DNA of 64,000 nucleotides from Comamonadaceae bacterium 2PF (lineage in GTDB: Bacteria > Pseudomonadota > Gammaproteobacteria > Burkholderiales > Burkholderiaceae_C), in assembly GCA_005502875.1 (NCBI GenBank), contig SCMV01000001.1, positions 186,001-250,000 on the forward strand, given 5' to 3'. Under the pieces are notes generated by a model. The model ran no database searches. It was not told the origin of the DNA and worked only from the letters and a program-made list of their open reading frames with translations. Positions within the stretch are counted from its first letter, which is position 1. Each line of letters opens with the position of its first letter. Of this stretch, positions 1 to 64,000 are shown piece by piece. A program made the translations under genes and the position numbers.

Positions 1-3000
1 GAAGGCGCGGTGGGTGTGCACCTGATCAAGCAGCGCACCGAAGCTGGCGTCGACGATGACGCCAAGGTGCAGGCTGGTGGCCCCATGACCGTGCAGGCCA
101 ATGGCGACCTCGAAGACATCACCGTGGCCGGTGGCGTGGTGGCCACCAAGGGCCAGGTGGGCATCGGCTTTGCTGTGTCCGTCAACCAGGTGGACACGGG
201 CACTCAGGCCATCATCGGCGACGTCGATGCGGCGGGGGCCGACGCGGCAGGCGTGCAGGGCTCGGTGCGCAGTGGCGGCGCCGTGACGGTGCAGGCCGTC
301 TCGGGCACCGAGGTCGGCGCCTACTCGGTGGCGGGCTCGATCGCCACCAACTCCAAGGCGCAGACCGATGCGCCGACGGCGGGCGACAGCAGCACGCAGT
401 CGGGCAGCAGCGGCGCGGGCAAGGGCAAGTTCGGCATCGCCGTCTCGGCGGATGCCGCTTACAACGAGATCACCGCGAACACGACCGCTGCCATCACCGA
501 TGGCGCGAACATCGCGCAGGGCACCGACGTGGCCGTGACCGCCACCAACGACCTGGCGCTCAACGCGCTGGCTGGCGCGGTCACCATCTCCACGCAAGCC
601 AACGGCAATGGCCTGGCGGGCTCGTTCGCGTACAACCAGCTGGGCGGCGCCACCTCGGCCTACATCGACGGCGCAACGCTGCGTCACACGGGCACGACCA
701 AGGTCGAGGCCACGGTCGATGGCGAGATCAAGACGCTGTCGGCCTCGGTGCAGGCCAGCCGCGGCAAGCTCGGCGTGGCCGGCTCGGTGTCGATCAACGA
801 GATCGCGCACGTCACGCAGGCTTACCTGCGCGGCGCCGATGTGTCGGGCACCAGTGGGGTGACGCTTTCGGCGCGTGACAGCGCGGCCATCAAGTCGGTG
901 GCCGGCGCCATCGCGTTCGGTGGCAAGGCGGGCATCGGCCTGTCTTTCGGCTGGAACCACATCGACAACCGCATCAGCGCCTTCATGCAGGGCAGCGACG
1001 TCAACACGACGGGTGCGGTCAACGTCAGCGCGGTCAGCAACGCGAGCATCGACACCGTTGCAGCGTCGCTTGGCGCGAGCACCGGTCAGATGGCGGGCGC
1101 GGCGGCGGTCGCCATCAACCAGATCGACACGCAGACCACGGCGCGCGTGGCAGGCGAGAAAACGGCGGCCGGTCTGGACGCCGCGTCGCTGAGCGTGAGC
1201 GCCTCGGACGAGTCGGACATCAACAGCATCGTCGGGGCGCTGGGCGCCAGCTCGGGCAAGGTCGGCTTCGGCGTGAGCTTCGCCTGGAACGACATCGGCT
1301 CGCAGGTGCACGCCAGCCTGGTCACGCCCAACGTGAGCACCACGGGCGTGACCTCGGTGAGCGCCGCGCACGATGGCGACATCGAAACCTACGCGATGGC
1401 CGGTGGCGGCGCGGCCAAGGTGGGCGCTTCGGGCTCGCTGGCCATCAACGACATCACCACGCAACTGAGCGCGACCACGCAAGGCGGGCGCGTGACGGCA
1501 TCGGCCGTGGACGTGAAGGCGCAGGAACGTGCGCGCATCTTCGCGGCCACCGGTGCCTTGTCGGGCGGTGGCACGGCAGCGGTGGGCGCTTCGGGCTCGT
1601 ACAACCACCTCTCTGGCACCGTTCTGGCGCAGGTGGCCGGCGGTCAGGTGAGCGCACAAAGCGGCTCGGTGACGGTGCAGGCCTTGCGTGATGGCGAGGT
1701 CGAGGTGTGGGCCGCGTCGGGCTCGGGCGGTGGCACGGCGGGCTTCGCTGGCTCGATCGCCGTCAACGACATCGGCGGCAGCACGACGGCCCGCGTGAGC
1801 GACGGCGCGAAAGTGCAGGCGCAGGGCAACGTGAAGGTGGCGGCCGAAGCGGACGACCGCATCGAGGCTCGCGCCGGCACCGTGGCCCTGGGCGGCACGG
1901 TGGGCGGCGGCGGTGCCATCGCCATCAACGACGTGCGCAACGACACCACCGCAGAGGTCACCGGCAGCGGCACCAGCGTGAACGCGCTGGCGCAAGGTGC
2001 TGGCACCGTCTCGGTGGACAACGGCACGCTGGCATCGAGCGGCAGCACGCTCGATGCGCGTCAGCAAAAGGATTCGCTCAAGGGCACCGCCGTGGTCGCC
2101 TCGTCGACCAGTCAGGTCGAGACCATCCTGGCCAACGTCTCGGGCGGTGGCAAGGTGGGCGTGGCCGCGAGCGTGTCGGTGAACATGTTGGGCGGCAGCA
2201 CCACGGCGCAGGTCAAGGACGGCGCGTCGGTGCAGGCTGACGCGGCCGGTGCTTCGGGTGAACAACAGGCCCGCGTGGGCGCCTACCACCACGATGACGT
2301 CGTCGCTGGTGTGGGCAGCGCGGGCGTGGGCGGCGCCGTGGGCGTGGGCGGTGGGGTGGACACCACCATCCTCTCGCACCAGACCCTGGCGCAGGTGCAG
2401 TCGGCCACGGTGGCCGCGCGCAACGCGGTGGCGGTCAAGGCCGCCCACACCGCTGCCACGCAGCAGGTTGTGGTGGGCGCGGGTGGTGGCGGTGCCGCAT
2501 CGCTGAGCCTGTCGGGCAACGTGCTGCTGGCCCAGATGAACACGCAGGCGCTGCTCGATGGCGGCACCTTGCGCTCCAGCGGCGGCAACGTCACCGTGCA
2601 GGCCGATTCGGTGCTGGCGGCAGAGCACCTCGCCGGTGGCCTGAGCGCCTCGGGCGCGGTGAGCGTGGGCGCCACGGCGGTGGTGACCGTGGTCGAGCAG
2701 CGAACGCGCGCGGCCACCCTGGGCAACAGCGTGATCGACGCCGCAGGCCAGACCAGTGTCGAAGCCCATTCCGAACAGGACGTGGACGTGAAGGCGGCCA
2801 CAGGCTCGGTGTCGGGTGGTGCGGGCATCGCCGGCACCGTGGCCGTGACCGTGCTCAAGGGCCAGACCGACGCGGCCATTGGCGGCGACACCCTCGTCAA
2901 CCAGAACCTCACCCTCAGCAGCCCCTCGCAGTCGGTCAGCGTCAAGGCCACTGACCGCACGACGGTGGACAACAAGCTCGGCGCCTTGGGCGTGGGCTTG

Positions 3001-6000
3001 ACCACCGGCGGCATCGGCGCCACGGCCGACGTGATCCTGGCCAACTCCAGCACCTCGGCCACCATCGCTTCGGGCGCCAAGGTGCGCGCCGGTGGCGACG
3101 TCAAGGTCGAGGCCGACACGCAGCGTGACCTGAACTCCATCACCGTTGCCTTCTCGGGCGGTGCGACCTTCGGCATCTCGGGTGCGGTGTCCTACATCGG
3201 CGCGGGCGGCCGAGCCAGCAGCGACGCCCAGTCCGAGTTGCTGGGCTCGGTCAACGAGGCCAACCGCCTCAGCAGCGGCGGCTTGTTCGGTGACCAGGCC
3301 AGCTCCGACGCGGGCGGCACCTCGGCCAGCACCCAGCGCGCCGACACCGCGCGCAGCGGCATGGACCTGGGCCAGGACCTGACCACCGTGCCGGCCGGCA
3401 CCAGCGCCCTGGCGCGTGTCGGCACGGGCGCCGAGGTGAACGCCGGCCGCGACGTGCTCGTCAAGGCATCGACCTCGACCGACGTGGACGCGCACGCCAT
3501 TGGCGCGGCGGTCTCGGGCGGCTTGTCCATCGGTGGCGGCATCGCCATCGCCAACGTGGCCGATCAGACGTTGGCGCAGGTGGCTGGCACCGTCACGGCG
3601 GCGCGCAACGTGAACATCCAGTCGCGCGACGGTGGCGCGGGCCAGAGCCTGCTGCAGACCAAGGCCGGCGGCGGTGGCCTGGTAGGCCTGGGCGCTTCGG
3701 TCACCATCTTCGATCGCACCAGCTCGTCCACCGCCGACGTCACGGCCGATGCCATCGTCACCGCTCAGGGCACCGCTGCCGCCGATCCGGGCGGGGTGTC
3801 CGGCCAGGTCGCGGTGGACGCGGGCAGCGAACACCACCTCAAGTCGCAGGCCCTGGGCGCGGCCGTGGGCATCGGTGCCGTTGGCGCCGCCATCGCCCAC
3901 GTCGACAACCAGGCCACGACCACGGCCAGCGTGGGCGATCGCGCCCGCATCACGGGCAAATCCATCGACGTCAACGGCCACAGCCTGACCGACGCCCAGG
4001 CCGAGGCCACGGCGGCGGCAGGCGGCATCGTCAGCGGTGCCGGCGCCGACGCGCGCGCCAACGACCAGCACACGGCCAAGGCCACGGTGGGCGCGGGCGC
4101 CTTGCTCGATGCCTCGGGCGGCCTCAACCAGGTGCGTGCCAGCATCGACCCGCATGCGCGCGCCGAGACCTTCGGTGTGGCCGTGAGCTCGGGCGTGTCG
4201 GTGGGCCTGTCGATGTCCGAAGCCACCGTGCTGGGCAAGGCGCTCAGCCAGGTGGGCAACACCACCACGCTCAAGGGTCAGGACATCGCGGTCGCGGCCA
4301 ACACGCTGCAGACAGGCTCGCCCACGGCCAAGGCCAAGGCCGAAGCCGTGGCGGGCGGTGCGCTCTTGGGCGCAGGCGCCACCTCGGCCGAGGCGGGCGT
4401 GCAGACCACCACCGAAGCCAGCCTGGGTCAGGGTGTGCAGGCCACCGCCACGCGCAACCTGAGCGTGCTGGCCAACTCGGTCACCTCGGGTGACACCGCG
4501 GCCACCGGCGTCTACGCCGGCTTCATCGCCGGGGGCAGCAACGAAGCCGTGACCACGGCCAACACGACGACCACCGCCAAGGTGGGGCAGGGTGCGAACC
4601 TGAGCGCCACGAATGCGCTGGCCGTCAACGCGACGGGCGCTGACACCTTGCGCGCTGACACCGAAGCCGGTGCAGGCGGCCTGGGCTCCCTGGTGGCCTC
4701 CAAAGCCGAAACCAAGGCCGAGGCCCACACCAGCGCGGCCCTCGGGTCCCTGGGGGCCAGCGGCGGGCAGGCCACAGCAGGCAGCGTGCAGGTCAACGCC
4801 ACCCAGACCACCAACTTCAACGCCACGGCCGACTCGCTCAACGCCTCGGTGGTGGGCTACTCCGGTGCACGCGCCGTCAACACGGTCGACACCGACACCC
4901 GCGCCGACATCGGCCTGGGCTTCAACGTCACGGCCAACAACGGCAACGTCCAGGTCAAGGCCGTCAACCACGTGGTCAAGCAGGCGCTGGCTTCGGGCCA
5001 GTTCAACGTCGACTCGGCCTCGGGTGGCCTGCTCAACGGCGCCGCCGCCCGCAGCCAGACCCTGATCCGCAACCGCGCCCACGTGGGCGTGGGAGCCGGC
5101 AGCAACGTCACCGTCAACATCCCGGGCAGCACCTACGGCCAGGTCGAGTTGGGTGCGCTCAACCACATCGACGCGCACGACAGCGTGCGGCTGGATTCTG
5201 GTGGCGCCATCGCTGTGGCGCGCAGCGAGTCCGAGATCCGCGCCGACCTGAACCACGCCGAAGTCAAGGTGGGGGCGGGCGCGCAGGTCAAGTCCGATGG
5301 CGAGATCAACGCATCGGCCCGCACCGATGCGCAGGTGTTCACCGAAGCGCGCTCCAAGACCTATGGCCTGGCCGGCGCGGCCCAAGGCGAGACCCTCTCG
5401 CGCATCGCCGCCGACAACGTGGTCGACGTGGCCACCGGTGCCTTGCTCGAAGGCCAGCGTGACGTGCACCTGATGGCCGGCACCGACCGCAGCGCGCCCA
5501 ACTTGCTGCAGGCCGACGCCGACACCCGCCTGTGGAACCGCACGGCGGTGCCCATCGAGACCGACCCCAAGGCGCATGCCGAGGTGGTGCAGTCCAATGA
5601 CATCAACGTGGCCGATGGCGCGCAGGTGCGCTCGGTGCGCAGCGTCTACCTGACCGCGACCGAAGGCGATCACCGCACGCGCGGTTTCGGCGAAGGCACC
5701 GATGCCTACCGCGAAGTGCTCTCGGCCATCGGTGAGTTCTTCGGTGCCGACACCTCGTCGCTCAAGATCAGCGGTGGCAGCACCTGGGACAACACCCGCA
5801 ACACCAACGCCATCACCTCGTCCGTCAACGTCGACGGCAAGGTTGAAGCCGGCATCTGGCACCTGCAGCACCTGACCTACCGCGCCGACGGCGGCTTCAG
5901 CATGTCCGAAGGCGTGAGCTTCACCACGCGCGACAACGTCAAGCTGGCCGACCTGCTGACGGCCGAGATCGACAAGCTGCGGCAAAAGGCGCAGCAGGTG

Positions 6001-9000
6001 CGGGGTGCCGCCGACAACTACACCGGCGACACCAATGCCGCCGACGTGGCCCTGGCGCTCGACAACGACGCCGACATCCTCGAAGCGCAACTGGCGGCCC
6101 TGGGCGGCGAGACGCGCGTCGGCTTCCTCGACGTTGGCCCCATCCTGGCCACCACCGGCAACGTCAACGTCACATCGCGCGTGCTCACGGGCGCGGCCAG
6201 CGGCTCACTGATCGCCCCGGGCGACGTGCGCATCGACATCGACAACCAGTCCACGCGCTTCATGACCACCAGCACGCTGACCATCCCCGACGAGGATGGC
6301 GGCCAGGTGCTGTGGAACGGCCAGCGCGTGTCGTCGAAAGACCAGATCAACGCGCGCAACCGCGCCGGTCAGACCACGGCCGTGTCGGTGGTGGACGCCT
6401 TGTCCACGCCCGCGCCGGTCATCAGCGTGCTGAACTCCAACAGCAACGACACGGCCACGGGCTCGCCCGCTCAGCTGTGGATCCAGGGTGACATCAGCAA
6501 CCTGGGCGGGCTGGCCAAGGCCAAGAGCCACGGCACCATCCGCGCCTCGGCCAACATCAACGCCGAGACGGTGGACATCGCCACGAGCGGTGACTTCATC
6601 AAGACCTACACGCCCGGCTTCACCCACCAAGGTGGCGACCCCATCGCGCAGCTGGGCAACGTGCCAAGCTCGCGCGAAGGCGATGCGATGGCTTTGGGTG
6701 GCAGCGACGCCACCGACAGCGCCTCTGGCGATCACGTCAACAACGGCCTGCCGGGCGACTGCCTGACCGTCTCATGCGGCAGCACCATCGCCGGCAACAA
6801 CGTCTACATCAGCGCCGAGAAGCTCAACATCAACGGGCTGATCCAGGCCGGCCTGCCCATGCGCAGCGTCAAGGTCACGCAGGCCCTGATCACGTCCAAG
6901 TCCTCGGACATCGCCCAGGCGCGCATCAAGTACCTGGCCGGCACAGGCGACCGCTACCTCGACCTGACCAACCCCGAACCCGGCAGCGCCGAGATCAAGG
7001 TGCGCTACGACGCCGCCAACGATCGCCTCGAGCTGGACAACGTGCGCATCGGCGGCGGCCACATGGAGCTGTTCGGCAACATCTTCTCGACCGGCAATGG
7101 CGAGCTGCGCGTGCTCGATGGCTATGGCCGCATCGACATCGGCAACGAGACCGCTTACGATATCGCGCTGGGCCGCGTGGACACCGGCCAGGGCGTCGAA
7201 GGCAAGATCCGCATCACCGACACGGGCAAGCGCGTGATCGGTGTGGGCCAGGTCGATCAAACCGGCACCCGAAACGACGGCAAGCCCCTGGTCACCGAGA
7301 TCACCCGAGTGGGCAACCAGATCCAGGTGCGCGACAGCCGCACGGTGGGCGCCGATGGCAAGCCCACCTACCTGGCCGACACCGAGGACGGCAAGTCCAC
7401 GGCGTACGACCCGGTGGCCAACCGCCGCTTCAACTGGATCAACGGCCGCACCCAGAAGTGGACCGAAGAGCGCTACTACACCACCAAGATCGCGCTGGGC
7501 GCCGACTGGCTGGCGCCGGACTACGACGACCCCGATCGCATCGTGCCGGGCACGCCCACCTACGTGCAGCGCCTGACGGGCGACTGGTTGTCCGTGGGCG
7601 GCGGCAACGAGGGCTACCGCATGGACTACACCCAGGTGACGTCCGACAAGACCCTGGTCGCTGGCTACCCCACGGTGATCGACCGCTACTGCATCGGCTT
7701 CTGCAAAGTGGCCATCTACGAAGAGATCAAGAGCCAGGCCAACTTCGAGTGGACCGTCAAGGAGTACTTCCAGCACAGCCTGAACGCTTCCAAGCAGATC
7801 AAGGTCAACTTCGTGGGCGAGGACACCTCGGCCGTCAACATCACCTCGAACACCGGCAAGGTGCTGCTGGGCGGCCTGGTGCGCAGCCTCACCGGCGCGG
7901 CCAACATCACCGCCACCAACGGCATCCAGCAGGTCAACGACCAGGCGGTGATCAACGCGCAGGCGGTGAACCTGAGCGCCAACACCGGTGCCATCGGCTC
8001 GGCCACGCAGGCGGTGAACATCGACCTGACCGACGCCGACGCCAGCCGTGGCCTGGTCAACGGCACGCTGACGGCCCGCGCCCGCGACGGCATCGCCATC
8101 CGCGAAACCGATGGTGACCTGCGCGTTGCGGCGGCAGAGGTCGCAGCCGGTGCCCTGCGCCTGAGCGCCGACGGTCACATCCAGGCGACGGACCCCGCCG
8201 TCACGCTCAAGGGCCGCGACGTGCGCCTGGTCAGCGACAGCGGTCGCATCGGCAGCGCCACCTCGGTGCTGCGCATCGACACCGATGCCGTGATGGGCGT
8301 GCTCTCGGCCCAGGCGCTGGACGACATCCACCTGCGCGAAGTCAGCGGTGACCTGCGCGTCGAGCAGGTGGCCTCCACCGTCGGCGACGTGCACCTCAGC
8401 GTGCCGGGCGGCAAGTTGATCGACGCCAACGACGCCGAGGTGGTGGACCCCTTGCAAGCCCAGCAGCTGCTGGACCTGTGGGACACCATGCGCCTGCGCG
8501 AGAACTCCTACCAGGGCAGCGCCAACCAGACCGTTCGCAACGCCGAGCGCCTGGTCGAGACGGAATACCAGCGCTACTGGCAGCTGCGCAACGTGCGCAG
8601 CGACGGCGCTGGTGGCTACACCGCCGACGCCTTCGATCCGGCCTACGCCTTCAAGCTGAGCGCCGCCCAGGCCGCCGAGCTCAAGCAGGCCAACCAGTGG
8701 ACGGACGCCGACGTGGCCGCTTACGAGCAGCAGCAGACCAGCGCCTTCCGCGCGGCCCATGCCCGCTTCGGCGGCCAGGCCTACAACGCCAATTTCTCGT
8801 ACAAGGCCTCCGATGCCGAGGTGGCCGCCTTGACCGAAGGCGTGAAGTGGTCCGACGCCGAGCTGGCCAACGCCATCGGCGCCGGGCTCTTCCGCCCGGT
8901 GGCCGACACCGAGGTGCGCGTGGAGGCGGCCAACATCATCGGGCGCAACCTCGTGCTCGACGTGGCCGGCTCCATTGGTGAAGACGCGGGCGTGGTGCGC

Positions 9001-10599
9001 ATCAAGCGCCAGCAGGGCCTGACGAGCGATGAGAAGCTGGCCTTGCTGACCGCCGAGCTGCAGGACATGACGGTGACCGACACCGAAATCCTGATCTCGC
9101 AGAAGAAGGACGTCGACATCGAAGCCAGCGGCACGCTCAACGCCCAGGCAACGGGCCCGATCTTCATCGGCAGCGAAGGGGACCTGGCGCTGCAGAACGT
9201 GCGCAGCACGCAAGAAGTGCGCATCAAGAGCGGCGCTGGCTTGAGCAACGCCGCCGCCGATGGCGTGGCCGCGGTGCAAGCCGGTGCCCTGGTGCTCGAA
9301 GCGGGCCAGGGCAACATCGGCTCGGCCAGCAAGGCCATGCTGGTGGACGTGGCCGATGGTGGCCGCACGACCGCGCGCGCCAAGCAACACATCTGGCTGA
9401 CCGAGGCCACCGGCGACATGGCCGTCGGCACCGTCTACGCCCAGGAAAGCGCCACGCTGACCGCACCCGGCGCCATCCTCGACGGACGCAACGACCGCCA
9501 GCTCGACGTGCAGGCCCGCGAGATCAACCTGATCGCGGGCACCACCATCGGCCGTGACGGTGGCATCGACGAAGCGCTCGAGGTGAGCACCGGCGCCAAC
9601 GGCGTGCTCAACGCCAGCGCACCCGACGGCATCTTCCTGGCCGGCATGGGCCAGAACAGCCGCCTTGGCAACATCACCACCGCAGGTCGCTTCGCTTACG
9701 ACGCCCTGGCCAGCAACCTGACCCTCACGGGCCTGGTGCAGGCGCGCAGCATGCGCCTGGGCGCCGACGACGACATCGTCTTCACGCCGGGCGGCAAGCT
9801 GGTGGCCATCGAGCGCATCGACCTCGAAGCTGGGGCCGATGGGCAGGGCAGCGTGGTGGTCGAGCCCACGGTCACCGCCTCGCCGCTGGTGAGCGCACCA
9901 GTGGTTCGAATCGTCGCCGCCGACACGGTGGGCGAAGGCCAGCCGTTGAGCATCGACAGCCCCGACGTCGGCTTTGAAGCGCGCAACATCAACGCCCGGG
10001 TGAGCACGCCTGGCGCGCTGCTGTTGAGCGTGGGCGGCAACGGCGGCCTGCCCGCTGAAAGCGTGTCGCTGGACGTCAGCGCCGGCGAAGGTGCCGACCA
10101 GGGCGTGACCTTCGCGCTGCTCAACGCCGAGCGCTCGCAGGTGCGCTCGATCAACGCGGCGCCGATCACGGTGGAGCAAGGCCTGGTCACCAACTGGGCC
10201 GAGTTCTTCACGCCGTTCTACAGCGTGCGCCTCGACGCGGCCGACCGCCGCGCCCAGTTCGGCTGGGACGTGCACGGCTTCACCCTGGACGGTGCTTACG
10301 ACCTCTTGCTGACGCCTCAGGCCGCGTTCATCGGCGCCTACGTGCTGGTGGGCAATCCGGAGAAGGTGATCTTCAGCAACCCGAGTGGCGTCGTCACCGG
10401 CGAGACCCGCACCGTGGGCGACCTCGGTGGCCAGCGCGACCAGGTGGCCACGCGCACCCTGACCGTGGTGCGCAACGTCCAGGGCAACCTGGCACCTGCG
10501 GCCGGCGTGCTGCAAATCAGCGGCGACCCCTTCGAGTGCAAGGACCACGAAGCCGAGTGCCTGGAGCTGGGCATCGCCCCGCCGGCGGCGGGTCAGTGA
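1..10599 (+). CDS. Giant filamentous adhesin/hemagglutinin-like TpsA exoprotein (5' end outside window)
   Basis: The frame is open from the first base and ends at a TGA at 10597, giving 3,532 residues of C-terminal sequence; the signal peptide and N-terminal TPS domain must lie upstream. The first half (to about base 5000) is a long series of degenerate repeats of roughly 50 residues, rich in Gly, Ala, Val, Thr and Asn with the pattern GxxGxxxSVAxN...TxAxVxxG, as expected of a right-handed beta-helix fibre. A second, different repeat (IGSAT..ID...A.A...I.L.E..GDLRV) recurs near 7990, 8245 and 9310. Cysteines are rare; one pair lies near the C-terminus (codons at 10537 and 10558). The transporter gene follows 43 bp downstream, so this is the exported partner of a two-partner secretion system. 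Family assignment (LktA/FhaB-like) is firm in kind; adhesion as the role is inferred. Confidence 0.9.
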   Translation, partial: EGAVGVHLIKQRTEAGVDDDAKVQAGGPMTVQANGDLEDITVAGGVVATKGQVGIGFAVSVNQVDTGTQAIIGDVDAAGADAAGVQGSVRSGGAVTVQAVSGTEVGAYSVAGSIATNSKAQTDAPTAGDSSTQSGSSGAGKGKFGIAVSADAAYNEITANTTAAITDGANIAQGTDVAVTATNDLALNALAGAVTISTQANGNGLAGSFAYNQLGGATSAYIDGATLRHTGTTKVEATVDGEIKTLSASVQASRGKLGVAGSVSINEIAHVTQAYLRGADVSGTSGVTLSARDSAAIKSVAGAIAFGGKAGIGLSFGWNHIDNRISAFMQGSDVNTTGAVNVSAVSNASIDTVAASLGASTGQMAGAAAVAINQIDTQTTARVAGEKTAAGLDAASLSVSASDESDINSIVGALGASSGKVGFGVSFAWNDIGSQVHASLVTPNVSTTGVTSVSAAHDGDIETYAMAGGGAAKVGASGSLAINDITTQLSATTQGGRVTASAVDVKAQERARIFAATGALSGGGTAAVGASGSYNHLSGTVLAQVAGGQVSAQSGSVTVQALRDGEVEVWAASGSGGGTAGFAGSIAVNDIGGSTTARVSDGAKVQAQGNVKVAAEADDRIEARAGTVALGGTVGGGGAIAINDVRNDTTAEVTGSGTSVNALAQGAGTVSVDNGTLASSGSTLDARQQKDSLKGTAVVASSTSQVETILANVSGGGKVGVAASVSVNMLGGSTTAQVKDGASVQADAAGASGEQQARVGAYHHDDVVAGVGSAGVGGAVGVGGGVDTTILSHQTLAQVQSATVAARNAVAVKAAHTAATQQVVVGAGGGGAASLSLSGNVLLAQMNTQALLDGGTLRSSGGNVTVQADSVLAAEHLAGGLSASGAVSVGATAVVTVVEQRTRAATLGNSVIDAAGQTSVEAHSEQDVDVKAATGSVSGGAGIAGTVAVTVLKGQTDAAIGGDTLVNQNLTLSSPSQSVSVKATDRTTVDNKLGALGVGLTTGGIGATADVILANSSTSATIASGAKVRAGGDVKVEADTQRDLNSITVAFSGGATFGISGAVSYIGAGGRASSDAQSELLGSVNEANRLSSGGLFGDQASSDAGGTSASTQRADTARSGMDLGQDLTTVPAGTSALARVGTGAEVNAGRDVLVKASTSTDVDAHAIGAAVSGGLSIGGGIAIANVADQTLAQVAGTVTAARNVNIQSRDGGAGQSLLQTKAGGGGLVGLGASVTIFDRTSSSTADVTADAIVTAQGTAAADPGGVSGQVAVDAGSEHHLKSQALGAAVGIGAVGAAIAHVDNQATTTASVGDRARITGKSIDVNGHSLTDAQAEATAAAGGIVSGAGADARANDQHTAKATVGAGALLDASGGLNQVRASIDPHARAETFGVAVSSGVSVGLSMSEATVLGKALSQVGNTTTLKGQDIAVAANTLQTGSPTAKAKAEAVAGGALLGAGATSAEAGVQTTTEASLGQGVQATATRNLSVLANSVTSGDTAATGVYAGFIAGGSNEAVTTANTTTTAKVGQGANLSATNALAVNATGADTLRADTEAGAGGLGSLVASKAETKAEAHTSAALGSLGASGGQATAGSVQVNATQTTNFNATADSLNASVVGYSGARAVNTVDTDTRADIGLGFNVTANNGNVQVKAVNHVVKQALASGQFNVDSASGGLLNGAAARSQTLIRNRAHVGVGAGSNVTVNIPGSTYGQVELGALNHIDAHDSVRLDSGGAIAVARSESEIRADLNHAEVKVGAGAQVKSDGEINASARTDAQVFTEARSKTYGLAGAAQGETLSRIAADNVVDVATGALLEGQRDVHLMAGTDRSAPNLLQADADTRLWNRTAVPIETDPKAHAEVVQSNDINVADGAQVRSVRSVYLTATEGDHRTRGFGEGTDAYREVLSAIGEFFGADTSSLKISGGSTWDNTRNTNAITSSVNVDGKVEAGIWHLQHLTYRADGGFSMSEGVSFTTRDNVKLADLLTAEIDKLRQKAQQVRGAADNYTGDTNAADVALALDNDADILEAQLAALGGETRVGFLDVGPILATTGNVNVTSRVLTGAASGSLIAPGDVRIDIDNQSTRFMTTSTLTIPDEDGGQVLWNGQRVSSKDQINARNRAGQTTAVSVVDALSTPAPVISVLNSNSNDTATGSPAQLWIQGDISNLGGLAKAKSHGTIRASANINAETVDIATSGDFIKTYTPGFTHQGGDPIAQLGNVPSSREGDAMALGGSDATDSASGDHVNNGLPGDCLTVSCGSTIAGNNVYISAEKLNINGLIQAGLPMRSVKVTQALITSKSSDIAQARIKYLAGTGDRYLDLTNPEPGSAEIKVRYDAANDRLELDNVRIGGGHMELFGNIFSTGNGELRVLDGYGRIDIGNETAYDIALGRVDTGQGVEGKIRITDTGKRVIGVGQVDQTGTRNDGKPLVTEITRVGNQIQVRDSRTVGADGKPTYLADTEDGKSTAYDPVANRRFNWINGRTQKWTEERYYTTKIALGADWLAPDYDDPDRIVPGTPTYVQRLTGDWLSVGGGNEGYRMDYTQVTSDKTLVAGYPTVIDRYCIGFCKVAIYEEIKSQANFEWTVKEYFQHSLNASKQIKVNFVGEDTSAVNITSNTGKVLLGGLVRSLTGAANITATNGIQQVNDQAVINAQAVNLSANTGAIGSATQAVNIDLTDADASRGLVNGTLTARARDGIAIRETDGDLRVAAAEVAAGALRLSADGHIQATDPAVTLKGRDVRLVSDSGRIGSATSVLRIDTDAVMGVLSAQALDDIHLREVSGDLRVEQVASTVGDVHLSVPGGKLIDANDAEVVDPLQAQQLLDLWDTMRLRENSYQGSANQTVRNAERLVETEYQRYWQLRNVRSDGAGGYTADAFDPAYAFKLSAAQAAELKQANQWTDADVAAYEQQQTSAFRAAHARFGGQAYNANFSYKASDAEVAALTEGVKWSDAELANAIGAGLFRPVADTEVRVEAANIIGRNLVLDVAGSIGEDAGVVRIKRQQGLTSDEKLALLTAELQDMTVTDTEILISQKKDVDIEASGTLNAQATGPIFIGSEGDLALQNVRSTQEVRIKSGAGLSNAAADGVAAVQAGALVLEAGQGNIGSASKAMLVDVADGGRTTARAKQHIWLTEATGDMAVGTVYAQESATLTAPGAILDGRNDRQLDVQAREINLIAGTTIGRDGGIDEALEVSTGANGVLNASAPDGIFLAGMGQNSRLGNITTAGRFAYDALASNLTLTGLVQARSMRLGADDDIVFTPGGKLVAIERIDLEAGADGQGSVVVEPTVTASPLVSAPVVRIVAADTVGEGQPLSIDSPDVGFEARNINARVSTPGALLLSVGGNGGLPAESVSLDVSAGEGADQGVTFALLNAERSQVRSINAAPITVEQGLVTNWAEFFTPFYSVRLDAADRRAQFGWDVHGFTLDGAYDLLLTPQAAFIGAYVLVGNPEKVIFSNPSGVVTGETRTVGDLGGQRDQVATRTLTVVRNVQGNLAPAAGVLQISGDPFECKDHEAECLELGIAPPAAGQ

Positions 10600-10642
10600 A
10601 GCCCGTGCAGCACCCATCCAACCCAAACCCACAGGGCACAAC

Positions 10643-12376
10643 GTGAACCGATCCCATCCTTTCCTGGCTGCTGCGGTGGCCCCGGTTGCCCGGGCGGTGT
10701 CCGCCCTCGTCGTCGGCATCGTCGGTGTCGTCGGCGCTGGGCTGGGCACGCCCGCGATGGCGCAGACCTCGCTGCCTTCGGGCCTGACGCCCGGTGCCGC
10801 CCAGGCCGCCGAGCGCCAGCAACGCGAAGCCCAGCAGCGCGAAGAGCGCCTGCAGCAGGGCGCGCCGGATGCGGCCGTCAAGGCCCCGGACGCGCCCAAG
10901 CCCGCCGCCGCCAGCACCGAGCGCAACATCCGCGTCGAGCGCTTCGAGGTCGATGCCTCGCAGATCCTGAGCGCACAAGAGGTCGATGCCGTGCTCGCAC
11001 CGCTGCGCGGCCAGACCGTGAGCCTGGCCGAGCTGCAAGCCGCCGTGGCCCGCATCAACGAGCTGTACGACGCGCGCCGCGCGCTCACCGCCCGCGCCGT
11101 GCTGCCCACGCAGACCGTCAAGGACGGCGTGGTTCGCATCCGCCTGGTCGAGGCCAAGACCGGTGAGCTGCGCATCAGCGGCCAGCAAGCGCTGGCGGGC
11201 GACTACGTGCGCGACCGCCTGCACCTCAGCCAGGACGCGCTGTTGTCCGTGCCCGCGCTCGAAGAAGACCTCGCCAAGTTCAACCGCCTCAACGAAACCC
11301 AGCTGCGTGCCAACGTCGTGCCTGGCAAACGTTTCGGCACCACCGACGTCGAGATCACCGTCAGCGAGCCCAAGCGCCTGCGCGCCGACCTCTTCGCCGA
11401 CAACGCCGGGCGCGAAACCACCGGCCGGGGCCGCGTTGGCGCGGTGCTGCGCGGCAGCAACTGGCTGGCCGACAGCGACACCGCTTCGCTCACGGCCACC
11501 ACCGCGCGCGGCTCCAACAGCCTGGCGGGCTCGTACTCGCTGCCCATCAACCGGCATGACACGCGGCTGGAGCTGTCGGCCAGCCATGGCGACATCCGCA
11601 TCATCCGGGGGCCCTTTCAGCCGCTGGAGATCACCGGGCGCTCGCACGACGTGTCGGTGGGCGTGAGCCAGCCGCTGGTGACCGAGGCCGAGCGCGCCTG
11701 GTCCACCTACGCACGCGTGTCGGACCGCCAGTCGCGCAGCTCCTTCTCGGGCTTCAAGCAGACGCACGAGACCCAGCGCGTGATGACCTTTGGCCTGGCC
11801 GGAGACCGGCTCACCGACGGCCACGCCTGGTTCCTGGACCAGCAGCTGGTGGTGGGCTCGACCGACCTGGCCGGCGACGCCAGCTTCATGTACTACCGTG
11901 CCCAGGGCAATCGCCTGGACCGCCTGGGCGAGCGCACCCAGCTCATCAGCCGCGCGGCGCTGCAGCTGTCGCAGAACCGCCTGCTGCCATCCGGCGAGCA
12001 GTTCCAGGTGGGCGGCGCCTACACGGTGCGCGGCTACTCCGAAGGCCTGGTCTCGGGCCGCCATGGCTACCAGCTCAGCGTCGAAATCCGCCAGGGCCTG
12101 GGCGCCATCGAGTACCTCGAGCGCGACCCCAACGCACCGCGCTGGCAGTGGCTGGCCTTCATCGACCACGGTGCGGCCATCGCTTACCGACCGGGCAACC
12201 TCAAGGCGGTTCAGCGCGACGACTTCCTGACCAGCGCCGGTGTGGGCGTGGTGATGGACTGGCGCAACGTCAACGCCCGCCTGGTGCTGGCCGCGCCCCT
12301 CAAGCGTCACCACCCGGCCGAGACCGATCGCACCGACGTGCGCGTGCACGCCTACGTGAACGTGGCCCTGCAATGA
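10643..12376 (+). CDS. ShlB/FhaC/HecB-family two-partner secretion transporter (TpsB)
   Basis: A 577-residue outer-membrane protein that would export the adhesin encoded just upstream. It starts at GTG 10643. A signal peptide ends at about residue 40 (AMA/Q), followed by a Gln/Glu/Arg-rich stretch (about 50-75), then two POTRA-like domains (about 94-175 and 176-245) and a C-terminal beta-barrel. The conserved VRGY motif of the TpsB/Omp85 superfamily loop 6 is at residues 462-465, and the chain ends in a typical amphipathic final strand (HAYVNVALQ). The length matches the family. It lies 43 bp after its substrate gene, as is usual for TPS operons. Confidence 0.93.
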   Translation: MNRSHPFLAAAVAPVARAVSALVVGIVGVVGAGLGTPAMAQTSLPSGLTPGAAQAAERQQREAQQREERLQQGAPDAAVKAPDAPKPAAASTERNIRVERFEVDASQILSAQEVDAVLAPLRGQTVSLAELQAAVARINELYDARRALTARAVLPTQTVKDGVVRIRLVEAKTGELRISGQQALAGDYVRDRLHLSQDALLSVPALEEDLAKFNRLNETQLRANVVPGKRFGTTDVEITVSEPKRLRADLFADNAGRETTGRGRVGAVLRGSNWLADSDTASLTATTARGSNSLAGSYSLPINRHDTRLELSASHGDIRIIRGPFQPLEITGRSHDVSVGVSQPLVTEAERAWSTYARVSDRQSRSSFSGFKQTHETQRVMTFGLAGDRLTDGHAWFLDQQLVVGSTDLAGDASFMYYRAQGNRLDRLGERTQLISRAALQLSQNRLLPSGEQFQVGGAYTVRGYSEGLVSGRHGYQLSVEIRQGLGAIEYLERDPNAPRWQWLAFIDHGAAIAYRPGNLKAVQRDDFLTSAGVGVVMDWRNVNARLVLAAPLKRHHPAETDRTDVRVHAYVNVALQ

Positions 12377-12410
12377 AAACGTCCGCGAAGCCCCTTGGGC
12401 GTTCGCGGAC
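12376..12410 (-). terminator. Intrinsic terminator for the chemotaxis gene
   Basis: A perfect 9-bp stem (GTCCGCGAA at 12381-12389 with TTCGCGGAC at 12402-12410) and a 12-nt loop lie between the convergent tpsB and chemotaxis genes. Read on the minus strand, the stem is followed by GTTTTC, so it can act as an intrinsic terminator in that direction. On the plus strand there is no T-run. Confidence 0.6.
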
Positions 12411-12443
12411 GCAGCGGATGTCGCGGGTCTGATCAGCGCGTGA

Positions 12444-14276
12444 TCAGAACGTTTCCCAATCGCCGTCGTCGGCGGCCGCCGTGGCAGGCGTGAAGCTCGC
12501 GGTGGCCGCGGGCGCTGCCGCCGGGGCCTGGGGCGCAGGCTTGGTCGCGGGCTTGGGCAGGCTGGCGCGCGCCACGGGCTTGCTGGCGGGGGCGGGCTTG
12601 CTTTCCTGAGCAGGCTTGCTGGCGCTCGCTGCCGCAGGGGCGGACGAAGTCAGGGCCTTCGGCGCGCTGGCCGCTGCGGGTGATCCGTGGGTCGAAGACG
12701 ACGAAGGTGTGGTCGGTGCCGAATGCAGCGCCTTGACGGGCGTCAGCACCGGCTCGGCATGCAGCTTCTGCGTGCCCAGCTTGAAGGCCGACACAGCGGA
12801 GGCCAGGCGCGTGGCCTGTTCCTTCAGGCTTTCGGCGGCGGCGGACTCTTCCACCAGCGCAGCGTTTTGCTGCGTCATCTGGTCGAGCTGGTTGACCGAC
12901 TGGTTGACGGTGCCGATGCCCTGGCTCTGCTCCGACGACGCGGCGCTGATCTCGCCGATGATGTCCGAGACGCGCTGCACGCTGGTCAGGATCTCGACCA
13001 TGGACGAGCCGGCGTCCTGCACCAGCTTCGAGCCGGACTCGACCTTCTCGCTCGAAGCGTTGATCAGGGTCTTGATTTCCTTGGCGGCGTTGGCCGAGCG
13101 TTGCGCCAGCGTGCGCACTTCACCGGCCACCACGGCGAAGCCGCGGCCTTGTTCGCCCGCGCGGGCGGCTTCCACGGCCGCGTTCAGCGCCAGGATGTTG
13201 GTCTGGAAGGCGATGCCGTCGATCACGGTGATGATGTCGGTGATCTTGCGGCTGGCGTTGTCGATCTCGGCCATGTTCGAGACCACTTGCGAGACGATCT
13301 GCTCGCCACGTTGGGCGGCGGTGGCCGCACCCGATGCCAATTGATTGGCCTGGCGGGCGGCGTCGGCGCTTTGCAGCACGGTGCCGGTGAGTTGCTCCAT
13401 CGAGCTGGCCGTTTGTTGCAGGTTCGAGGCGGTGTGCTCGGTGCGCTGGCTCAGGTCCTGGTTGCCGGTGGCGATCTCGCTCGAGGCCGTCGAGATCGAA
13501 TCGGTGGCCTGGCGGATCACGGCGATCGTGTCGCGCAGCTTGTGCGTCATGTCCACCACCGAGCCGCGCAGCGAGCCGGCGTCACCCGCCTGGTGCTGCA
13601 AGTTCATGTCGAGGTGGCCATCGGAGATGCGGCTGACCAGGTCGCGCAAGGTCGAAGGCTCGTCGCCCAGGTCCTTCCACACCGAGGACACGATCGCGGC
13701 GGAGGCCGCGCCCAGCACGCCCAGCACGATCACACCAGTCAGGATGCTGACCCACAGGTTGGTGTCCACGCCGGCGCGCGCGGAAGCCTGGGCCTCGTCG
13801 ATGGCGGCCTTGGCGGCGACCTTGTGTTCGTTCAGCAGCTTGTCGAGCGACTGCAGCGAACTTTGCATTTTGCCCAGCTGGTCACCTGGGGGCTGCTGGG
13901 TCAGCAGCGCACGCGTGGCGCCGATGGCAGACGACTGGTAGGCCTCGAAAGCGTCCCCGAGGGTTTTGGCGATCGCGGTTTTCTCGGGCAACTGGCCCAT
14001 GTCGGCGAGGGCCTTCTTGGCCGCGGCCACCATCGCGTCGGTTTCCTTGAGCTTTTCGGCCTCGCCTTCGGCGGCGGCGGTCTGCAGGGTCAGGCGAAGC
14101 TGTTCAACGCTGCGGTCCACCGTCTGCACGTGGGCCATGTGCGGGTTGTCGACCTCGTGCAGGTGCTGGAGGATCCCTGAGGTGTGCTCGCCAACGACAA
14201 AGCTGACGGCCACGCCGACGACGAAGACTGCGGCTGCGCTGATCGGCAGCATCCAGATTTTGGTGCGAAAGTTCAT
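12444..14276 (-). CDS. Methyl-accepting chemotaxis protein
   Basis: A 610-residue inner-membrane chemoreceptor. The start MNFRTKIW at 14276 has an AGGAG box about 8 nt upstream; a further ATG 69 bp upstream lacks one. TM1 is at residues about 8-28, followed by a periplasmic four-helix-type sensor, TM2 near residue 190-210, a HAMP region and the long coiled-coil signalling domain. The hairpin tip is well conserved ([20 protein letters not shown]). After the signalling helices comes a Pro/Ala/Lys-rich linker of about 90 residues ending in DWETF, very close to the NWETF pentapeptide that tethers CheR/CheB in enteric receptors. The ligand cannot be told. It is monocistronic and divergent from the MFS gene. 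Confidence 0.93.
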
Positions 14277-14415
14277 CTTGGCTCCTGCGAGGGGAAAGGG
14301 CAGCCCGTGTGACCGGCGTGCCCTCCACGGTGAGGCTATCGGCATGATGGCCGAGCCTCTGAAGTGAAAAGGCGCAAATAAGTCGTGCTTCCCAGGCCGT
14401 TTGTGAGCCTGTTCC

Positions 14416-14421
14416 TACAAT
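14416..14421 (+). promoter_or_regulatory. -10 box TACAAT, probable leaderless start of the MFS gene
   Basis: TACAAT ends only 7 nt before the ATG at 14429, so a transcript starting at the usual distance would begin at or next to the start codon. There is no Shine-Dalgarno sequence before the ATG. No good -35 hexamer is visible. Confidence 0.45.
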
Positions 14422-14428
14422 CCGCGCC

Positions 14429-15955
14429 ATGTCTGCACCTTTGCCCGCCGGCCCGGCTCGCTCCGCTGTCGTTCGCAACCCGATGTTCTGGGTGGCGCTG
14501 CTGTATTTCTCCGAAGGGCTGCCGCTGGGCGTGTTCTACGACCTGTTCCCGGTGCACATGCGCCAGGCGGGGGTGGGCCCGGCCGAGATCGGGCTGCTCA
14601 GCCTGTTGGGCCTGGCCTGGACGGTCAAGTTCCTGTGGGCGCCGCTGGTCGACGCCTGGCGACACCACCGCCGCTGGATCGCGGCGGCGAACGTGGGCAT
14701 GGCGGCGGTGCTGCTGACCCTGGCCACCCAGCCCGAAGCGCTGGGGCAGGGGGCCACCTGGCCCTGGGCCCTGCTGGCGGCCTTCACGGTGCTGTCAGCC
14801 ACCAATGACATCGCCACCGACGGCTACACCATCGAGCTGCTGGCCAAGGGGCAGTACGGCCTGGCCAATGGCCTGCGCATCGGCTTTTACCGCGTGGGCA
14901 TGCTGGCTGCGGGGGGCTTGCTGGTGGTGGCCGGCTGGATGGGCACGCCGGGGCAGCCCGCCTGGTCGGCCGCTTACGCCGCCGGTGGGGCGCTGATGGT
15001 GCTCAACGCGGCGCTGATCCTGCTGGCGCCGCCGCAGGCGCCTCGGCCCCCCGCGCCCAAAGGGGCCGCCGCCGACGAGTGGCAGGCCTTGCGCAGCCAA
15101 CCCCAGTGGTTGCTGGCCTTGGGCCTGGTGCTGATGGGCCTGCTGTGGCCGGTGCTCGGGCCGGTGGGCAAGGCTTTGTCCTGGGCGCCGGTGCAGGCCG
15201 TCAGCGGCACGTGGTGGTTCAAGGGCGGCATCCCCGTCGGCTTGATGCTGCTGGGCGCCAGCCTGATGGTGCGCGCCGCGCGGGGGCCGCAGGCCGCCCG
15301 CCTGGCCGACGGGCCCGTCTTCGGCGCCTGGGTGGCCCTGCTGGCGCGACCGGGCATGCTGGCCGTGCTGGTCTTCATCCTGCTGTTCAAGCTGGGCGAC
15401 GCGGCCATGGGCTTCATGGTCAAACCCTTCTGGGTGGACGCCGGCTTCACCCCCGCGCAGATCGGCCTGGTCAGCGTCAACGTGGGCCTGGGGCTGTCGA
15501 TCGCCGGGGGGCTGGCGGGTGGCTGGTACGTCGACCGCGCCGGCATCTTCAAGGGCCTGTGGGTGCTGGGGCTGGCGCAGGCCTTGTCCAACCTGGGGTA
15601 CGCCGCAGCGGCCTCGGTGGTGCCTCACGCCTTGCCAGGAGCGGAAGTGAGTGCTCACCATCAAATGGTGGTGTACGCCGCCAGCGCGCTCGAGAGTTTC
15701 ACCGGTGGCCTGGGCACGGGGGCCTTCCTGGCCTTCCTGATGGGCATCACCGACAAGCGCCGGGCCACCACCGAGTACGCCATCTTGTCGTCGATTTTCG
15801 CGTTCTCGCGGGCGGTGGCGGGCTGGGCCGGGGGGCTGGGGGTCGAGCAGATGGGCTATTCGGCCTTTTTCCTGCTGACCTTTTTCCTGTCATTTCCCGC
15901 TTACGCGCTGCTGCCGGCGGTGCGGCGTATGCTGTTGCGCGACGAGGCGCGTTGA
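14429..15955 (+). CDS. AmpG-like MFS (PAT family) transporter
   Basis: A 508-residue inner-membrane permease with about 12-14 hydrophobic segments. The N-terminal signature YFSEGLPLGVFYDLFPVHMR and the later SATNDIATDGYTIELL resemble the FxxGLPL and Q/NDIAxDG motifs of AmpG-type muropeptide permeases and acetyl-CoA transporters (PAT family of the MFS). A third conserved piece, KLGDAAMGFMVKPFWVDAGF, starts the second half. The substrate is uncertain: anhydro-muropeptide import is the obvious guess, but AmpG paralogues carry other cargo. It is divergent from the chemoreceptor and stands alone. Confidence 0.8.
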   Translation: MSAPLPAGPARSAVVRNPMFWVALLYFSEGLPLGVFYDLFPVHMRQAGVGPAEIGLLSLLGLAWTVKFLWAPLVDAWRHHRRWIAAANVGMAAVLLTLATQPEALGQGATWPWALLAAFTVLSATNDIATDGYTIELLAKGQYGLANGLRIGFYRVGMLAAGGLLVVAGWMGTPGQPAWSAAYAAGGALMVLNAALILLAPPQAPRPPAPKGAAADEWQALRSQPQWLLALGLVLMGLLWPVLGPVGKALSWAPVQAVSGTWWFKGGIPVGLMLLGASLMVRAARGPQAARLADGPVFGAWVALLARPGMLAVLVFILLFKLGDAAMGFMVKPFWVDAGFTPAQIGLVSVNVGLGLSIAGGLAGGWYVDRAGIFKGLWVLGLAQALSNLGYAAAASVVPHALPGAEVSAHHQMVVYAASALESFTGGLGTGAFLAFLMGITDKRRATTEYAILSSIFAFSRAVAGWAGGLGVEQMGYSAFFLLTFFLSFPAYALLPAVRRMLLRDEAR

Positions 15956-16032
15956 CATCTTCAGGGCCGCCCACACCTGTGGCCCCGCACCTTGACACCG
16001 AAGCACACCACGCCCAACCGCCCCGAACCGCC

Positions 16033-17073
16033 ATGCCCTTGAACGCTGTTGCCCATCCCCGCCGCATCAACGAACCGCGCAAGCCACGCCAGCCGCGTGC
16101 TCGGGTGGCCGGCCTGTGCGTGGCGCTGGCTGCCAGCTTGCTGATGCCGGCGGCCTCGGTCTGGGCCCGCGAGGGGGTGGATGTGGGGGGGCAGTCGGGT
16201 TTTGCGCGCCTGGTGCCGGCCGAGCAGATCGAGCAGGCCGCCGCCCAGCAGTACCAGCAGATGGCCGTGCAAGCCCGCCAGCAGAACGCGCTGCTGCCCG
16301 ACAACCACCCGCAGGTGGTTCGCCTGCGCACCATTGCCAAACGCATCATCCCGCACAGCCTGGGCTGGAACAAACGGGCCCGGCAGTGGCAGTGGCAGGT
16401 CATCGCCATCAACTCCAAAGAGCTCAACGCGTTTTGCATGCCCGGGGGCAAAATCGCCTTCTACACGGGCATCCTCGAGCAGCTCAAGCTGACCGATGAC
16501 GAGGTCGCCATGATCATGGGCCACGAGGTGGCGCACGCCCTGCGCGAGCACGCCCGCGAGCGCATCGGCAAGCAGTCGGCCACGCGCCTGGGCGCCAACG
16601 TGATCTCGGGCCTGCTGGGCCTGGGGGGGCTGGGGGATGCGCTGCTGAACACCGGCAGCCAGTTGCTGACCCTGACCTTCAGCCGCCAGGACGAGTCCGA
16701 GGCCGACCTGGTCGGCATGGAGCTGGCCGCGCGCGCCGGCTACAACCCGCAGGCCGGGGTCACCTTGTGGCAGAAGATGGCGGCGGCCTCCAAGGGGGCG
16801 CCGCCGCAGTTCCTGTCCACCCACCCGTCCAGCGGCACCCGCATCCAGGACATCCAGGCCAACCTGCCCAAGGTGATGCCCTTGTACGAGCGCGCGCCCA
16901 AGCCCGAACAGCGCTGGGACGCGCCGGCCCGCTCTGGCCTGAACACGGCCGACCCGCTGGCGCTGGCGTTCTGGGGGCGGGGCGTCAGCCTGGCAGCAAC
17001 TGGATGCGAGGCGCCGGGATGCGACGCAGCCTCAGCTTCTCGGTCGGTGCCTGCACCTTGGCACGACCACTGA
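16033..17073 (+). CDS. Secreted M48-family zinc metalloprotease (BepA/LoiP-like)
   Basis: 346 residues. The start MPLNAVAHP was chosen because it precedes a plausible signal peptide (hydrophobic VAGLCVALAASLLMPAASVWA). The zinc motif HEVAH is at 164-168 with the third ligand E223 in SRQDESEADLVG, as in periplasmic M48 proteases that handle misassembled outer-membrane proteins. No TPR domain follows, so it is closer to short M48B proteins (LoiP/YcaL type) than to full BepA. There is no lipobox cysteine. The last 30 residues are encoded on the strand opposite the end of the MaoC hydratase gene (89-bp tail-to-tail overlap) and look non-conserved, so the stop may have drifted downstream. Confidence 0.88.
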   Translation: MPLNAVAHPRRINEPRKPRQPRARVAGLCVALAASLLMPAASVWAREGVDVGGQSGFARLVPAEQIEQAAAQQYQQMAVQARQQNALLPDNHPQVVRLRTIAKRIIPHSLGWNKRARQWQWQVIAINSKELNAFCMPGGKIAFYTGILEQLKLTDDEVAMIMGHEVAHALREHARERIGKQSATRLGANVISGLLGLGGLGDALLNTGSQLLTLTFSRQDESEADLVGMELAARAGYNPQAGVTLWQKMAAASKGAPPQFLSTHPSSGTRIQDIQANLPKVMPLYERAPKPEQRWDAPARSGLNTADPLALAFWGRGVSLAATGCEAPGCDAASASRSVPAPWHDH

Positions 17074-17479
17074 GCACCGTTTTGCCTTCCTGATTCGTCA
17101 CCACGCAGTCGAGTTCGACGCGGCGCTTGGTGTCGTCCTTGCTGGCCACGGTGGCCGTCACGGTGAGCGTGTCGCCGATGTGCACGGGCAGGCAGAAGTG
17201 CAGCTCCTGGTGCAGGTAGATGGTGCCGGGGCCCGGAAAGCGGGTGCCCAGCAGCGCCGAGATCAGCGAGCCCGCCCACATGCCATGCGCGATGACGCTG
17301 TGGAACATCGTGTGGCTGGCGTACTCCGGGTCGAGGTGGGCCGGGTTGGTGTCGCCCGAGACCGCGGCGAAAGCCCGGATGTCCTGCTCGGTGAGGGTGC
17401 GCACCAGGGTCTGGCTCTGGCCGACCTGCAGCTCGTCGTGGGTGAAGTTTTCCTGCCAGGCGTCGTCACGGGTGTTCAT
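16985..17479 (-). CDS. phaJ: MaoC-like (R)-specific enoyl-CoA hydratase
   Basis: A 164-residue single hot-dog hydratase. It shows the hydratase-2 signature in GDTNPAHLDPEYA...FHSVIAHGMW, including the catalytic Asp and His. The family makes (R)-3-hydroxyacyl-CoA from trans-2-enoyl-CoA, the monomer used by PHA synthase. It is the third gene of phaC-fabI-phaJ on the minus strand, 23 bp after fabI, so PhaJ function is likely from context. Start MNTRDDAW at 17479. Confidence 0.85.
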   Translation of the reverse strand: MNTRDDAWQENFTHDELQVGQSQTLVRTLTEQDIRAFAAVSGDTNPAHLDPEYASHTMFHSVIAHGMWAGSLISALLGTRFPGPGTIYLHQELHFCLPVHIGDTLTVTATVASKDDTKRRVELDCVVTNQEGKTVLSGRAKVQAPTEKLRLRRIPAPRIQLLPG

Positions 17480-17502
17480 GGTGGGGGCTTTCGGGGGCGG
17501 GG

Positions 17503-18294
17503 TCAGTTGACGATGTGTGCGCCGGCGTCGACGTACAGGGTCTGGCCGGTCATGCCGCTGGCGGCGTCGGAGCACAGGAAGGCGCACAGCTGGGCGATCT
17601 CGTCGAGTGTGACCAGCCGCGCCATGGGCGACTTCGCGCGGGCGGACGCCATCAGCTCGTCGAAGTGATCGATGCCGGACGCCGCGCGAGTCAGGATCGG
17701 GCCGGGCGAGACGGCATGCACACGCACGTTCTGCGGCCCCAGCTCCACGGCCAGGTAACGCACCATGGACTCCAGCGCCGCTTTGACCGGGCCCATCAGG
17801 CCGTAGTGGGGTACCGCCACGTCGGCGCCGAGGTAGCTCATGGTCAGCAGGCTGCCGCCACGGGGCATGTGGGGCGCGCACAGCCGAGCCAATTCGGCCA
17901 GCGAGTGGCAGGAGATGGACATCGCCTGCGCGAAGCCCTCGCGGCTGCTGTCGAGCACCTGGCCGTGCAGGTCCAGCAACGGCGCCCAGGCGATCGAATG
18001 CACCACGAAGTCCAGCGAGCCCAGGGCCTCGACGGCTGCCGCCACGGTCTGCGCGAGCTGCTCCGACGAGGCGACATCGCAGTTCAGCAGCTCGATGCCC
18101 AGCGGCCGGGTCAGAGGCTCGACGTGGGCACGTGCCTTGTCGTTCAGGCAGGTGGCCACCACCTCGGCGCCGCAGGCGCGCGCCACGCTGGCGCACCCCC
18201 AGGCGATGCTGTGTTCGTTGGCCAGGCCCAGCACCAGGCCCTTCTTGCCGGACAGGTTGATGGGGGCGGGGTGCTCAATCGGTTCAATCGGCAT
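17503..18294 (-). CDS. fabI: FabI-type enoyl-ACP reductase
   Basis: 263 residues, FabI rather than ordinary SDR. The nucleotide loop is GLVLGLANEHSIAWG (the divergent glycine-rich loop of FabI). The SYLGADVAVPHYGLMGPVK segment keeps both active-site tyrosines and the YxxxxxxK spacing. It would reduce enoyl-ACP with NAD(P)H in the last step of fatty-acid elongation. Its start overlaps the end of phaC by 11 bp, so the two are translationally coupled. That placement suggests a role in directing chain length or flux to polyester, or a FabI paralogue with a different acyl substrate; whether another fabI exists in the genome cannot be seen here. Confidence 0.85.
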   Translation of the reverse strand: MPIEPIEHPAPINLSGKKGLVLGLANEHSIAWGCASVARACGAEVVATCLNDKARAHVEPLTRPLGIELLNCDVASSEQLAQTVAAAVEALGSLDFVVHSIAWAPLLDLHGQVLDSSREGFAQAMSISCHSLAELARLCAPHMPRGGSLLTMSYLGADVAVPHYGLMGPVKAALESMVRYLAVELGPQNVRVHAVSPGPILTRAASGIDHFDELMASARAKSPMARLVTLDEIAQLCAFLCSDAASGMTGQTLYVDAGAHIVN

Positions 18295-19993
18295 GGCGGA
18301 CTTTCACGTAGGTTCCGGGGGCGTCGGCCAAAGCGTGCCGACGCGAGATGGGCCTGGCAGGCTGCTGACCGCTGCTGTGGGCCTGCAGCCAGGTCACCCA
18401 GGTGGGCCACCACGAGCCTTCGCGCACCTCGGCCGCCTTCAGCCAGTCGTCGGGCGCCAGCCAGGTGCTGCCGCGCGGGGCATGTCGCCAGGCGTGGTGG
18501 CGATGCGGGTGGCCTGGCTCGGTGACGATGCCCGCGTTGTGGCCGCCGGCGGCAAGCACGAAGGTGGTGTCGGTGTCGGTCAGCAGCGTGAGCTTGTGAA
18601 CGGAGCGCCACGGCGAGACCTGGTCTTTCTCGGTGCCGACCACCATCAGCGGGCACTGGATGTCGATCAGGGCCACACGTTCGCCCAACACCCGGGCGTG
18701 GCCGGTGGCCAGTGCGTTGCGCAGGAAGAGCTCGTGCAGGTACTCGCCGTGCATGCGCGCCGGCAGCCGGGTGGCGTCGGCGTTCCAGCTCATGAGGTCC
18801 ATGCCGTTTTCTTCTTCGCCCAGCAGGTAGCGGCGCGTCATGCGCGACCAGATCAGGTCGCGTGCGTTGAGCAGCTGGAAGGCCAGGGCCATCTGCCGGC
18901 CCGAGAGGTAACCACGGCGGGCCATGTCCTCGCGCAGGTGGGAGACCTGGTCGGGGTCGATGAAGACACCGAGGTCGCCGGGCTCGGAGAAGTCGGTCTG
19001 CGCGGCCAGCAGGGTCATGCTGCGCAGGGTGGGCAGGTCGTCGACGCGCACGCGGGAGTCGCCATCGCGGCGCGACAGCAGGCTGGCCGCCATCGCGAGG
19101 AAGGTGCCGCCCAGGCAGTAGCCCATGGTGTGCAGGGCCTCGCTGCCGGTGAGACGGCGGATCGCGGCCATGCTGTCGAGCACGCCCAGGCGGATGTAGT
19201 CGTCCATGCCCAGGTCGCGGTCGGCTTCGTCGGGGTTGCGCCAGGAGATCATGAACACCGTCAGGCCCTGATCGGTCAGGTGCTTGACCATCGAGTTGTG
19301 CGGCGACAGGTCGAGGATGTAGTACTTCATGATGCACGAGGGCACGATCAGCAGCGGCTCGGCGGCCACCTCCTTCGTGGTCGGTGCGTACTGGATCAGC
19401 TCGACGAGGTGGTTGCGCATCACCACCTTGCCGGGGGTGATGGCCACATCGCGGCCCACCTCGTGGCTCAGGGGCGGCAAGGCCTCTTCGCCTGCTTCGG
19501 GGGCGGGTGAGCGGGTGAGCGACGCCACGCTGCGGGTCATCAGGCCGGGCAGGTCCTGCCAGAACAGGTGAGCGCCCTTGAGCAGGCTCATGCCGAGGGT
19601 CGACTGGCTTTTTTCGGCGACCTCGGGGTTGCTCCACGGCCAGTTGGCGGGCGAGCCGAGCTCGGTCCACTGGCGAGCCAGGAAGGCCATCAGCTGCTGG
19701 TGATGGGGCTGCATGCCTTCGAGCCTGGCGCTGTCCACGAGCCGATTCGCCCAGTCCTGGTGGCGGTCGCGGAGGGTGTTGAACGGCCAAACCTGCCAGG
19801 CAGGGTGCGCGAAGCGGGCGTCCGGGGCCGCGTTGGCCGCCGGGTTCGGCGACGTCCCGGAGGCTTGTGCCAGGCTCATCCACCGCTGGGCGTTCTGGGG
19901 CGAAGCCAGGCTGTGCAGCAGCCAGTCGAGGCTGGCCAACTGGGTGGAGGCACTCGGGGCCTGGGGCGGCGTTGGCAAGGGCATCGGCGACAT
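18284..19993 (-). CDS. phaC: Poly(3-hydroxyalkanoate) synthase
   Basis: A 569-residue class I-type PHA synthase that polymerises hydroxyacyl-CoA at granule surfaces. The lipase-box variant GYCLGG carries the nucleophile Cys293, and the catalytic His sits in AAGGHNAGIV near the C-terminus. The N-terminal region holds the family motif LTRSPAPEAGE-like segment and KVVMRNHLVELIQY. The end TYVKVRHAD is typical. It is the first gene of the phaC-fabI-phaJ operon. Class II enzymes are similar in length, so the preferred monomer length is not decided by this alone. Confidence 0.92.
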   Translation of the reverse strand: MSPMPLPTPPQAPSASTQLASLDWLLHSLASPQNAQRWMSLAQASGTSPNPAANAAPDARFAHPAWQVWPFNTLRDRHQDWANRLVDSARLEGMQPHHQQLMAFLARQWTELGSPANWPWSNPEVAEKSQSTLGMSLLKGAHLFWQDLPGLMTRSVASLTRSPAPEAGEEALPPLSHEVGRDVAITPGKVVMRNHLVELIQYAPTTKEVAAEPLLIVPSCIMKYYILDLSPHNSMVKHLTDQGLTVFMISWRNPDEADRDLGMDDYIRLGVLDSMAAIRRLTGSEALHTMGYCLGGTFLAMAASLLSRRDGDSRVRVDDLPTLRSMTLLAAQTDFSEPGDLGVFIDPDQVSHLREDMARRGYLSGRQMALAFQLLNARDLIWSRMTRRYLLGEEENGMDLMSWNADATRLPARMHGEYLHELFLRNALATGHARVLGERVALIDIQCPLMVVGTEKDQVSPWRSVHKLTLLTDTDTTFVLAAGGHNAGIVTEPGHPHRHHAWRHAPRGSTWLAPDDWLKAAEVREGSWWPTWVTWLQAHSSGQQPARPISRRHALADAPGTYVKVRHAD

Positions 19994-20196
19994 GGCGGCT
20001 TGATGAAGGTGGTGATGGGGACGAGGGATGCCATGCAGTGTTGATGCGGTGTTTGACGGCTTCGTGGCAGACCGCCGATTGCGCCGAACCCTTGATGCAG
20101 ATCAGTTCTTGGGCGATTGGGGTGGCTCGGATCATCGGTGTCACCAATCCGAAAGATGCGCTGCACACCATGCAGGCATCACCGCGAGAGGTCACG

Positions 20197-22164
20197 ATGC
20201 TCAAAGAAAAAGCCGTGGAGGAGCTGGGGTCCGCGTCCCTGCTCATGCCCGCATGGATCCGTTCCGCCCTGGCCGCCAACGACCGCCTGAAGCTGCTGCT
20301 GACCCTGCTGCAGTCGGCCTGGCAGCAGGCCCAGACCGGCAAGACCCAGGGCCTGAGTTTCGAGGCCGAACTGCGCAAGGCAGCTTGCCCCGACGTGGGC
20401 CTCATCGACGGCCTGGCCGAGCGAGCCTACCTCGACGACGATCGCCTGCTGGCCACGGGGCTGCAGGCGGTCTACCGCATCCTGGAGGCCGACATCGGCT
20501 TGATGGCGAGGCCGGTGCTGGCCCAGCCTGAACCCATCGACGCACAGGAAGCGAATGCGCTGCGCGCCCGCTGCGAGATCTGGCAGGCCAGGCTTGTCGA
20601 GCTCGCCGGGGCGGACGAGCTCAGCCACGACGCGCTGATGGCGCTCACCCACGGCGACCGCAAGGCCGACGACAGCCTGCACCTGCTCGTCATGGACCTG
20701 CACAAGTGCATCAACCGCATCTCGCAAGGCCTGTCGACGGAAATCGTCGATGGCGCCCACGTCTGGCAAGTTCACGACACCGATCGGCCGTACATCCAGG
20801 CCTTCATGCGAGGCATCGCGCACACCGCGCCGCTGAAGTTCTCGCACCCCGGCCTGGACACGGCGGTGACGCGGGACGGCGACGTCCTGCTCATCCAGAA
20901 CGACATCGGCACCAACGATGCGCACGTGCTGGTGATCCAGGTCGAAGGCGGTGAAGTGCGCCTGACTTACTCGGACCTGCACCGCACCCGCTTCGATTTT
21001 TTCCGCGCCATGCTGGAAGAGGTGGGCTTCAGCTGGACGGTGGACACGCCCCACGTGAGCGAGGGGCTCAACGAGGGCAAGCCTTACCAGGTCGGGCACG
21101 CCCGGTTCGAGTCGGCCGAGCCGCAGGCGGTGTTCGACGCGCTGGAGTGCCTGGGCGCGCGCATCGTCTTCGTCATCGACTGGAACCGCGCGCGCAAGCG
21201 CCTGATGCTGTTCGTCAGCAAGCCGGTGGCCATCTCCCTGTTGCACACCGCCGCACGCGAGCAGCATGGGCACATGGCCTGGTTGCTCGCAGGCGGCGAG
21301 CGCCTGGTTTACGAGACCATGCAGCAGTTCGACGAGCAGCTGTTTCGCATCGGCGAGAGGCTGGACACGGCGCTGGGCGAACAGGCGGCGCAGCGCTTCC
21401 TGGGGCAGTTGCTGCGCACGGCCAGCGAGTTGATGCTGCAGGGCATGCCGGTGGCGGTGGTGGCCGACGAGGCGCGGCTGCTGCTGTCGCGAGCCGTGCG
21501 CCAGCGCAGCTTCGAGTTCGACCTGCTGGCCGACCACGCGGCCACCATCCACGCCCTGGCCGAGGCCCTGCAGGTCTCGCTGGAGGTGCTGCTGTCGGGC
21601 GGCGGTGCCGCCGAGGTCGAGCACATCGACGCGCGGGCCAAGGAGTGGGAGCGCCTCGCCGACGAGCTGCTCATCAAGGCCCGCACCCGCCTCGACCGCC
21701 GGCCCACGCGCAACGCCTTCGTGGACATGATGTCCCACGCCGACGACGTCGCCGACGCACTCGAGGAAGCGCACTTCGTGCTCGGCCTCGTCGCCCAGGC
21801 CGAGGTGGTGGTGCCGCGCGCCGTGCAGCCCGAGATCAAGTCGCTGGCGCTGGCCACCCTGGGCGCCATGCAGGACTGGGTCCGAGTCGTCGAGATGGCC
21901 CGCCACACCTACATGGAAAACGACGCGCTCGAGCAGGAGGCCCTGCTCAAGGGCATCTGGCAGATCCTGTATGCCGAGCGGCACTGCGACGTGCTCTACC
22001 GCAACGTCAGGCGGGCGCTGATGCGCGAACGGCTGACCGACCCCAACATGCTTGTGTCGCTCACCGACCTGGCCAGCGCCATGGAGCGCGCCACCGACGC
22101 CTTGCTGTGCGCCGGACACGCCCTGCGCCACATGGTCATCCAACGCTCCGAGGTCTTCCTGTGA
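20197..22164 (+). CDS. Uncharacterised protein with C-terminal PhoU/DUF47-like helical region
   Basis: 655 residues, soluble, no signal peptide or membrane segment. The ATG at 20197 has GAGAGG 5 nt upstream; another ATG 27 bp earlier has no better site. I do not recognise the first 440 residues as a named family. The C-terminal third (from about residue 470) is helical, with a pattern like DUF47/PhoU proteins: ARAKEWERLADELL, then TRNAFVDMMSHADDVADALEEAHF, where acidic residues recur as in the metal-binding ExxxD motifs of that fold. It overlaps the next gene, a truncated dikinase, by 4 bp, so the two proteins are made together and probably act together. Function unknown. Confidence 0.75.
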   Translation: MLKEKAVEELGSASLLMPAWIRSALAANDRLKLLLTLLQSAWQQAQTGKTQGLSFEAELRKAACPDVGLIDGLAERAYLDDDRLLATGLQAVYRILEADIGLMARPVLAQPEPIDAQEANALRARCEIWQARLVELAGADELSHDALMALTHGDRKADDSLHLLVMDLHKCINRISQGLSTEIVDGAHVWQVHDTDRPYIQAFMRGIAHTAPLKFSHPGLDTAVTRDGDVLLIQNDIGTNDAHVLVIQVEGGEVRLTYSDLHRTRFDFFRAMLEEVGFSWTVDTPHVSEGLNEGKPYQVGHARFESAEPQAVFDALECLGARIVFVIDWNRARKRLMLFVSKPVAISLLHTAAREQHGHMAWLLAGGERLVYETMQQFDEQLFRIGERLDTALGEQAAQRFLGQLLRTASELMLQGMPVAVVADEARLLLSRAVRQRSFEFDLLADHAATIHALAEALQVSLEVLLSGGGAAEVEHIDARAKEWERLADELLIKARTRLDRRPTRNAFVDMMSHADDVADALEEAHFVLGLVAQAEVVVPRAVQPEIKSLALATLGAMQDWVRVVEMARHTYMENDALEQEALLKGIWQILYAERHCDVLYRNVRRALMRERLTDPNMLVSLTDLASAMERATDALLCAGHALRHMVIQRSEVFL

Positions 22165-23798
22165 AGCCCATGTCTCACCCTGCTCAAGCCCCCCGTTCGG
22201 CCCGCTGGCCGGCGCACCTTTACCTCATCGGCGACCCCGAGCACCCCGTGCCCGCGAACGCCGACGTTCACAAGATGGGCAACAAGGCGCACAACCTGGC
22301 GCGCATGAGCCGACTCGGCCTGAACGTGCCCGAGGCGCTGGTGCTCGGCACCGCTCACGCCCGCCACCCCGACAAGGCCATGCCCGACCTGCTGCAGCAC
22401 GGCTTGCCTGCGCTCGAACGCTTGGTGGGTCGCCGCCTGGGCGACGCCCGCAACCCGCTGCTGCTGTCGGTGCGCTCGGGTGCGGCGGTGTCCATGCCCG
22501 GCATGATGGAGACCATCCTCAACATCGGGCTGTGCGATGAAACGGTGTCTGGGCTGATCCGCCAGACCGGTCACCCGCGCATGGTGTGGGACTCCTACCG
22601 GCGGCTGGTGGCCTGTTATGGCGAGGTGGTGCAGGGCATCCCCATGGACCGATTCGACCAACTGCTCAGCGAGCTGGCCCAAGGAACCGACGAAGCCCTG
22701 CTGGACTTCGCCGACATGCGCGAGCTCACGAGGCGCAGCCTGCTGGCCTACCAGGACGCTTGTGGGCAGCGCTTCCCCCAGGTGCCGCTTGATCAGCTGC
22801 GCGGCGCCGTGCGGGCGGTGTTCGAGTCCTGGCACGCCGAGAAGGCCCGCGCTTACCGCGAGATGAACCACATCGACCACGACCTGGGCACGGCGGTGAC
22901 CATCCAGCGCATGGTGTTCGGCAACAGCGGCCTGCACTCGGGCTCGGGCGTGGGCTTCACGCGCAACCCGACCACAGGTGTGCGCGAGACCTGGGTCGAC
23001 TTCCTGCCGAATGCGCAGGGCGAAGACGTGGTCGCGGGGCGCCGGGCCGTGCTGGGCGCCGATGCCCTGGCGCAGTGGATGCCCGACGTCTGGCGCCAGC
23101 TGCAGGAAGAAACCACCCAGCTCGAAGCGGTCCAGCACGACATGCAGGACTTCGAGTTCACGATCGAATCCGGCACGCTGTTCTTCCTGCAGACGCGCGA
23201 CGGCAAGCGCAACAAGCAGGCCGCCGCGCGCATTGCACTGGACCTGCTGGACGAGCAGGTCATCGACGCGGCGACCGCGCGCGCCCGGCTGCAAGGCATC
23301 GACGTGGACGACCTCCACGAGCAGCGCCTGGCCGACCTCTCGCGCAGCGATGCGCCCGCCCAGGCGCTGGCGGCTGCGGTGTCGGCCAGCCCGGGCATCG
23401 CCTCGGGCGTGCTGGCGCTGACCCCTGAGCGCGCGATCGAGTGGGCGCAGGCGGGGCGCGATGTCATCCTCGTGCGCAAGGACGCCGAAACCAGCGACGT
23501 GGCGGCCCTGCAGGCCTCGCGTGGCCTCCTGACCCAGCGGGGTGCTCGCACCTCCCATGCGGCGGTGGTGGCGCGCCAGCTCGACAAGGTCTGCCTGGTC
23601 GGCTGCGATGGCCTCGTCTTCGACGCGGCGGGCGGCGGAGTGCGCCTGGTCGGCACCTTCGTGGCCGAGGGCGACGCGATCACCCTGGACGGGCACCGCG
23701 GCCAGGTCTACCTGGGCGAGGTCCAGGTCACGCGCGTGCCCGATGTCGAGTTGCAGGCGCGCTTTCAGCGTTTGATGGCTGTTGCGGATGGGCGCTGA
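22161..23798 (+). CDS. Truncated pyruvate phosphate dikinase: ATP-binding and phosphohistidine domains only
   Basis: 545 residues, against about 870-900 for a full dikinase. The N-terminal ATP-grasp part keeps MGNKAHNLARMSRLGLNVP and VRSGAAVSMPGMMETILNIGL. The swivelling domain keeps the phosphorylated histidine (His466 in GARTSHAAVVARQ). The chain stops soon after, so the TIM barrel that binds PEP and pyruvate is absent, with no sign of it downstream. The GTG start at 22161 overlaps the preceding stop (GTGA) and has GAGG 7 nt upstream; ATG at 22170 is the alternative. It may move phosphate from ATP to an unknown acceptor, perhaps via the DUF47-like partner. Genuine enzymatic activity is not shown. 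Confidence 0.85.
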   Translation: MKPMSHPAQAPRSARWPAHLYLIGDPEHPVPANADVHKMGNKAHNLARMSRLGLNVPEALVLGTAHARHPDKAMPDLLQHGLPALERLVGRRLGDARNPLLLSVRSGAAVSMPGMMETILNIGLCDETVSGLIRQTGHPRMVWDSYRRLVACYGEVVQGIPMDRFDQLLSELAQGTDEALLDFADMRELTRRSLLAYQDACGQRFPQVPLDQLRGAVRAVFESWHAEKARAYREMNHIDHDLGTAVTIQRMVFGNSGLHSGSGVGFTRNPTTGVRETWVDFLPNAQGEDVVAGRRAVLGADALAQWMPDVWRQLQEETTQLEAVQHDMQDFEFTIESGTLFFLQTRDGKRNKQAAARIALDLLDEQVIDAATARARLQGIDVDDLHEQRLADLSRSDAPAQALAAAVSASPGIASGVLALTPERAIEWAQAGRDVILVRKDAETSDVAALQASRGLLTQRGARTSHAAVVARQLDKVCLVGCDGLVFDAAGGGVRLVGTFVAEGDAITLDGHRGQVYLGEVQVTRVPDVELQARFQRLMAVADGR

Positions 23799-23870
23799 GC
23801 GGCCTAGCCCGGGCGTGGCCCAGGCACGGCCCGATCACGCCCCCGTCATGTCTCGCAGCAGTCCACGATC

Positions 23871-23891
23871 GCCGGGGCGTCAGGCCCCGGC
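23871..23891. other. GC hairpin between convergent genes
   Basis: GCCGGGGC and GCCCCGGC form a perfect 8-bp stem with a 5-nt loop, spanning the stop codon of the MocR gene and lying 70 bp past the dikinase-like gene. There is no T-run on either strand. It could slow or end transcription from both sides, but this is weak. Confidence 0.3.
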
Positions 23892-25331
23892 CATCAGCTC
23901 GGCCGCCAGCCGACCGACCCTTGCCAGCGCACGCCGCTCGGCCTCGCCCCACTTGCCGCCCAGGCCCAGGCGCATGCAGCGCTTGAAGCGGTCGTTGGTG
24001 CTGAACAGGCTGCCCGGTGCGATGCAGATGTGCTCTTCCAGGCAGGTGTCGAAGAGCTCGACGGTGTCGACCTCTCCCGGCAGCTCCAGCCACAGGATGA
24101 AGCCGCCCGAGGGCGAGGTCATGCGCGTGCCCTTGGGAAAGTGGCGTGAGATCAGCGCACGCGCCTCGTCCATGCGCGAGGCCACGACGGCGCGCAGCTG
24201 GCGGTAGCCGGCCTCGATGCCGGGCTGGGTCAGCAGGTCGGCCAGGGCGCGCTGCAGCATCACGGTTTCGCTGCCCGAGGTGGCCGACTTCATGCGCTGC
24301 AGGCGCTCGGTGCGGCCTGGTGCGGCGATCCAGCCCAGGCGCAGCCCCGGCGCGATGGTCTTGCTGAACGAGCCGCACAGCATCACCTGTCCACCCGTGT
24401 CGAAGGACTGCACGGCGCGGCGGCGGTCGTCGTCCTCGCACAGGTCGTTGTAGAGCACGTCTTCGATCAGCGGCACCTGGTGGCGCGCCACCATCTGCGC
24501 CAGGCGCTTGCGCTCGGCCAGCGGCATGCTGCAGCCCAGCGGGTTCGACAGCGTGGGCACGGCCAGGATGGCCTTGACGGGCTGGGTGTCGAGCGCCAGC
24601 TGCAGGGCGTCCAGTGACAAGCCGGTGCGCGGGTGGGTGGGGATCTCGAGCGCGCGCAGGCCCAGGCTTTCGAGGATCTCGAGGAAGCCGTAGTAGGTGG
24701 GGGACTCCAGCGCCACCACGTCGCCCGGCTTGGTCACCGAGCGCAGGCACAGCGTGATCGACTCCAGGCAGCTGCTGGTGACGATGACGTCGTCGGCGTC
24801 GACGTGACAGCCCATGCGCAGCGCGTGCCGAGCGATGGCCTTGCGCAGCGATTCGTCGCCGGGGCCGAAGGGGTACTGGCACAGCGTGGCGCGGTGGCGC
24901 TGGGTGGCGCGGCTGACGGCCCGGCGCACGCGGTCTTGCGCGAACAGGGCCGCGTCGGGGCAGGCCGCGCCGAACGACACGTAGTCGGGGTGGTGGGCCA
25001 CGCTCATCATCTTGCTGGCCATGGCGCTGATGCCCACGCTGACCGAGCGCTTCGGGGGGCGCGAGGTGTCGGGCTCGGGCAGCTGAGGCGGGCGCGCGGC
25101 CACGAAGTAGCCAGAGCGTGGGCGGGCCTCGATCAGGCGCGCGTCTTCGAGCGTGCGGTAGGCCTGCACGACGGTGGACTGCGACACCCCATGCTGATGC
25201 GCCAGGTTGCGCACCGAGGGGATGCGCTCGCCGCGCGAAAGGGTGCCGGTGCGGATCTGCCGCGCCATGGCGTCGGCGATGCGCAGGTAGAGGGTGTCGG
25301 GCAGGCTCGCGTGGGTGTGCATGAGCCCCAT
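23880..25331 (-). CDS. MocR-type (GntR/aminotransferase) transcriptional regulator
   Basis: 483 residues: an N-terminal GntR winged helix (RGERIPSVRNLAHQHGVSQSTVVQAYRTLEDARLI), a short linker, then a fold-type I aminotransferase domain that binds PLP through the lysine of SFSKTIAPGLRLGW. Such proteins sense PLP or an amino compound and control nearby genes. Two in-frame ATGs (25331 and 25322) are possible; the first has AGGA about 11 nt upstream. It is divergent from the DUF2917 gene, and the shared 169-bp gap holds repeats that suit a MocR site. The regulated pathway cannot be named. Confidence 0.9.
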   Translation of the reverse strand: MGLMHTHASLPDTLYLRIADAMARQIRTGTLSRGERIPSVRNLAHQHGVSQSTVVQAYRTLEDARLIEARPRSGYFVAARPPQLPEPDTSRPPKRSVSVGISAMASKMMSVAHHPDYVSFGAACPDAALFAQDRVRRAVSRATQRHRATLCQYPFGPGDESLRKAIARHALRMGCHVDADDVIVTSSCLESITLCLRSVTKPGDVVALESPTYYGFLEILESLGLRALEIPTHPRTGLSLDALQLALDTQPVKAILAVPTLSNPLGCSMPLAERKRLAQMVARHQVPLIEDVLYNDLCEDDDRRRAVQSFDTGGQVMLCGSFSKTIAPGLRLGWIAAPGRTERLQRMKSATSGSETVMLQRALADLLTQPGIEAGYRQLRAVVASRMDEARALISRHFPKGTRMTSPSGGFILWLELPGEVDTVELFDTCLEEHICIAPGSLFSTNDRFKRCMRLGLGGKWGEAERRALARVGRLAAELMAGA

Positions 25332-25354
25332 TCTGTATGGAGTCCTCGTTGTTT

Positions 25355-25417
25355 GACCAGCACAGATGGCGGCGCACACGACCGGCACAGTCGGGCCGAT
25401 CTGCGGCCTGTGTGGTC
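25355..25417. repeat. Candidate MocR binding repeats
   Basis: GACCAGCACAG (25355-25365) and GACCGGCACAG (25380-25390) are direct repeats 25 bp apart. A third, imperfect copy lies inverted (CTGTGTGGTC, 25408-25417). They sit between the divergent MocR and DUF2917 genes. MocR proteins are known to use mixed direct and inverted half-sites. Confidence 0.45.
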
Positions 25418-25500
25418 GGCATTGACGCTTGGCTGACGTGGCCAGGGGGCGCAGTTGCTGCCTAAGGTGAGGGACCGAGAATCCACCCACGAGGCTCACC

Positions 25501-25785
25501 ATGTTCAACTGGATCAGGGGACGTGTCCCCGCGCTCTTGTGCGCCACACCCTTCACTCCCGTCGGGCCCGTGGTGCTGCCTGCTGGCCAGGTCCACCGAC
25601 TGCGGCTGCGTGCCGGCGACGCCTTGCTCGTTCGCCAGGGGCAGGTGTGGATGACGCGGGAAAGCGATCCTGTGGACCACCTGCTCACCCCTTCGCAAGG
25701 GCACGTGGCGGCCCGACCGGAAGACGTCGTGATCGAGTCGTTTGTTCGGGGCGGCAGCCTGTACGAACGTCAGGCTTGGCGTTGA
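25501..25785 (+). CDS. DUF2917-family protein
   Basis: A 94-residue protein with a cupin-like alternation of hydrophobic and polar residues: LPAGQVHRLRLRAGDALLVR followed by GQVWMTRESDPVDHLL, which is the DUF2917 signature. No signal peptide is evident. GAGG lies 6 nt before the ATG. The family has no established function. The divergent MocR gene is the likely regulator. Confidence 0.75.
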   Translation: MFNWIRGRVPALLCATPFTPVGPVVLPAGQVHRLRLRAGDALLVRQGQVWMTRESDPVDHLLTPSQGHVAARPEDVVIESFVRGGSLYERQAWR

Positions 25786-25816
25786 GGCTTGTGTGTTGTC
25801 AGGCGCCCCGAAGCGT

Positions 25817-26164
25817 TCAGCGCACCTTGGGCAGGCCGCCCCGAGCGCAGATCGAGCCCCCCAGCACCTGCTTCCTCATGGCGTAGGCGACCAGCTCGAA
25901 CACCCAAAGTGGCGCCAGGCCGAGCAGCACGACGTCGGTCAGCAGCTCGCGCCAGGCTTTGCGCCGCAGGTTGACGCGAAGCAGGTGCCGGTGGGCCTGC
26001 TGGTGCAGCCGTGGGCAGTCGACGACGAGGTCGTGGGCGTGCCGAAAGTGCTGGTGCGCGGCGTCGAGCTGCCCGGTGCGTTCGCACTGCAGGCCATGTT
26101 GCCAGGCGACCTGGGCTTGCCTGGCGATGTCGTCGATGTGGGTCGAAGGTGCGAGGGTGCTCAC
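25817..26164 (-). CDS. Small protein with one C-terminal membrane segment, function unknown
   Basis: 115 residues from a GTG start at 26164, preceded by AAGGAG with 6-nt spacing. The start overlaps the TetR stop (GTGA), so it is coupled to the regulator. Residues about 10-60 are helical and His-rich (HFRHAHDLVVDCPRLHQQAHRH), TPR-like in look. LTDVVLLGLAPLWVFELVAYAM is a probable transmembrane helix. It may be a membrane partner for the TetR regulon; nothing more can be said. Confidence 0.65.
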   Translation of the reverse strand: MSTLAPSTHIDDIARQAQVAWQHGLQCERTGQLDAAHQHFRHAHDLVVDCPRLHQQAHRHLLRVNLRRKAWRELLTDVVLLGLAPLWVFELVAYAMRKQVLGGSICARGGLPKVR

Positions 26165-26781
26165 GATGGGCTCCTTGGTGTTGCGGGATGTTGCGCCACC
26201 GTGCCCACCACCAGGATGCCCAGCAGCTCTTCGGACTCGGCCAGCAGCGCGTCGCGCTGCTCGGGGCCTTCGAGGTAACGCACCACCAGGCCGTAAACGG
26301 CCCGGCCATAGACGGCCAGCACGCGCAGCCACACCTCGTCATGCCCTTCGGGCAGCAGCTTCATGGCCCGCTGCTCGAGCAGCATGTCGCGCCTGAGTTC
26401 ATCCAGGCAGCGCTGCAGCCCCAGCCGACCCTCGCTGGGCGGGCCGTGCAGCGTGCGGTAGGCCACCATGAACAGGTCGTGGTGCTGCGCAGCAAAGTCG
26501 AACAACCAGCCCACCACGCGGCGCGCCACCGACGGGTCTCGCGCCACGTCGGCGCGTGCGGCGCGAGTGCCTTCGCGCAACCGCGCCGTGAACTCGTCCA
26601 TCAGCTGCACCTGCAACTGGCTGAGGCTGTCGAAGTGCCGGTAGAAGGTGTTGTGGTTGAGCCCGGCTTCGCGCGCGAGTTCGCGCAGCGACAGCGTTTC
26701 GGCCTGGTGCTGACGAGCCATCAATCGCATGGCGGCGTCCATCAGCTGGCGCTTGCCTGCGGCCATCTCAGGGTTCTTCAT
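26161..26781 (-). CDS. TetR-family transcriptional repressor
   Basis: 206 residues. The N-terminal helix-turn-helix is LSLRELAREAGLNHNTFYRHFDSLSQL, followed by an alpha-helical ligand domain with no recognisable subclass. Start MKNPEMAAG at 26781; there is no clear Shine-Dalgarno. It is divergent from the fumarylacetoacetate hydrolase operon, and two copies of a 16-bp palindrome lie over that promoter, so it very probably represses the operon and perhaps itself. Confidence 0.88.
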   Translation of the reverse strand: MKNPEMAAGKRQLMDAAMRLMARQHQAETLSLRELAREAGLNHNTFYRHFDSLSQLQVQLMDEFTARLREGTRAARADVARDPSVARRVVGWLFDFAAQHHDLFMVAYRTLHGPPSEGRLGLQRCLDELRRDMLLEQRAMKLLPEGHDEVWLRVLAVYGRAVYGLVVRYLEGPEQRDALLAESEELLGILVVGTVAQHPATPRSPS

Positions 26782-26783
26782 GT

Positions 26784-26829
26784 TTGACGTGCAGGTATCC
26801 GTTTGGCTACATTGTATCCAGTTGGATAC
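26784..26829 (+). promoter_or_regulatory. Promoter with tandem TetR operators
   Basis: A -35 TTGACG (26784-26789) and a -10 TACATT (26808-26813), 18 nt apart, precede the hydrolase operon. Operator 1 is GTATCCGTTTGGCTAC (26795-26810) and operator 2 GTATCCAGTTGGATAC (26814-26829). Operator 2 has perfect 7-bp arms; operator 1 matches its outer bases with one changed arm. The sites cover the spacer, -10 and start region, the classical arrangement for repression. Confidence 0.7.
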
Positions 26830-26843
26830 CTGGAGATCAAGCA

Positions 26844-27740
26844 ATGCGTTGGCGTCGGATGGCATCGATGGGGTTGGCGGAGCCGGTGTGGCACGTCGAA
26901 GAGGCGGGCGGCTGGCGTGTGGCCACGGCCGAGGAATGCGCCACGCGCGCCTGGTTGCCCGAGCCCATGCCGGGTGTGGCGCTGCCGTTTCAGCCGCGCT
27001 CGTTTCGCGACTGCAGCCTCTACGAGCGCCACTGGGTGCAGGCCTCGCGAGGGTACGTCCGGCGCTTCATGCCGCTGGCGGGCGCCTTCACGGGCGCGTT
27101 CGAGCGCCTCACGGGACGGGCCTTCCCGGCCTTTCGGCCTCACCCGCTGGCCTTGCGCCAGCCGGTGTACTACTTCGGCAACCACCTGAGCTTCGTGCCC
27201 AGCGGCACGCCCGTGCGGGCGCCGCGCTTCACGCAGGCGCTGGACTACGAGCTGGAGCTGGGCGCGGTGCTGCGCAAGCCCCTGCACAACGCCACGCCCG
27301 AGGAGGCGCTGGACGCCATCGGCGGCTTCGTGGTCGTCAACGACTGGAGCGCGCGCGACATCCAGCGCGCCGAAATGGGCACGGGCCTGGGGCCGCAGAA
27401 GTGCAAGCACTTTTGCAGCTCGATGTCGGATGCCATCGTCGATGCCGCCGACGTGATGCCACGCATCGGGCGCCTGAGCGCCCGCGTCGAGGTCAATGGC
27501 CAGGTGGTGGCCGAGACCTCCACCGCCGACATGCTGCACGACTGGGGCCGCACGCTCAGCCACCTGTCGATGGACGAGCCGCTGTGGCCCGGCGAGCTGA
27601 TCGCCACCGGCACCCTGCCATCGGGCTGCGCCATGGAGAACGGCCGCTGGCTGCAGCCGGGCGACACCCTGCGCCTGGTGATCGATGGCGTGGGCGAGGT
27701 GGTGCACCCCATCCTGCCCCGAGGCGTCGCGACACCATGA
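26844..27740 (+). CDS. Fumarylacetoacetate hydrolase-family protein
   Basis: 298 residues. The start MRWRRMASM at 26844 has GGAG 9 nt upstream and lies just after the operators. The FAH fold metal ligands appear in DYELELGAVL, and the family motif in GGFVVVNDWSARDIQRAEMG, with SGTPVRAP earlier. The family hydrolyses or decarboxylates 1,3-diketo acids from aromatic and related catabolism. The substrate is not known. It overlaps the metallo-hydrolase by 4 bp (ATGA). Confidence 0.88.
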   Translation: MRWRRMASMGLAEPVWHVEEAGGWRVATAEECATRAWLPEPMPGVALPFQPRSFRDCSLYERHWVQASRGYVRRFMPLAGAFTGAFERLTGRAFPAFRPHPLALRQPVYYFGNHLSFVPSGTPVRAPRFTQALDYELELGAVLRKPLHNATPEEALDAIGGFVVVNDWSARDIQRAEMGTGLGPQKCKHFCSSMSDAIVDAADVMPRIGRLSARVEVNGQVVAETSTADMLHDWGRTLSHLSMDEPLWPGELIATGTLPSGCAMENGRWLQPGDTLRLVIDGVGEVVHPILPRGVATP

Positions 27741-28792
27741 CGCCGAGGCTGATCGCTGGCACCGGTCGCCACCGCACCCGCATGGGCGATGCCGCCTTGT
27801 TTGCCGAGGGCTTGCACGAGGTGGCGCCCGACACCTTTGCCTGGATGGTGCCCAACGGCAGCTGGGGGGAAACCAACCTGGGCCTGGTGCGTTGCGGCGA
27901 CCAGTCGGTGCTGATCGACACCTGCTGGGACCTGCATTTCATGCGCGAGGTGCTGCAGCACGCCGAGCCGGTGTTGCGCCACGCGCCCATTCGGCACCTC
28001 ATCAACACCCACGCCGATGGCGACCACTGCTGGGGCAACCAGCTGTTTGCCCACGTGCCGATCACGGCCAGCCGCGCCAGCGCCGCGCAGATCCGCCAGC
28101 ACCCGCCTTTGCAGTTGAGGGCCTTGCAGCTCGGCGCGACGCTGATGCAGCGCGTGCCCATTGGGCAGGTGGATGCCTTGGGGCGCTACATGGGTGACAT
28201 GCTGCGCCCCTACCGCTTCAAGGGCGTGAAGGTGTTGGCGCCCAACCGCACCTTCTCGGGTGAGACCACGCTGGACGTGGGCGGCGAGCCGTTTGAGCTC
28301 ACCGAGGTGGGGCCGGGGCACACCGATGGTGACTGCATCGTGCACCTGCCTCAGCGAGGCGTGGTCTACACGGGCGACATCCTGTTCGTGGGCGTGACGC
28401 CCGTGGCCTGGGCCGGGCCGGTGTCGGGCATCGTGGCCGCGCTGGAGCGGGTGCTGGCCTTGCGCCCCGAGGTCATCGTGCCTGGGCACGGCTGGCTGGC
28501 CACCCCGGCCGATGTGCAGCTGCAGATCGACTACTGGGACTGGGTGCAAAGCAGCTTGCAGCCCTTGGCCCGAGCAGGCATGGCGCCCTGGCACGCCAGC
28601 CGCACCTGCCTGGGCAGCGCGGCCTTCCGAGGCTCGCCCTTCGCGAAGTGGCTGGCGCCCGAGCGGCTGTTCACCTCGGCTTGCACGCTCTACCGGGAGT
28701 GGGGGCTGGAGACGGGCACGCGTGGCGGCCCCATCGGTGCGCTCGACCACTTCCGACGGCAGGCCACGGTGGCGCAAGGCCTGGGCGCCTGA
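27737..28792 (+). CDS. Metallo-beta-lactamase-fold hydrolase
   Basis: 351 residues, start at ATG 27737 overlapping the upstream stop. The dinuclear metal site is seen in NTHADGDHCWGN, then EVGPGHTDGDCIVHLP, YTGDILF and VPGHG. No signal peptide, so likely cytoplasmic. With the FAH gene and its TetR repressor it makes a small inducible catabolic or detoxifying operon. Specificity is unknown; lactone or thioester hydrolysis are both possible. Confidence 0.85.
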   Translation: MTPRLIAGTGRHRTRMGDAALFAEGLHEVAPDTFAWMVPNGSWGETNLGLVRCGDQSVLIDTCWDLHFMREVLQHAEPVLRHAPIRHLINTHADGDHCWGNQLFAHVPITASRASAAQIRQHPPLQLRALQLGATLMQRVPIGQVDALGRYMGDMLRPYRFKGVKVLAPNRTFSGETTLDVGGEPFELTEVGPGHTDGDCIVHLPQRGVVYTGDILFVGVTPVAWAGPVSGIVAALERVLALRPEVIVPGHGWLATPADVQLQIDYWDWVQSSLQPLARAGMAPWHASRTCLGSAAFRGSPFAKWLAPERLFTSACTLYREWGLETGTRGGPIGALDHFRRQATVAQGLGA

Positions 28793-28822
28793 GTTCGGGG
28801 CCCCGATCGCCGCGTCGCCAGG

Positions 28823-29458
28823 TCAGCGTTTCAGGAACGGGTTGAACTGACGCTCTTCGCCGAAGGTGCTCTCCGGTCCGTGACCCGGCGTGAACGTGAT
28901 GTCATCGCCCAGCGGCAGCAGGTGCTGCGTGATGGCGCGGATCAGGTCGGCGTGGTTGCCACCGGGGAAGTCGGTGCGGCCGATGCCACCATTGAACAGC
29001 ACGTCGCCCACGAAGGCGTGGCGCGTGCCGTCGTGGAAGAACACGACGTGGCCCGGCGTGTGGCCGGGGCAATGCAGCACTTTGAGCGTTTGCTTGCCGA
29101 TGCTGACCTCGTCGCCATCGTGCAGCCAGCGCGTGGGCGTGAAGGGCTCGGCCTGCGGGAAACCGAACATCTGACTTTGCTGGGGCAGGGCGTCGATCCA
29201 GAACTGGTCGCCCGGGTGGGGGCCGATGATGGGCAGGGCCAAGGTGCGCGCCAGCGTGCCGGTGCCGCCTGCGTGGTCGATGTGGGCATGCGTGAGCCAC
29301 AGCGCCTTGAGCGTCAGGCCCCGCTCTTCAACGGCCTGCAGCAGCACGCCGATGTCGCCACCGGGGTCGATGAGGGCGGCTTCGTTCGTCTCGTCGCACC
29401 AGACGAGGGAGCAGTTTTGTTCGAAGGCGGTGACGGGGAGGGTGAGGCGGATCAGCAT
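28823..29458 (-). CDS. Glyoxalase II-like metallo-hydrolase (YcbL/GloC type)
   Basis: 211 residues, shorter than classical GloB. Motifs: THAHIDHAGG, CPGHTPGHVVFF, FVGDVLFNGGIGRTDFPGG and TPGHGPEST, which together match the YcbL/GloC subgroup that hydrolyses S-lactoylglutathione. Start MLIRLTLP at 29458 rather than an upstream ATG, since the alternative adds a basic, non-family tail. It is convergent with the preceding metallo-hydrolase and not part of that operon. Confidence 0.85.
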   Translation of the reverse strand: MLIRLTLPVTAFEQNCSLVWCDETNEAALIDPGGDIGVLLQAVEERGLTLKALWLTHAHIDHAGGTGTLARTLALPIIGPHPGDQFWIDALPQQSQMFGFPQAEPFTPTRWLHDGDEVSIGKQTLKVLHCPGHTPGHVVFFHDGTRHAFVGDVLFNGGIGRTDFPGGNHADLIRAITQHLLPLGDDITFTPGHGPESTFGEERQFNPFLKR

Positions 29459-29828
29459 GTCGCTGATGGTAGAGGCATCGACTCGCAAAGTCTCAAGACG
29501 TCGTCTCAAAATGCATTGAATCAAAACCGTTTCAAGGTGCGAAGCACGCAGTGGGAATCGTGGCGCAGTCAAATGCGCGACCTCTGCGAGTGATCTGGCC
29601 TTCTCGGTCAGATGAGATCGTCATTGGGTGCAAATTGGCCGACGGCCGTTCAAGGTTCAAGAGAGTCATTCGAAGCCACCGCTCGGCAGCGGCCGCTTTG
29701 GTCAATGCCGAGATCCATCAAAGTCTGCGACGCGGGTCTGTGATCACCACTCGACGGTCCTCTTCCCATTCGGAAGGCAAGTGATGGTCCGTGCCCGGTG
29801 ATTCAGAGGCTGGCTCGTTGACCGCGCA
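29459..29828. other. Intergenic stretch without a supported gene
   Basis: This 370-bp stretch is visibly less GC-rich than its surroundings. A 77-codon open frame (29551-29784, plus) has no family look and no good ribosome site. GTCTCAA occurs twice 12 bp apart near 29490. I see no RNA gene. Confidence 0.4.
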
Positions 29829-30845
29829 TCACCCTTGTTTGAAGTGCGCGTCACGCTCATCTTGAGGCGACTTGCCCGTCCACTCCTTGTAGGCCCGCGT
29901 GAACGCGCTGTGCTCCGAATACCCCACCAGCAACGCAACGTCGACCACCTTGAGCCGGGGATCCCGGAGGTATGACCGGGCCAGTTCATGGCGCACGAGG
30001 TTCAGCTCCTGGCGGTAATGCGTACCAGCCGCGCTGAGCTTTCGCTGCAAGCTGCGGGTCGGGCAGTGAAGCTTCGCGGCGACATGGTCGATGTGCGGCT
30101 CACCCGAGGTGATCAGCCGCGCGATCTCGCGCCTGACCGCCTCGACAAAGCCGTCCTCCTGCGGCAGCTTGCCCAATTGTTCGTCGGCATGTTTGGCCAG
30201 CAGCGCGATCAGACCAGGATCGCGGGTCTTGAGTGGCAATGCCAAAAGCGCCCCATCGAACGTCACAGTGCCTTCGGGCTGATCGAACAACACGGTGCAG
30301 CCGAAGTGATCTTCGTAGGGCCGGATGTCTGCAGGCCTTGCATGCATGAAGCTCACCGTGCGAGGCGATGCAGGCCCTTGCGCCAGCATGCGGGCGACTT
30401 GCGTCATCACCGCAAAGCCAGCTTCGTTGACCAAGGGGCCGGGCGTGTAGTCGTGCACATCCCAGCGCAAGGCCACGCCTCCGGGCACTGTCTGGCTCGA
30501 CATCTGCACCACGTCGAAGATCAGCCGCTGGTAGTGCTCGAAGCGCTCCATCGCTTGGCCCAGGTTGTCGCATGCGAGCAGCACTGCGCCCAGCACACCC
30601 AGGTGCCGCGTCTGCACGGTTTGCGCCATGTGGATGGCAATGAGCGGGTCTTGCAAGTGTGATCGGGCCGCTTCGAGCATCTCGCTCCAAAGCTCGACAT
30701 CCACGCCACCAAGCCCGTGTGGATCCGGGGTCGGCCATGCATGGCCAAGCACGCCTTGAGGATCGTGCCCCTGTGCGCTCAGGTACTCGTAGAGAAGCTG
30801 TACGTAGGTTGCCGGCACCACACGGCGAAATCGCGGTTTGCCCAT
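29829..30845 (-). CDS. AraC-family transcriptional regulator (OruR/ArgR-like N-terminal domain)
   Basis: 338 residues. Start MGKPRFRRV at 30845 with GGAG 8 nt upstream. The N-terminal Arabinose_bd/Ornithine-type sensor domain spans residues 1-220, and the C-terminal double helix-turn-helix includes VAAKLHCPTRSLQRKLSAAGTHYRQ and DVALLVGYSEHSAFTRAYKEWTGKSP. It is divergent from a hydrolase/SDR pair that it probably controls, through direct repeats in the gap. Confidence 0.88.
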   Translation of the reverse strand: MGKPRFRRVVPATYVQLLYEYLSAQGHDPQGVLGHAWPTPDPHGLGGVDVELWSEMLEAARSHLQDPLIAIHMAQTVQTRHLGVLGAVLLACDNLGQAMERFEHYQRLIFDVVQMSSQTVPGGVALRWDVHDYTPGPLVNEAGFAVMTQVARMLAQGPASPRTVSFMHARPADIRPYEDHFGCTVLFDQPEGTVTFDGALLALPLKTRDPGLIALLAKHADEQLGKLPQEDGFVEAVRREIARLITSGEPHIDHVAAKLHCPTRSLQRKLSAAGTHYRQELNLVRHELARSYLRDPRLKVVDVALLVGYSEHSAFTRAYKEWTGKSPQDERDAHFKQG

Positions 30846-30866
30846 TGAACGCGCTCCACTCAAATG

Positions 30867-30903
30867 GCGCAAAGTATCAAGGTCATGTGCGCCAAGTGTC
30901 AAG
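30867..30903. repeat. Direct repeats, candidate AraC-type binding site
   Basis: GCGCAAAGTATCAAG (30867-30881) and GCGCCAAGTGTCAAG (30889-30903) match at 13 of 15 bases and are offset by 22 bp, two helical turns, as for tandem AraC-family half-sites. They lie in the gap between the regulator and the hydrolase gene. Confidence 0.55.
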
Positions 30904-30999
30904 CAGTGCTGGCCGAAGTTCACAAGAATGGCGCGGTGCCCAAAACAGGCTCTTTGCTTGTGGCGGGCAACTGACTGAGCAAGCACCTTCAGAGCATTC

Positions 31000-31914
31000 A
31001 TGAACAGATCACCGATGTCCACATCCTCAGAGCCGGTCGAGTTGCGCTTCAGGTCTGGCGACAGCTGGTGCGCGGCCACGTTCTACCGTCCCGCCCGACG
31101 TGGGCGGTGCCCGGTCATCGTGATGGCCCACGGCGTTGGCGGTGTCAAAGCGATGCGTCTGCCCGCCTTCGCTGAACGCTTTGCGCAAGCGGGCTACGCC
31201 TGCCTCGTCTTCGACTACAGGCACCTGGGCGAAAGCGGCGGTGTGCCGCGTCAACTCGTCGACATCTCCAAGCAGTTGGAAGACTGGAAGGCCGCCATGG
31301 CCTGTGCCCGCACCCAACCCGAGGTGTTGTCTTCAAAGCTGATTCTGTGGGGCACCTCATTCAGCGGGGGGCACGTCTTGTCTGTGGCCGCAGACACGCC
31401 TGATGTTGCGGCGGTGATCTCGCAGTGCCCCTTCACCGACGGCCTGGCCTCCAGCATGGCGATGGACTTGGCCACCTCCATCAAAGTGGCTGCCTTGGCG
31501 ATCCTGGATCGTGTCGGCTCATGGCTTGGCAGGCAGCCGGTGCATGTTGCGCTCGCGGCGCCGCCCGGCCAGACAGCGCTGATGAACGCGCCGGATGCCT
31601 TCAGTGGCTTCCGTGCCATTCATCCCGCCGGCACGAACGTTCCCGACTACATTGCCGCGCGCTTCGCGCTGGACATCGTCCGCTACCACCCCGGTCGGCG
31701 AACCCGAGACATCAATGCGCCGGTCCTCTTCTGTGTTTGCGAAACCGATTCGGTCGCACCGGCTAAAGCGACCCTGCGCCATGCGGCAAGAGCGCCTCAC
31801 AAACAGATCAGGCTCTACGCCGAGGGCCACTTCGAGATTTACCTGGGCGACGCGTTCGAGCGCGTGGTGGCCGACCAGCTCGCATTTCTTCAACGCGTGG
31901 TCCCCTTGCGTTGA
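31000..31914 (+). CDS. Alpha/beta-hydrolase (dienelactone hydrolase/acetyl-xylan-esterase-like)
   Basis: 304 residues. The nucleophile serine is in LWGTSFSGGHVLS, the oxyanion region in VIVMAHGVGGVKAM, and the end has a plausible Asp (CETDSVAP) and His (YAEGHFEIY). No signal peptide. The ATG at 31000 may be replaced by one 15 bp later. An SDR gene follows 24 bp downstream, and the AraC regulator is divergent, so a small inducible catabolic operon is likely. Its substrate is unknown. Confidence 0.8.
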   Translation: MNRSPMSTSSEPVELRFRSGDSWCAATFYRPARRGRCPVIVMAHGVGGVKAMRLPAFAERFAQAGYACLVFDYRHLGESGGVPRQLVDISKQLEDWKAAMACARTQPEVLSSKLILWGTSFSGGHVLSVAADTPDVAAVISQCPFTDGLASSMAMDLATSIKVAALAILDRVGSWLGRQPVHVALAAPPGQTALMNAPDAFSGFRAIHPAGTNVPDYIAARFALDIVRYHPGRRTRDINAPVLFCVCETDSVAPAKATLRHAARAPHKQIRLYAEGHFEIYLGDAFERVVADQLAFLQRVVPLR

Positions 31915-31938
31915 CTTTCCTATCACTGGAGCAGAACG

Positions 31939-32778
31939 ATGAAGCAGTATGAGTTGAGCGGCCGCGTTGTGGTCATCACAGGATCGACAGGTGGGCTGGG
32001 GCATGCCTTGGCCAAGGCACTGCGCGCCAAAGGGGCGAAGCTGGCGCTGTTCGACTTGAATCTGGATGCGGCGACCAAGCGGGCTTCGGAACTGGGCCCC
32101 TTGAACCTTGCGCGCGGATGGCAGGTCGATGTGTGCTCCCTTGAGAACCTTGAGTCCGCTTTTGCCTCTGCGGCCGCGCACTTTGGCGGTGTCGATGTCG
32201 TTGTCGCCAACGCTGGCATTGGTGTGCTTGGCCCATTGGCCAACCTGGACCCCAAGCTGATGGAGCGCCACACCGACGTCAACCTCAATGGTGTCTGGCG
32301 CACCTTCCGCGCTGCGCTGCCGCATGTGCGGACTCGTCACGGGTACATGATGGCCATCTCGTCCATGGCCGCATTCGTGCATAACCCGCTCAACGGCATT
32401 TATGCTGCGACCAAGGCCGGAGTGTGGGCGCTGTGTGACAGCGTGCGCGTGGAGCTGCGGCATTTGGGCGTTGGCGTGGGCAGCGTGCATCCGACCTTCT
32501 TCAAGACGCCCATGGTCGATGCCCTTCTGGCAGACCCCGCTGGACACAAGATCTTCAATGGCAACACTGGGTTGTGGAAATGCATTGAGCTCGAAGAGGT
32601 GGTGGCGGGGGTGGTCAAGGGCATCGAGCGCCGCAGCGACATGGTGGTGGTGCCGAGGCATCTGACGCTGATCGCGCGGATGCCTGGGATGTTCCGGCGG
32701 ATCGTCGATGCCATTGGATACGGCCGGGGGCGGGTGGAGGAAAGCATCCGGCTGTCCGCATCCCGTTCAGACCGATGA
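31939..32778 (+). CDS. Short-chain dehydrogenase/reductase
   Basis: 279 residues, classical SDR: cofactor loop TGSTGGLGHAL, NAG motif (VANAGIGVLG), catalytic Ser in MAISSMAAF and YAATK. Asp in ALFDLN after beta-2 suggests NAD preference. GGAG precedes the ATG by 8 nt. It is cotranscribed with the hydrolase; codons use A/T third bases somewhat more than neighbouring operons do. It probably oxidises an alcohol made or consumed by the hydrolase. Confidence 0.87.
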   Translation: MKQYELSGRVVVITGSTGGLGHALAKALRAKGAKLALFDLNLDAATKRASELGPLNLARGWQVDVCSLENLESAFASAAAHFGGVDVVVANAGIGVLGPLANLDPKLMERHTDVNLNGVWRTFRAALPHVRTRHGYMMAISSMAAFVHNPLNGIYAATKAGVWALCDSVRVELRHLGVGVGSVHPTFFKTPMVDALLADPAGHKIFNGNTGLWKCIELEEVVAGVVKGIERRSDMVVVPRHLTLIARMPGMFRRIVDAIGYGRGRVEESIRLSASRSDR

Positions 32779-32819
32779 TCAGCAAATGCGCGGTCATCCG
32801 ATGGTCCGGGAAACCGTGC

Positions 32820-34091
32820 TCAGTACACGAAGTCCAGCGTCAGCGACAGCAGGTTGACGCGTTGTTCGCGCCCATAGAAGTCGGCGGATGCGCTGGAGAA
32901 GCCGCCATCGGGTGCGTAAAACCAGCCCGATGATTGCGCCGGCTTACGAATGTGGTTGAGCTGCAGCTTCAAGGCGACCTGGCTGGCGGCGTCCCAGCGC
33001 ACGCCCAGGAGCGTGGTGCGCTCGGTCACGTGCAGGCCGTCCATGAAGCGCTGGACCTCTGCGGCCACTGGCGCCAGTGGAACGGGTTGGCCAAGCGCTG
33101 CCTGGAAGGCATTGATGCGGTTCGAGTCCGTGACCTGCACGCTGGACACGCCGATGTAAGGGGTGAACGCGCCCAGGCGGTAGCCGGTGGTGAGGTACCA
33201 CCCTTTGGTGTCAGGGATGCGGCTGTTGCCTTGCCGAACCGTGTACTCGGCGCTCACAAGCCATTGGTCGCGGTCGTACGACGCGCCGATGCCTGAGAAG
33301 CGAACCTTGTCGCCATCACCGTAGAAGTCCGCAAGAGCCGACAGCACGGAAGCGGGCGTACCACTCAGTCTCGGTTCATCGTGGTCGCGGATGGTGATCC
33401 GCGCCGATGCCGTCCCGGCTCGCAGGCTCAATCCGTTGTCCATCGCGACGCTCAGGTTGAGCCCGACCAGGTGGCGCAGCTCATAGGTGACGACTTCTTG
33501 GTCGGCCAGGATCAGCGCCGCGTACTTGGATTTCGACTGGCCACCCCACAGCGAGGCCTGCATCGCGGTGTCGGCCAGCTCGAACCGGTAGGTGAGGTCG
33601 CCGCCTTCGAAGCGGTTGACCGGCACCTGCCCGTACACGTCCATGGGCGGGCGGGCCGTCAACTGTGTGTAGTGCACGTCGCGGGCGTCGGAGAGCATGA
33701 ACGTCTGCGAGACCAGGCGCCCCGCGCGCAGCGACAGCGAGGGGCTGGCGTCCCAGCGCAGGAAGGCCCATTCCACCTCGGGTTTGAAGTCCTTCTGGGG
33801 GCGGTGCTTGGACAGCAGCTGGACCGTGGCCGTGACGGTGTCGGTGAGCTTGTAGCGGCCTTGCGCGGCCAGCTTGGTGTCGAGCTTGAGGTTGAGTCCG
33901 TCGCGCACGCCATCGAGGCGACCAGGTTGCGAGTAGGCGACCTTCTCCTCGTCGGAGATGGCCACGCCCAGCGTGCCGAAACCGGAGAGCTTGAGCCGGC
34001 CGTCGGCCGACTCGAACTGGGCATGGGCCATCAGGGGCAGGAGTGCGCAGCAGGCGATCAGCGGGAGTGGGGGGGGTGACAACGACTTCAT
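32820..34091 (-). CDS. Outer-membrane porin-like beta-barrel protein
   Basis: 423 residues. A signal peptide ends at MAHA/QFESADG. The rest alternates polar and hydrophobic residues in strand-sized blocks (LKLSGFGTLGVAIS at the start, LLSLTLDFVY at the end, finishing in an aromatic residue), typical of Gram-negative porins. It follows 7 bp after a small periplasmic binding-like gene and likely shares its transcript. Cargo unknown. Confidence 0.75.
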   Translation of the reverse strand: MKSLSPPPLPLIACCALLPLMAHAQFESADGRLKLSGFGTLGVAISDEEKVAYSQPGRLDGVRDGLNLKLDTKLAAQGRYKLTDTVTATVQLLSKHRPQKDFKPEVEWAFLRWDASPSLSLRAGRLVSQTFMLSDARDVHYTQLTARPPMDVYGQVPVNRFEGGDLTYRFELADTAMQASLWGGQSKSKYAALILADQEVVTYELRHLVGLNLSVAMDNGLSLRAGTASARITIRDHDEPRLSGTPASVLSALADFYGDGDKVRFSGIGASYDRDQWLVSAEYTVRQGNSRIPDTKGWYLTTGYRLGAFTPYIGVSSVQVTDSNRINAFQAALGQPVPLAPVAAEVQRFMDGLHVTERTTLLGVRWDAASQVALKLQLNHIRKPAQSSGWFYAPDGGFSSASADFYGREQRVNLLSLTLDFVY

Positions 34092-34098
34092 GTGTCCC

Positions 34099-34506
34099 TC
34101 ACGGCAAAACCATCACGGTGCGAACGGAGTTGTCGACCATGCTGGCGTTGATGTAGCCCACGACGTTGGCGTTGGCGGCCACGGCAGCTTTGACCGCGGC
34201 GGCGTCAGGCAACTCGCGAGGGGGCTCGCCTCGGCCCGTGAACATCAACCGGGCCCAGGTGGTGCGGACCTGGGTCAGGTCGCTGTCGGTGGCCGCACGG
34301 TAAAAGACCGCACGCAGTGGGTGTCCCTCGGGCAGGTCCAGCGGGGTGCGATCGAAGCTGCGCCCCAGGTAGACCTTGGCCAGCTGCGATTTGGACAAGG
34401 GCGGGGCGTTGATGGCGGTGATGACCGCGACCTTTTCCGCCAGGGCCACGCCGCTCAGCGTCATGCCCACGGCCATCAGGAGCGGTGCACTGAGGGACAG
34501 TCTCAT
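34099..34506 (-). CDS. Small periplasmic PstS-like (PBP superfamily) protein
   Basis: 135 residues with a signal peptide (LLMAVGMTLSGVALA/EK). The mature part resembles one half of a phosphate-type binding protein: LSKSQLAKVYLGRSFDRTPLDLPEG, then VGYINASMV. Such short PBP-like proteins occur in proteobacteria next to porins or c-di-GMP genes. No ABC transporter genes are here, so it more likely acts as a sensor or scaffold than a transport subunit. Start MRLSLSAPL at 34506; no clear ribosome site. Confidence 0.7.
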   Translation of the reverse strand: MRLSLSAPLLMAVGMTLSGVALAEKVAVITAINAPPLSKSQLAKVYLGRSFDRTPLDLPEGHPLRAVFYRAATDSDLTQVRTTWARLMFTGRGEPPRELPDAAAVKAAVAANANVVGYINASMVDNSVRTVMVLP

Positions 34507-34627
34507 CTTGGCGTCATCGGCTGTTGGGTGGGGAACTGTAGGGCTGGCTGACTCGGTGGTGTCCGGCTCAAGAATGCCGGGTTCCGACCGATTTCCCAAA
34601 CGATACCTCGACTTGCAGGATGGACCG

Positions 34628-36124
34628 ATGAACCCTTTGCGTCACGCGTTGCGCTGGCTGGCGGCACCCCATGTGCTCGTGCCGGTTGCTGCGTTCGTCG
34701 CTTTGGCCTTCATGTGGGGCGTGACTTTCAACACGTCCCGGACCGAGGAGAGGCGTGCGCACGAAACGTCCTTGCTGGCCACCGAGCGCCTGGTCGACAC
34801 CTACGAGGCCCAGACCCTTCGCGCCCTCAACGAGATCAACCAGAACCTCAAGCTGATCGCTTACGCGCGGCGCTTTGCAGGCAAGGGGGGCGATTTCGAC
34901 GAGCTGCACGCGCAGAACCTGCTGCTGCCCAAACTGCTGTTCACGACCCGGCTGGTCGACAGCAAGGGACGGGTGTTGGCGAGCTCCCGCTCGGACGGCG
35001 TGGGTGAATCGGTCTCGGGCGAACTGGTGGCGCACCATGTGGCCTTTTCGGAGCTGTTCGTCAGCCGGCCCTACCGGCCTGCTGGCGGTGGTGAAGCGGT
35101 CATGGACATCAGCCGTCGGGTGGAAGACCGCGATGGCAGCGAGATCGTCGTGATCACCATGCCGATCAGCTACCTGGTCAGCGACCACGACACCCAGCGC
35201 TTCGGCAACGCGGGCGTGCTGGCGGTGATCGGCCACGATGGCATCGTCAGGGCGATGCGAACGGGGGAGAAGGTTGCGTTCGGCGACCAGGTGGACTTCT
35301 CGCAGATCCTGCCCGATGAAGACGTGGGCGTTGGCGAAGCCGCCTTGCGCCAGACCCCTTGGGGCTCGGAGCCCCGCTACATTGGCTCGCGCCCGCTGTA
35401 TGGGTTCCCGCTGGCCGTGGTGGTGGCCCTGAGCGAAAGCGAGCGGCTCCAGGATGTGCGCGCCGAGGCCCATGCGCGCAACGTGCGCAGCGTGGGTGTC
35501 ACCGTGGTGGTGCTCGGGCTGGCCCTGGCGCTGAGCGTGCTCATGCGCAAGGTCCAGGTCTTGCGCGAGCGGGAGCAAGCCGAGCGGGCCGAGAACGCGC
35601 GGCGCATCGAGCACATGGCTTATCACGACAGCTTGACCTCCTTGCCGAACCGCGCGCACTTCGGCAGCCGCCTCGCCGAGATGTCGGCTGCGTGGCGCGA
35701 GCATGGCGAGCCGTTCGCGCTGATGCTGCTGGACCTGGATGGTTTCAAGAAGGTCAACGACGTGCTGGGCCACCAGGCGGGCGACTTGCTTCTGACCCAG
35801 GTGGCGCATCGTTTGAGCCATGCGGTTCGGCAGGGGGACTTTGTCGCGCGCCTGGGCGGTGACGAGTTCGTGGTGCTCGCCCAGGTGGGCTCTGGCGTTG
35901 ACGACGTCGATCTGCTGGCTCGCCGGTTGGTCGCTGCGATCGGGCAGCCCTATGACCTGGATGGCTCGCCTGCGTCCGTGACCGCCAGCATTGGCGTGGC
36001 CTTGTGCCCCCAGGATGGTCAGACCGAGGCCGTCCTCACCCAGCGGGCCGACGAGGCCATGTACCTGGCCAAGCAGCGGGGCAAGAACGGCGTGGTGCAC
36101 GCATCGGCGGTTGGCTGGAAATGA
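34628..36124 (+). CDS. Membrane-bound diguanylate cyclase
   Basis: 498 residues. TM1 at about 13-33, a periplasmic sensor of dCache type to about residue 285, TM2 (VRSVGVTVVVLGLALALSVLM), a short coiled coil, then a GGDEF domain with the intact active site GGDEF at 410-414, so an active cyclase is expected. An RxxD inhibitory site is not obvious. AGGA lies 7 nt before the ATG. It is divergent from the periplasmic binding-like/porin pair, which suggests that periplasmic protein as a possible signal partner. Confidence 0.9.
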   Translation: MNPLRHALRWLAAPHVLVPVAAFVALAFMWGVTFNTSRTEERRAHETSLLATERLVDTYEAQTLRALNEINQNLKLIAYARRFAGKGGDFDELHAQNLLLPKLLFTTRLVDSKGRVLASSRSDGVGESVSGELVAHHVAFSELFVSRPYRPAGGGEAVMDISRRVEDRDGSEIVVITMPISYLVSDHDTQRFGNAGVLAVIGHDGIVRAMRTGEKVAFGDQVDFSQILPDEDVGVGEAALRQTPWGSEPRYIGSRPLYGFPLAVVVALSESERLQDVRAEAHARNVRSVGVTVVVLGLALALSVLMRKVQVLREREQAERAENARRIEHMAYHDSLTSLPNRAHFGSRLAEMSAAWREHGEPFALMLLDLDGFKKVNDVLGHQAGDLLLTQVAHRLSHAVRQGDFVARLGGDEFVVLAQVGSGVDDVDLLARRLVAAIGQPYDLDGSPASVTASIGVALCPQDGQTEAVLTQRADEAMYLAKQRGKNGVVHASAVGWK

Positions 36125-36199
36125 TCAGAATTGGCCGCATGTCAACGCTGGCAACTGGTGCAATGCAGGCTCGCTCCGACAGAGAGCCGAGGAGACACC

Positions 36200-37105
36200 A
36201 TGCACCCCACACACGCGCCGGCCGCAGTTCACGATGACCCGCAGGCATTCAAGGAACTGATCACGCGACCCCAGGTCGCCTGGCCCACGGTGGGCTTGTT
36301 CGGGGTGGCCCTGGTGGCCTACCTCGGCAGCACGGTGATGGGTGTCACAGGAGGCTGGCCGACCTGGGCGAGCGTGGCCTTGAACGCGGTGTGCGCCTAC
36401 TGGATGTTCACCGTGGTCCACGACGCTTCGCACAACTCGCTGAGCCTGCATCGCTGGTTCAACGATGGCGTGGGTCGCATCGCCTCGCTGACCTTGTTGC
36501 CACTGCCCATCTTTCGCGCCTTCCGCTTCATCCACATGCAGCACCACCGCTTCTCGAACGAGGCGGACGACCCGGATCACTGGGTGGGGCAGGGCAGCAA
36601 GTGGACCCTCCTTTTGCGCTGTGCGCTGATGGACCTGCACTACCTCGTCTGGTACGCCCCGCGCATCAAGGCTCGCCCGCGCGACGAGGTGCGAGACACG
36701 GTGGTGAGCGCGATCGTTGGCGTGGCCGTGCTGGCCGCGCTGATCAGCCTGGGCTGGGGCTGGGAGGTGCTGCTCTTTTGGTTGCTGCCCGCGCGCATCG
36801 CTGTCACCTTCCTGGCCTTGGCGTTCGATTACTGGCCGCACTCGCCCTACAAGGCCACCGAGGCCGAGAACAAATACATCGCCACCAGCGTGCGCGCCGG
36901 CGGTGAGTGGTGGTTGACGCCGCTGTTGCTGGCGCAGAACTACCACCTGGTTCATCACCTGTATCCGCTGGTGCCCTTCTACCGCTACGTCCAGGTCTGG
37001 CGGGCGCGCGAGCGCTTTCACCTGGCCCAGTCGCCGTTGATCGTGTCGGTGGGTGGCCAGGAGCTGAGCCAGGCGGCTTACCTGGCCGCGCGCAGCCGAG
37101 GCTGA
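36200..37105 (+). CDS. Membrane fatty-acid desaturase/carotene hydroxylase-family enzyme
   Basis: 301 residues. GAGGAG lies 6 nt before the ATG at 36200. Three histidine boxes of the diiron membrane family are complete: HDASH (74-78), HMQHHRF (112-118) and HLVHH (249-253), with about four hydrophobic helices between. The short first box fits beta-carotene hydroxylase-like and fatty-acid desaturase-like members; a lipid or alcohol substrate is likely. An AraC-type gene follows on the same strand 68 bp downstream and may regulate it. Confidence 0.82.
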   Translation: MHPTHAPAAVHDDPQAFKELITRPQVAWPTVGLFGVALVAYLGSTVMGVTGGWPTWASVALNAVCAYWMFTVVHDASHNSLSLHRWFNDGVGRIASLTLLPLPIFRAFRFIHMQHHRFSNEADDPDHWVGQGSKWTLLLRCALMDLHYLVWYAPRIKARPRDEVRDTVVSAIVGVAVLAALISLGWGWEVLLFWLLPARIAVTFLALAFDYWPHSPYKATEAENKYIATSVRAGGEWWLTPLLLAQNYHLVHHLYPLVPFYRYVQVWRARERFHLAQSPLIVSVGGQELSQAAYLAARSRG

Positions 37106-37173
37106 ACGGCCGCGTGATGCGGGCGCAGAATGCGGGGCGTGTGCCGCCCACCCCTTCGCCCACCCCCTTGCCC

Positions 37174-38193
37174 ATGAGCATCGCGCTGAAAGACCTGACC
37201 TTCTCCGTGCGCTACATGGAGGTGATGGATGGGCTGCTGCGAGAGCGTGGCGCACCCTTGTCTGCCCTGCTGGACGCCCTCGGCCTGAGCGAGGCCCAAC
37301 TGCGTGACCCACGCCAGACCATCGACGGCGAGCAGTACCGGCGCGGGCTCCTGGCGGCCTTGCCGCACTGCCTGCCTGGGCAGCCCCTGGCGCCCCAGTA
37401 CCTGGCCCACGTGCCCCTGACCATCATGGGCCCGCTGGGCACCCTCATCATGGCCTCTGACACCCTGGGCGACGGGGTGCGGGCGCTCGAGCGCTACGTC
37501 GGGCTGCTGTTCCCCGCGTACGCGATGCGGGTGGAGTCCCTGCGCGACGAGGTCCACGTGATCGTGACGCGGCTGAGCGATTTCGGTGAGGTCGACGACC
37601 TGCTGACCGAGATCGTGCTGGGCGTGTTCCTGCAGGTGCAGCGCTTCGTGGCCGAGCCCCTGAGCGATTTCGAGCTGCATTTCCGCCATGGCCCGGGCCC
37701 GCAAGCCTTCGCCACCGCAGACCCGATGGTCCGGGCCGTTCACTTCGGGGCCCGGGTGGACCGGATCACCTTCCCCAGGCGGCTGATGGCCGTGCGCACC
37801 GTCACCGGCAGCCGGGTGCTGCAAGCCGAGCTGACCCGCGCCCTCGACCAGATGGCCCGTCAGGACGGGCCGGCCCAGGCGCTCACGCAGCAGCTGCGCC
37901 GATTGATCCGCGAGCGCATGGCTGCGGGGCAGTCGCTGCACGGCGACGCCCTGGCCGAAGCGCTGGGGCTCGCTCGTCGCACCCTGGACAGGCGCTTGAG
38001 CGCGGAGGGCGTGAGCCTGGCCACCCTGGCATCGGACGCGCGCATGACGCTGGCCGACACCTTGCTGCTGACCACGTCAATGCCCCTGATCGACATCGCC
38101 CGGCGCGCGGGCTTCACCGAGCTGAGCAACTTCACGCGGGCCTTCAAGCAACGCTTCGGGTGCACGCCGCGCGAGCGGCGTCGGGCATCATGA
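37174..38193 (+). CDS. AraC-family transcriptional regulator
   Basis: 339 residues from MSIALKDLTF; an ATG 57 bp upstream is the alternative. An OruR-like sensor half precedes the C-terminal helix-turn-helix pair (LHGDALAEALGLARRTLDRRLSAEG and PLIDIARRAGFTELSNFTRAFKQRFGCTP). It probably controls the desaturase gene upstream, but no binding site was found. The chromate transporter gene follows 33 bp later. Confidence 0.85.
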   Translation: MSIALKDLTFSVRYMEVMDGLLRERGAPLSALLDALGLSEAQLRDPRQTIDGEQYRRGLLAALPHCLPGQPLAPQYLAHVPLTIMGPLGTLIMASDTLGDGVRALERYVGLLFPAYAMRVESLRDEVHVIVTRLSDFGEVDDLLTEIVLGVFLQVQRFVAEPLSDFELHFRHGPGPQAFATADPMVRAVHFGARVDRITFPRRLMAVRTVTGSRVLQAELTRALDQMARQDGPAQALTQQLRRLIRERMAAGQSLHGDALAEALGLARRTLDRRLSAEGVSLATLASDARMTLADTLLLTTSMPLIDIARRAGFTELSNFTRAFKQRFGCTPRERRRAS

Positions 38194-38226
38194 TGGGCAC
38201 CTGTCCACCAGACCCGCCTCCGACGC

Positions 38227-39582
38227 ATGCTCCCGCCCGAGCCCGACGCTCCGTCCCCTGAAGCCGTCAACCATCCCAGCTTCGGGCAAGCCTTCCTCTA
38301 CTGGCTGCGCCTGGGCTGTCTGAGCTTCGGCGGCCCTGCAGGCCAGATCGCGCTCATGCACGAGGACCTGGTCGAGCGCAAGCGCTGGATCTCGGAGCGG
38401 CGCTTCCTGCACGCGCTGAACTACTGCATGGTGCTGCCTGGCCCCGAGGCGCAACAGCTGGCCACCTACATCGGCTGGCTCATGCACCGCACCTGGGGCG
38501 GCGTCGTGGCGGGTGGCTTGTTCGTGCTGCCTTCGCTGCTCATCTTGATCGGGCTGTCGTGGGTCTACATGGCTTGGGGCCATGTGCCGGCGGTGGCGGG
38601 GGTGCTGCATGGCATCAAGCCGGCGGTCACGGCCATCGTGGTGTCGGCGGCGGTGCGCATCGGCTCTCGGGTGCTCAAGAACGGCTGGTTGTGGGGCATC
38701 GCGGTGGCGGCCTTCGTGGCCATCTTCGCGCTGGGCCTGCCGTTCCCGCTGATCGTGTTGATGGCGGGCTTGGTCGGGTTCATCGGTGGCCGCGTCGCGC
38801 CCACGAAGTTCATGGTGGGGGGCGGCCATGGCTCTGAAGGCTCGTCCCACGGGGCCGCCTTCATCGACGACCACACGCCGAAACCCACCCATGCTCGCTT
38901 CACCTGGGGCCGTTTCTGGCGGGTGCTGTCGGTGGGCCTGGCCTTGTGGGCCGCAGGCATCGGCGCTCTGACGTGCCTGCTGGGCTGGGACGCCGTGCTC
39001 ACGCAGATGGCGTGGTTCTTCACCAAGGCCGCGCTGCTGACCTTCGGGGGGGCCTACGCGGTGCTGCCGTACGTCTACCAGGGCGCGGTCGAGCACTTCC
39101 AGTGGCTCACGCCCGGGCAGATGATCGACGGCCTGGCCTTGGGAGAAACCACGCCCGGGCCGCTGATCATGGTCGTGTCCTACGTGGGCTTCGTGGGCGG
39201 CTGGACGAAGGCGCTGTTCGGGCCCGAGGCCTTGCCGATGGCGGGCGTCGTGGCGGCGGCGGTCGTCACCACCTTCACCTTCCTGCCTTCGTTCCTGTTC
39301 ATCTTCCTGGGGGCGCCGTTCATCGAATCGACCCATGGCAAGCTGGGTTTCACCGCGCCGTTGACGGGCATCACGGCTGCGGTGGTGGGCGTGATCGCCA
39401 ACCTGGCGGTGTTCTTTGCGCACCACGTGCTGTGGCCGCAGGGCCTGGCCGGTGGTTTCGAGTGGTCAGCCGCCGTCATAGGGGTGGCGGCCGCGCTGGC
39501 GTTGATCCGATGCCAGCTGGGCGTGATCCCGGTCGTGCTGACATCAGGCCTGGTGGGCATGGCGTGGCAGCTGTTGACCTGA
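38227..39582 (+). CDS. chrA: Chromate transporter (long-chain CHR family)
   Basis: 451 residues with two homologous halves of about six helices each. The N-terminal signature FGGPAGQIALMHEDLVERKRW and the matching C-terminal TFGGAYAVLPYVYQGAVEHF, plus PGPEAQQLATYIGW and PGPLIMVVSYVGF, are the ChrA motifs. It expels chromate across the inner membrane. There is no chrB or chrC nearby. The gene is convergent with the metal efflux cluster. Confidence 0.92.
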   Translation: MLPPEPDAPSPEAVNHPSFGQAFLYWLRLGCLSFGGPAGQIALMHEDLVERKRWISERRFLHALNYCMVLPGPEAQQLATYIGWLMHRTWGGVVAGGLFVLPSLLILIGLSWVYMAWGHVPAVAGVLHGIKPAVTAIVVSAAVRIGSRVLKNGWLWGIAVAAFVAIFALGLPFPLIVLMAGLVGFIGGRVAPTKFMVGGGHGSEGSSHGAAFIDDHTPKPTHARFTWGRFWRVLSVGLALWAAGIGALTCLLGWDAVLTQMAWFFTKAALLTFGGAYAVLPYVYQGAVEHFQWLTPGQMIDGLALGETTPGPLIMVVSYVGFVGGWTKALFGPEALPMAGVVAAAVVTTFTFLPSFLFIFLGAPFIESTHGKLGFTAPLTGITAAVVGVIANLAVFFAHHVLWPQGLAGGFEWSAAVIGVAAALALIRCQLGVIPVVLTSGLVGMAWQLLT

Positions 39583-39678
39583 TCGTGTCCAGCGCGCAGG
39601 TCGGCGCCGCCGGGCACCGACCACCACCCCGTTTCCTCGCGGCCCCTGGTGCACACCCTGGTGCCCACGGGGCCGCGT

Positions 39679-42816
<3,138 letters not shown>

Positions 42817-42819
42817 CCC

Positions 42820-43965
42820 TCAGCGGACTTGGTTGACCAGGTTGGCGCCATGCACCAGCACCTGCTCGCCGGCCTTCAGCCCTGCGGTCACGCGCACGCG
42901 CGTGCCGTCCAGTGGCGCGTGCGTGACCCAGCGAGGCTCGAAGCGATCGGGCGCGGTCTGCACCCAGGCGACGTCCTGGTTGCCCGCGCCTTTGACCAGC
43001 GCAGAGCGGGGCACGGCGAGGCCGGGCATGGCCTGGCGGGTCTGCGCGACGACCTTCACGGCCTGGCCCAGCACGAGGGTGCTCAGGGCCTGCGATTCAC
43101 CGCTGAAGACGACGGGCAGGGCCTGGTCGCGCAGGCTGCGCGCGGCACCCACCTGCTGCAGCGGCACGCTGGTGTTGCCCAGCACGAGGTGGGCCGAGCC
43201 GATCTGCTGCGCCTGGCTCGGGTCGCGCACCAGGGCCTCGATGCGCTGGCGGCGCGGGTCGATGACCTCGTAGAGGATGTCGCCGGGCTGCACGACCTGG
43301 CCAGCCACGACCTGGGCCGAGGCGATGACGCCCGAGACAGGCGCGACCAGCGCATCGCGGCGCGAGAGGCCGCCGCTCAAAGCGCTCAGCCGTGCACGCA
43401 GGCCCTCGACCTCGGAGGCCGCGGCCTCGGTGTCCTTGCGCGCCACGGTGTCGGCCAGTTCGTGCAGGCGCGCCAGGCGGCGCTCGGCCACCTGCAGCGC
43501 CGCACGCAGCTCGGCCTGTTGCGCGCGCAGGCCCGCTTGCTCGAGCGAGCCCGTGGTGGGCTCGACGTGGGCCAGCACCTGGCCTTGTCGAACGGCCTGG
43601 CCCAGCGACGGCAGGCCCTTGGGGCCCGCGACCACGCGACCGGCGAGGGCGGCCTGCACGCGGCCGCCGGCGTTGGGGTCCATCACCACCTTGGCGGGCA
43701 GCTCGAAGGCCTGGGGCCACGGGCCCGCTTGCGCCGCCTGCGTGCGCAGGCCCAGTTGCTGCTGGGCCGCTTTGGGCATGAGCACGCTGCCATCGCCTTG
43801 CCGGCGCGGGGCTTCGCTCAACACGGCGGCCGGTGGTGGCTCGTCTTCGTGGTCGTGGCCTTCGTGGGACCAGGCCAGCGGTGAGAAGGTGGCAGAGCCG
43901 ATGAGCACGAGGCCGATGAAGGCTTGGCGCAGCGCCTGCGTGTGCAAGGTTGAAATGGGTGACAT
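42820..43965 (-). CDS. czcB: Heavy-metal efflux periplasmic adaptor subunit
   Basis: 381 residues in the annotated form. A signal peptide ends at LAWS and the mature chain would begin HEGHDHEDE, a metal-binding stretch seen in CzcB/CusB adaptors. Then come a lipoyl/barrel-sandwich domain (GRVVAGPKGLPSLGQAVRQGQ and APVSGVIASAQVVAGQVVQPGD), a helical hairpin and a beta-barrel. Another ATG at 44043 overlaps the czcC stop (ATGA) and has GGAG upstream, but would give an unusually long signal n-region; both are possible. Confidence 0.85.
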   Translation of the reverse strand: MSPISTLHTQALRQAFIGLVLIGSATFSPLAWSHEGHDHEDEPPPAAVLSEAPRRQGDGSVLMPKAAQQQLGLRTQAAQAGPWPQAFELPAKVVMDPNAGGRVQAALAGRVVAGPKGLPSLGQAVRQGQVLAHVEPTTGSLEQAGLRAQQAELRAALQVAERRLARLHELADTVARKDTEAAASEVEGLRARLSALSGGLSRRDALVAPVSGVIASAQVVAGQVVQPGDILYEVIDPRRQRIEALVRDPSQAQQIGSAHLVLGNTSVPLQQVGAARSLRDQALPVVFSGESQALSTLVLGQAVKVVAQTRQAMPGLAVPRSALVKGAGNQDVAWVQTAPDRFEPRWVTHAPLDGTRVRVTAGLKAGEQVLVHGANLVNQVR

Positions 43966-44039
43966 GGTGGCAAAACGAATGGGGTGGTGCGGCAGGCCCG
44001 AGCCAAGGCGGCGGGCGGCGAAGGGCGCGAGCAGCTGGG

Positions 44040-45374
44040 TCATGGCGCGGACTCCGGCAAGAGCCCGGCGGCCTGGCGCCACGCGGAGGTGGTGGCGGCC
44101 AGGTCGATGGCGGCCAGCGTGGCCTGGCGCGCGGCTTCTTGCGCTTCCTGCGCGATGCGCAGCCGCGTGGGCAGGTCGGTCTCGCCCAGGCGGAAGGACT
44201 TGTCGAAGAAGCTCTGGCTTTCTTGCGCGAGGGTGGCGCGGCGTTGCGCGGCCTCGAGCACGCGCTGGGCGGCGTGCCAGCGGGCTTGTGCGCCCTCTAG
44301 CGCGGCCTGGGCCTGCTGGTGCTGGCGCGTGGCCTGCGCGCTCAGCTCGGTGGCGTCGGCGTGCGCGCGTGCCGCCAAAGCACGCTGCGCAGGCGATTCG
44401 CCCCAGGGCAGGCGCAGGCCGATGGTGAGCTGGCGTTGCCGGGGCTCGCCGCGCCGGTCACGGCTGTGCACGGTGCCCAGCAGCAGCTCGGGGTTGGCAC
44501 GCGATTGCGTGTCGGCCAGCTCGGCCGCCTGGCGAGCCGTGGCGGCTTGCTGGCCGAGGTCGCGCACCAGCGGGTGTTCGGTCAGGTCAGGTGCGGACGC
44601 GCCGGGCACAGGCTCTGCACCGATGGGCTCGGTGGCCAGGCTGGCCGGGGCCGGCTTCGCGGGTGTGCCTGGCCGCGCGTCGTTTGGCGCGTGCAGGGGC
44701 CATGGCTGCGCGCTGCCCACCAGGCTTTGCAGCGCTTGCCACGCCAGCAGGCCTTGTCCTTCGGCCCGGGCCTGAGCCGCCTGGGCCAGGGCCAAGGCCC
44801 CATCGGCCTGGTGTGCATCGGCGCGGGCCAGGTCGCCGGCGCGCACGCGGCGGTGCACGTCGTCGCTCAGGGCTTGGGCGTGTGCAACCTGCGTGCTGGC
44901 CAGGGCCAGTTCGGCGCGTGCACGCTGCCAGGTCCACCAGGCCTCGCGCACCTGCCCGGCGACCTGGAGCCGGGCGCTGGCAAGCCGGGCGTCCAGGGCG
45001 CGCTCCTCTTGCGTGACCAGGGCTTGGCCGCGCGAGCGCTGGCCGGGCAGCCACAGGGGCAGGGCCACGCCGACCTCCAACTCTTGTGCGCCGCGGTCCG
45101 TGCCGGGGCGGTCGGTTTGTGCGCGCCATTCCAGCGCGCCGGGGTGGGCCGTCCAGGCATCGGCTGCCTGGCGGGACGACGCCAGCGCGCTGCGCCTGGC
45201 GGACAGGGATTGGGGCAGGGGCTGCGAGGCCCAGGCCTGCTCGAACGCTTGCGAGAGGGTGTCCAGCGCTTGCGCGTGGGCGGTCAGGGCTGTGCCCGCG
45301 AGGGCGAGGCAAAGGGTCGCGCAAAGGGCAAGGCGCGAGGCCCCGCCACGGAGGTGACGTTCTTGTCGGTGCAT
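44040..45374 (-). CDS. czcC: TolC-family outer-membrane efflux channel
   Basis: 444 residues from MHRQERHLRG. A signal peptide is followed by two repeats of long Ala/Gln/Arg-rich helices (WTWQRARAELALASTQVAHAQAL and HQQAQAALEGAQARWHAAQRVLEAAQRR), the outer-membrane factor fold. It is the channel of the tripartite efflux pump and overlaps or abuts czcB. Confidence 0.85.
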   Translation of the reverse strand: MHRQERHLRGGASRLALCATLCLALAGTALTAHAQALDTLSQAFEQAWASQPLPQSLSARRSALASSRQAADAWTAHPGALEWRAQTDRPGTDRGAQELEVGVALPLWLPGQRSRGQALVTQEERALDARLASARLQVAGQVREAWWTWQRARAELALASTQVAHAQALSDDVHRRVRAGDLARADAHQADGALALAQAAQARAEGQGLLAWQALQSLVGSAQPWPLHAPNDARPGTPAKPAPASLATEPIGAEPVPGASAPDLTEHPLVRDLGQQAATARQAAELADTQSRANPELLLGTVHSRDRRGEPRQRQLTIGLRLPWGESPAQRALAARAHADATELSAQATRQHQQAQAALEGAQARWHAAQRVLEAAQRRATLAQESQSFFDKSFRLGETDLPTRLRIAQEAQEAARQATLAAIDLAATTSAWRQAAGLLPESAP

Positions 45375-45497
45375 GCGATGCGTCTTTCGGTGAAGAGGTT
45401 GGACGGCATCGGCGAGGCACACCAGGCGTGCCACCACACGCCTCGAAAGCGCGCGGGCACAGGTGTCAGAGGGGGCAGGTCAGGGCCGCCTCGCCGC

Positions 45498-45839
45498 TCA
45501 GGCGAGGGCGAGCCAACTGGGGCGGTCGGGGCGCTCGGCGGGCGGCGCGGGCAGGCCGTGAACCAAGGTGGGCACGGGCTGCGCGGAGGCAGCCGCCACC
45601 TGCAGCATGCGCACCTCTTGGGCCAGCACCGTGCCGCCATGGCAGGTGTGGCAGTCGGTGTGCGCGCTGGTGGCATCGCCACCGTCGTCACCCGGGGTGT
45701 CGTGCGCGTGTTCGGGTTGGTGGTGCCCGATGTGGTGGCCCTGGGCTTCGCCTTCGTGCTGGCAGTACGGCGCCGCCGCAGCCCAGACGGCTTGCAGCGG
45801 GAGCAGCACGAGCAAAAGCAAGGCAACGAAGCGACGCAT
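45498..45839 (-). CDS. czcI: Small His/Cys-rich metal-resistance protein (CzcI/DUF2946-like)
   Basis: 113 residues. Signal peptide MRRFVALLLLVLLPLQAVWA, then AAAPYCQHEGEAQGHHIGHHQPEHAH and CHTCHGG. This layout and its place ahead of czcCBA match CzcI, a periplasmic metal-binding accessory protein. It is divergent from an SDR gene. The role in efflux is known only loosely in the family. Confidence 0.8.
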   Translation of the reverse strand: MRRFVALLLLVLLPLQAVWAAAAPYCQHEGEAQGHHIGHHQPEHAHDTPGDDGGDATSAHTDCHTCHGGTVLAQEVRMLQVAAASAQPVPTLVHGLPAPPAERPDRPSWLALA

Positions 45840-45968
45840 GCCGTCATCTTACCGTCCAGCGGGATCGGGCGTGTCGCCACATTCCCCATCTCTGTCACGG
45901 TTTCCCATGGCGAGGTGTTGGCGGTCTGCCTACAGTCGGCCGTTGATCACGAACCAAGAGGAGTCCCC

Positions 45969-46874
45969 ATGTTCCCCACATCACCCAGGCGCGCCTTGGT
46001 CACCGGTGGCAGCGCCGGCATCGGCAAAGAAACCGTCAAGGCCCTGGTTGCCAAGGGTTACGAGGTCATCGTGGCCGCGCGAGATGCCGCCAAGGGTGAG
46101 GCCGTGCTCAACGCCATCCGGGCCGAGCACCCGGGGGCGCAGTTGAGCTTTCACGCGCTCGACATGTCGCAGCCCGATGCCGTGGTGGCCTTTGCGCAGC
46201 AGGTGCAGGCCCGCTGGGACCGCATCGACGCGCTGGTGCTCAATGCCGGCTTGTTCACGCCGCAGCTGCGCACGGGTGTGACGGGACACGAGTTCATGTT
46301 CGCCACGACCCACCTGGGGCACTTCGCGCTGACGCACCAGTTGCTGCCCCTGGTCGAGGCGGCGCCGGCAGGACGCATCGTGGTGACCAGCTCGGTGGCG
46401 CACTTCTTTGCCGGGGGCTTTGATTTCGGCAGCTTGCGTGAGCCTTCGTCGAGCACCTTCCTGATGGTGGCGCCCTTCGTGGCCTACGGTCGCTCCAAGC
46501 TGGCCAACCTGCTGTTCGTGCGCGAGCTGGCGCGCCGCCTGCAAGGCTCGAAGGTGCTGGTCAACTCGTTTCACCCGGGCTCGGTCAAAACCGAAATCTG
46601 GCGCGGCACACCCGGCTTGTTCAACGCCCTCATCAGCCCGGGCTTGATCTCCGAGCGCGAGGGCGCTCAGACGCAGGTCTTCCTGGCCACCGACCCTTCG
46701 CTGGCGCAATCGGGGCAGCACTGGTTTCGCAAGAAGATCGAGCAAGGCAGCCCGGCCAGCCGCAACCCCGAACTGGCGCAGCGCCTGTGGGATTACAGCG
46801 AGCAGGCGCTGGGCATCCGCCGATTCGGCCGCCCGCAAGGGGGCGTGGAGTTGGTGCGAGCCCGTCGGGCTTGA
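45969..46874 (+). CDS. SDR family oxidoreductase (retinol-dehydrogenase-like)
   Basis: 301 residues. AGAGGAG precedes the ATG by 6 nt. Motifs: TGGSAGIGKET, NAGLF, and YGRSK for catalysis. It resembles the WW-domain/retinol-dehydrogenase-like SDRs that handle lipid or steroid substrates. It is convergent with an AraC gene and not in the metal cluster. Confidence 0.85.
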   Translation: MFPTSPRRALVTGGSAGIGKETVKALVAKGYEVIVAARDAAKGEAVLNAIRAEHPGAQLSFHALDMSQPDAVVAFAQQVQARWDRIDALVLNAGLFTPQLRTGVTGHEFMFATTHLGHFALTHQLLPLVEAAPAGRIVVTSSVAHFFAGGFDFGSLREPSSSTFLMVAPFVAYGRSKLANLLFVRELARRLQGSKVLVNSFHPGSVKTEIWRGTPGLFNALISPGLISEREGAQTQVFLATDPSLAQSGQHWFRKKIEQGSPASRNPELAQRLWDYSEQALGIRRFGRPQGGVELVRARRA

Positions 46875-46896
46875 GCCAAGGGCGACCGCGCCCGAC

Positions 46897-47979
46897 TCAG
46901 CCGGGTTGAGCCTCGGTGGCGTCTTCCTGGCTGGCCTGCGGTGAGGCCATGCAGCGGTGCAGCCGTCGGAAGTCGCGCGGGGCCATGCCCGTCCACTGCT
47001 TGAAGGCGCGCGTGAAGCTGTTGCGGTCGGTGAAGCCCAGGGTTTCGCTCAGGGTGTCGATGTCGCCCTGGCCCACCTTGAGCTGCGTGACCGCGTGCGC
47101 GTAGCGACAGCGCGTCTGGATGTCGCCGTAGACCTGGCCTTCGTCTTTGAGGCGCCGCTGCAGCGTGCGCGGGTGCAGGCCCAGGTGCTCGGCCACGTTC
47201 TGGATGCCCTGGCCCATCCACTTCGGCTGTTGCTTGAACAGCAGCTCGATGCGCTCGGTCAGCGTGGTGAAGCGGGGCGCGGGCAGGCTCTGCTCGATCA
47301 CGCCTTGCAACTGACGGTGCAGGGCGGGCAAGGCGCCTGGCAGCCGCAAGTCGAGCATCGCCGTGGGGAAGACGGCGGCGTTGCGCGCCTGGCGGGTGCG
47401 CACGGGCACCCCGAACTGCATCTCGCACACCGATCGCAGCGGTCCGGGGTCGTGCTCGAACTCGACGCGTGTGGCCATGTTGCGCCCGCCCAGCAGCATG
47501 CGGCTGAACTTGTTGAGGCTGGCCATGGACACCTCGACAAAGTAGCCGGCGGCCTTGGGTGGGTCGCCATCGAGTTGCTCGACCTCGACGACGATGGCCG
47601 ACTCCTGCTTGCCTTCAACCAGGTGGATGTGCAGCCCGGGGAACATCTGGCTGGTCCAGTTCAGCACGGGCATGGCCTCGCGCACCGTGGGGCTGGTGGC
47701 CAGGAAGGTCTCGATGGCCGGCAGGGTGTCGAAGCCGTGGCATTCGCCGATGACCAAGGGGAAGTGGTGCGTCGGTGCAGCCTGGCCCACACAGCGCATC
47801 ATCATCTCGATCATGCCGTCGCGGCGGATGTGGTGGGCGCCCTGGTGGTCGATGCCCAGGCCTGCCTGATCCAGCAGCGGCGGCAGGTTGATGTGGCACA
47901 GGGCCGCAGCGCGCACCCAGGCGCTGGCGCACGGGAAGGGGATGAGCTCGGTGGACGAAGCGGGCCGGGGGTGTCGCAT
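46897..47979 (-). CDS. AraC-family transcriptional regulator
   Basis: 360 residues from MRHPRPASS; an ATG 30 bp upstream is the alternative and no ribosome site favours either. The N-terminal Arabinose-binding-like domain (OruR class) is followed by IQNVAEHLGLHPRTLQRRLKDEGQVYG and DTLSETLGFTDRNSFTRAFKQWTGMAP. Direct repeats just upstream may be its own site. The exported chalcone-isomerase-like gene lies upstream on the same strand. Confidence 0.87.
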   Translation of the reverse strand: MRHPRPASSTELIPFPCASAWVRAAALCHINLPPLLDQAGLGIDHQGAHHIRRDGMIEMMMRCVGQAAPTHHFPLVIGECHGFDTLPAIETFLATSPTVREAMPVLNWTSQMFPGLHIHLVEGKQESAIVVEVEQLDGDPPKAAGYFVEVSMASLNKFSRMLLGGRNMATRVEFEHDPGPLRSVCEMQFGVPVRTRQARNAAVFPTAMLDLRLPGALPALHRQLQGVIEQSLPAPRFTTLTERIELLFKQQPKWMGQGIQNVAEHLGLHPRTLQRRLKDEGQVYGDIQTRCRYAHAVTQLKVGQGDIDTLSETLGFTDRNSFTRAFKQWTGMAPRDFRRLHRCMASPQASQEDATEAQPG

Positions 47980-47998
47980 GGCTGCATTGAATGCGATT

Positions 47999-48029
47999 GA
48001 TCGCGACATGAGAATGGCGGATCGCGACA
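47999..48029. repeat. Direct repeat GATCGCGACA, 21 bp apart
   Basis: The 10-mer GATCGCGACA occurs exactly at 47999-48008 and 48020-48029, a 21-bp offset like the half-sites of AraC-family proteins. It is just upstream of the AraC gene, so autoregulation is the simplest reading. Confidence 0.5.
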
Positions 48030-48055
48030 AAATGCTGCGCCATGCGACAGCCTGG

Positions 48056-48694
48056 TCAGCCGTTGCCCAGCCCCAGCAGGCGGTTGCGCAGCTCTTCCGG
48101 CACGGTGGGGCCCATGAACATGCGCAGGTAGATCTGGTAGGCCAGCTCGTTGTTGATGGGTTTTTCGTTGAGCTGACGGTCGTTGAGCGACGCGATGATG
48201 CCGGCACCGGGCTGCCAGTCGATGTTGACCTTGTCGCCCTGCTCGACGCGCTTGACGTTGTTGTAGATGGCGCCGATCTCGGCCACCTCGTTGATCAGCG
48301 TCTTGAACTCGACGTCGGTGGCAGCCTGCTTGAAGTCGGCCAGGAAGATGCGCGAGACGGTGGACTGCGAGAAGTCGCGCAGCAGCAGCATCTGAATGCG
48401 GCGCGGCCCGTCGAGCTTCATGATGGCGTCCAGCGTGGTCAGCCGCTCAGGCAGGTACAGCGCGACGATGTTGGACTTGTAATACCCCCGGCGGCGCACC
48501 CCGGCGCCATTGAGCACCAGCTTCTTGCCCCGCACCGTGGTGGCGGTGGGCACCTCGACGCCATCGACCTTGACGACCGCCTGGGCCAGGGCCTGCACCG
48601 GCCAGGCGAGGGCTCCCAGCGATGCGGCCAAGGGGGCGGCCAATGACAGGCCAAGCCACTGGCGGCGGTCGAGGTTGGGTTCCACTGGGTGCAT
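48056..48694 (-). CDS. Exported chalcone isomerase-like protein
   Basis: 212 residues. The N-terminus RRQWLGLSLAAPLAASLG...AQA is a signal peptide with a twin-arginine start, so Tat export is possible. The rest matches the chalcone isomerase-like domain: VVKVDGVEVPTATTVRGKKLVLNGAGVRRRGYYK...VALYLP and later MLLLRDFS. The bacterial CHI-like members are mostly of unknown function and lack proven isomerase activity. GGAG lies 7 nt before the ATG at 48694. Confidence 0.85.
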   Translation of the reverse strand: MHPVEPNLDRRQWLGLSLAAPLAASLGALAWPVQALAQAVVKVDGVEVPTATTVRGKKLVLNGAGVRRRGYYKSNIVALYLPERLTTLDAIMKLDGPRRIQMLLLRDFSQSTVSRIFLADFKQAATDVEFKTLINEVAEIGAIYNNVKRVEQGDKVNIDWQPGAGIIASLNDRQLNEKPINNELAYQIYLRMFMGPTVPEELRNRLLGLGNG

Positions 48695-48745
48695 GCGAGG
48701 GCTCCGCTGGTTTTCTGGCGTCCAGTTCGGACGAAAAGCGCCATT

Positions 48746-48762
48746 GTGCTCACCTTGAGCAC
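48746..48762. promoter_or_regulatory. Palindrome upstream of the chalcone isomerase-like gene
   Basis: GTGCTCA-CCT-TGAGCAC, perfect 7-bp arms, 52-68 bp upstream of the start codon. A dimeric regulator could bind here; which one is unknown. Nothing else is seen in the 203-bp gap to glpK. Confidence 0.35.
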
Positions 48763-48897
48763 GGCTGGTGCGCACGTGCGAGCATCCCGGAGGCGGCACC
48801 CGTGGCGAATCGGTGCAAATCCTGATCGCCGTGGCCAGCGCCGTGGTTTTTCGTGGCGGAATGCGCGAGGCGGTGGCCTGCGCAAGCAGGGGCGGGT

Positions 48898-50450
<1,553 letters not shown>

Positions 50451-50454
<4 letters not shown>

Positions 50455-51215
50455 GGGGCCACCACACAGGTCACGCCGGCGTCGGCCAGCAGTTGGGGGA
50501 AGGGCTCGGGCGGGGGCGCGTCGGTGAACAGCATGTCCACCTCGTCCAGGCGGGCCTGGTGCACCATGGCCTCGCGCCCGAACTTGCTCTGGTCGGCCAG
50601 CACCCACACCTGGCGGGCGTGCTCGATGATGGCGCGCGCCACCTTCACCTCGCGGTAGTCGAAGTCGCGCAGCGAGCCGTCGGCCTCGATGCCGCTGATG
50701 CCGATCAGGGCGATGTCGACCTTGAACAGTCGGATGAAGTCCACCGTGGCCTCGCCGACGATGCCGTGGTCGCGCGAGCGCACCACGCCGCCGGCGATGA
50801 TGACCTCGCAGTCGGCGTTGTCGGCCAGGATGGCGGCCACGTTCAGGTTGTTGGTGATGACGCGCAGGCCACGGTGGTGCATGAGCTCGCGCGCCACGGC
50901 CTCGGTCGTGGTGCCGATGTTGAGGATGAGCGAGCAGTTGTGCGGCACGCGTTCGGCCACGGCGCGCGCGATGCGCGTTTTCTCGTCGGCCTGCAGCGCC
51001 TGGCGCTGGCGGTAGCCGATGTTCTCGGTGGTGGACGAAGGCAGGCGCACGCCGCCGTGAAAGCGCGTGAGCAGGCCGGCGTCGGCCAGTTGCTGCACGT
51101 CGCGGCGCACGGTCTGCAAGGTGACGCCGAACTGCTCGGCCAGCGCCTCGACGCTGACCGAGCCGCGGGCGCGAACCTCGTCGAGCAGGGCGGCGTGGCG
51201 GGTTTTGATGCTCAT
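50451..51215 (-). CDS. glpR: DeoR-family glycerol-3-phosphate regulon repressor
   Basis: 254 residues. The N-terminal helix-turn-helix is [30 protein letters not shown], and the DeoRC sugar-phosphate domain has [17 protein letters not shown] and [14 protein letters not shown]. Context (glpK downstream, glpD divergent) marks it as GlpR. No Shine-Dalgarno is visible before the ATG at 51215. The shared gap to glpD contains AACGA half-sites that it likely binds. Confidence 0.9.
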
Positions 51216-51343
51216 GGTGGAGGGGGCGCGGTTTTTCTTGGCCGGCGAAAAACGAACAAGCCGAGCGAACAGGCACGAGTCTAAGCGCCGGTGCTTGACT
51301 TGCTCATCCGGGATAACGAAAATGCGACACGCTAAAAACGAAT

Positions 51344-51361
51344 AAAACGAGCATTCGTTTT
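51344..51361. promoter_or_regulatory. GlpR-type operator upstream of glpD
   Basis: AAAACGA-GCAT-TCGTTTT, a perfect inverted repeat, 53 bp before glpD. Further AAACGA or AACGA half-sites lie at 51334-51341, 51314-51318 and 51248-51256. They resemble the TTCG/CGAA cores of GlpR sites. It is expected to control both glpD and glpRK. Confidence 0.6.
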
Positions 51362-51413
51362 GCCTGCGAAAGCGAAGCCAAGTTGGCTTGCACCACATGA
51401 AACCGACCCTGCC

Positions 51414-53057
51414 ATGAACGCCCCACGCCCCTCGCTCCACCCGGTCGCCGAACACGATGTCCTCGTGGTGGGCGGCGGCATCAATGGCGTTGGCATCGCC
51501 CGCGACCTGGCGGGGCGGGGCCTGTCGGTCTGCCTGGTCGAGCAGGACGACCTGGCCAGCCACACCTCGTCGGCGTCCACCAAGCTCATCCACGGGGGCT
51601 TGCGCTACCTGGAGCACCGCGAGTTCGGCCTGGTGCGCAAGGCCCTGGGCGAGCGCGAGGTGCTGCTGCGCAGCGCGCCGCACATCATGTGGCCGCTGCG
51701 CTTCGTGCTGCCCCACGACCCGGGCATGCGCCCCGCCTGGCTGATCCGCCTGGGCCTGTTCTTCTACGATCACCTGGCCCGCCGCGAGGTGCTGCCGGGC
51801 TCCGGTGGCGTCGACCTGCGCCGCTCGCAACTGGGCGTGCCGCTGCACCCTCACTTCAAGCGCGGCTTCGTTTATTCCGACGGCTGGGTGGACGACGCGC
51901 GCCTGGTCGTGCTCAACGCCATCGATGCGCGCGAGCGCGGCGCCACGGTGCTCACGCGCACCCGCTGTGTGCGCGCCGAGCGTGGTGCGACGCATTGGCA
52001 GGCCACGCTGCAAGGCCCCGATGGGCTGCGCCACGTGCAGGCCCGCGCGCTGGTCAACGCGGCGGGGCCGTGGGCCGAGCGCTTCCTGCGCGACGTGGCC
52101 CATGCGCCCGGTGGCGAACGGCTGGCCTCGCGCAGCCTGCGCCTGGTCAAGGGCAGCCACATCGTCGTGCCCCGGCTCTTTCAGCACGACCATGCCTACA
52201 TCTTCCAGAACCCCGATGGACGCATCATCTTCGCCATCCCGTATGAGCGGGACTTCACCCTGATTGGCACCACCGACCAGGAGGTCCACGGTGACCCGCG
52301 CGACGCCCGCTGCGAAGCCGACGAGGTGGCGTACCTGTGCGAGCAGGCCAGCCGCTACCTGGCGCAGCCCATCCGGCCCGGCGACGTGGCCTGGACCTAC
52401 TCGGGCGTGCGCCCCCTGCTGGACGATGCCTCGGGTGACCCGTCGGCCGTGACGCGCGACTACCTGCTTGAGCAAGACGAGCACGCCGCCCCCTTGCTGA
52501 CCGTGTGGGGCGGCAAGATCACCACCTACCGTCAACTGGCCGAAGACGCGGCGACCACGGTGTGCCGCCAGCTGGGCCTGAAGGGCCAGGCCTGGACCCG
52601 GGGTGCGCACTTGCCCGGTGGCGACCTCTCTGCCTGGGTCCGAGTCACGGGTCGCCCTGACGAGGACTTCTCGCGTTTCGTGCTGGCCGTGCGCGAGCGC
52701 CACCCCTGGCTGCCCGCCAACCTGGCGCACCGCCTGGCCCGTGCCCACGGCTCGCGCATCGAGCTGCTGCTGGGCCCTGCCCGGTGCATGGCCGACCTGG
52801 GCGCCGAGGTGGTGCCGGGTGTGCACGAAGCCGAGTTGCGCCACCTGATGCGAAGCGAATGGGCCACCACCGCTGAAGATGTGCTGTGGCGGCGCAGCAA
52901 GCTGGGGCTGCACCTGACGCCCGCGCAGCGCGAGGCGGTGGCACATTGGTTGGCCCACCACCGTTCGCTTGCTTCGGTCGGGGTTGGGCGCGCGGCCATG
53001 TTCCCTGCGCCGAGCGCCACCGTCTCTCAACCGATCCACGAGGACCTGCAAGCATGA
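51414..53057 (+). CDS. glpD: Aerobic glycerol-3-phosphate dehydrogenase
   Basis: 547 residues. FAD-binding start VLVVGGGINGVGIARDLAGRG, then SSASTKLIHGGLRYLEHREFGLV, IPYERDFTLIGTTDQE and GGKITTYRQLAE, all typical of GlpD. Oxidises glycerol-3-phosphate to dihydroxyacetone phosphate at the inner membrane, feeding electrons to ubiquinone. Start MNAPRPS at 51414. It overlaps the following lipase-like gene by 4 bp. Confidence 0.94.
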   Translation: MNAPRPSLHPVAEHDVLVVGGGINGVGIARDLAGRGLSVCLVEQDDLASHTSSASTKLIHGGLRYLEHREFGLVRKALGEREVLLRSAPHIMWPLRFVLPHDPGMRPAWLIRLGLFFYDHLARREVLPGSGGVDLRRSQLGVPLHPHFKRGFVYSDGWVDDARLVVLNAIDARERGATVLTRTRCVRAERGATHWQATLQGPDGLRHVQARALVNAAGPWAERFLRDVAHAPGGERLASRSLRLVKGSHIVVPRLFQHDHAYIFQNPDGRIIFAIPYERDFTLIGTTDQEVHGDPRDARCEADEVAYLCEQASRYLAQPIRPGDVAWTYSGVRPLLDDASGDPSAVTRDYLLEQDEHAAPLLTVWGGKITTYRQLAEDAATTVCRQLGLKGQAWTRGAHLPGGDLSAWVRVTGRPDEDFSRFVLAVRERHPWLPANLAHRLARAHGSRIELLLGPARCMADLGAEVVPGVHEAELRHLMRSEWATTAEDVLWRRSKLGLHLTPAQREAVAHWLAHHRSLASVGVGRAAMFPAPSATVSQPIHEDLQA

Positions 53058-53917
53058 AGACTTCCGACGGCCTGACCCTGCACACGCGCCTGTGGCGCGC
53101 GCCCGCACCCGCCCTTGGCACCGTGGTGCTGGTGCATGGCCTGGGTGAACACATCGGACGCTACGAGCACGTGGCCGAGCACCTCACGGCGCAGGGCTGG
53201 GACGTGCGCGGCTTCGATCACCGTGGCCATGGCCGATCAGGTGGTCGCCATGGCGACATCGCCCAGTCCGACAGCCTGTTGCGAGACCTGGGGGCGTTCA
53301 TCGACGAGGTGCGCCGCGCCGACGCCGCGCGGCCGCTGGCGTTGCTCGGTCACAGCCTGGGCGGCCTGGTGGTGGCGCGTTTCGTGGCCGAGGCCGCGGC
53401 CCCGCAGCCCGCGACCTGGAGTCGCCCGGTTGACGGGGTGGTGCTGTCATCGCCCGCCATCGACCCTGGGCTGAGCGCCGTGCAAAAGGCCTTGCTGGCG
53501 GTGGCGCCTCGCGTGCTGCCCCACCTGTGCGTCAACAACGGGCTCAAGCCCGAATGGATCTGCAACGACCCCGCCGTGGTGCAGGCCTACTCGCAAGACC
53601 CCATGGTGCACGACCGCATCAGCGGCTTGTTGGGCCGATTCATCGCCGATGCGGGGCGGCAGGTGTTGGCGCGTGCACCGGCGTGGCAGGTGCCGACCTT
53701 GCTGATGTGGTCGGGGCAGGACCGTTGCGTCAGCCCGCAGGGCTCGCGCGACCTGTCGAAGGCCTTGCCGGCACGGCTGTGCACGGCACGTGCCTTTCCC
53801 GAATTGGCCCATGAAATCCTCAACGAGCGCGAGCGGGGCGAGGTGCTGGCGCAGCTGAGCGAGTGGCTGCGCGCCACGTTTGGCGGCGCGACGCAAGCCG
53901 AGCGCCAGCAAGCCTGA
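53054..53917 (+). CDS. Monoacylglycerol lipase-like alpha/beta hydrolase
   Basis: 287 residues. Serine hydrolase: LVHGLGEHIGRY near the start, nucleophile in LLGHSLGGLVV, and the family piece FDHRGHGRSGG, matching lysophospholipase/monoglyceride lipase (Hydrolase_4). No signal peptide, so cytoplasmic. GAGG sits upstream of the ATG inside the end of glpD, and the ATGA overlap couples it to GlpD. A role in releasing glycerol from monoacylglycerol for this glp operon is likely. Confidence 0.85.
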   Translation: MKTSDGLTLHTRLWRAPAPALGTVVLVHGLGEHIGRYEHVAEHLTAQGWDVRGFDHRGHGRSGGRHGDIAQSDSLLRDLGAFIDEVRRADAARPLALLGHSLGGLVVARFVAEAAAPQPATWSRPVDGVVLSSPAIDPGLSAVQKALLAVAPRVLPHLCVNNGLKPEWICNDPAVVQAYSQDPMVHDRISGLLGRFIADAGRQVLARAPAWQVPTLLMWSGQDRCVSPQGSRDLSKALPARLCTARAFPELAHEILNERERGEVLAQLSEWLRATFGGATQAERQQA

Positions 53918-53934
53918 GGCCTGGAACGCGGGGC

Positions 53935-53963
53935 TGGGCAAACCCCGGGGGCGCCTTTACAAT
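53935..53963 (+). promoter_or_regulatory. Promoter of the cobalamin-riboswitch operon
   Basis: -35 TGGGCA (53935-53940) and -10 TACAAT (53958-53963) with a 17-nt spacer, ending about 10 nt before the riboswitch begins. The -10 matches 5 of 6 consensus bases, the -35 4 of 6. Confidence 0.5.
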
Positions 53964-53974
53964 CGGCCCCGCCT

Positions 53975-54180
53975 CAGGTGTCCTTGGGGCCGCGCGAGCG
54001 GTCTGCAAGGGTGAAACGGGAAGTTCGGTGCGCGGGCCCTTTGGCCGCCCATCCCGACGCTGCCCCCGCAACGGTGAAGCGAAGTCAAGGCGATCCACGG
54101 TGCCACTGTGCTGCGAAGCATGGGAAGGCGGGTCGCTGGCCCACAAGGCGCTCGCGAGCCCGGAGACCGGCCTGAAGCAT
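53975..54180 (+). ncRNA. Cobalamin riboswitch
   Basis: The sequence contains the conserved parts in order: GGTGTCC near 53977, AACGGGAAGTTCGGTG (from about 54015), the B12 box GCTGCCCCCGCAACGGTGA (about 54059-54077), CCACTGT, then GGGAAGGCGGGTCG and AGCCCGGAGACCGGCCT. Together these are diagnostic of the AdoCbl class. It controls the three genes downstream, two PEP-CTERM proteins and a TonB receptor. Confidence 0.92.
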
Positions 54181-54305
54181 GGACCCGGTTGCTGCGGTGG
54201 GCGGCGAGGCGGTGACGACACGCCTTCGGCGCTTTTCAAGCGCCCTGACCTGGCGTGCACGTGCCCGTCTCGCTCCTCCCCATCGTTCGGCCGGTTGGCT
54301 CGAAT

Positions 54306-54326
54306 GCGCCCACGGATGGTGGGCGC
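54306..54326 (+). promoter_or_regulatory. Hairpin next to the Shine-Dalgarno, candidate riboswitch expression platform
   Basis: GCGCCCAC and GTGGGCGC form a perfect 8-bp stem with a 5-nt loop and end 2 nt before the GGAGG ribosome site at 54328-54332. A second 7-bp hairpin is at 54228-54244. Neither has a T-run, so control of translation is more likely than termination. Confidence 0.45.
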
Positions 54327-54338
54327 CGGAGGAACAAC

Positions 54339-55154
54339 ATGCGATTCAAGCTTCTCTCAGTCCCGGCCTGCGCGGCCACCCTGGCCCTGGCCTGCATCGG
54401 TCAGGCCCATGCGGCCGGCCCTTTCGCGCCGGCGGCCGGCAAACCTGGCTCCACCGCCATCAGCAAGGACAGCGCGTCCTTCGTGCAATGGGCCACCGGC
54501 TGGGAAAACTACCTGCCTGGCACCAACGTCGATGCGCAGTGGAAGACGCCCGAGAAGGCCCTGGGCAAGGCCCAAGGCACCTCCACCGACATCGTCGTGC
54601 TGGGTGACGCCGGCCGCATCACCCTGACCTTCGGGGGCTCGATCTACAACGGCGCGGGCGCCGACTTCGCGGTCTTCGAAAACAGCTTCAGCGACACCTT
54701 CCTGGAGCTGGCTTTCGTCGAGGTCTCGTCCAATGGCGTCGACTTCTTCCGCTTCCCCAGCTACTCGTTCACGCCTGCCCCCGTGGGCGGCTTCGGCAAC
54801 ATCGACCCGACCAACATCGACGGCCTGGCCGGCAAGTACCGCCAGGGTTTTGGCACGCCCTTCGACCTGGACGCGCTGGCCGGCACCGCAGGCCTGGACG
54901 TGGACAACGTGCGCTTCGTGCGCATCGTCGACATCATCGGACGTGGCCAGGAGTTCGACAGCTACCCCGCCTCCGCCGGCGGCCCGCACGCCATCTACGA
55001 CCCGTACCCGACCACGGGCAGCGGCGGCTTCGACCTCGAAGCCGTGGGCGTCATCCACTTTGCACCCGTGCCCGAGCCTCAGACCTGGGCGCTGATGGGC
55101 GTGGGCCTGCTGGCCCTGGGCGCAATGCAGCGCCGCCGCCGTCGCGCAGCCTGA
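54339..55154 (+). CDS. PEP-CTERM surface protein in cobalamin-riboswitch operon
   Basis: 271 residues. GGAGG is 6 nt before the ATG. Signal peptide to about residue 24 (GQAHA/AG), a beta-rich domain ([44 protein letters not shown]), then the sorting tail [29 protein letters not shown] motif, helix and basic end cut by exosortase. Placement under a B12 riboswitch and ahead of a TonB receptor suggests it helps capture a corrinoid at the cell surface. That role is inferred. Confidence 0.82.
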
Positions 55155-55260
55155 ACAGCCTGATCGGCCTGCAAAGGCCGATTGATTCACCTCATCGACC
55201 TGGTTGAAGGGCGCGCCCACCACGGACCGCTCCCTCAACCCTTCACTGGACACACGCACC

Positions 55261-56061
55261 ATGAACACATCCCTTTTCGCCGCGACCCTGGTGGCCGCCA
55301 GCCTGATGGGCACCGGCGCCCACGCCGCGCTGACCGTCAGCACCTTCGACGACCTGCCCCTGAGCGCTGGCAGCCAGTACCTGCCTGGCGCTGCCACCTC
55401 GTTCACCAGTGGCGCCGCCACCTTCAACCACGACTTCACCGACTGGGGCGGCGGCTGCTGCTGGAGTGGCTGGACTTACTCCAACCAGACCGACACCGCG
55501 ACCCCGGGCTTCGAGAACCAGTTCAGCGCTTACGCCGGCTCGGGTGCAGGCGGCTCGGCCAACTACGCGCTGGCCTACCTGGGCTCACCCGTGATCCGCT
55601 TCGATGCCCCGGCCGAGCTCGCCAGCGTGGAAGTGAGCAACACCACTTACACCGCCTTGTCGATGCTGCAAGGCGACTCGTTCGCCAAGAAGTTCGGGGG
55701 CGACAGCGGCAACGACGCCGACTTCCTCAAGCTCACCTTCATCGGCCTGAACGAGGCCGACCAGGAAACCGGTCGCGTCGACTTCTACCTGGCCGACTAC
55801 CGCTTCGCCGACAACAGCCTGGACTACGTGATCGGCAACTGGGCCAGCGTGAACCTGAGCTCGCTGGGCACGGTCTCGGCGCTGAAGTTCGAGCTGAGCT
55901 CGTCCGACAACGGCGACTTCGGCATGAACACGCCGTCTTACTTCGCCATCGACAACTTGGCCGTGACGGCCGTGCCCGAGGCCTCGTCGCTGGCGATGAT
56001 GCTGGCGGGGCTGGTGGGTGTGGCGGGAGTCACGGGCCTGCGTCGCCGATCGCAGCGATGA
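55261..56061 (+). CDS. DUF4465 protein with PEP-CTERM tail
   Basis: 266 residues. Signal peptide to GAHA, then a domain with SGWTYSNQTDTATPGFENQF, EVSNTTYTALSMLQGDSFAKKFGG and FYLADYRFADNSLDYV, matching DUF4465, and a VPEASSLAMMLAGLVGVAGVTGLRRRSQR sorting tail (PEA instead of PEP). The ATG of the TonB receptor overlaps its stop. From memory, the surface B12-binding BtuH proteins of Bacteroidetes belong to this domain family; I could not check. A cobalamin-binding surface protein is the leading reading. Confidence 0.82.
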   Translation: MNTSLFAATLVAASLMGTGAHAALTVSTFDDLPLSAGSQYLPGAATSFTSGAATFNHDFTDWGGGCCWSGWTYSNQTDTATPGFENQFSAYAGSGAGGSANYALAYLGSPVIRFDAPAELASVEVSNTTYTALSMLQGDSFAKKFGGDSGNDADFLKLTFIGLNEADQETGRVDFYLADYRFADNSLDYVIGNWASVNLSSLGTVSALKFELSSSDNGDFGMNTPSYFAIDNLAVTAVPEASSLAMMLAGLVGVAGVTGLRRRSQR

Positions 56062-58244
56062 TTGACGGTGCGTTGGCGGACCGTGCCCTGGCCAAGTGGC
56101 CGGGGCAGCCAAAGCCGGGGCTGAATCGGCGCGTTGTGGTGGCCTTCGGCTCGGCGTTGGGTTTGGCCGCAGGCATCGCCACCGCGCAGGTCCCTGGCGC
56201 TTCGACTGCGGGCCCCGCGCCGCAGCCGCCGTCGTCGCAGCAGCCTGCGGTCAGCGAGGCGACGCTGCCCGAGGTCAGCGTGCGCGCGAGCGACGCATCA
56301 AGGGCCTCCAGCGCATCGGGCGAGGCCCCTCGGAACGTCACGGTGATCACGGCGCGTGACATCGCGCGCTCCAGCGCGAGTTCGGTGTCCGAGCTGCTGG
56401 CCACCGAGGCCAACCTGTCGCTGCAAAGCTACTCTGGCAACGACCGAAGCGCCACCCTCGACATGCGCGGCATGGGCGAGACCGCCAGCAGCAACGTGCT
56501 GATCGTGGTCGACGGTGTGGTCATCAACGAGAACGATCTGTCGGGCGCCAACCTGTCGTCGCTGTCGCTCAGCGAGGTCCGCCAGGTCGAGGTCGACCGA
56601 GGTGGTGGGGCCATCGAGCATGGCAGTGGCGCGGTGGCCGGTGTGGTGCGCATCACCACCTTGCCCGAACTCGACGAAGGCGAGCGGCGCGCACGGGCGC
56701 AGGTGCGCGTCGGCACCCTGGGCGAGCGCATCGGGGACCTTCAACTCGCGACCCGCATCGGTGCCTGGACGCCCGTGCTGCAACTGCACCGCGGGCGCGA
56801 ACCGGGCTGGCGTGACAACGGTGAATTCGACAGCACTCGCGCGGCCCTGAGCCTGCGGTGGCAGGACACGATCGGCGGCGTCAAGGCCGATGCACACGCG
56901 CGGCTCACGCGCCAGCGCGACCGCTACGGATTGCCTGGTCCGGTCTCGCGCGAGGTGTTCGAATCAGGCAGCGAGCGCGAGCTGCGTGCGACCCAGAACC
57001 CGCTGAACGGAGGCCGCACCGAGCTCGATCGGCAGGACCTGGGGGCCAGCCTGGACTTCGGCCCGATCGGGCAACTCACATGGGCCAGCAGTCACCGCGA
57101 GCGCGTCAACCCATTTCTAATCGGTGTCGATGCCAGCCGCCCGTTGGCCGACCAGGAGCAAAGGACCACGTCCGAGCGTTGGGACCACCGACTGAGTCAC
57201 CGCGCCGGCATCGAGGTGGGCGGTCTGCGGCAGGAGCTGACGATGGGCTGGAGCCGGATGGACGGCGACTACGCCCGCCGTGACCTGCCAGCCAGCGCCC
57301 CGGACCACACGCGCTTACAGGGCGAAGCGGCCGCCAGCGCCTGGACGCTGGCGACCACGCTGAGGCCCGTGCGCGAGGTCACCGTGCAGGCGGGGGTGCG
57401 TTGGGACCACTTCGAGTCCACCCGGCAGAGTCAGAAGTGGTCGAGCAACTGCACCTTCGCGCCTTTCCCGGTCCTGGTGTGTTCACCCTACGCCTACGAA
57501 GACACGCAGGCCCCGGTGGCCGGCGACTGGTTCAACCGGCTCGGCGAGCTGGGCATCAGCTGGCAACCGAGCGAGGGCACCACCTTCTTCGTGCGCCGCA
57601 ACGGCACCTTCCGTGCGCCCAACCTCGACGAGCTCAACAAGGCCGCCGACACTTTGCGCCCTCAGCGTGGCGTCACGCAGGAACTGGGTTGGCGTCAGCG
57701 CGCGGGCGACAGCCTGTCGTGGTCGGCCACCTGGTTCGACATGCGCCTGCAAGACGAGATTTTCTATGGCCGCGACGCCGCAGGCGATGAACTCAACCGC
57801 AACCGCGACGAGGCCTCACGTCGCCAAGGCATCGAGCTGTCGGGCCGATGGCTGCCTGCACCGGGTTGGCGCCTGAACGGCATGCTCAGCTACCTGGTTC
57901 CCAGCCTGGCGGGTCGCACTGGCGACATCCCGCTGGTGGCCCGAACCACGGCGAGCCTCACGCTGGGCTGGCAACCCAGCCCAGCCTGGCAGTCGGCGCT
58001 GTCGGTGCGCCACGTGGGGCCGCGTCGCGATGGCAAGGCCACCGACGCGGACAACCCGCCATTGGCTCGCCTGCGCGCCCACCAGGTGGTGGACGCCGTT
58101 GTGCGCTATCGCCAGGACGACATCGAGCTGGCGTTGGGGGTGAACAACCTGTTTGACGAGCGTTACAGCACCATCGCCTTCAGCCAGACCTACTACCCCA
58201 TGCCGGGGCGCCAGGCGCACACCACGCTGAGCGTGCGGTTCTGA
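56058..58244 (+). CDS. TonB-dependent receptor, probable cobalamin uptake (BtuB-like)
   Basis: 728 residues from ATG 56058, overlapping the DUF4465 stop (ATGA). A signal peptide, a TonB box (TLPEVSVRA), a plug domain (RNVTVITARDIARSSASSVSELL, LDMRGMGETASSNVLIVVDGVVIN) and a 22-strand barrel ending in HTTLSVRF. Under the riboswitch and with two surface proteins, it very likely takes up a corrinoid. The receptor alone does not show BtuB specificity. It is convergent with a copper chaperone gene. Confidence 0.88.
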   Translation: MIDGALADRALAKWPGQPKPGLNRRVVVAFGSALGLAAGIATAQVPGASTAGPAPQPPSSQQPAVSEATLPEVSVRASDASRASSASGEAPRNVTVITARDIARSSASSVSELLATEANLSLQSYSGNDRSATLDMRGMGETASSNVLIVVDGVVINENDLSGANLSSLSLSEVRQVEVDRGGGAIEHGSGAVAGVVRITTLPELDEGERRARAQVRVGTLGERIGDLQLATRIGAWTPVLQLHRGREPGWRDNGEFDSTRAALSLRWQDTIGGVKADAHARLTRQRDRYGLPGPVSREVFESGSERELRATQNPLNGGRTELDRQDLGASLDFGPIGQLTWASSHRERVNPFLIGVDASRPLADQEQRTTSERWDHRLSHRAGIEVGGLRQELTMGWSRMDGDYARRDLPASAPDHTRLQGEAAASAWTLATTLRPVREVTVQAGVRWDHFESTRQSQKWSSNCTFAPFPVLVCSPYAYEDTQAPVAGDWFNRLGELGISWQPSEGTTFFVRRNGTFRAPNLDELNKAADTLRPQRGVTQELGWRQRAGDSLSWSATWFDMRLQDEIFYGRDAAGDELNRNRDEASRRQGIELSGRWLPAPGWRLNGMLSYLVPSLAGRTGDIPLVARTTASLTLGWQPSPAWQSALSVRHVGPRRDGKATDADNPPLARLRAHQVVDAVVRYRQDDIELALGVNNLFDERYSTIAFSQTYYPMPGRQAHTTLSVRF

Positions 58245-58275
58245 GCGCTGAGGCGTGGCACCTGGCGCTGTGGGG

Positions 58276-58794
58276 TCAGTGCTTGTGGTCGCCGTGGCCG
58301 TGAGCATGTCCGTGGTCATGCCCGGCGGGCTCGGCGCCTTGCGCTGGCCCCATCTTCTTGACTGGCACCTTGACGTCGATGGTCGCCTGCTTCTTTTGCG
58401 AGTCTTCCACGACGAGCTTGACCGGCACGGTGCTGCCATCGGGCAGGGGCTTCTTCAGGCCCATCAGCATCACGTGATACGAGCCGGGCTTGAGCGACAC
58501 AGATTGCCCAGCAGGCAGCGGCAGCGATGCGACGGCGCGCATCTTCATGACGTCACCTTCCATCTTCATCTCGTGGACTTCGACGGTGGCGGCGACGGGC
58601 GAGCTGGCGCTCACCAGCGTGCTGTCCTGCTTGGCCGTGAGGTTGGCGAACATGCCGGTGGCCTGCTGACCCGGCACGGTGGCGCGCACCCAGGCGTTGC
58701 TGACGGCCACCTGCGACCAGGCCGAGCCAGCCAGGGTGAGCAGGGCCACCGCCAGCAGGCGCGGGACGTGGGAAGGTGTGCGTTGGTTCTTCAT
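58276..58794 (-). CDS. Periplasmic copper chaperone PCu(A)C
   Basis: 172 residues. AGGAG lies 7 nt before the ATG. Signal peptide to SAWS, then the PCu(A)C fold with Met/His ligands in VEVHEMKMEGDVMKMR and LKPGSYHVMLMGLKKPL, and a His-rich tail (GHDHGHAHGHGDHKH). Such proteins deliver Cu(I) to cytochrome oxidase or other targets. It is the last gene of the copper operon after the OprC-like receptor. Confidence 0.93.
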   Translation of the reverse strand: MKNQRTPSHVPRLLAVALLTLAGSAWSQVAVSNAWVRATVPGQQATGMFANLTAKQDSTLVSASSPVAATVEVHEMKMEGDVMKMRAVASLPLPAGQSVSLKPGSYHVMLMGLKKPLPDGSTVPVKLVVEDSQKKQATIDVKVPVKKMGPAQGAEPAGHDHGHAHGHGDHKH

Positions 58795-58837
58795 GGCAGT
58801 CTCCTAGAGGTGCAAAGCAGCAGGTGCCATCCTGCCA

Positions 58838-60880
58838 TCAAAGTTGCTGGACCCACTTGACCCACCAGCGGCGGCCGGGCTCCGGCACCCGGGTGCTCAG
58901 CGAGGAGCCCAGCGTGCCCCAGCTGCGGTCGACGCTGTGGTTGATGTGTTCAACGTACGCCCGGTCGAAGGCGTTGTCCACCCCGATGGCCAGGCTGGCC
59001 TGCCAGGGCAACTGGCGGCGAACGGATGCGTTGACGACGCTGAACCCCGGCGTGGCCTCGTTGACGTCCAGGCCGTTGGTGTTGCCCTGGTTGAATGCGT
59101 ATCGGTCTTGGCGCGCTGCGCCACGCCATTCCAAGTGGGCTTGCCAGGGGCCTGAGCGCCAGTCGGTGTTCACTCGCAACTCGTCCGGGGGCGTTTGCGC
59201 CAGCGGGCGACGCTCGCTGAGGTTGTCGGCACGCACCCGGCTGAAGGCAGCAGAGCTGGACCAGTTCGGGCTCCATTGCCATCGGCCTTCAAGCTCCCAG
59301 CCCACGCGCCTGGCCTGCACGTTGCGCGCGGTGGTGCCGCTTGTCAGCAAGATGAAGTCGTCGATGCGGCTGTGGAAGGCGTCGAGCGACAGTTGCCACG
59401 GACCCGATGCCCCGCTCACGCCAGCGTGCAACTCGCGATTGGTCTCGGGCTCGAGTTTCAAGGCGTCCACGCTGCCCACCTCGATGGGGTCAGGTGCCCG
59501 CTGCGACTGACCCCAGGCCAGGTGCGTGCGCCAGGCATCGGCCACCTGCCAGCTCAGGCGCGCGACGTGCTGGCTGAGCTCGTGTTCGCTGCGACCGTTC
59601 TCGCCTGACTTGGCCACCGGGTTCACCGCGAAGCTGCGGATCGCGCCCGTGCGCGTGTCCACCTGGTCACGGCGGCTGCCCACCGTCAGCTGCCAGGCGT
59701 CGAGGTCCAGGCTCCATTCGGCGTACAAACCGGCTTTGCGCTGGCGCACCTGGTAGTAGGGCTGCAGGCCCGGGTCCTGTTGAAAACACATGGGCACGCC
59801 GAAGTCGATGCAGGCTTCGCTGCTCAGGTGGTTGGTGGCGTCGTGGTCGTCGCTGGCCCCGTGGCTGCCCAGGGTCAGGCGCTGCGCATCGGTCAGGCGC
59901 AGCACGGCCTCGGCCTTGAGCTGGCGCCGCGTCACGTCCTGGACCATGTCCTCGCGGATGCGCGCCTCGCCGTCGTAGGTCAGGGGCTCCATCGGCCGAA
60001 GGCTGTGGTTGTCCATGGCGTGGTGGATGCGCTGGGCCATCCACCGGACCTGCAGCTGCTCCAGCCACGTGTTGAGCTCGCGGGCTTGCCAACCGGCGCC
60101 CAGCCGATCCTGGCGAAAGGCCGTGCCATCCATGTGGAAGGCGGGGTAGACGGCCTGACCGTTGCTGTGCGCCACATCGGCGCTCAGGGTCTGGTGTTCG
60201 CTGATGCGCCAACCGAAGTCGGCCATCGTCTGGCGCTTGTCGAAGCGGGAGGGCACTCGGCGCCCCTGGCCATCGCGGTAGTCGTCGCGTTCGCTGTGGC
60301 GGCTGTTGATGCGGGCCCAGGCGGGCTCGGTGTTGAGCAGGGCTTCGGCGGCCAGCATCCTCTCGCCAAAGCGTCCGACCTGAGCCTGCAAGCCCGCTTC
60401 GGGCGCTTGGTCGCTGGCGGGCTGCTTGCGCTCGGCCAGCACGGCGCCGCCGAACACGCCGGCGTGCCGGACGGTGGTAGGGCCCTTGAGCACCGTGAGC
60501 CGGTCGATGCTGTCGAGCGTCAGGTAGGACGTCGCCGGGTCCATGCCGTGGTTGCACGCTCCATCGATCGACAGGCCATCGAGCAGCACCGGCACGCGCG
60601 AGCCGCTGAGGCCCTGCACCGACACCAGGCCTGAGGTGCCAGCCTGGCGCATCACGCGCACGCCGTTGACTTGCCGGAGCTGTTCGGCGGGGTCGTCCTG
60701 GGCGTCCTGCCCCTGGAGCGCGAAGCTGCGCTGCTGCGGGGGCGGCAGGCTTGGAGCCTGAACGCGGACCGCTGGGAGGGTCACCTCCTGGGACCAGGCC
60801 GGTGTGATCAAGGTCGCACTCAGGCAGGCCGGCAAAACGACACGCTGAAACATCGGTGGGGACTTCTTGGCAATCGACAT
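58838..60880 (-). CDS. TonB-dependent copper receptor (OprC-like)
   Basis: 680 residues. Signal peptide, TonB box (TLPAVRVQA), plug with LLDGLSIDGACNHGMDPATSYL, which matches the copper-receptor class (DGxCNHGMDPxT), then a barrel ending in VKWVQQL. OprC-type receptors import copper. It follows two PEP-CTERM genes and precedes the PCu(A)C gene, an operon for copper acquisition. MFQRVVL at 60853 is another possible start. Confidence 0.88.
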   Translation of the reverse strand: MSIAKKSPPMFQRVVLPACLSATLITPAWSQEVTLPAVRVQAPSLPPPQQRSFALQGQDAQDDPAEQLRQVNGVRVMRQAGTSGLVSVQGLSGSRVPVLLDGLSIDGACNHGMDPATSYLTLDSIDRLTVLKGPTTVRHAGVFGGAVLAERKQPASDQAPEAGLQAQVGRFGERMLAAEALLNTEPAWARINSRHSERDDYRDGQGRRVPSRFDKRQTMADFGWRISEHQTLSADVAHSNGQAVYPAFHMDGTAFRQDRLGAGWQARELNTWLEQLQVRWMAQRIHHAMDNHSLRPMEPLTYDGEARIREDMVQDVTRRQLKAEAVLRLTDAQRLTLGSHGASDDHDATNHLSSEACIDFGVPMCFQQDPGLQPYYQVRQRKAGLYAEWSLDLDAWQLTVGSRRDQVDTRTGAIRSFAVNPVAKSGENGRSEHELSQHVARLSWQVADAWRTHLAWGQSQRAPDPIEVGSVDALKLEPETNRELHAGVSGASGPWQLSLDAFHSRIDDFILLTSGTTARNVQARRVGWELEGRWQWSPNWSSSAAFSRVRADNLSERRPLAQTPPDELRVNTDWRSGPWQAHLEWRGAARQDRYAFNQGNTNGLDVNEATPGFSVVNASVRRQLPWQASLAIGVDNAFDRAYVEHINHSVDRSWGTLGSSLSTRVPEPGRRWWVKWVQQL

Positions 60881-60944
60881 CGAAGGTGGCGGCAGCGCAC
60901 GCCCCGACCCAGGCAGGTCAAGGCGCGCAGGCGAGGCTCAGGGA

Positions 60945-61562
60945 TCAGCCTCGGCGACGTTGGCGCAGGGCGCCGATGCCAAGCAGACCCAGCGCAGCCA
61001 TGCCCCAGGCCTCGGGCTCAGGCACCGCTGGCGCCAGGTGCAGGTGCAGCTTGATGGCGTCGCGCACCGGGTCACCCATGCCCGTCATGGCGTGGTGGTG
61101 GTACATCGACTCGTTGAGGTTCACCGACACGGTGCTGGCCGTGAAGCTCAGCGCGTTGGCCGGATCGAAGCCCTCGATCAAGTTGCCCTGCACGTTCGGC
61201 ACATAGGTCGTGTTGGTCACGATGGCGTCTTCGATCTCCAGGGGCACGTTGCTCACGCGAAAGCCTTGCATCGCAAACGTGCCGACGTTCATGAAGTCGT
61301 CGTTGCCGACGTAGGTCAGGGCGATGTCGCCGCCACTGAAATCGATGTCCCAGCGGATGTCCTTGGTGCTGCTGAGCGACCAGCCGCTGACTTCAAGTCC
61401 GCTGCCAACGGTGACCGTGCGGCTGCTCAGCGCCGTGAAGCCCGAGCCGAAGTCGATGCCGTACTCGATGAGCAGGGTCTCGCCATCGAGGCTGCCGTGG
61501 GCGCTGGCGATGCTGGCGCAGGCGCCGAGGGTGAGGGCGAGGAGGGTGTTGCGAAGTTTCAT
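60945..61562 (-). CDS. PEP-CTERM protein in copper operon, predicted N-terminal histidine
   Basis: 205 residues. AGGA is 7 nt before MKLRN at 61562; an ATG two codons earlier is too close to it. Signal cleavage after IASA would leave HGSLDGETLL, with His22 as first residue. A Met/His cluster SMYHHHAMTGM and KLHLHL lie before the sorting tail (VPEPEAWGMAALGLLGIGALRQRRRG). It sits between another PEP-CTERM gene and the copper receptor. Copper binding on the cell surface is inferred, not shown. The family is not recognised. Confidence 0.78.
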   Translation of the reverse strand: MKLRNTLLALTLGACASIASAHGSLDGETLLIEYGIDFGSGFTALSSRTVTVGSGLEVSGWSLSSTKDIRWDIDFSGGDIALTYVGNDDFMNVGTFAMQGFRVSNVPLEIEDAIVTNTTYVPNVQGNLIEGFDPANALSFTASTVSVNLNESMYHHHAMTGMGDPVRDAIKLHLHLAPAVPEPEAWGMAALGLLGIGALRQRRRG

Positions 61563-61583
61563 GGTCATGTCCTGATGAGGTGT

Positions 61584-62351
61584 TCAGCGTGCGGTGCGAC
61601 GGCGGGCCATCCAGCCCAAGGCCAATGCGCCCGCGAAAGCAAGGCCGACGGATGAAGGCTCGGGCACGGCCGAAACCGACAGCGTGGCGCTGAGCCCGAA
61701 GTTGCCGGTGTTGCCAGGCACGCCCGCGTTCTGCGCGTCGTAGACGTTGCCGCCAATGACGATGGAGTACGTGCCAGCGGCCAGCCGGAAGGTGGCCGAG
61801 GTCAAGCCATCGGCGCTGCCGTCACCCAAGGCGCCGACGCCATCGGCGCTGTGGCCGACATGGACCAGGTCCCCCAGCACGCCGGCGTCGTTGCCGATCT
61901 TGAAATCGCCCAGGGCGTTCCAGACGCCTTCGACGGCGGAGGGCAACGTGGCGCGCCAGGCCATCGACGATGGCGATGTGTCGTAAGACAGCGAGGACAC
62001 GCCTTCGGCGTCAACGGTGATGGGCGCCAGGCCCTGGTAGACAGAGAAGGCCGGCACCAGCCCACCGACCGAGGTGCTGGTGGCGTTCGCCTTGGCCGCG
62101 GCGGTGATGGTGACATCGGCGGCGTTGGCGAGCGTGAACTTGAACCAGCGTGCCTTGTGGCTGTCACCCCAATCGGCATCGGCGGCATCGGCCCAGCCGA
62201 AGTTGCCTGAGATGGCCTGGTTGGCGATGGTGAGGCTGGCGTCGGTCAGACCTGTGAACGAGCCGAAGTCGCGGCCCGTGTAGGAAACGTGAGACCAGGC
62301 GGGTGCGCAGGCGAGCGCGACCACGCCCGCGATGAAAGCGGTGCGGAACAT
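61584..62351 (-). CDS. PEP-CTERM protein in copper operon, predicted N-terminal histidine
   Basis: 255 residues. GGAG 7 nt before the ATG. Signal cleavage after APAWS would leave HVSYTGRDFG, so the mature N-terminus is His21. Other His are in DSHKARW and DLVHVGHSADG. The tail VPEPSSVGLAFAGALALGWMARRRTAR is a PEP-CTERM sorting signal. The central domain is beta-rich and unknown to me. Cotranscribed with the following PEP-CTERM and OprC-like genes. Confidence 0.78.
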   Translation of the reverse strand: MFRTAFIAGVVALACAPAWSHVSYTGRDFGSFTGLTDASLTIANQAISGNFGWADAADADWGDSHKARWFKFTLANAADVTITAAAKANATSTSVGGLVPAFSVYQGLAPITVDAEGVSSLSYDTSPSSMAWRATLPSAVEGVWNALGDFKIGNDAGVLGDLVHVGHSADGVGALGDGSADGLTSATFRLAAGTYSIVIGGNVYDAQNAGVPGNTGNFGLSATLSVSAVPEPSSVGLAFAGALALGWMARRRTAR

Positions 62352-62443
62352 GTGAGGACTCCAGGCGCGAGCCGACTCAGGCCCGTTTTCGGGCGAGCTT
62401 CAAGCCGACAAGCGACGATGAAAAAGGAAGGGTGGGAAAAGGC

Positions 62444-62833
62444 TCAGGCCGCAGCAGGAGGCGCGCGAGCGAGCGCAGGCGACCACGCCGCGAGCGGGCG
62501 GGGCGCATGCAGGAACAGCCAGGGCACGGCCTGGGGTTCCGAGGTCAGCGTGAGAACGGTCACCGCCACAGGTGGCAGGCCCATGTCGTGCGCTTGCAGG
62601 AAGCAGGCCGGGCAGTGCGATTGCGCGTGCAGGCCGCCTTGGTCCGTGGGCTGGTCATGCGTGGCTTGACCCACCGCGACCCAGCGTGTGCCCGTGTTGG
62701 AGCACACCGCCACCCAGGCCAGCCCCGCGTTGCGCTGAACCAGCATCCATTGGGAGATGGCCGGGGCAAGCGCCATCGCGAGGACCGCCAGGGCGGCGAT
62801 CCAGGTGATGCGACGGCGGATGGACGAGGACAT
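62444..62833 (-). CDS. DUF2946-family membrane-anchored protein, first gene of copper operon
   Basis: 129 residues. An N-terminal hydrophobic helix (RRITWIAALAVLAMALAPAIS), then a Cys pair in SHCPACFLQAHDM, the DUF2946 signature. Family members go with copper or other metal genes; the function is not known. It starts almost at the predicted transcription start, so it may be leaderless. Confidence 0.8.
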   Translation of the reverse strand: MSSSIRRRITWIAALAVLAMALAPAISQWMLVQRNAGLAWVAVCSNTGTRWVAVGQATHDQPTDQGGLHAQSHCPACFLQAHDMGLPPVAVTVLTLTSEPQAVPWLFLHAPRPLAAWSPALARAPPAAA

Positions 62834-62841
62834 GGTGGGGG

Positions 62842-62869
62842 AGTGTAAATTTGTTCACGCACCTGTCAA
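62842..62869 (-). promoter_or_regulatory. Strong promoter of the copper-uptake operon
   Basis: On the minus strand a consensus -35 TTGACA (62864-62869) and -10 TACACT (62842-62847) with a 16-nt spacer. The predicted start is about 2 nt before the ATG at 62833, so the first gene would be leaderless. No metal-regulator site was recognised. Confidence 0.65.
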
Positions 62870-62930
62870 GTTGCGTGTCTCCCGCATGCACGTGTTCCAC
62901 ACGCAGCCGATGTGACGTGGGTCAAGCGAA

Positions 62931-64000
62931 TCAAAACGCCACCGCCAGGCTCACGCGCACCGTGCGCGGCTCGGCGGGGTGCGAGTGCAGGTCCGCCGTG
63001 GCCTGGCCGCTGGGCTCGCTCGCCAGGCGCGACTCGTAGAAGTAGTCGATGTCACTCACCTTGCGATCGAAGAGGTTGAAGACATCGACCCACACCTGCA
63101 CGTCGGGCGTGAGTTTCCTGCCCAGGCGCGCGTAGGCCAGGGTGGTGCCCTTGGAGCGCACGCTGCCGTCTTCGATCAGGTCGCGCGGTCCGAAGTGGCG
63201 CAGCTGCAATTGCGCCGTCCAGGGGCCTTTGTCGTCGTAGCTCAGGCCGACCGATGCCACGCGCTCGACCGCGCCGGGCACGCGGCGGCCCGCGTTGGGC
63301 GCATCACCCTGGTCCTGGCGGAAACGCGCCTTCGACCAGGCCACGTCGGCGTCCACCCACCAGCCGGGCGCGGGCTGCCAGTGCTGGCCGATCTCGATGC
63401 CTCGGCGGCGTGAAGCGCCGCTGGCCTCGGTCTCGCCGGCGTCGCCCACGAACACCAGCTCGGAGTCGAGGTTGAGCTGCCACAGCGCGACGGTGGTGTG
63501 CCAGCCGGGCAGCCACTCGCCACGCAGGCCGAGCTCGTGGCCACGCGTGCGCACCAGCGGGTCGGCGCGGCCGATGGCATCGCGGCTGCTGGTGTCGGGG
63601 TTGGCCTTGGCCGTCAGGCGCGAGGTCATGCCGCGCGCGTCGTTGCTGTGAAAGCCCCAGCCGGTGTTGGCGAAGAACTCGGTGTTGGCCCAAGGGCCGA
63701 ACACCAGCGAGAGCTTGGGGCTGGGGGCCACGTCGCTGCGCTGTCCGCTGTTGTCGGCGACGCTGCTGTCCACGTCGACCGAGACGCGGTCAACGCGCAG
63801 GCCGGCGACGCTGCGCAGCCAGGGCAGCCAGCGCGTTTCGCTCTGACCATGCAGGCCGACGCTGGTCTGGCGCACACGGCTTTGCTGGATCACGTCTCGG
63901 CGCTCGCCGCCCACGGCGGTGTACAGGCCCACCGGGTCCAGTCGGTCGTGGCGCCATTGCAGGCCCAGGCTGTGGCGGCTTTCCAGGCCCGCCAGCGGTG
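62931..64000 (-). CDS. TonB-dependent receptor, C-terminal part (5' end outside window)
   Basis: The frame is open to the right edge; 355 residues of the barrel are seen. Strands alternate as in TonB receptors and it ends in EPRTVRVSLAVAF. VWVDVFNLFDRKVSDIDYFYESRL is a typical near-terminal stretch. It is upstream of the copper operon on the same strand, 97 bp before its promoter, so it is separately placed. Substrate unknown; iron-siderophore and metal types share this end. Confidence 0.85.
   Translation of the reverse strand, partial: PLAGLESRHSLGLQWRHDRLDPVGLYTAVGGERRDVIQQSRVRQTSVGLHGQSETRWLPWLRSVAGLRVDRVSVDVDSSVADNSGQRSDVAPSPKLSLVFGPWANTEFFANTGWGFHSNDARGMTSRLTAKANPDTSSRDAIGRADPLVRTRGHELGLRGEWLPGWHTTVALWQLNLDSELVFVGDAGETEASGASRRRGIEIGQHWQPAPGWWVDADVAWSKARFRQDQGDAPNAGRRVPGAVERVASVGLSYDDKGPWTAQLQLRHFGPRDLIEDGSVRSKGTTLAYARLGRKLTPDVQVWVDVFNLFDRKVSDIDYFYESRLASEPSGQATADLHSHPAEPRTVRVSLAVAF

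Follow-up and report, generated by a model that had tools for sequence, protein, structure and literature searches.

To our knowledge, extracellular copper collection in Gram-negative bacteria is known mainly from methanobactin and from CorA/MopE of methanotrophs. CorA (Methylomicrobium album BG8) and MopE* (Methylococcus capsulatus), both of Pfam family PF18252, are secreted or surface-held and copper-repressed (PMC3912023). For the receptor described here, the closest solved structure is OprC of Pseudomonas aeruginosa, with its CxxxM-HxM copper ligands (PMC8610252). In Bordetella pertussis, the CruR-bfrG-bp2921 TonB-receptor operon is headed by a DUF2946 leader, which carries a CXXC motif and a C-terminal RAPP about 45 residues after it (PMC9426467, section 9) and, in the presence of copper, shuts the operon down by Rho termination; PEP-CTERM proteins are not among the neighbour families that the running text of section 10 of that paper names. 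Among exported metal binders, ZepA, a metal-regulated PEP-CTERM zinc exoprotein of Anabaena, has a Sec signal, a His at the mature N-terminus and TonB receptors among its neighbours (PMC10957091). The anglerases Ang-1/Ang-2 and the DUF4198/DUF6702 proteins also have a His right after the signal peptide and are proposed to capture metal outside the cell (PMC12537917); two of them carry a HupE/UreJ permease fusion (section 8 part 1 of that paper).

The window, a 64,000-nucleotide stretch of Comamonadaceae bacterium 2PF, contains five consecutive open reading frames on the minus strand in the order DUF2946, PEP1, PEP2, TonB receptor and PCu(A)C (Table 1), which bears out the gene run described in the first-pass annotation. 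Domains were called with Pfam and NCBIfam models at their curated cut-offs. The first gene (PF11162, 64.6 bits; cut-off 23.7) has a CXXC motif as CPAC at residues 74-77 and RAPP at 123-126, with 45 residues between them, and so bears the sequence marks of the copper-sensing leader peptide CruR. Other DUF2946 copies in this genome (contig C31) are not part of the copper operon and were set aside. The receptor scores 290 bits with the TonB-copper model TIGR01778, below the 472-bit cut-off; its best PDB match is OprC (1.9e-61), and the alignment keeps all four OprC copper ligands (C109, M113, H287 and M289). Unlike OprC, it lies in one gene run with surface proteins and a PCuAC gene, the latter scoring 131.5 bits with PF04314 (cut-off 29.4). 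Because the CruR marks, the complete OprC ligand set and PCuAC occur together, the assignment of this five-gene unit as a copper-acquisition operon is well supported, and abundant copper is predicted to shut the operon off.

Table 1. Features of the copper operon (positions in the window).
Feature	Position	Strand	Basis
DUF2946 gene, CruR-type copper-sensing leader ORF	62444..62833	(-)	PF11162 64.6 bits, motif spacing
PEP1 (255 aa), with signal peptide, N-terminal-His CorA-like domain and PEP-CTERM tail	61584..62351	(-)	ORF, PEP-CTERM, fold, invariant H1/H45
PEP1 signal peptide, residues 1-20, ending AWS	62292..62351	(-)	sequence, -1/-3 pattern in relatives
Codon of predicted mature His1, PEP1	62289..62291	(-)	H in 84/84 aligned rows
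PEP1 GDSH motif, mature 42-45	62157..62168	(-)	H45 on CorA His64, D43 on CorA Trp/Kyn62
PEP1 PEP-CTERM sorting signal	61596..61670	(-)	PEP-CTERM model
PEP2 (207 aa), with signal peptide, all-beta domain lacking a PDB match and PEP-CTERM tail	60945..61568	(-)	ORF, PEP-CTERM, alignment, fold search
Codon of predicted mature His1, PEP2	61497..61499	(-)	conserved in 9/18 rows only
PEP2 His/Met cluster MYHHHAMTGMGD, mature 132-143	61071..61106	(-)	18-row alignment
PEP2 PEP-CTERM sorting signal	60954..61028	(-)	PEP-CTERM model
OprC-like TonB-dependent copper receptor, 680 aa	58838..60880	(-)	TIGR01778 and PDB match
CNHGM, CxxxM copper motif, C109/M113	60542..60556	(-)	aligned to OprC C143/M147
HAM, HxM copper motif, H287/M289	60014..60022	(-)	aligned to OprC H323/M325
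PCu(A)C periplasmic copper chaperone, His-rich tail, 172 aa	58276..58794	(-)	PF04314

PEP1 and PEP2 score 24.1 and 22.7 bits with the PEP-CTERM model (cut-off 20.7), the only domain above a Pfam or NCBIfam cut-off in either, and no function is named for them. Each has the features of an exosortase substrate, a signal peptide and a PEP tail, and the genome encodes two exosortases (Exosortase_EpsH, 216 and 199 bits). The cleavage sites directly before His that had been pointed out earlier, APAWS/H in PEP1 and SIASA/H in PEP2, are both present, with cleavage predicted from the -3/-1 pattern only. Elsewhere in this genome, none of the 29 PEP-CTERM proteins with a called site (28 distinct) has His at +1, so its occurrence in both PEP1 and PEP2 is more than chance; this comparison used a crude home-made signal-peptidase rule on the best 30 of 65 PEP-CTERM matches, one of which gave no call. 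Synonymous exceed non-synonymous codon differences to Aquabacterium parvum (40 against 14 for PEP1, 29 against 12 for PEP2), which indicates that both are evolving as proteins.

Single-sequence searches of 299 family genomes returned mostly PEP-CTERM-tail matches, and only a tail-trimmed alignment worked. The resulting PEP1 alignment holds 84 rows, the window protein and 83 relatives, mainly from two phyla. The predicted mature N-terminus is His in all 84, as is H45 of the GDSH motif, and the relatives have Ala at -1 in 80 of 83 and at -3 in 71 of 83. Position 103 is Tyr in the window protein and His (54 rows), Tyr (29) or Leu (1) across the alignment. At each of 80 loci found by genome scan the best PEP1 match likewise starts with His1; the scan patterns were internal to the protein, and H1 was therefore not directly selected for. 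An invariant N-terminal His together with an invariant second His would fit a metal site.

The AF2 model of PEP1 is confident throughout (pLDDT 96.1; mean 96 over residues 1-10). Its top four Foldseek matches in the PDB are CorA, three times, and MopE (E 7.4e-8 to 1.4e-6), with TM-scores of only about 0.5, and the next family follows at 1.3e-4. The 50 matches listed of 1,076 include no LPMO or CopC fold, and assignment of PEP1 to either was dropped for that reason. The comparison with those proteins that had been drawn earlier can apply to the type of ligand at most, since fold and intermediate sequences put PEP1 near CorA/MopE. These methanotroph copper proteins were not named in the first-pass annotation. 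By sequence the kinship is distant: PEP1 finds no PDB match even at E<=10, PF18252 is absent from its Pfam matches and from the window's genome at E<=0.01, and direct profile comparison with CorA is weak (35.8%, 3.8e-4).

GWTH domains bridge this distance. Of 34 such domains, 33 match Pfam Cu_bind_CorA at E<=1 (best 2.2e-5), weakly, as the match shown in full reaches 17.1 bits against a 27-bit cut-off; their profile finds MopE (0.0077) and CorA (0.0093) among PDB sequences and aligns W-T-H with CorA Trp62-Thr-His64. In hhalign, PEP1 aligns with GWTH (96.6%, 4.9e-10), placing GDSH on GWTH. Aligned in this way, the first CorA His ligand, His64, is kept as H45 in all 84 PEP1 rows, whereas the Trp/kynurenine position (D43) is Asp in 82 and Asn in two. 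Alignments disagree on the second ligand, His114, for which position 103 is the nearest motif candidate. PEP1 further differs from CorA/MopE* in its added N-terminal His and its PEP-CTERM tail. Of the 14 loci with GWTH (Trp-type) domains, 12 also carry a MauG-like gene, whose product presumably makes the kynurenine; the 66 loci without such domains have none, and the window has no MauG/CorB-like di-haem partner. From the fold, H45 on His64, Asp in place of kynurenine and the restriction of MauG-like genes to Trp-type loci, PEP1 appears to be a relative of CorA that does without kynurenine and relies on an N-terminal His in its place.

PEP2 presents a different picture. The HHHAMTGM cluster noted earlier is present, as YHHHAMTGMG, and across 18 aligned rows M132, H134, M141 and D143 within the cluster are invariant, as is M70 elsewhere. 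The predicted N-terminal His occurs in 9 of the 18, and one more relative (L111) has Val at the start, which rules it out as a PEP2 family feature; the constant element is the His/Met cluster. One weak PEP2 match (L068; E 6.5e-5), covering 66 N-terminal residues, was rejected: the ORF it overlaps resembles a porin on visual reading. No fold is claimed for PEP2, as the fold search of the PDB gave no match (best E 0.2); by sequence there is a weak match to 3rwx (E 0.12). The first-pass annotation, which read the operon as copper acquisition by two proteins starting with His, is thus partly supported: the operon stands, and the N-terminal His is a family feature of PEP1 but not of PEP2.

Copper markers also accompany PEP1 elsewhere. 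By a rule fixed after examples had been seen, a CruR-like ORF lies upstream of the PEP1-type gene at 31 of 80 loci, within 300 bases at 16 and 0.8-6 kb upstream at the remaining 15, compared with 0/80, 0/80 and 1/80 in three control positions. An OprC-like receptor is found at 20 loci, with the HxM pattern in all 20 and CxxxM in 16. One or both markers occur at 42 of the 80 loci, spread over the tree in two main phyla; 38 have neither, 19 of them in Nitrosomonadaceae. PEP2 is present at only 15 of the 80, at several of which it follows PEP1 and adjoins the receptor, and PEP1 without PEP2 is also found behind CruR-like leaders.

We consider it fairly probable that the locus scavenges copper through a copper-repressed operon comprising two binders, PEP1 and PEP2, an OprC-like receptor and PCu(A)C. 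Judging by the leader motifs, CruR-type translation would let the operon be read through at copper shortage. PEP1 would be exported by Sec and cut before His21, making this His residue 1; exosortase processing at the PEP-CTERM tail would then release it or retain it at the cell surface. As a diverged protein of CorA/MopE fold with Asp at the kynurenine position, it would need no MauG-like partner and could hold one copper ion through the amine and ring of the N-terminal His together with His45, position 103 perhaps supplying a third ligand. PEP2, with its conserved His/Met cluster, may be a second binder of Cu(I) type. Copper would move to the CxxxM-HxM receptor and across the outer membrane, where PCu(A)C would pick it up and pass it on to copper enzymes, cytochrome oxidase among them. 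We give an even chance to a broader reading, in which one lineage holds copper in two modes: CorA-type domains with kynurenine from a MauG-like enzyme, and PEP1-type domains with the N-terminal His in its place, with Verrucomicrobiota chains fusing both kinds. The PEP1-type proteins would then be a widespread exosortase-sorted capture family of Betaproteobacteria (many of them ammonia oxidisers and methylotrophs) and Verrucomicrobiota, feeding OprC-type receptors under CruR-type leaders.

Other roles were weighed. PEP1 might bind zinc or nickel, its copper-gene neighbours being there by chance: nickel is another metal bound by N-terminal His sites (DUF4198, PMC12537917), ZepA handles Zn (PMC10957091), and 38 of 80 loci lack both copper markers. 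This is unlikely given the receptor's CxxxM-HxM copper set, the CruR motif pair of the leader, the markers at the other 42 loci in two main phyla and the kinship to CorA/MopE. Any surface copper binder could in principle buffer toxicity, yet sequestration of excess copper by the PEP-CTERM proteins, protecting the surface and not feeding the cell, is distinctly unlikely in an operon whose partners are import-type and not export-type and whose Bordetella counterpart is shut by its leader in the presence of copper (PMC9426467).

The N-terminal His, the second invariant His and a possibly axial Tyr/His at 103 would also suit an LPMO-like surface oxygenase with a histidine-brace copper site, in which a second His coordinates the same ion in a T-shape. 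We regard such an enzyme as very unlikely, since the fold is near CorA/MopE, the 50 Foldseek matches listed (of 1,076) contain no LPMO, the gene sits in an uptake operon with an OprC-like receptor and PCuAC, and published N-terminal-His capture proteins are only weakly oxidase-active (PMC12537917, section 8 part 1). A structural surface role for PEP1 and PEP2, with a non-metal function of the conserved N-terminal His, would agree with the lack of an assigned function in Pfam or NCBIfam and with the variable N-terminus of PEP2, but is highly improbable when H1 and H45 are invariant in PEP1, with H45 aligned to a copper ligand of CorA, and the MauG-like gene is exclusive to Trp-type loci. Least probable of all is a copper site in PEP2 alone, with PEP1 as scaffold or dock; the invariant M132, H134, M141 and M70 and the place of PEP2 after PEP1 and beside the receptor at several loci speak for it, whereas its rarity at PEP1 loci (15/80) and the PEP1 genes that lack it behind CruR-like leaders speak against it.

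The claim that such proteins are so far undescribed needs qualification, as ZepA is a published PEP-CTERM metal exoprotein (PMC10957091). Its motif H-X2-9-H-F/Y-H is absent from PEP1 and PEP2 by pattern scan, and copper rather than zinc genes surround PEP1. The anglerases and DUF4198/DUF6702 proteins have domains other than PEP1's; neither PEP1 nor PEP2 has a HupE/UreJ fusion, PEP-CTERM being the only domain above cut-off, and the main text of the signal-strapping paper (PMC12537917) does not contain the term PEP-CTERM. Among the matches listed in the open-licence PMC literature (titles and abstract starts), we found no description of the PEP1/PEP2 family, and PMC6769254, on copper proteins of Betaproteobacteria, lacks the terms PEP-CTERM, exosortase, CorA, MopE, DUF2946 and histidine brace. 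If the copper-scavenging reading is correct, it shows how a CorA-type site can be reconstructed with an N-terminal His and no enzyme-made kynurenine, ammonia oxidisers, methylotrophs and Verrucomicrobiota join the organisms with surface copper capture, and PEP-CTERM proteins gain a second metal function beside zinc. One small soluble protein is enough for a direct test of the PEP1 hypothesis. A comparable layout is that of the B12-binding DUF4465 surface proteins (PMC13398666), which belong to a family unrelated to PEP1 and bind a different ligand: the adjacent locus follows the same logic, with a surface binder beside a TonB receptor.

The five open reading frames that the first-pass annotation had placed on one strand, in the order DUF2946, two PEP-CTERM surface proteins (PEP1 and PEP2), OprC-like receptor and PCu(A)C, were all found on the minus strand of the window at the coordinates claimed. 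Pfam and NCBIfam assign them, in the same order, to the DUF2946, PEP-CTERM, PEP-CTERM, TonB-dependent receptor and PCuAC families. The receptor comes closest to the equivalog TIGR01778, a copper receptor, with 290 bits where the cut-off is 472. Besides PEP-CTERM types, no Pfam or NCBIfam model reached its cut-off for PEP1 or PEP2. The full set of five genes is retained in the closest relative, Aquabacterium parvum B6 (locus L113); synonymous changes predominate among the codon differences from the window in four genes, and PCuAC has nearly equal numbers of both kinds (31 synonymous, 27 non-synonymous). The window probably derives from an Aquabacterium or a close relative of that genus. The end of another TonB receptor, matched best by a siderophore-type profile, lies on the same strand 97 bases upstream of the leader.

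The substrate of the operon is probably copper, imported under copper shortage, a reading that is well supported because the leader is of the CruR type, the receptor is OprC-like with aligned ligands, and PCuAC is present as the last gene. CruR is a leader with CXXC and RAPP marks that halts transcription of its operon when copper is present (PMC9426467), and in the DUF2946 protein 45 residues separate these two marks. The best solved relative of the receptor is OprC (E 1.9e-61), whose copper ligands C143, M147, H323 and M325 (PMC8610252) align with C109, M113, H287 and M289. These marks bear out the original assignment of the operon to copper acquisition. On contig 31 of the same genome (L092), two DUF2946 proteins without RAPP sit near a Cd/Zn-type P-ATPase and a MerR regulator, as read by eye; the presence of DUF2946 by itself thus does not establish a copper role.

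Both surface proteins were also said to be cut directly before a histidine, and a plausible signal-peptidase site is seen there in each. A crude signal-peptidase rule, applied to the best 30 of the genome's 65 PEP-CTERM matches, called a site in 29 other proteins (28 distinct), and in none of them is His at +1. Single-sequence searches with PEP1 matched mostly the shared PEP-CTERM tail. A tail-free alignment found matches in 9 of 399 genomes of the order, own genome counted, and a scan of species representatives with internal patterns only yielded 143 relatives, of which 80 were kept. Betaproteobacterial members come from Aquabacterium, Azonexus, Methyloversatilis, Methylophilus, Thiobacillus, Nitrosospira, Nitrosovibrio and Nitrosomonas; others are from many Verrucomicrobiota, with single records labelled Planctomycetota and Paceibacterota. 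Nitrosospira and its kin are ammonia oxidisers, and Methyloversatilis and Methylophilus are methylotrophs.

The best PEP1 match starts with His in all 80 loci. Ala precedes His1 at −1 in 80 of 83 relatives and at −3 in 71. Across 84 aligned rows (83 extracted domains and the window), H1, Y4, W33, D38, H45, G87, L170, G173, Y175 and G181 of the predicted mature chain are invariant, and no His column other than H1 and H45 is constant. A domain entered this alignment only if its profile match started from position 1; PEP1-like matches left out by this rule also start with His. At position 103, 54 rows have His and 29, the window among them, have Tyr; His occurs at position 90 in 45 rows and at position 147 in 34. 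Neighbouring Verrucomicrobial proteins with predicted mature starts HNHINAG (L120) and HSHINAG (L121) possibly form another N-terminal-His family.

The template-free AlphaFold2 model of PEP1 is confident (pLDDT 96.1, pTM 0.92; mean 96 over residues 1–10), and its four top Foldseek matches in the PDB are three CorA chains (7.4e-8, 1.3e-7 and 4.9e-7) and MopE (1.4e-6); the next family is a receptor-binding domain of a clostridial enterotoxin (1.3e-4). Because TM-scores to CorA and MopE are about 0.5, the modelled relation is one of fold kinship, not close identity. A sequence search of the PDB with PEP1 and a search of the window's genome with the Pfam CorA model gave no match. PEP1 profiles weakly match a second domain type, with the motif GWTH, in Verrucomicrobial loci. 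We aligned 34 domains of this type; in many cases the domain follows a PEP1 domain within one fused frame of ~780–1600 residues. W54 and H56 are each conserved in 33 of the 34 and H117 in 31. At E up to 1, 33 of the 34 match Pfam Cu_bind_CorA (best 2.2e-5), and the match shown in full scores 17.1 bits, below the cut-off of 27. Among the five listed PDB matches of the GWTH profile, MopE (0.0077) and CorA (0.0093) rank highest, and the profile places W-T-H on CorA residues 62–64. Kyn62 and His64 form the CorA copper site with His114 (PMC3912023). By hhalign, PEP1 aligns with GWTH at 96.6% probability (E 4.9e-10), its GDSH motif, ending in H45, falling on GWTH; GWTH aligns with three CorA/MopE relatives at 92.4%, and PEP1 directly with the same three at 35.8%. 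Since GDSH thus aligns on GWTH, and the W-T-H of GWTH on CorA 62–64, H45 is likely the counterpart of CorA His64, and the kynurenine position is Asp in 82 and Asn in 2 of the 84 PEP1 rows. MAFFT and hhalign place CorA His114 on differing PEP1 positions; position 103 is a candidate counterpart, chosen by eye.

If tryptophan oxidation were needed at GWTH domains alone, a MauG-like di-haem protein should occur near these domains only. Of 14 GWTH-bearing loci, 12 have a homologue of the L139 di-haem region, itself a weak match to Pfam CCP_MauG (22 bits, cut-off 25.6), and of the 66 lacking such domains none has one; the Fisher value of 1.5e-12 overstates independence because the GWTH loci share descent. 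Eleven of the twelve matches hold two CxxCH motifs, and that of L141 holds none. In the two GWTH loci without a match, L133 and L148, the upstream sequence extends for no more than ~1.6 kb. No di-haem enzyme was found at the 18 loci labelled Verrucomicrobial without GWTH, several on short contigs, nor any MauG-like di-haem homologue in the window. In three Verrucomicrobial chains of 1380–1600 aa (L136, L139, L187), several GWTH (CorA-like) domains come after a PEP1 domain with N-terminal His; the chains adjoin a propeller/MauG-like/Ig protein of 1400–1500 aa.

Leader-like frames were defined, after examples had been seen, as 80–200 aa with a hydrophobic start, CXXC and PP near the end. Upstream on the same strand they occur at 31 of the 80 PEP1 loci; of the control positions, upstream antisense and downstream on the same strand gave 0 each, and downstream antisense gave 1. 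The distance to the PEP1 frame is at most 300 bases in 16 loci and 0.8–6.0 kb in 15. An OprC-like receptor is present at 20 loci, with the HxM pattern in all 20 and CxxxM in 16. At least one of these two markers is found at 42 loci, scattered over the tree beyond any one clade; against a family-wide link to copper, neither is found at 38, 19 of them Nitrosomonadaceae and some at contig ends. L091 and L090 each hold a full-length PEP1 relative in a run of leader, PEP1, another PEP-CTERM protein and receptor; the L091 leader is 40% identical to that of the window and has RAPP, and L090 has a leader-like frame carrying CAAC and RGPP. The order in L136 is leader, small CxxCH protein (by eye), SCO1, HMA, MauG-like protein and fusion. 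Verrucomicrobial leader-like frames upstream of PEP1 genes share the pattern FDGxHPCxLC ... PPVPPPR; the three examined did not match Pfam DUF2946, and these frames may represent a family of copper leaders, similar to CruR/CutF, that is so far undescribed. In Nitrosovibrio sp. Nv17 (L143), two PEP1 and two PEP2 copies in tandem precede an OprC-like receptor.

Within the 80 PEP1 loci, PEP2 has 17 relatives at 15. Its proposed N-terminal His is present in the window but not throughout the relatives: with cleavage placed by eye, 9 of 18 rows, including the window, begin with His and the others with Gln or Ala. Invariant residues in these rows include M70, M132, H134, M141 and D143, suggesting a Cu(I)-type His/Met site. 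The PEP2 model is of good quality (pLDDT 90.6) but matched no PDB fold (best E 0.2). In other genera PEP2's place is taken by PEPx, a third PEP-CTERM family with the Met motif GGMMGAVCMTGT, flanked by Cys as DC..GGMMGAVCMTGT, and possibly a Cu(I) binder. It lies near PEP1 or the receptor at L090, L091, L122, L134, L166 and others.

Coordinates of features in the window and in related loci
Sequence	Feature	Position	Strand	Remark
Window	Cobalamin locus	53959-58244	+	riboswitch, 91 bits
Window	PEP-CTERM ORF	54255-55154	+	after cobalamin riboswitch
Window	DUF4465 PEP-CTERM protein	55204-56061	+	184 bits
Window	TonB receptor, end	62931-63998	-	siderophore-type
L092	Two DUF2946 proteins	572-928, 2689-3045
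L090	PEPx	5849-6544
L091	PEPx	4647-5411
L120	Leader-like ORF	7136-7567
L139	Leader-like ORF	1394-1789
L187	Leader-like ORF	2904-3290		others also seen
L136	PEP1-GWTH chain	2801-11298
L139	PEP1-GWTH chain	3556-12059
L187	PEP1-GWTH chain	3325-12725
L120	HNHINAG protein	8789-9718
L121	HSHINAG protein	7111-7971
L143	Tandem PEP1 and PEP2	6853-10136

A copper-repressed scavenging operon, with PEP1 as its exosortase-sorted, CorA-like capture protein, is in our judgement the fairly probable best explanation, its odds being lowered very slightly because about half of the leader-like frames are not next to PEP1. PEP1 would take up copper through His1 and His45 as candidate ligands and, perhaps with PEP2, hand it to the OprC-type receptor and then to PCuAC. 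ZepA is a published precedent for an exoprotein of the PEP-CTERM type that acts on a metal (PMC10957091), and capture through an N-terminal His has been proposed for other domains (PMC12537917); judged by titles and abstract starts, we found no description of the PEP1 family. Adjoining the copper operon, a cobalamin riboswitch is followed by surface-protein genes and a TonB receptor. DUF4465, carried by one of these proteins, is a published B12-binding domain, in a report whose main text does not mention PEP-CTERM (PMC13398666). This locus is a second pairing of a surface binder with a receptor.
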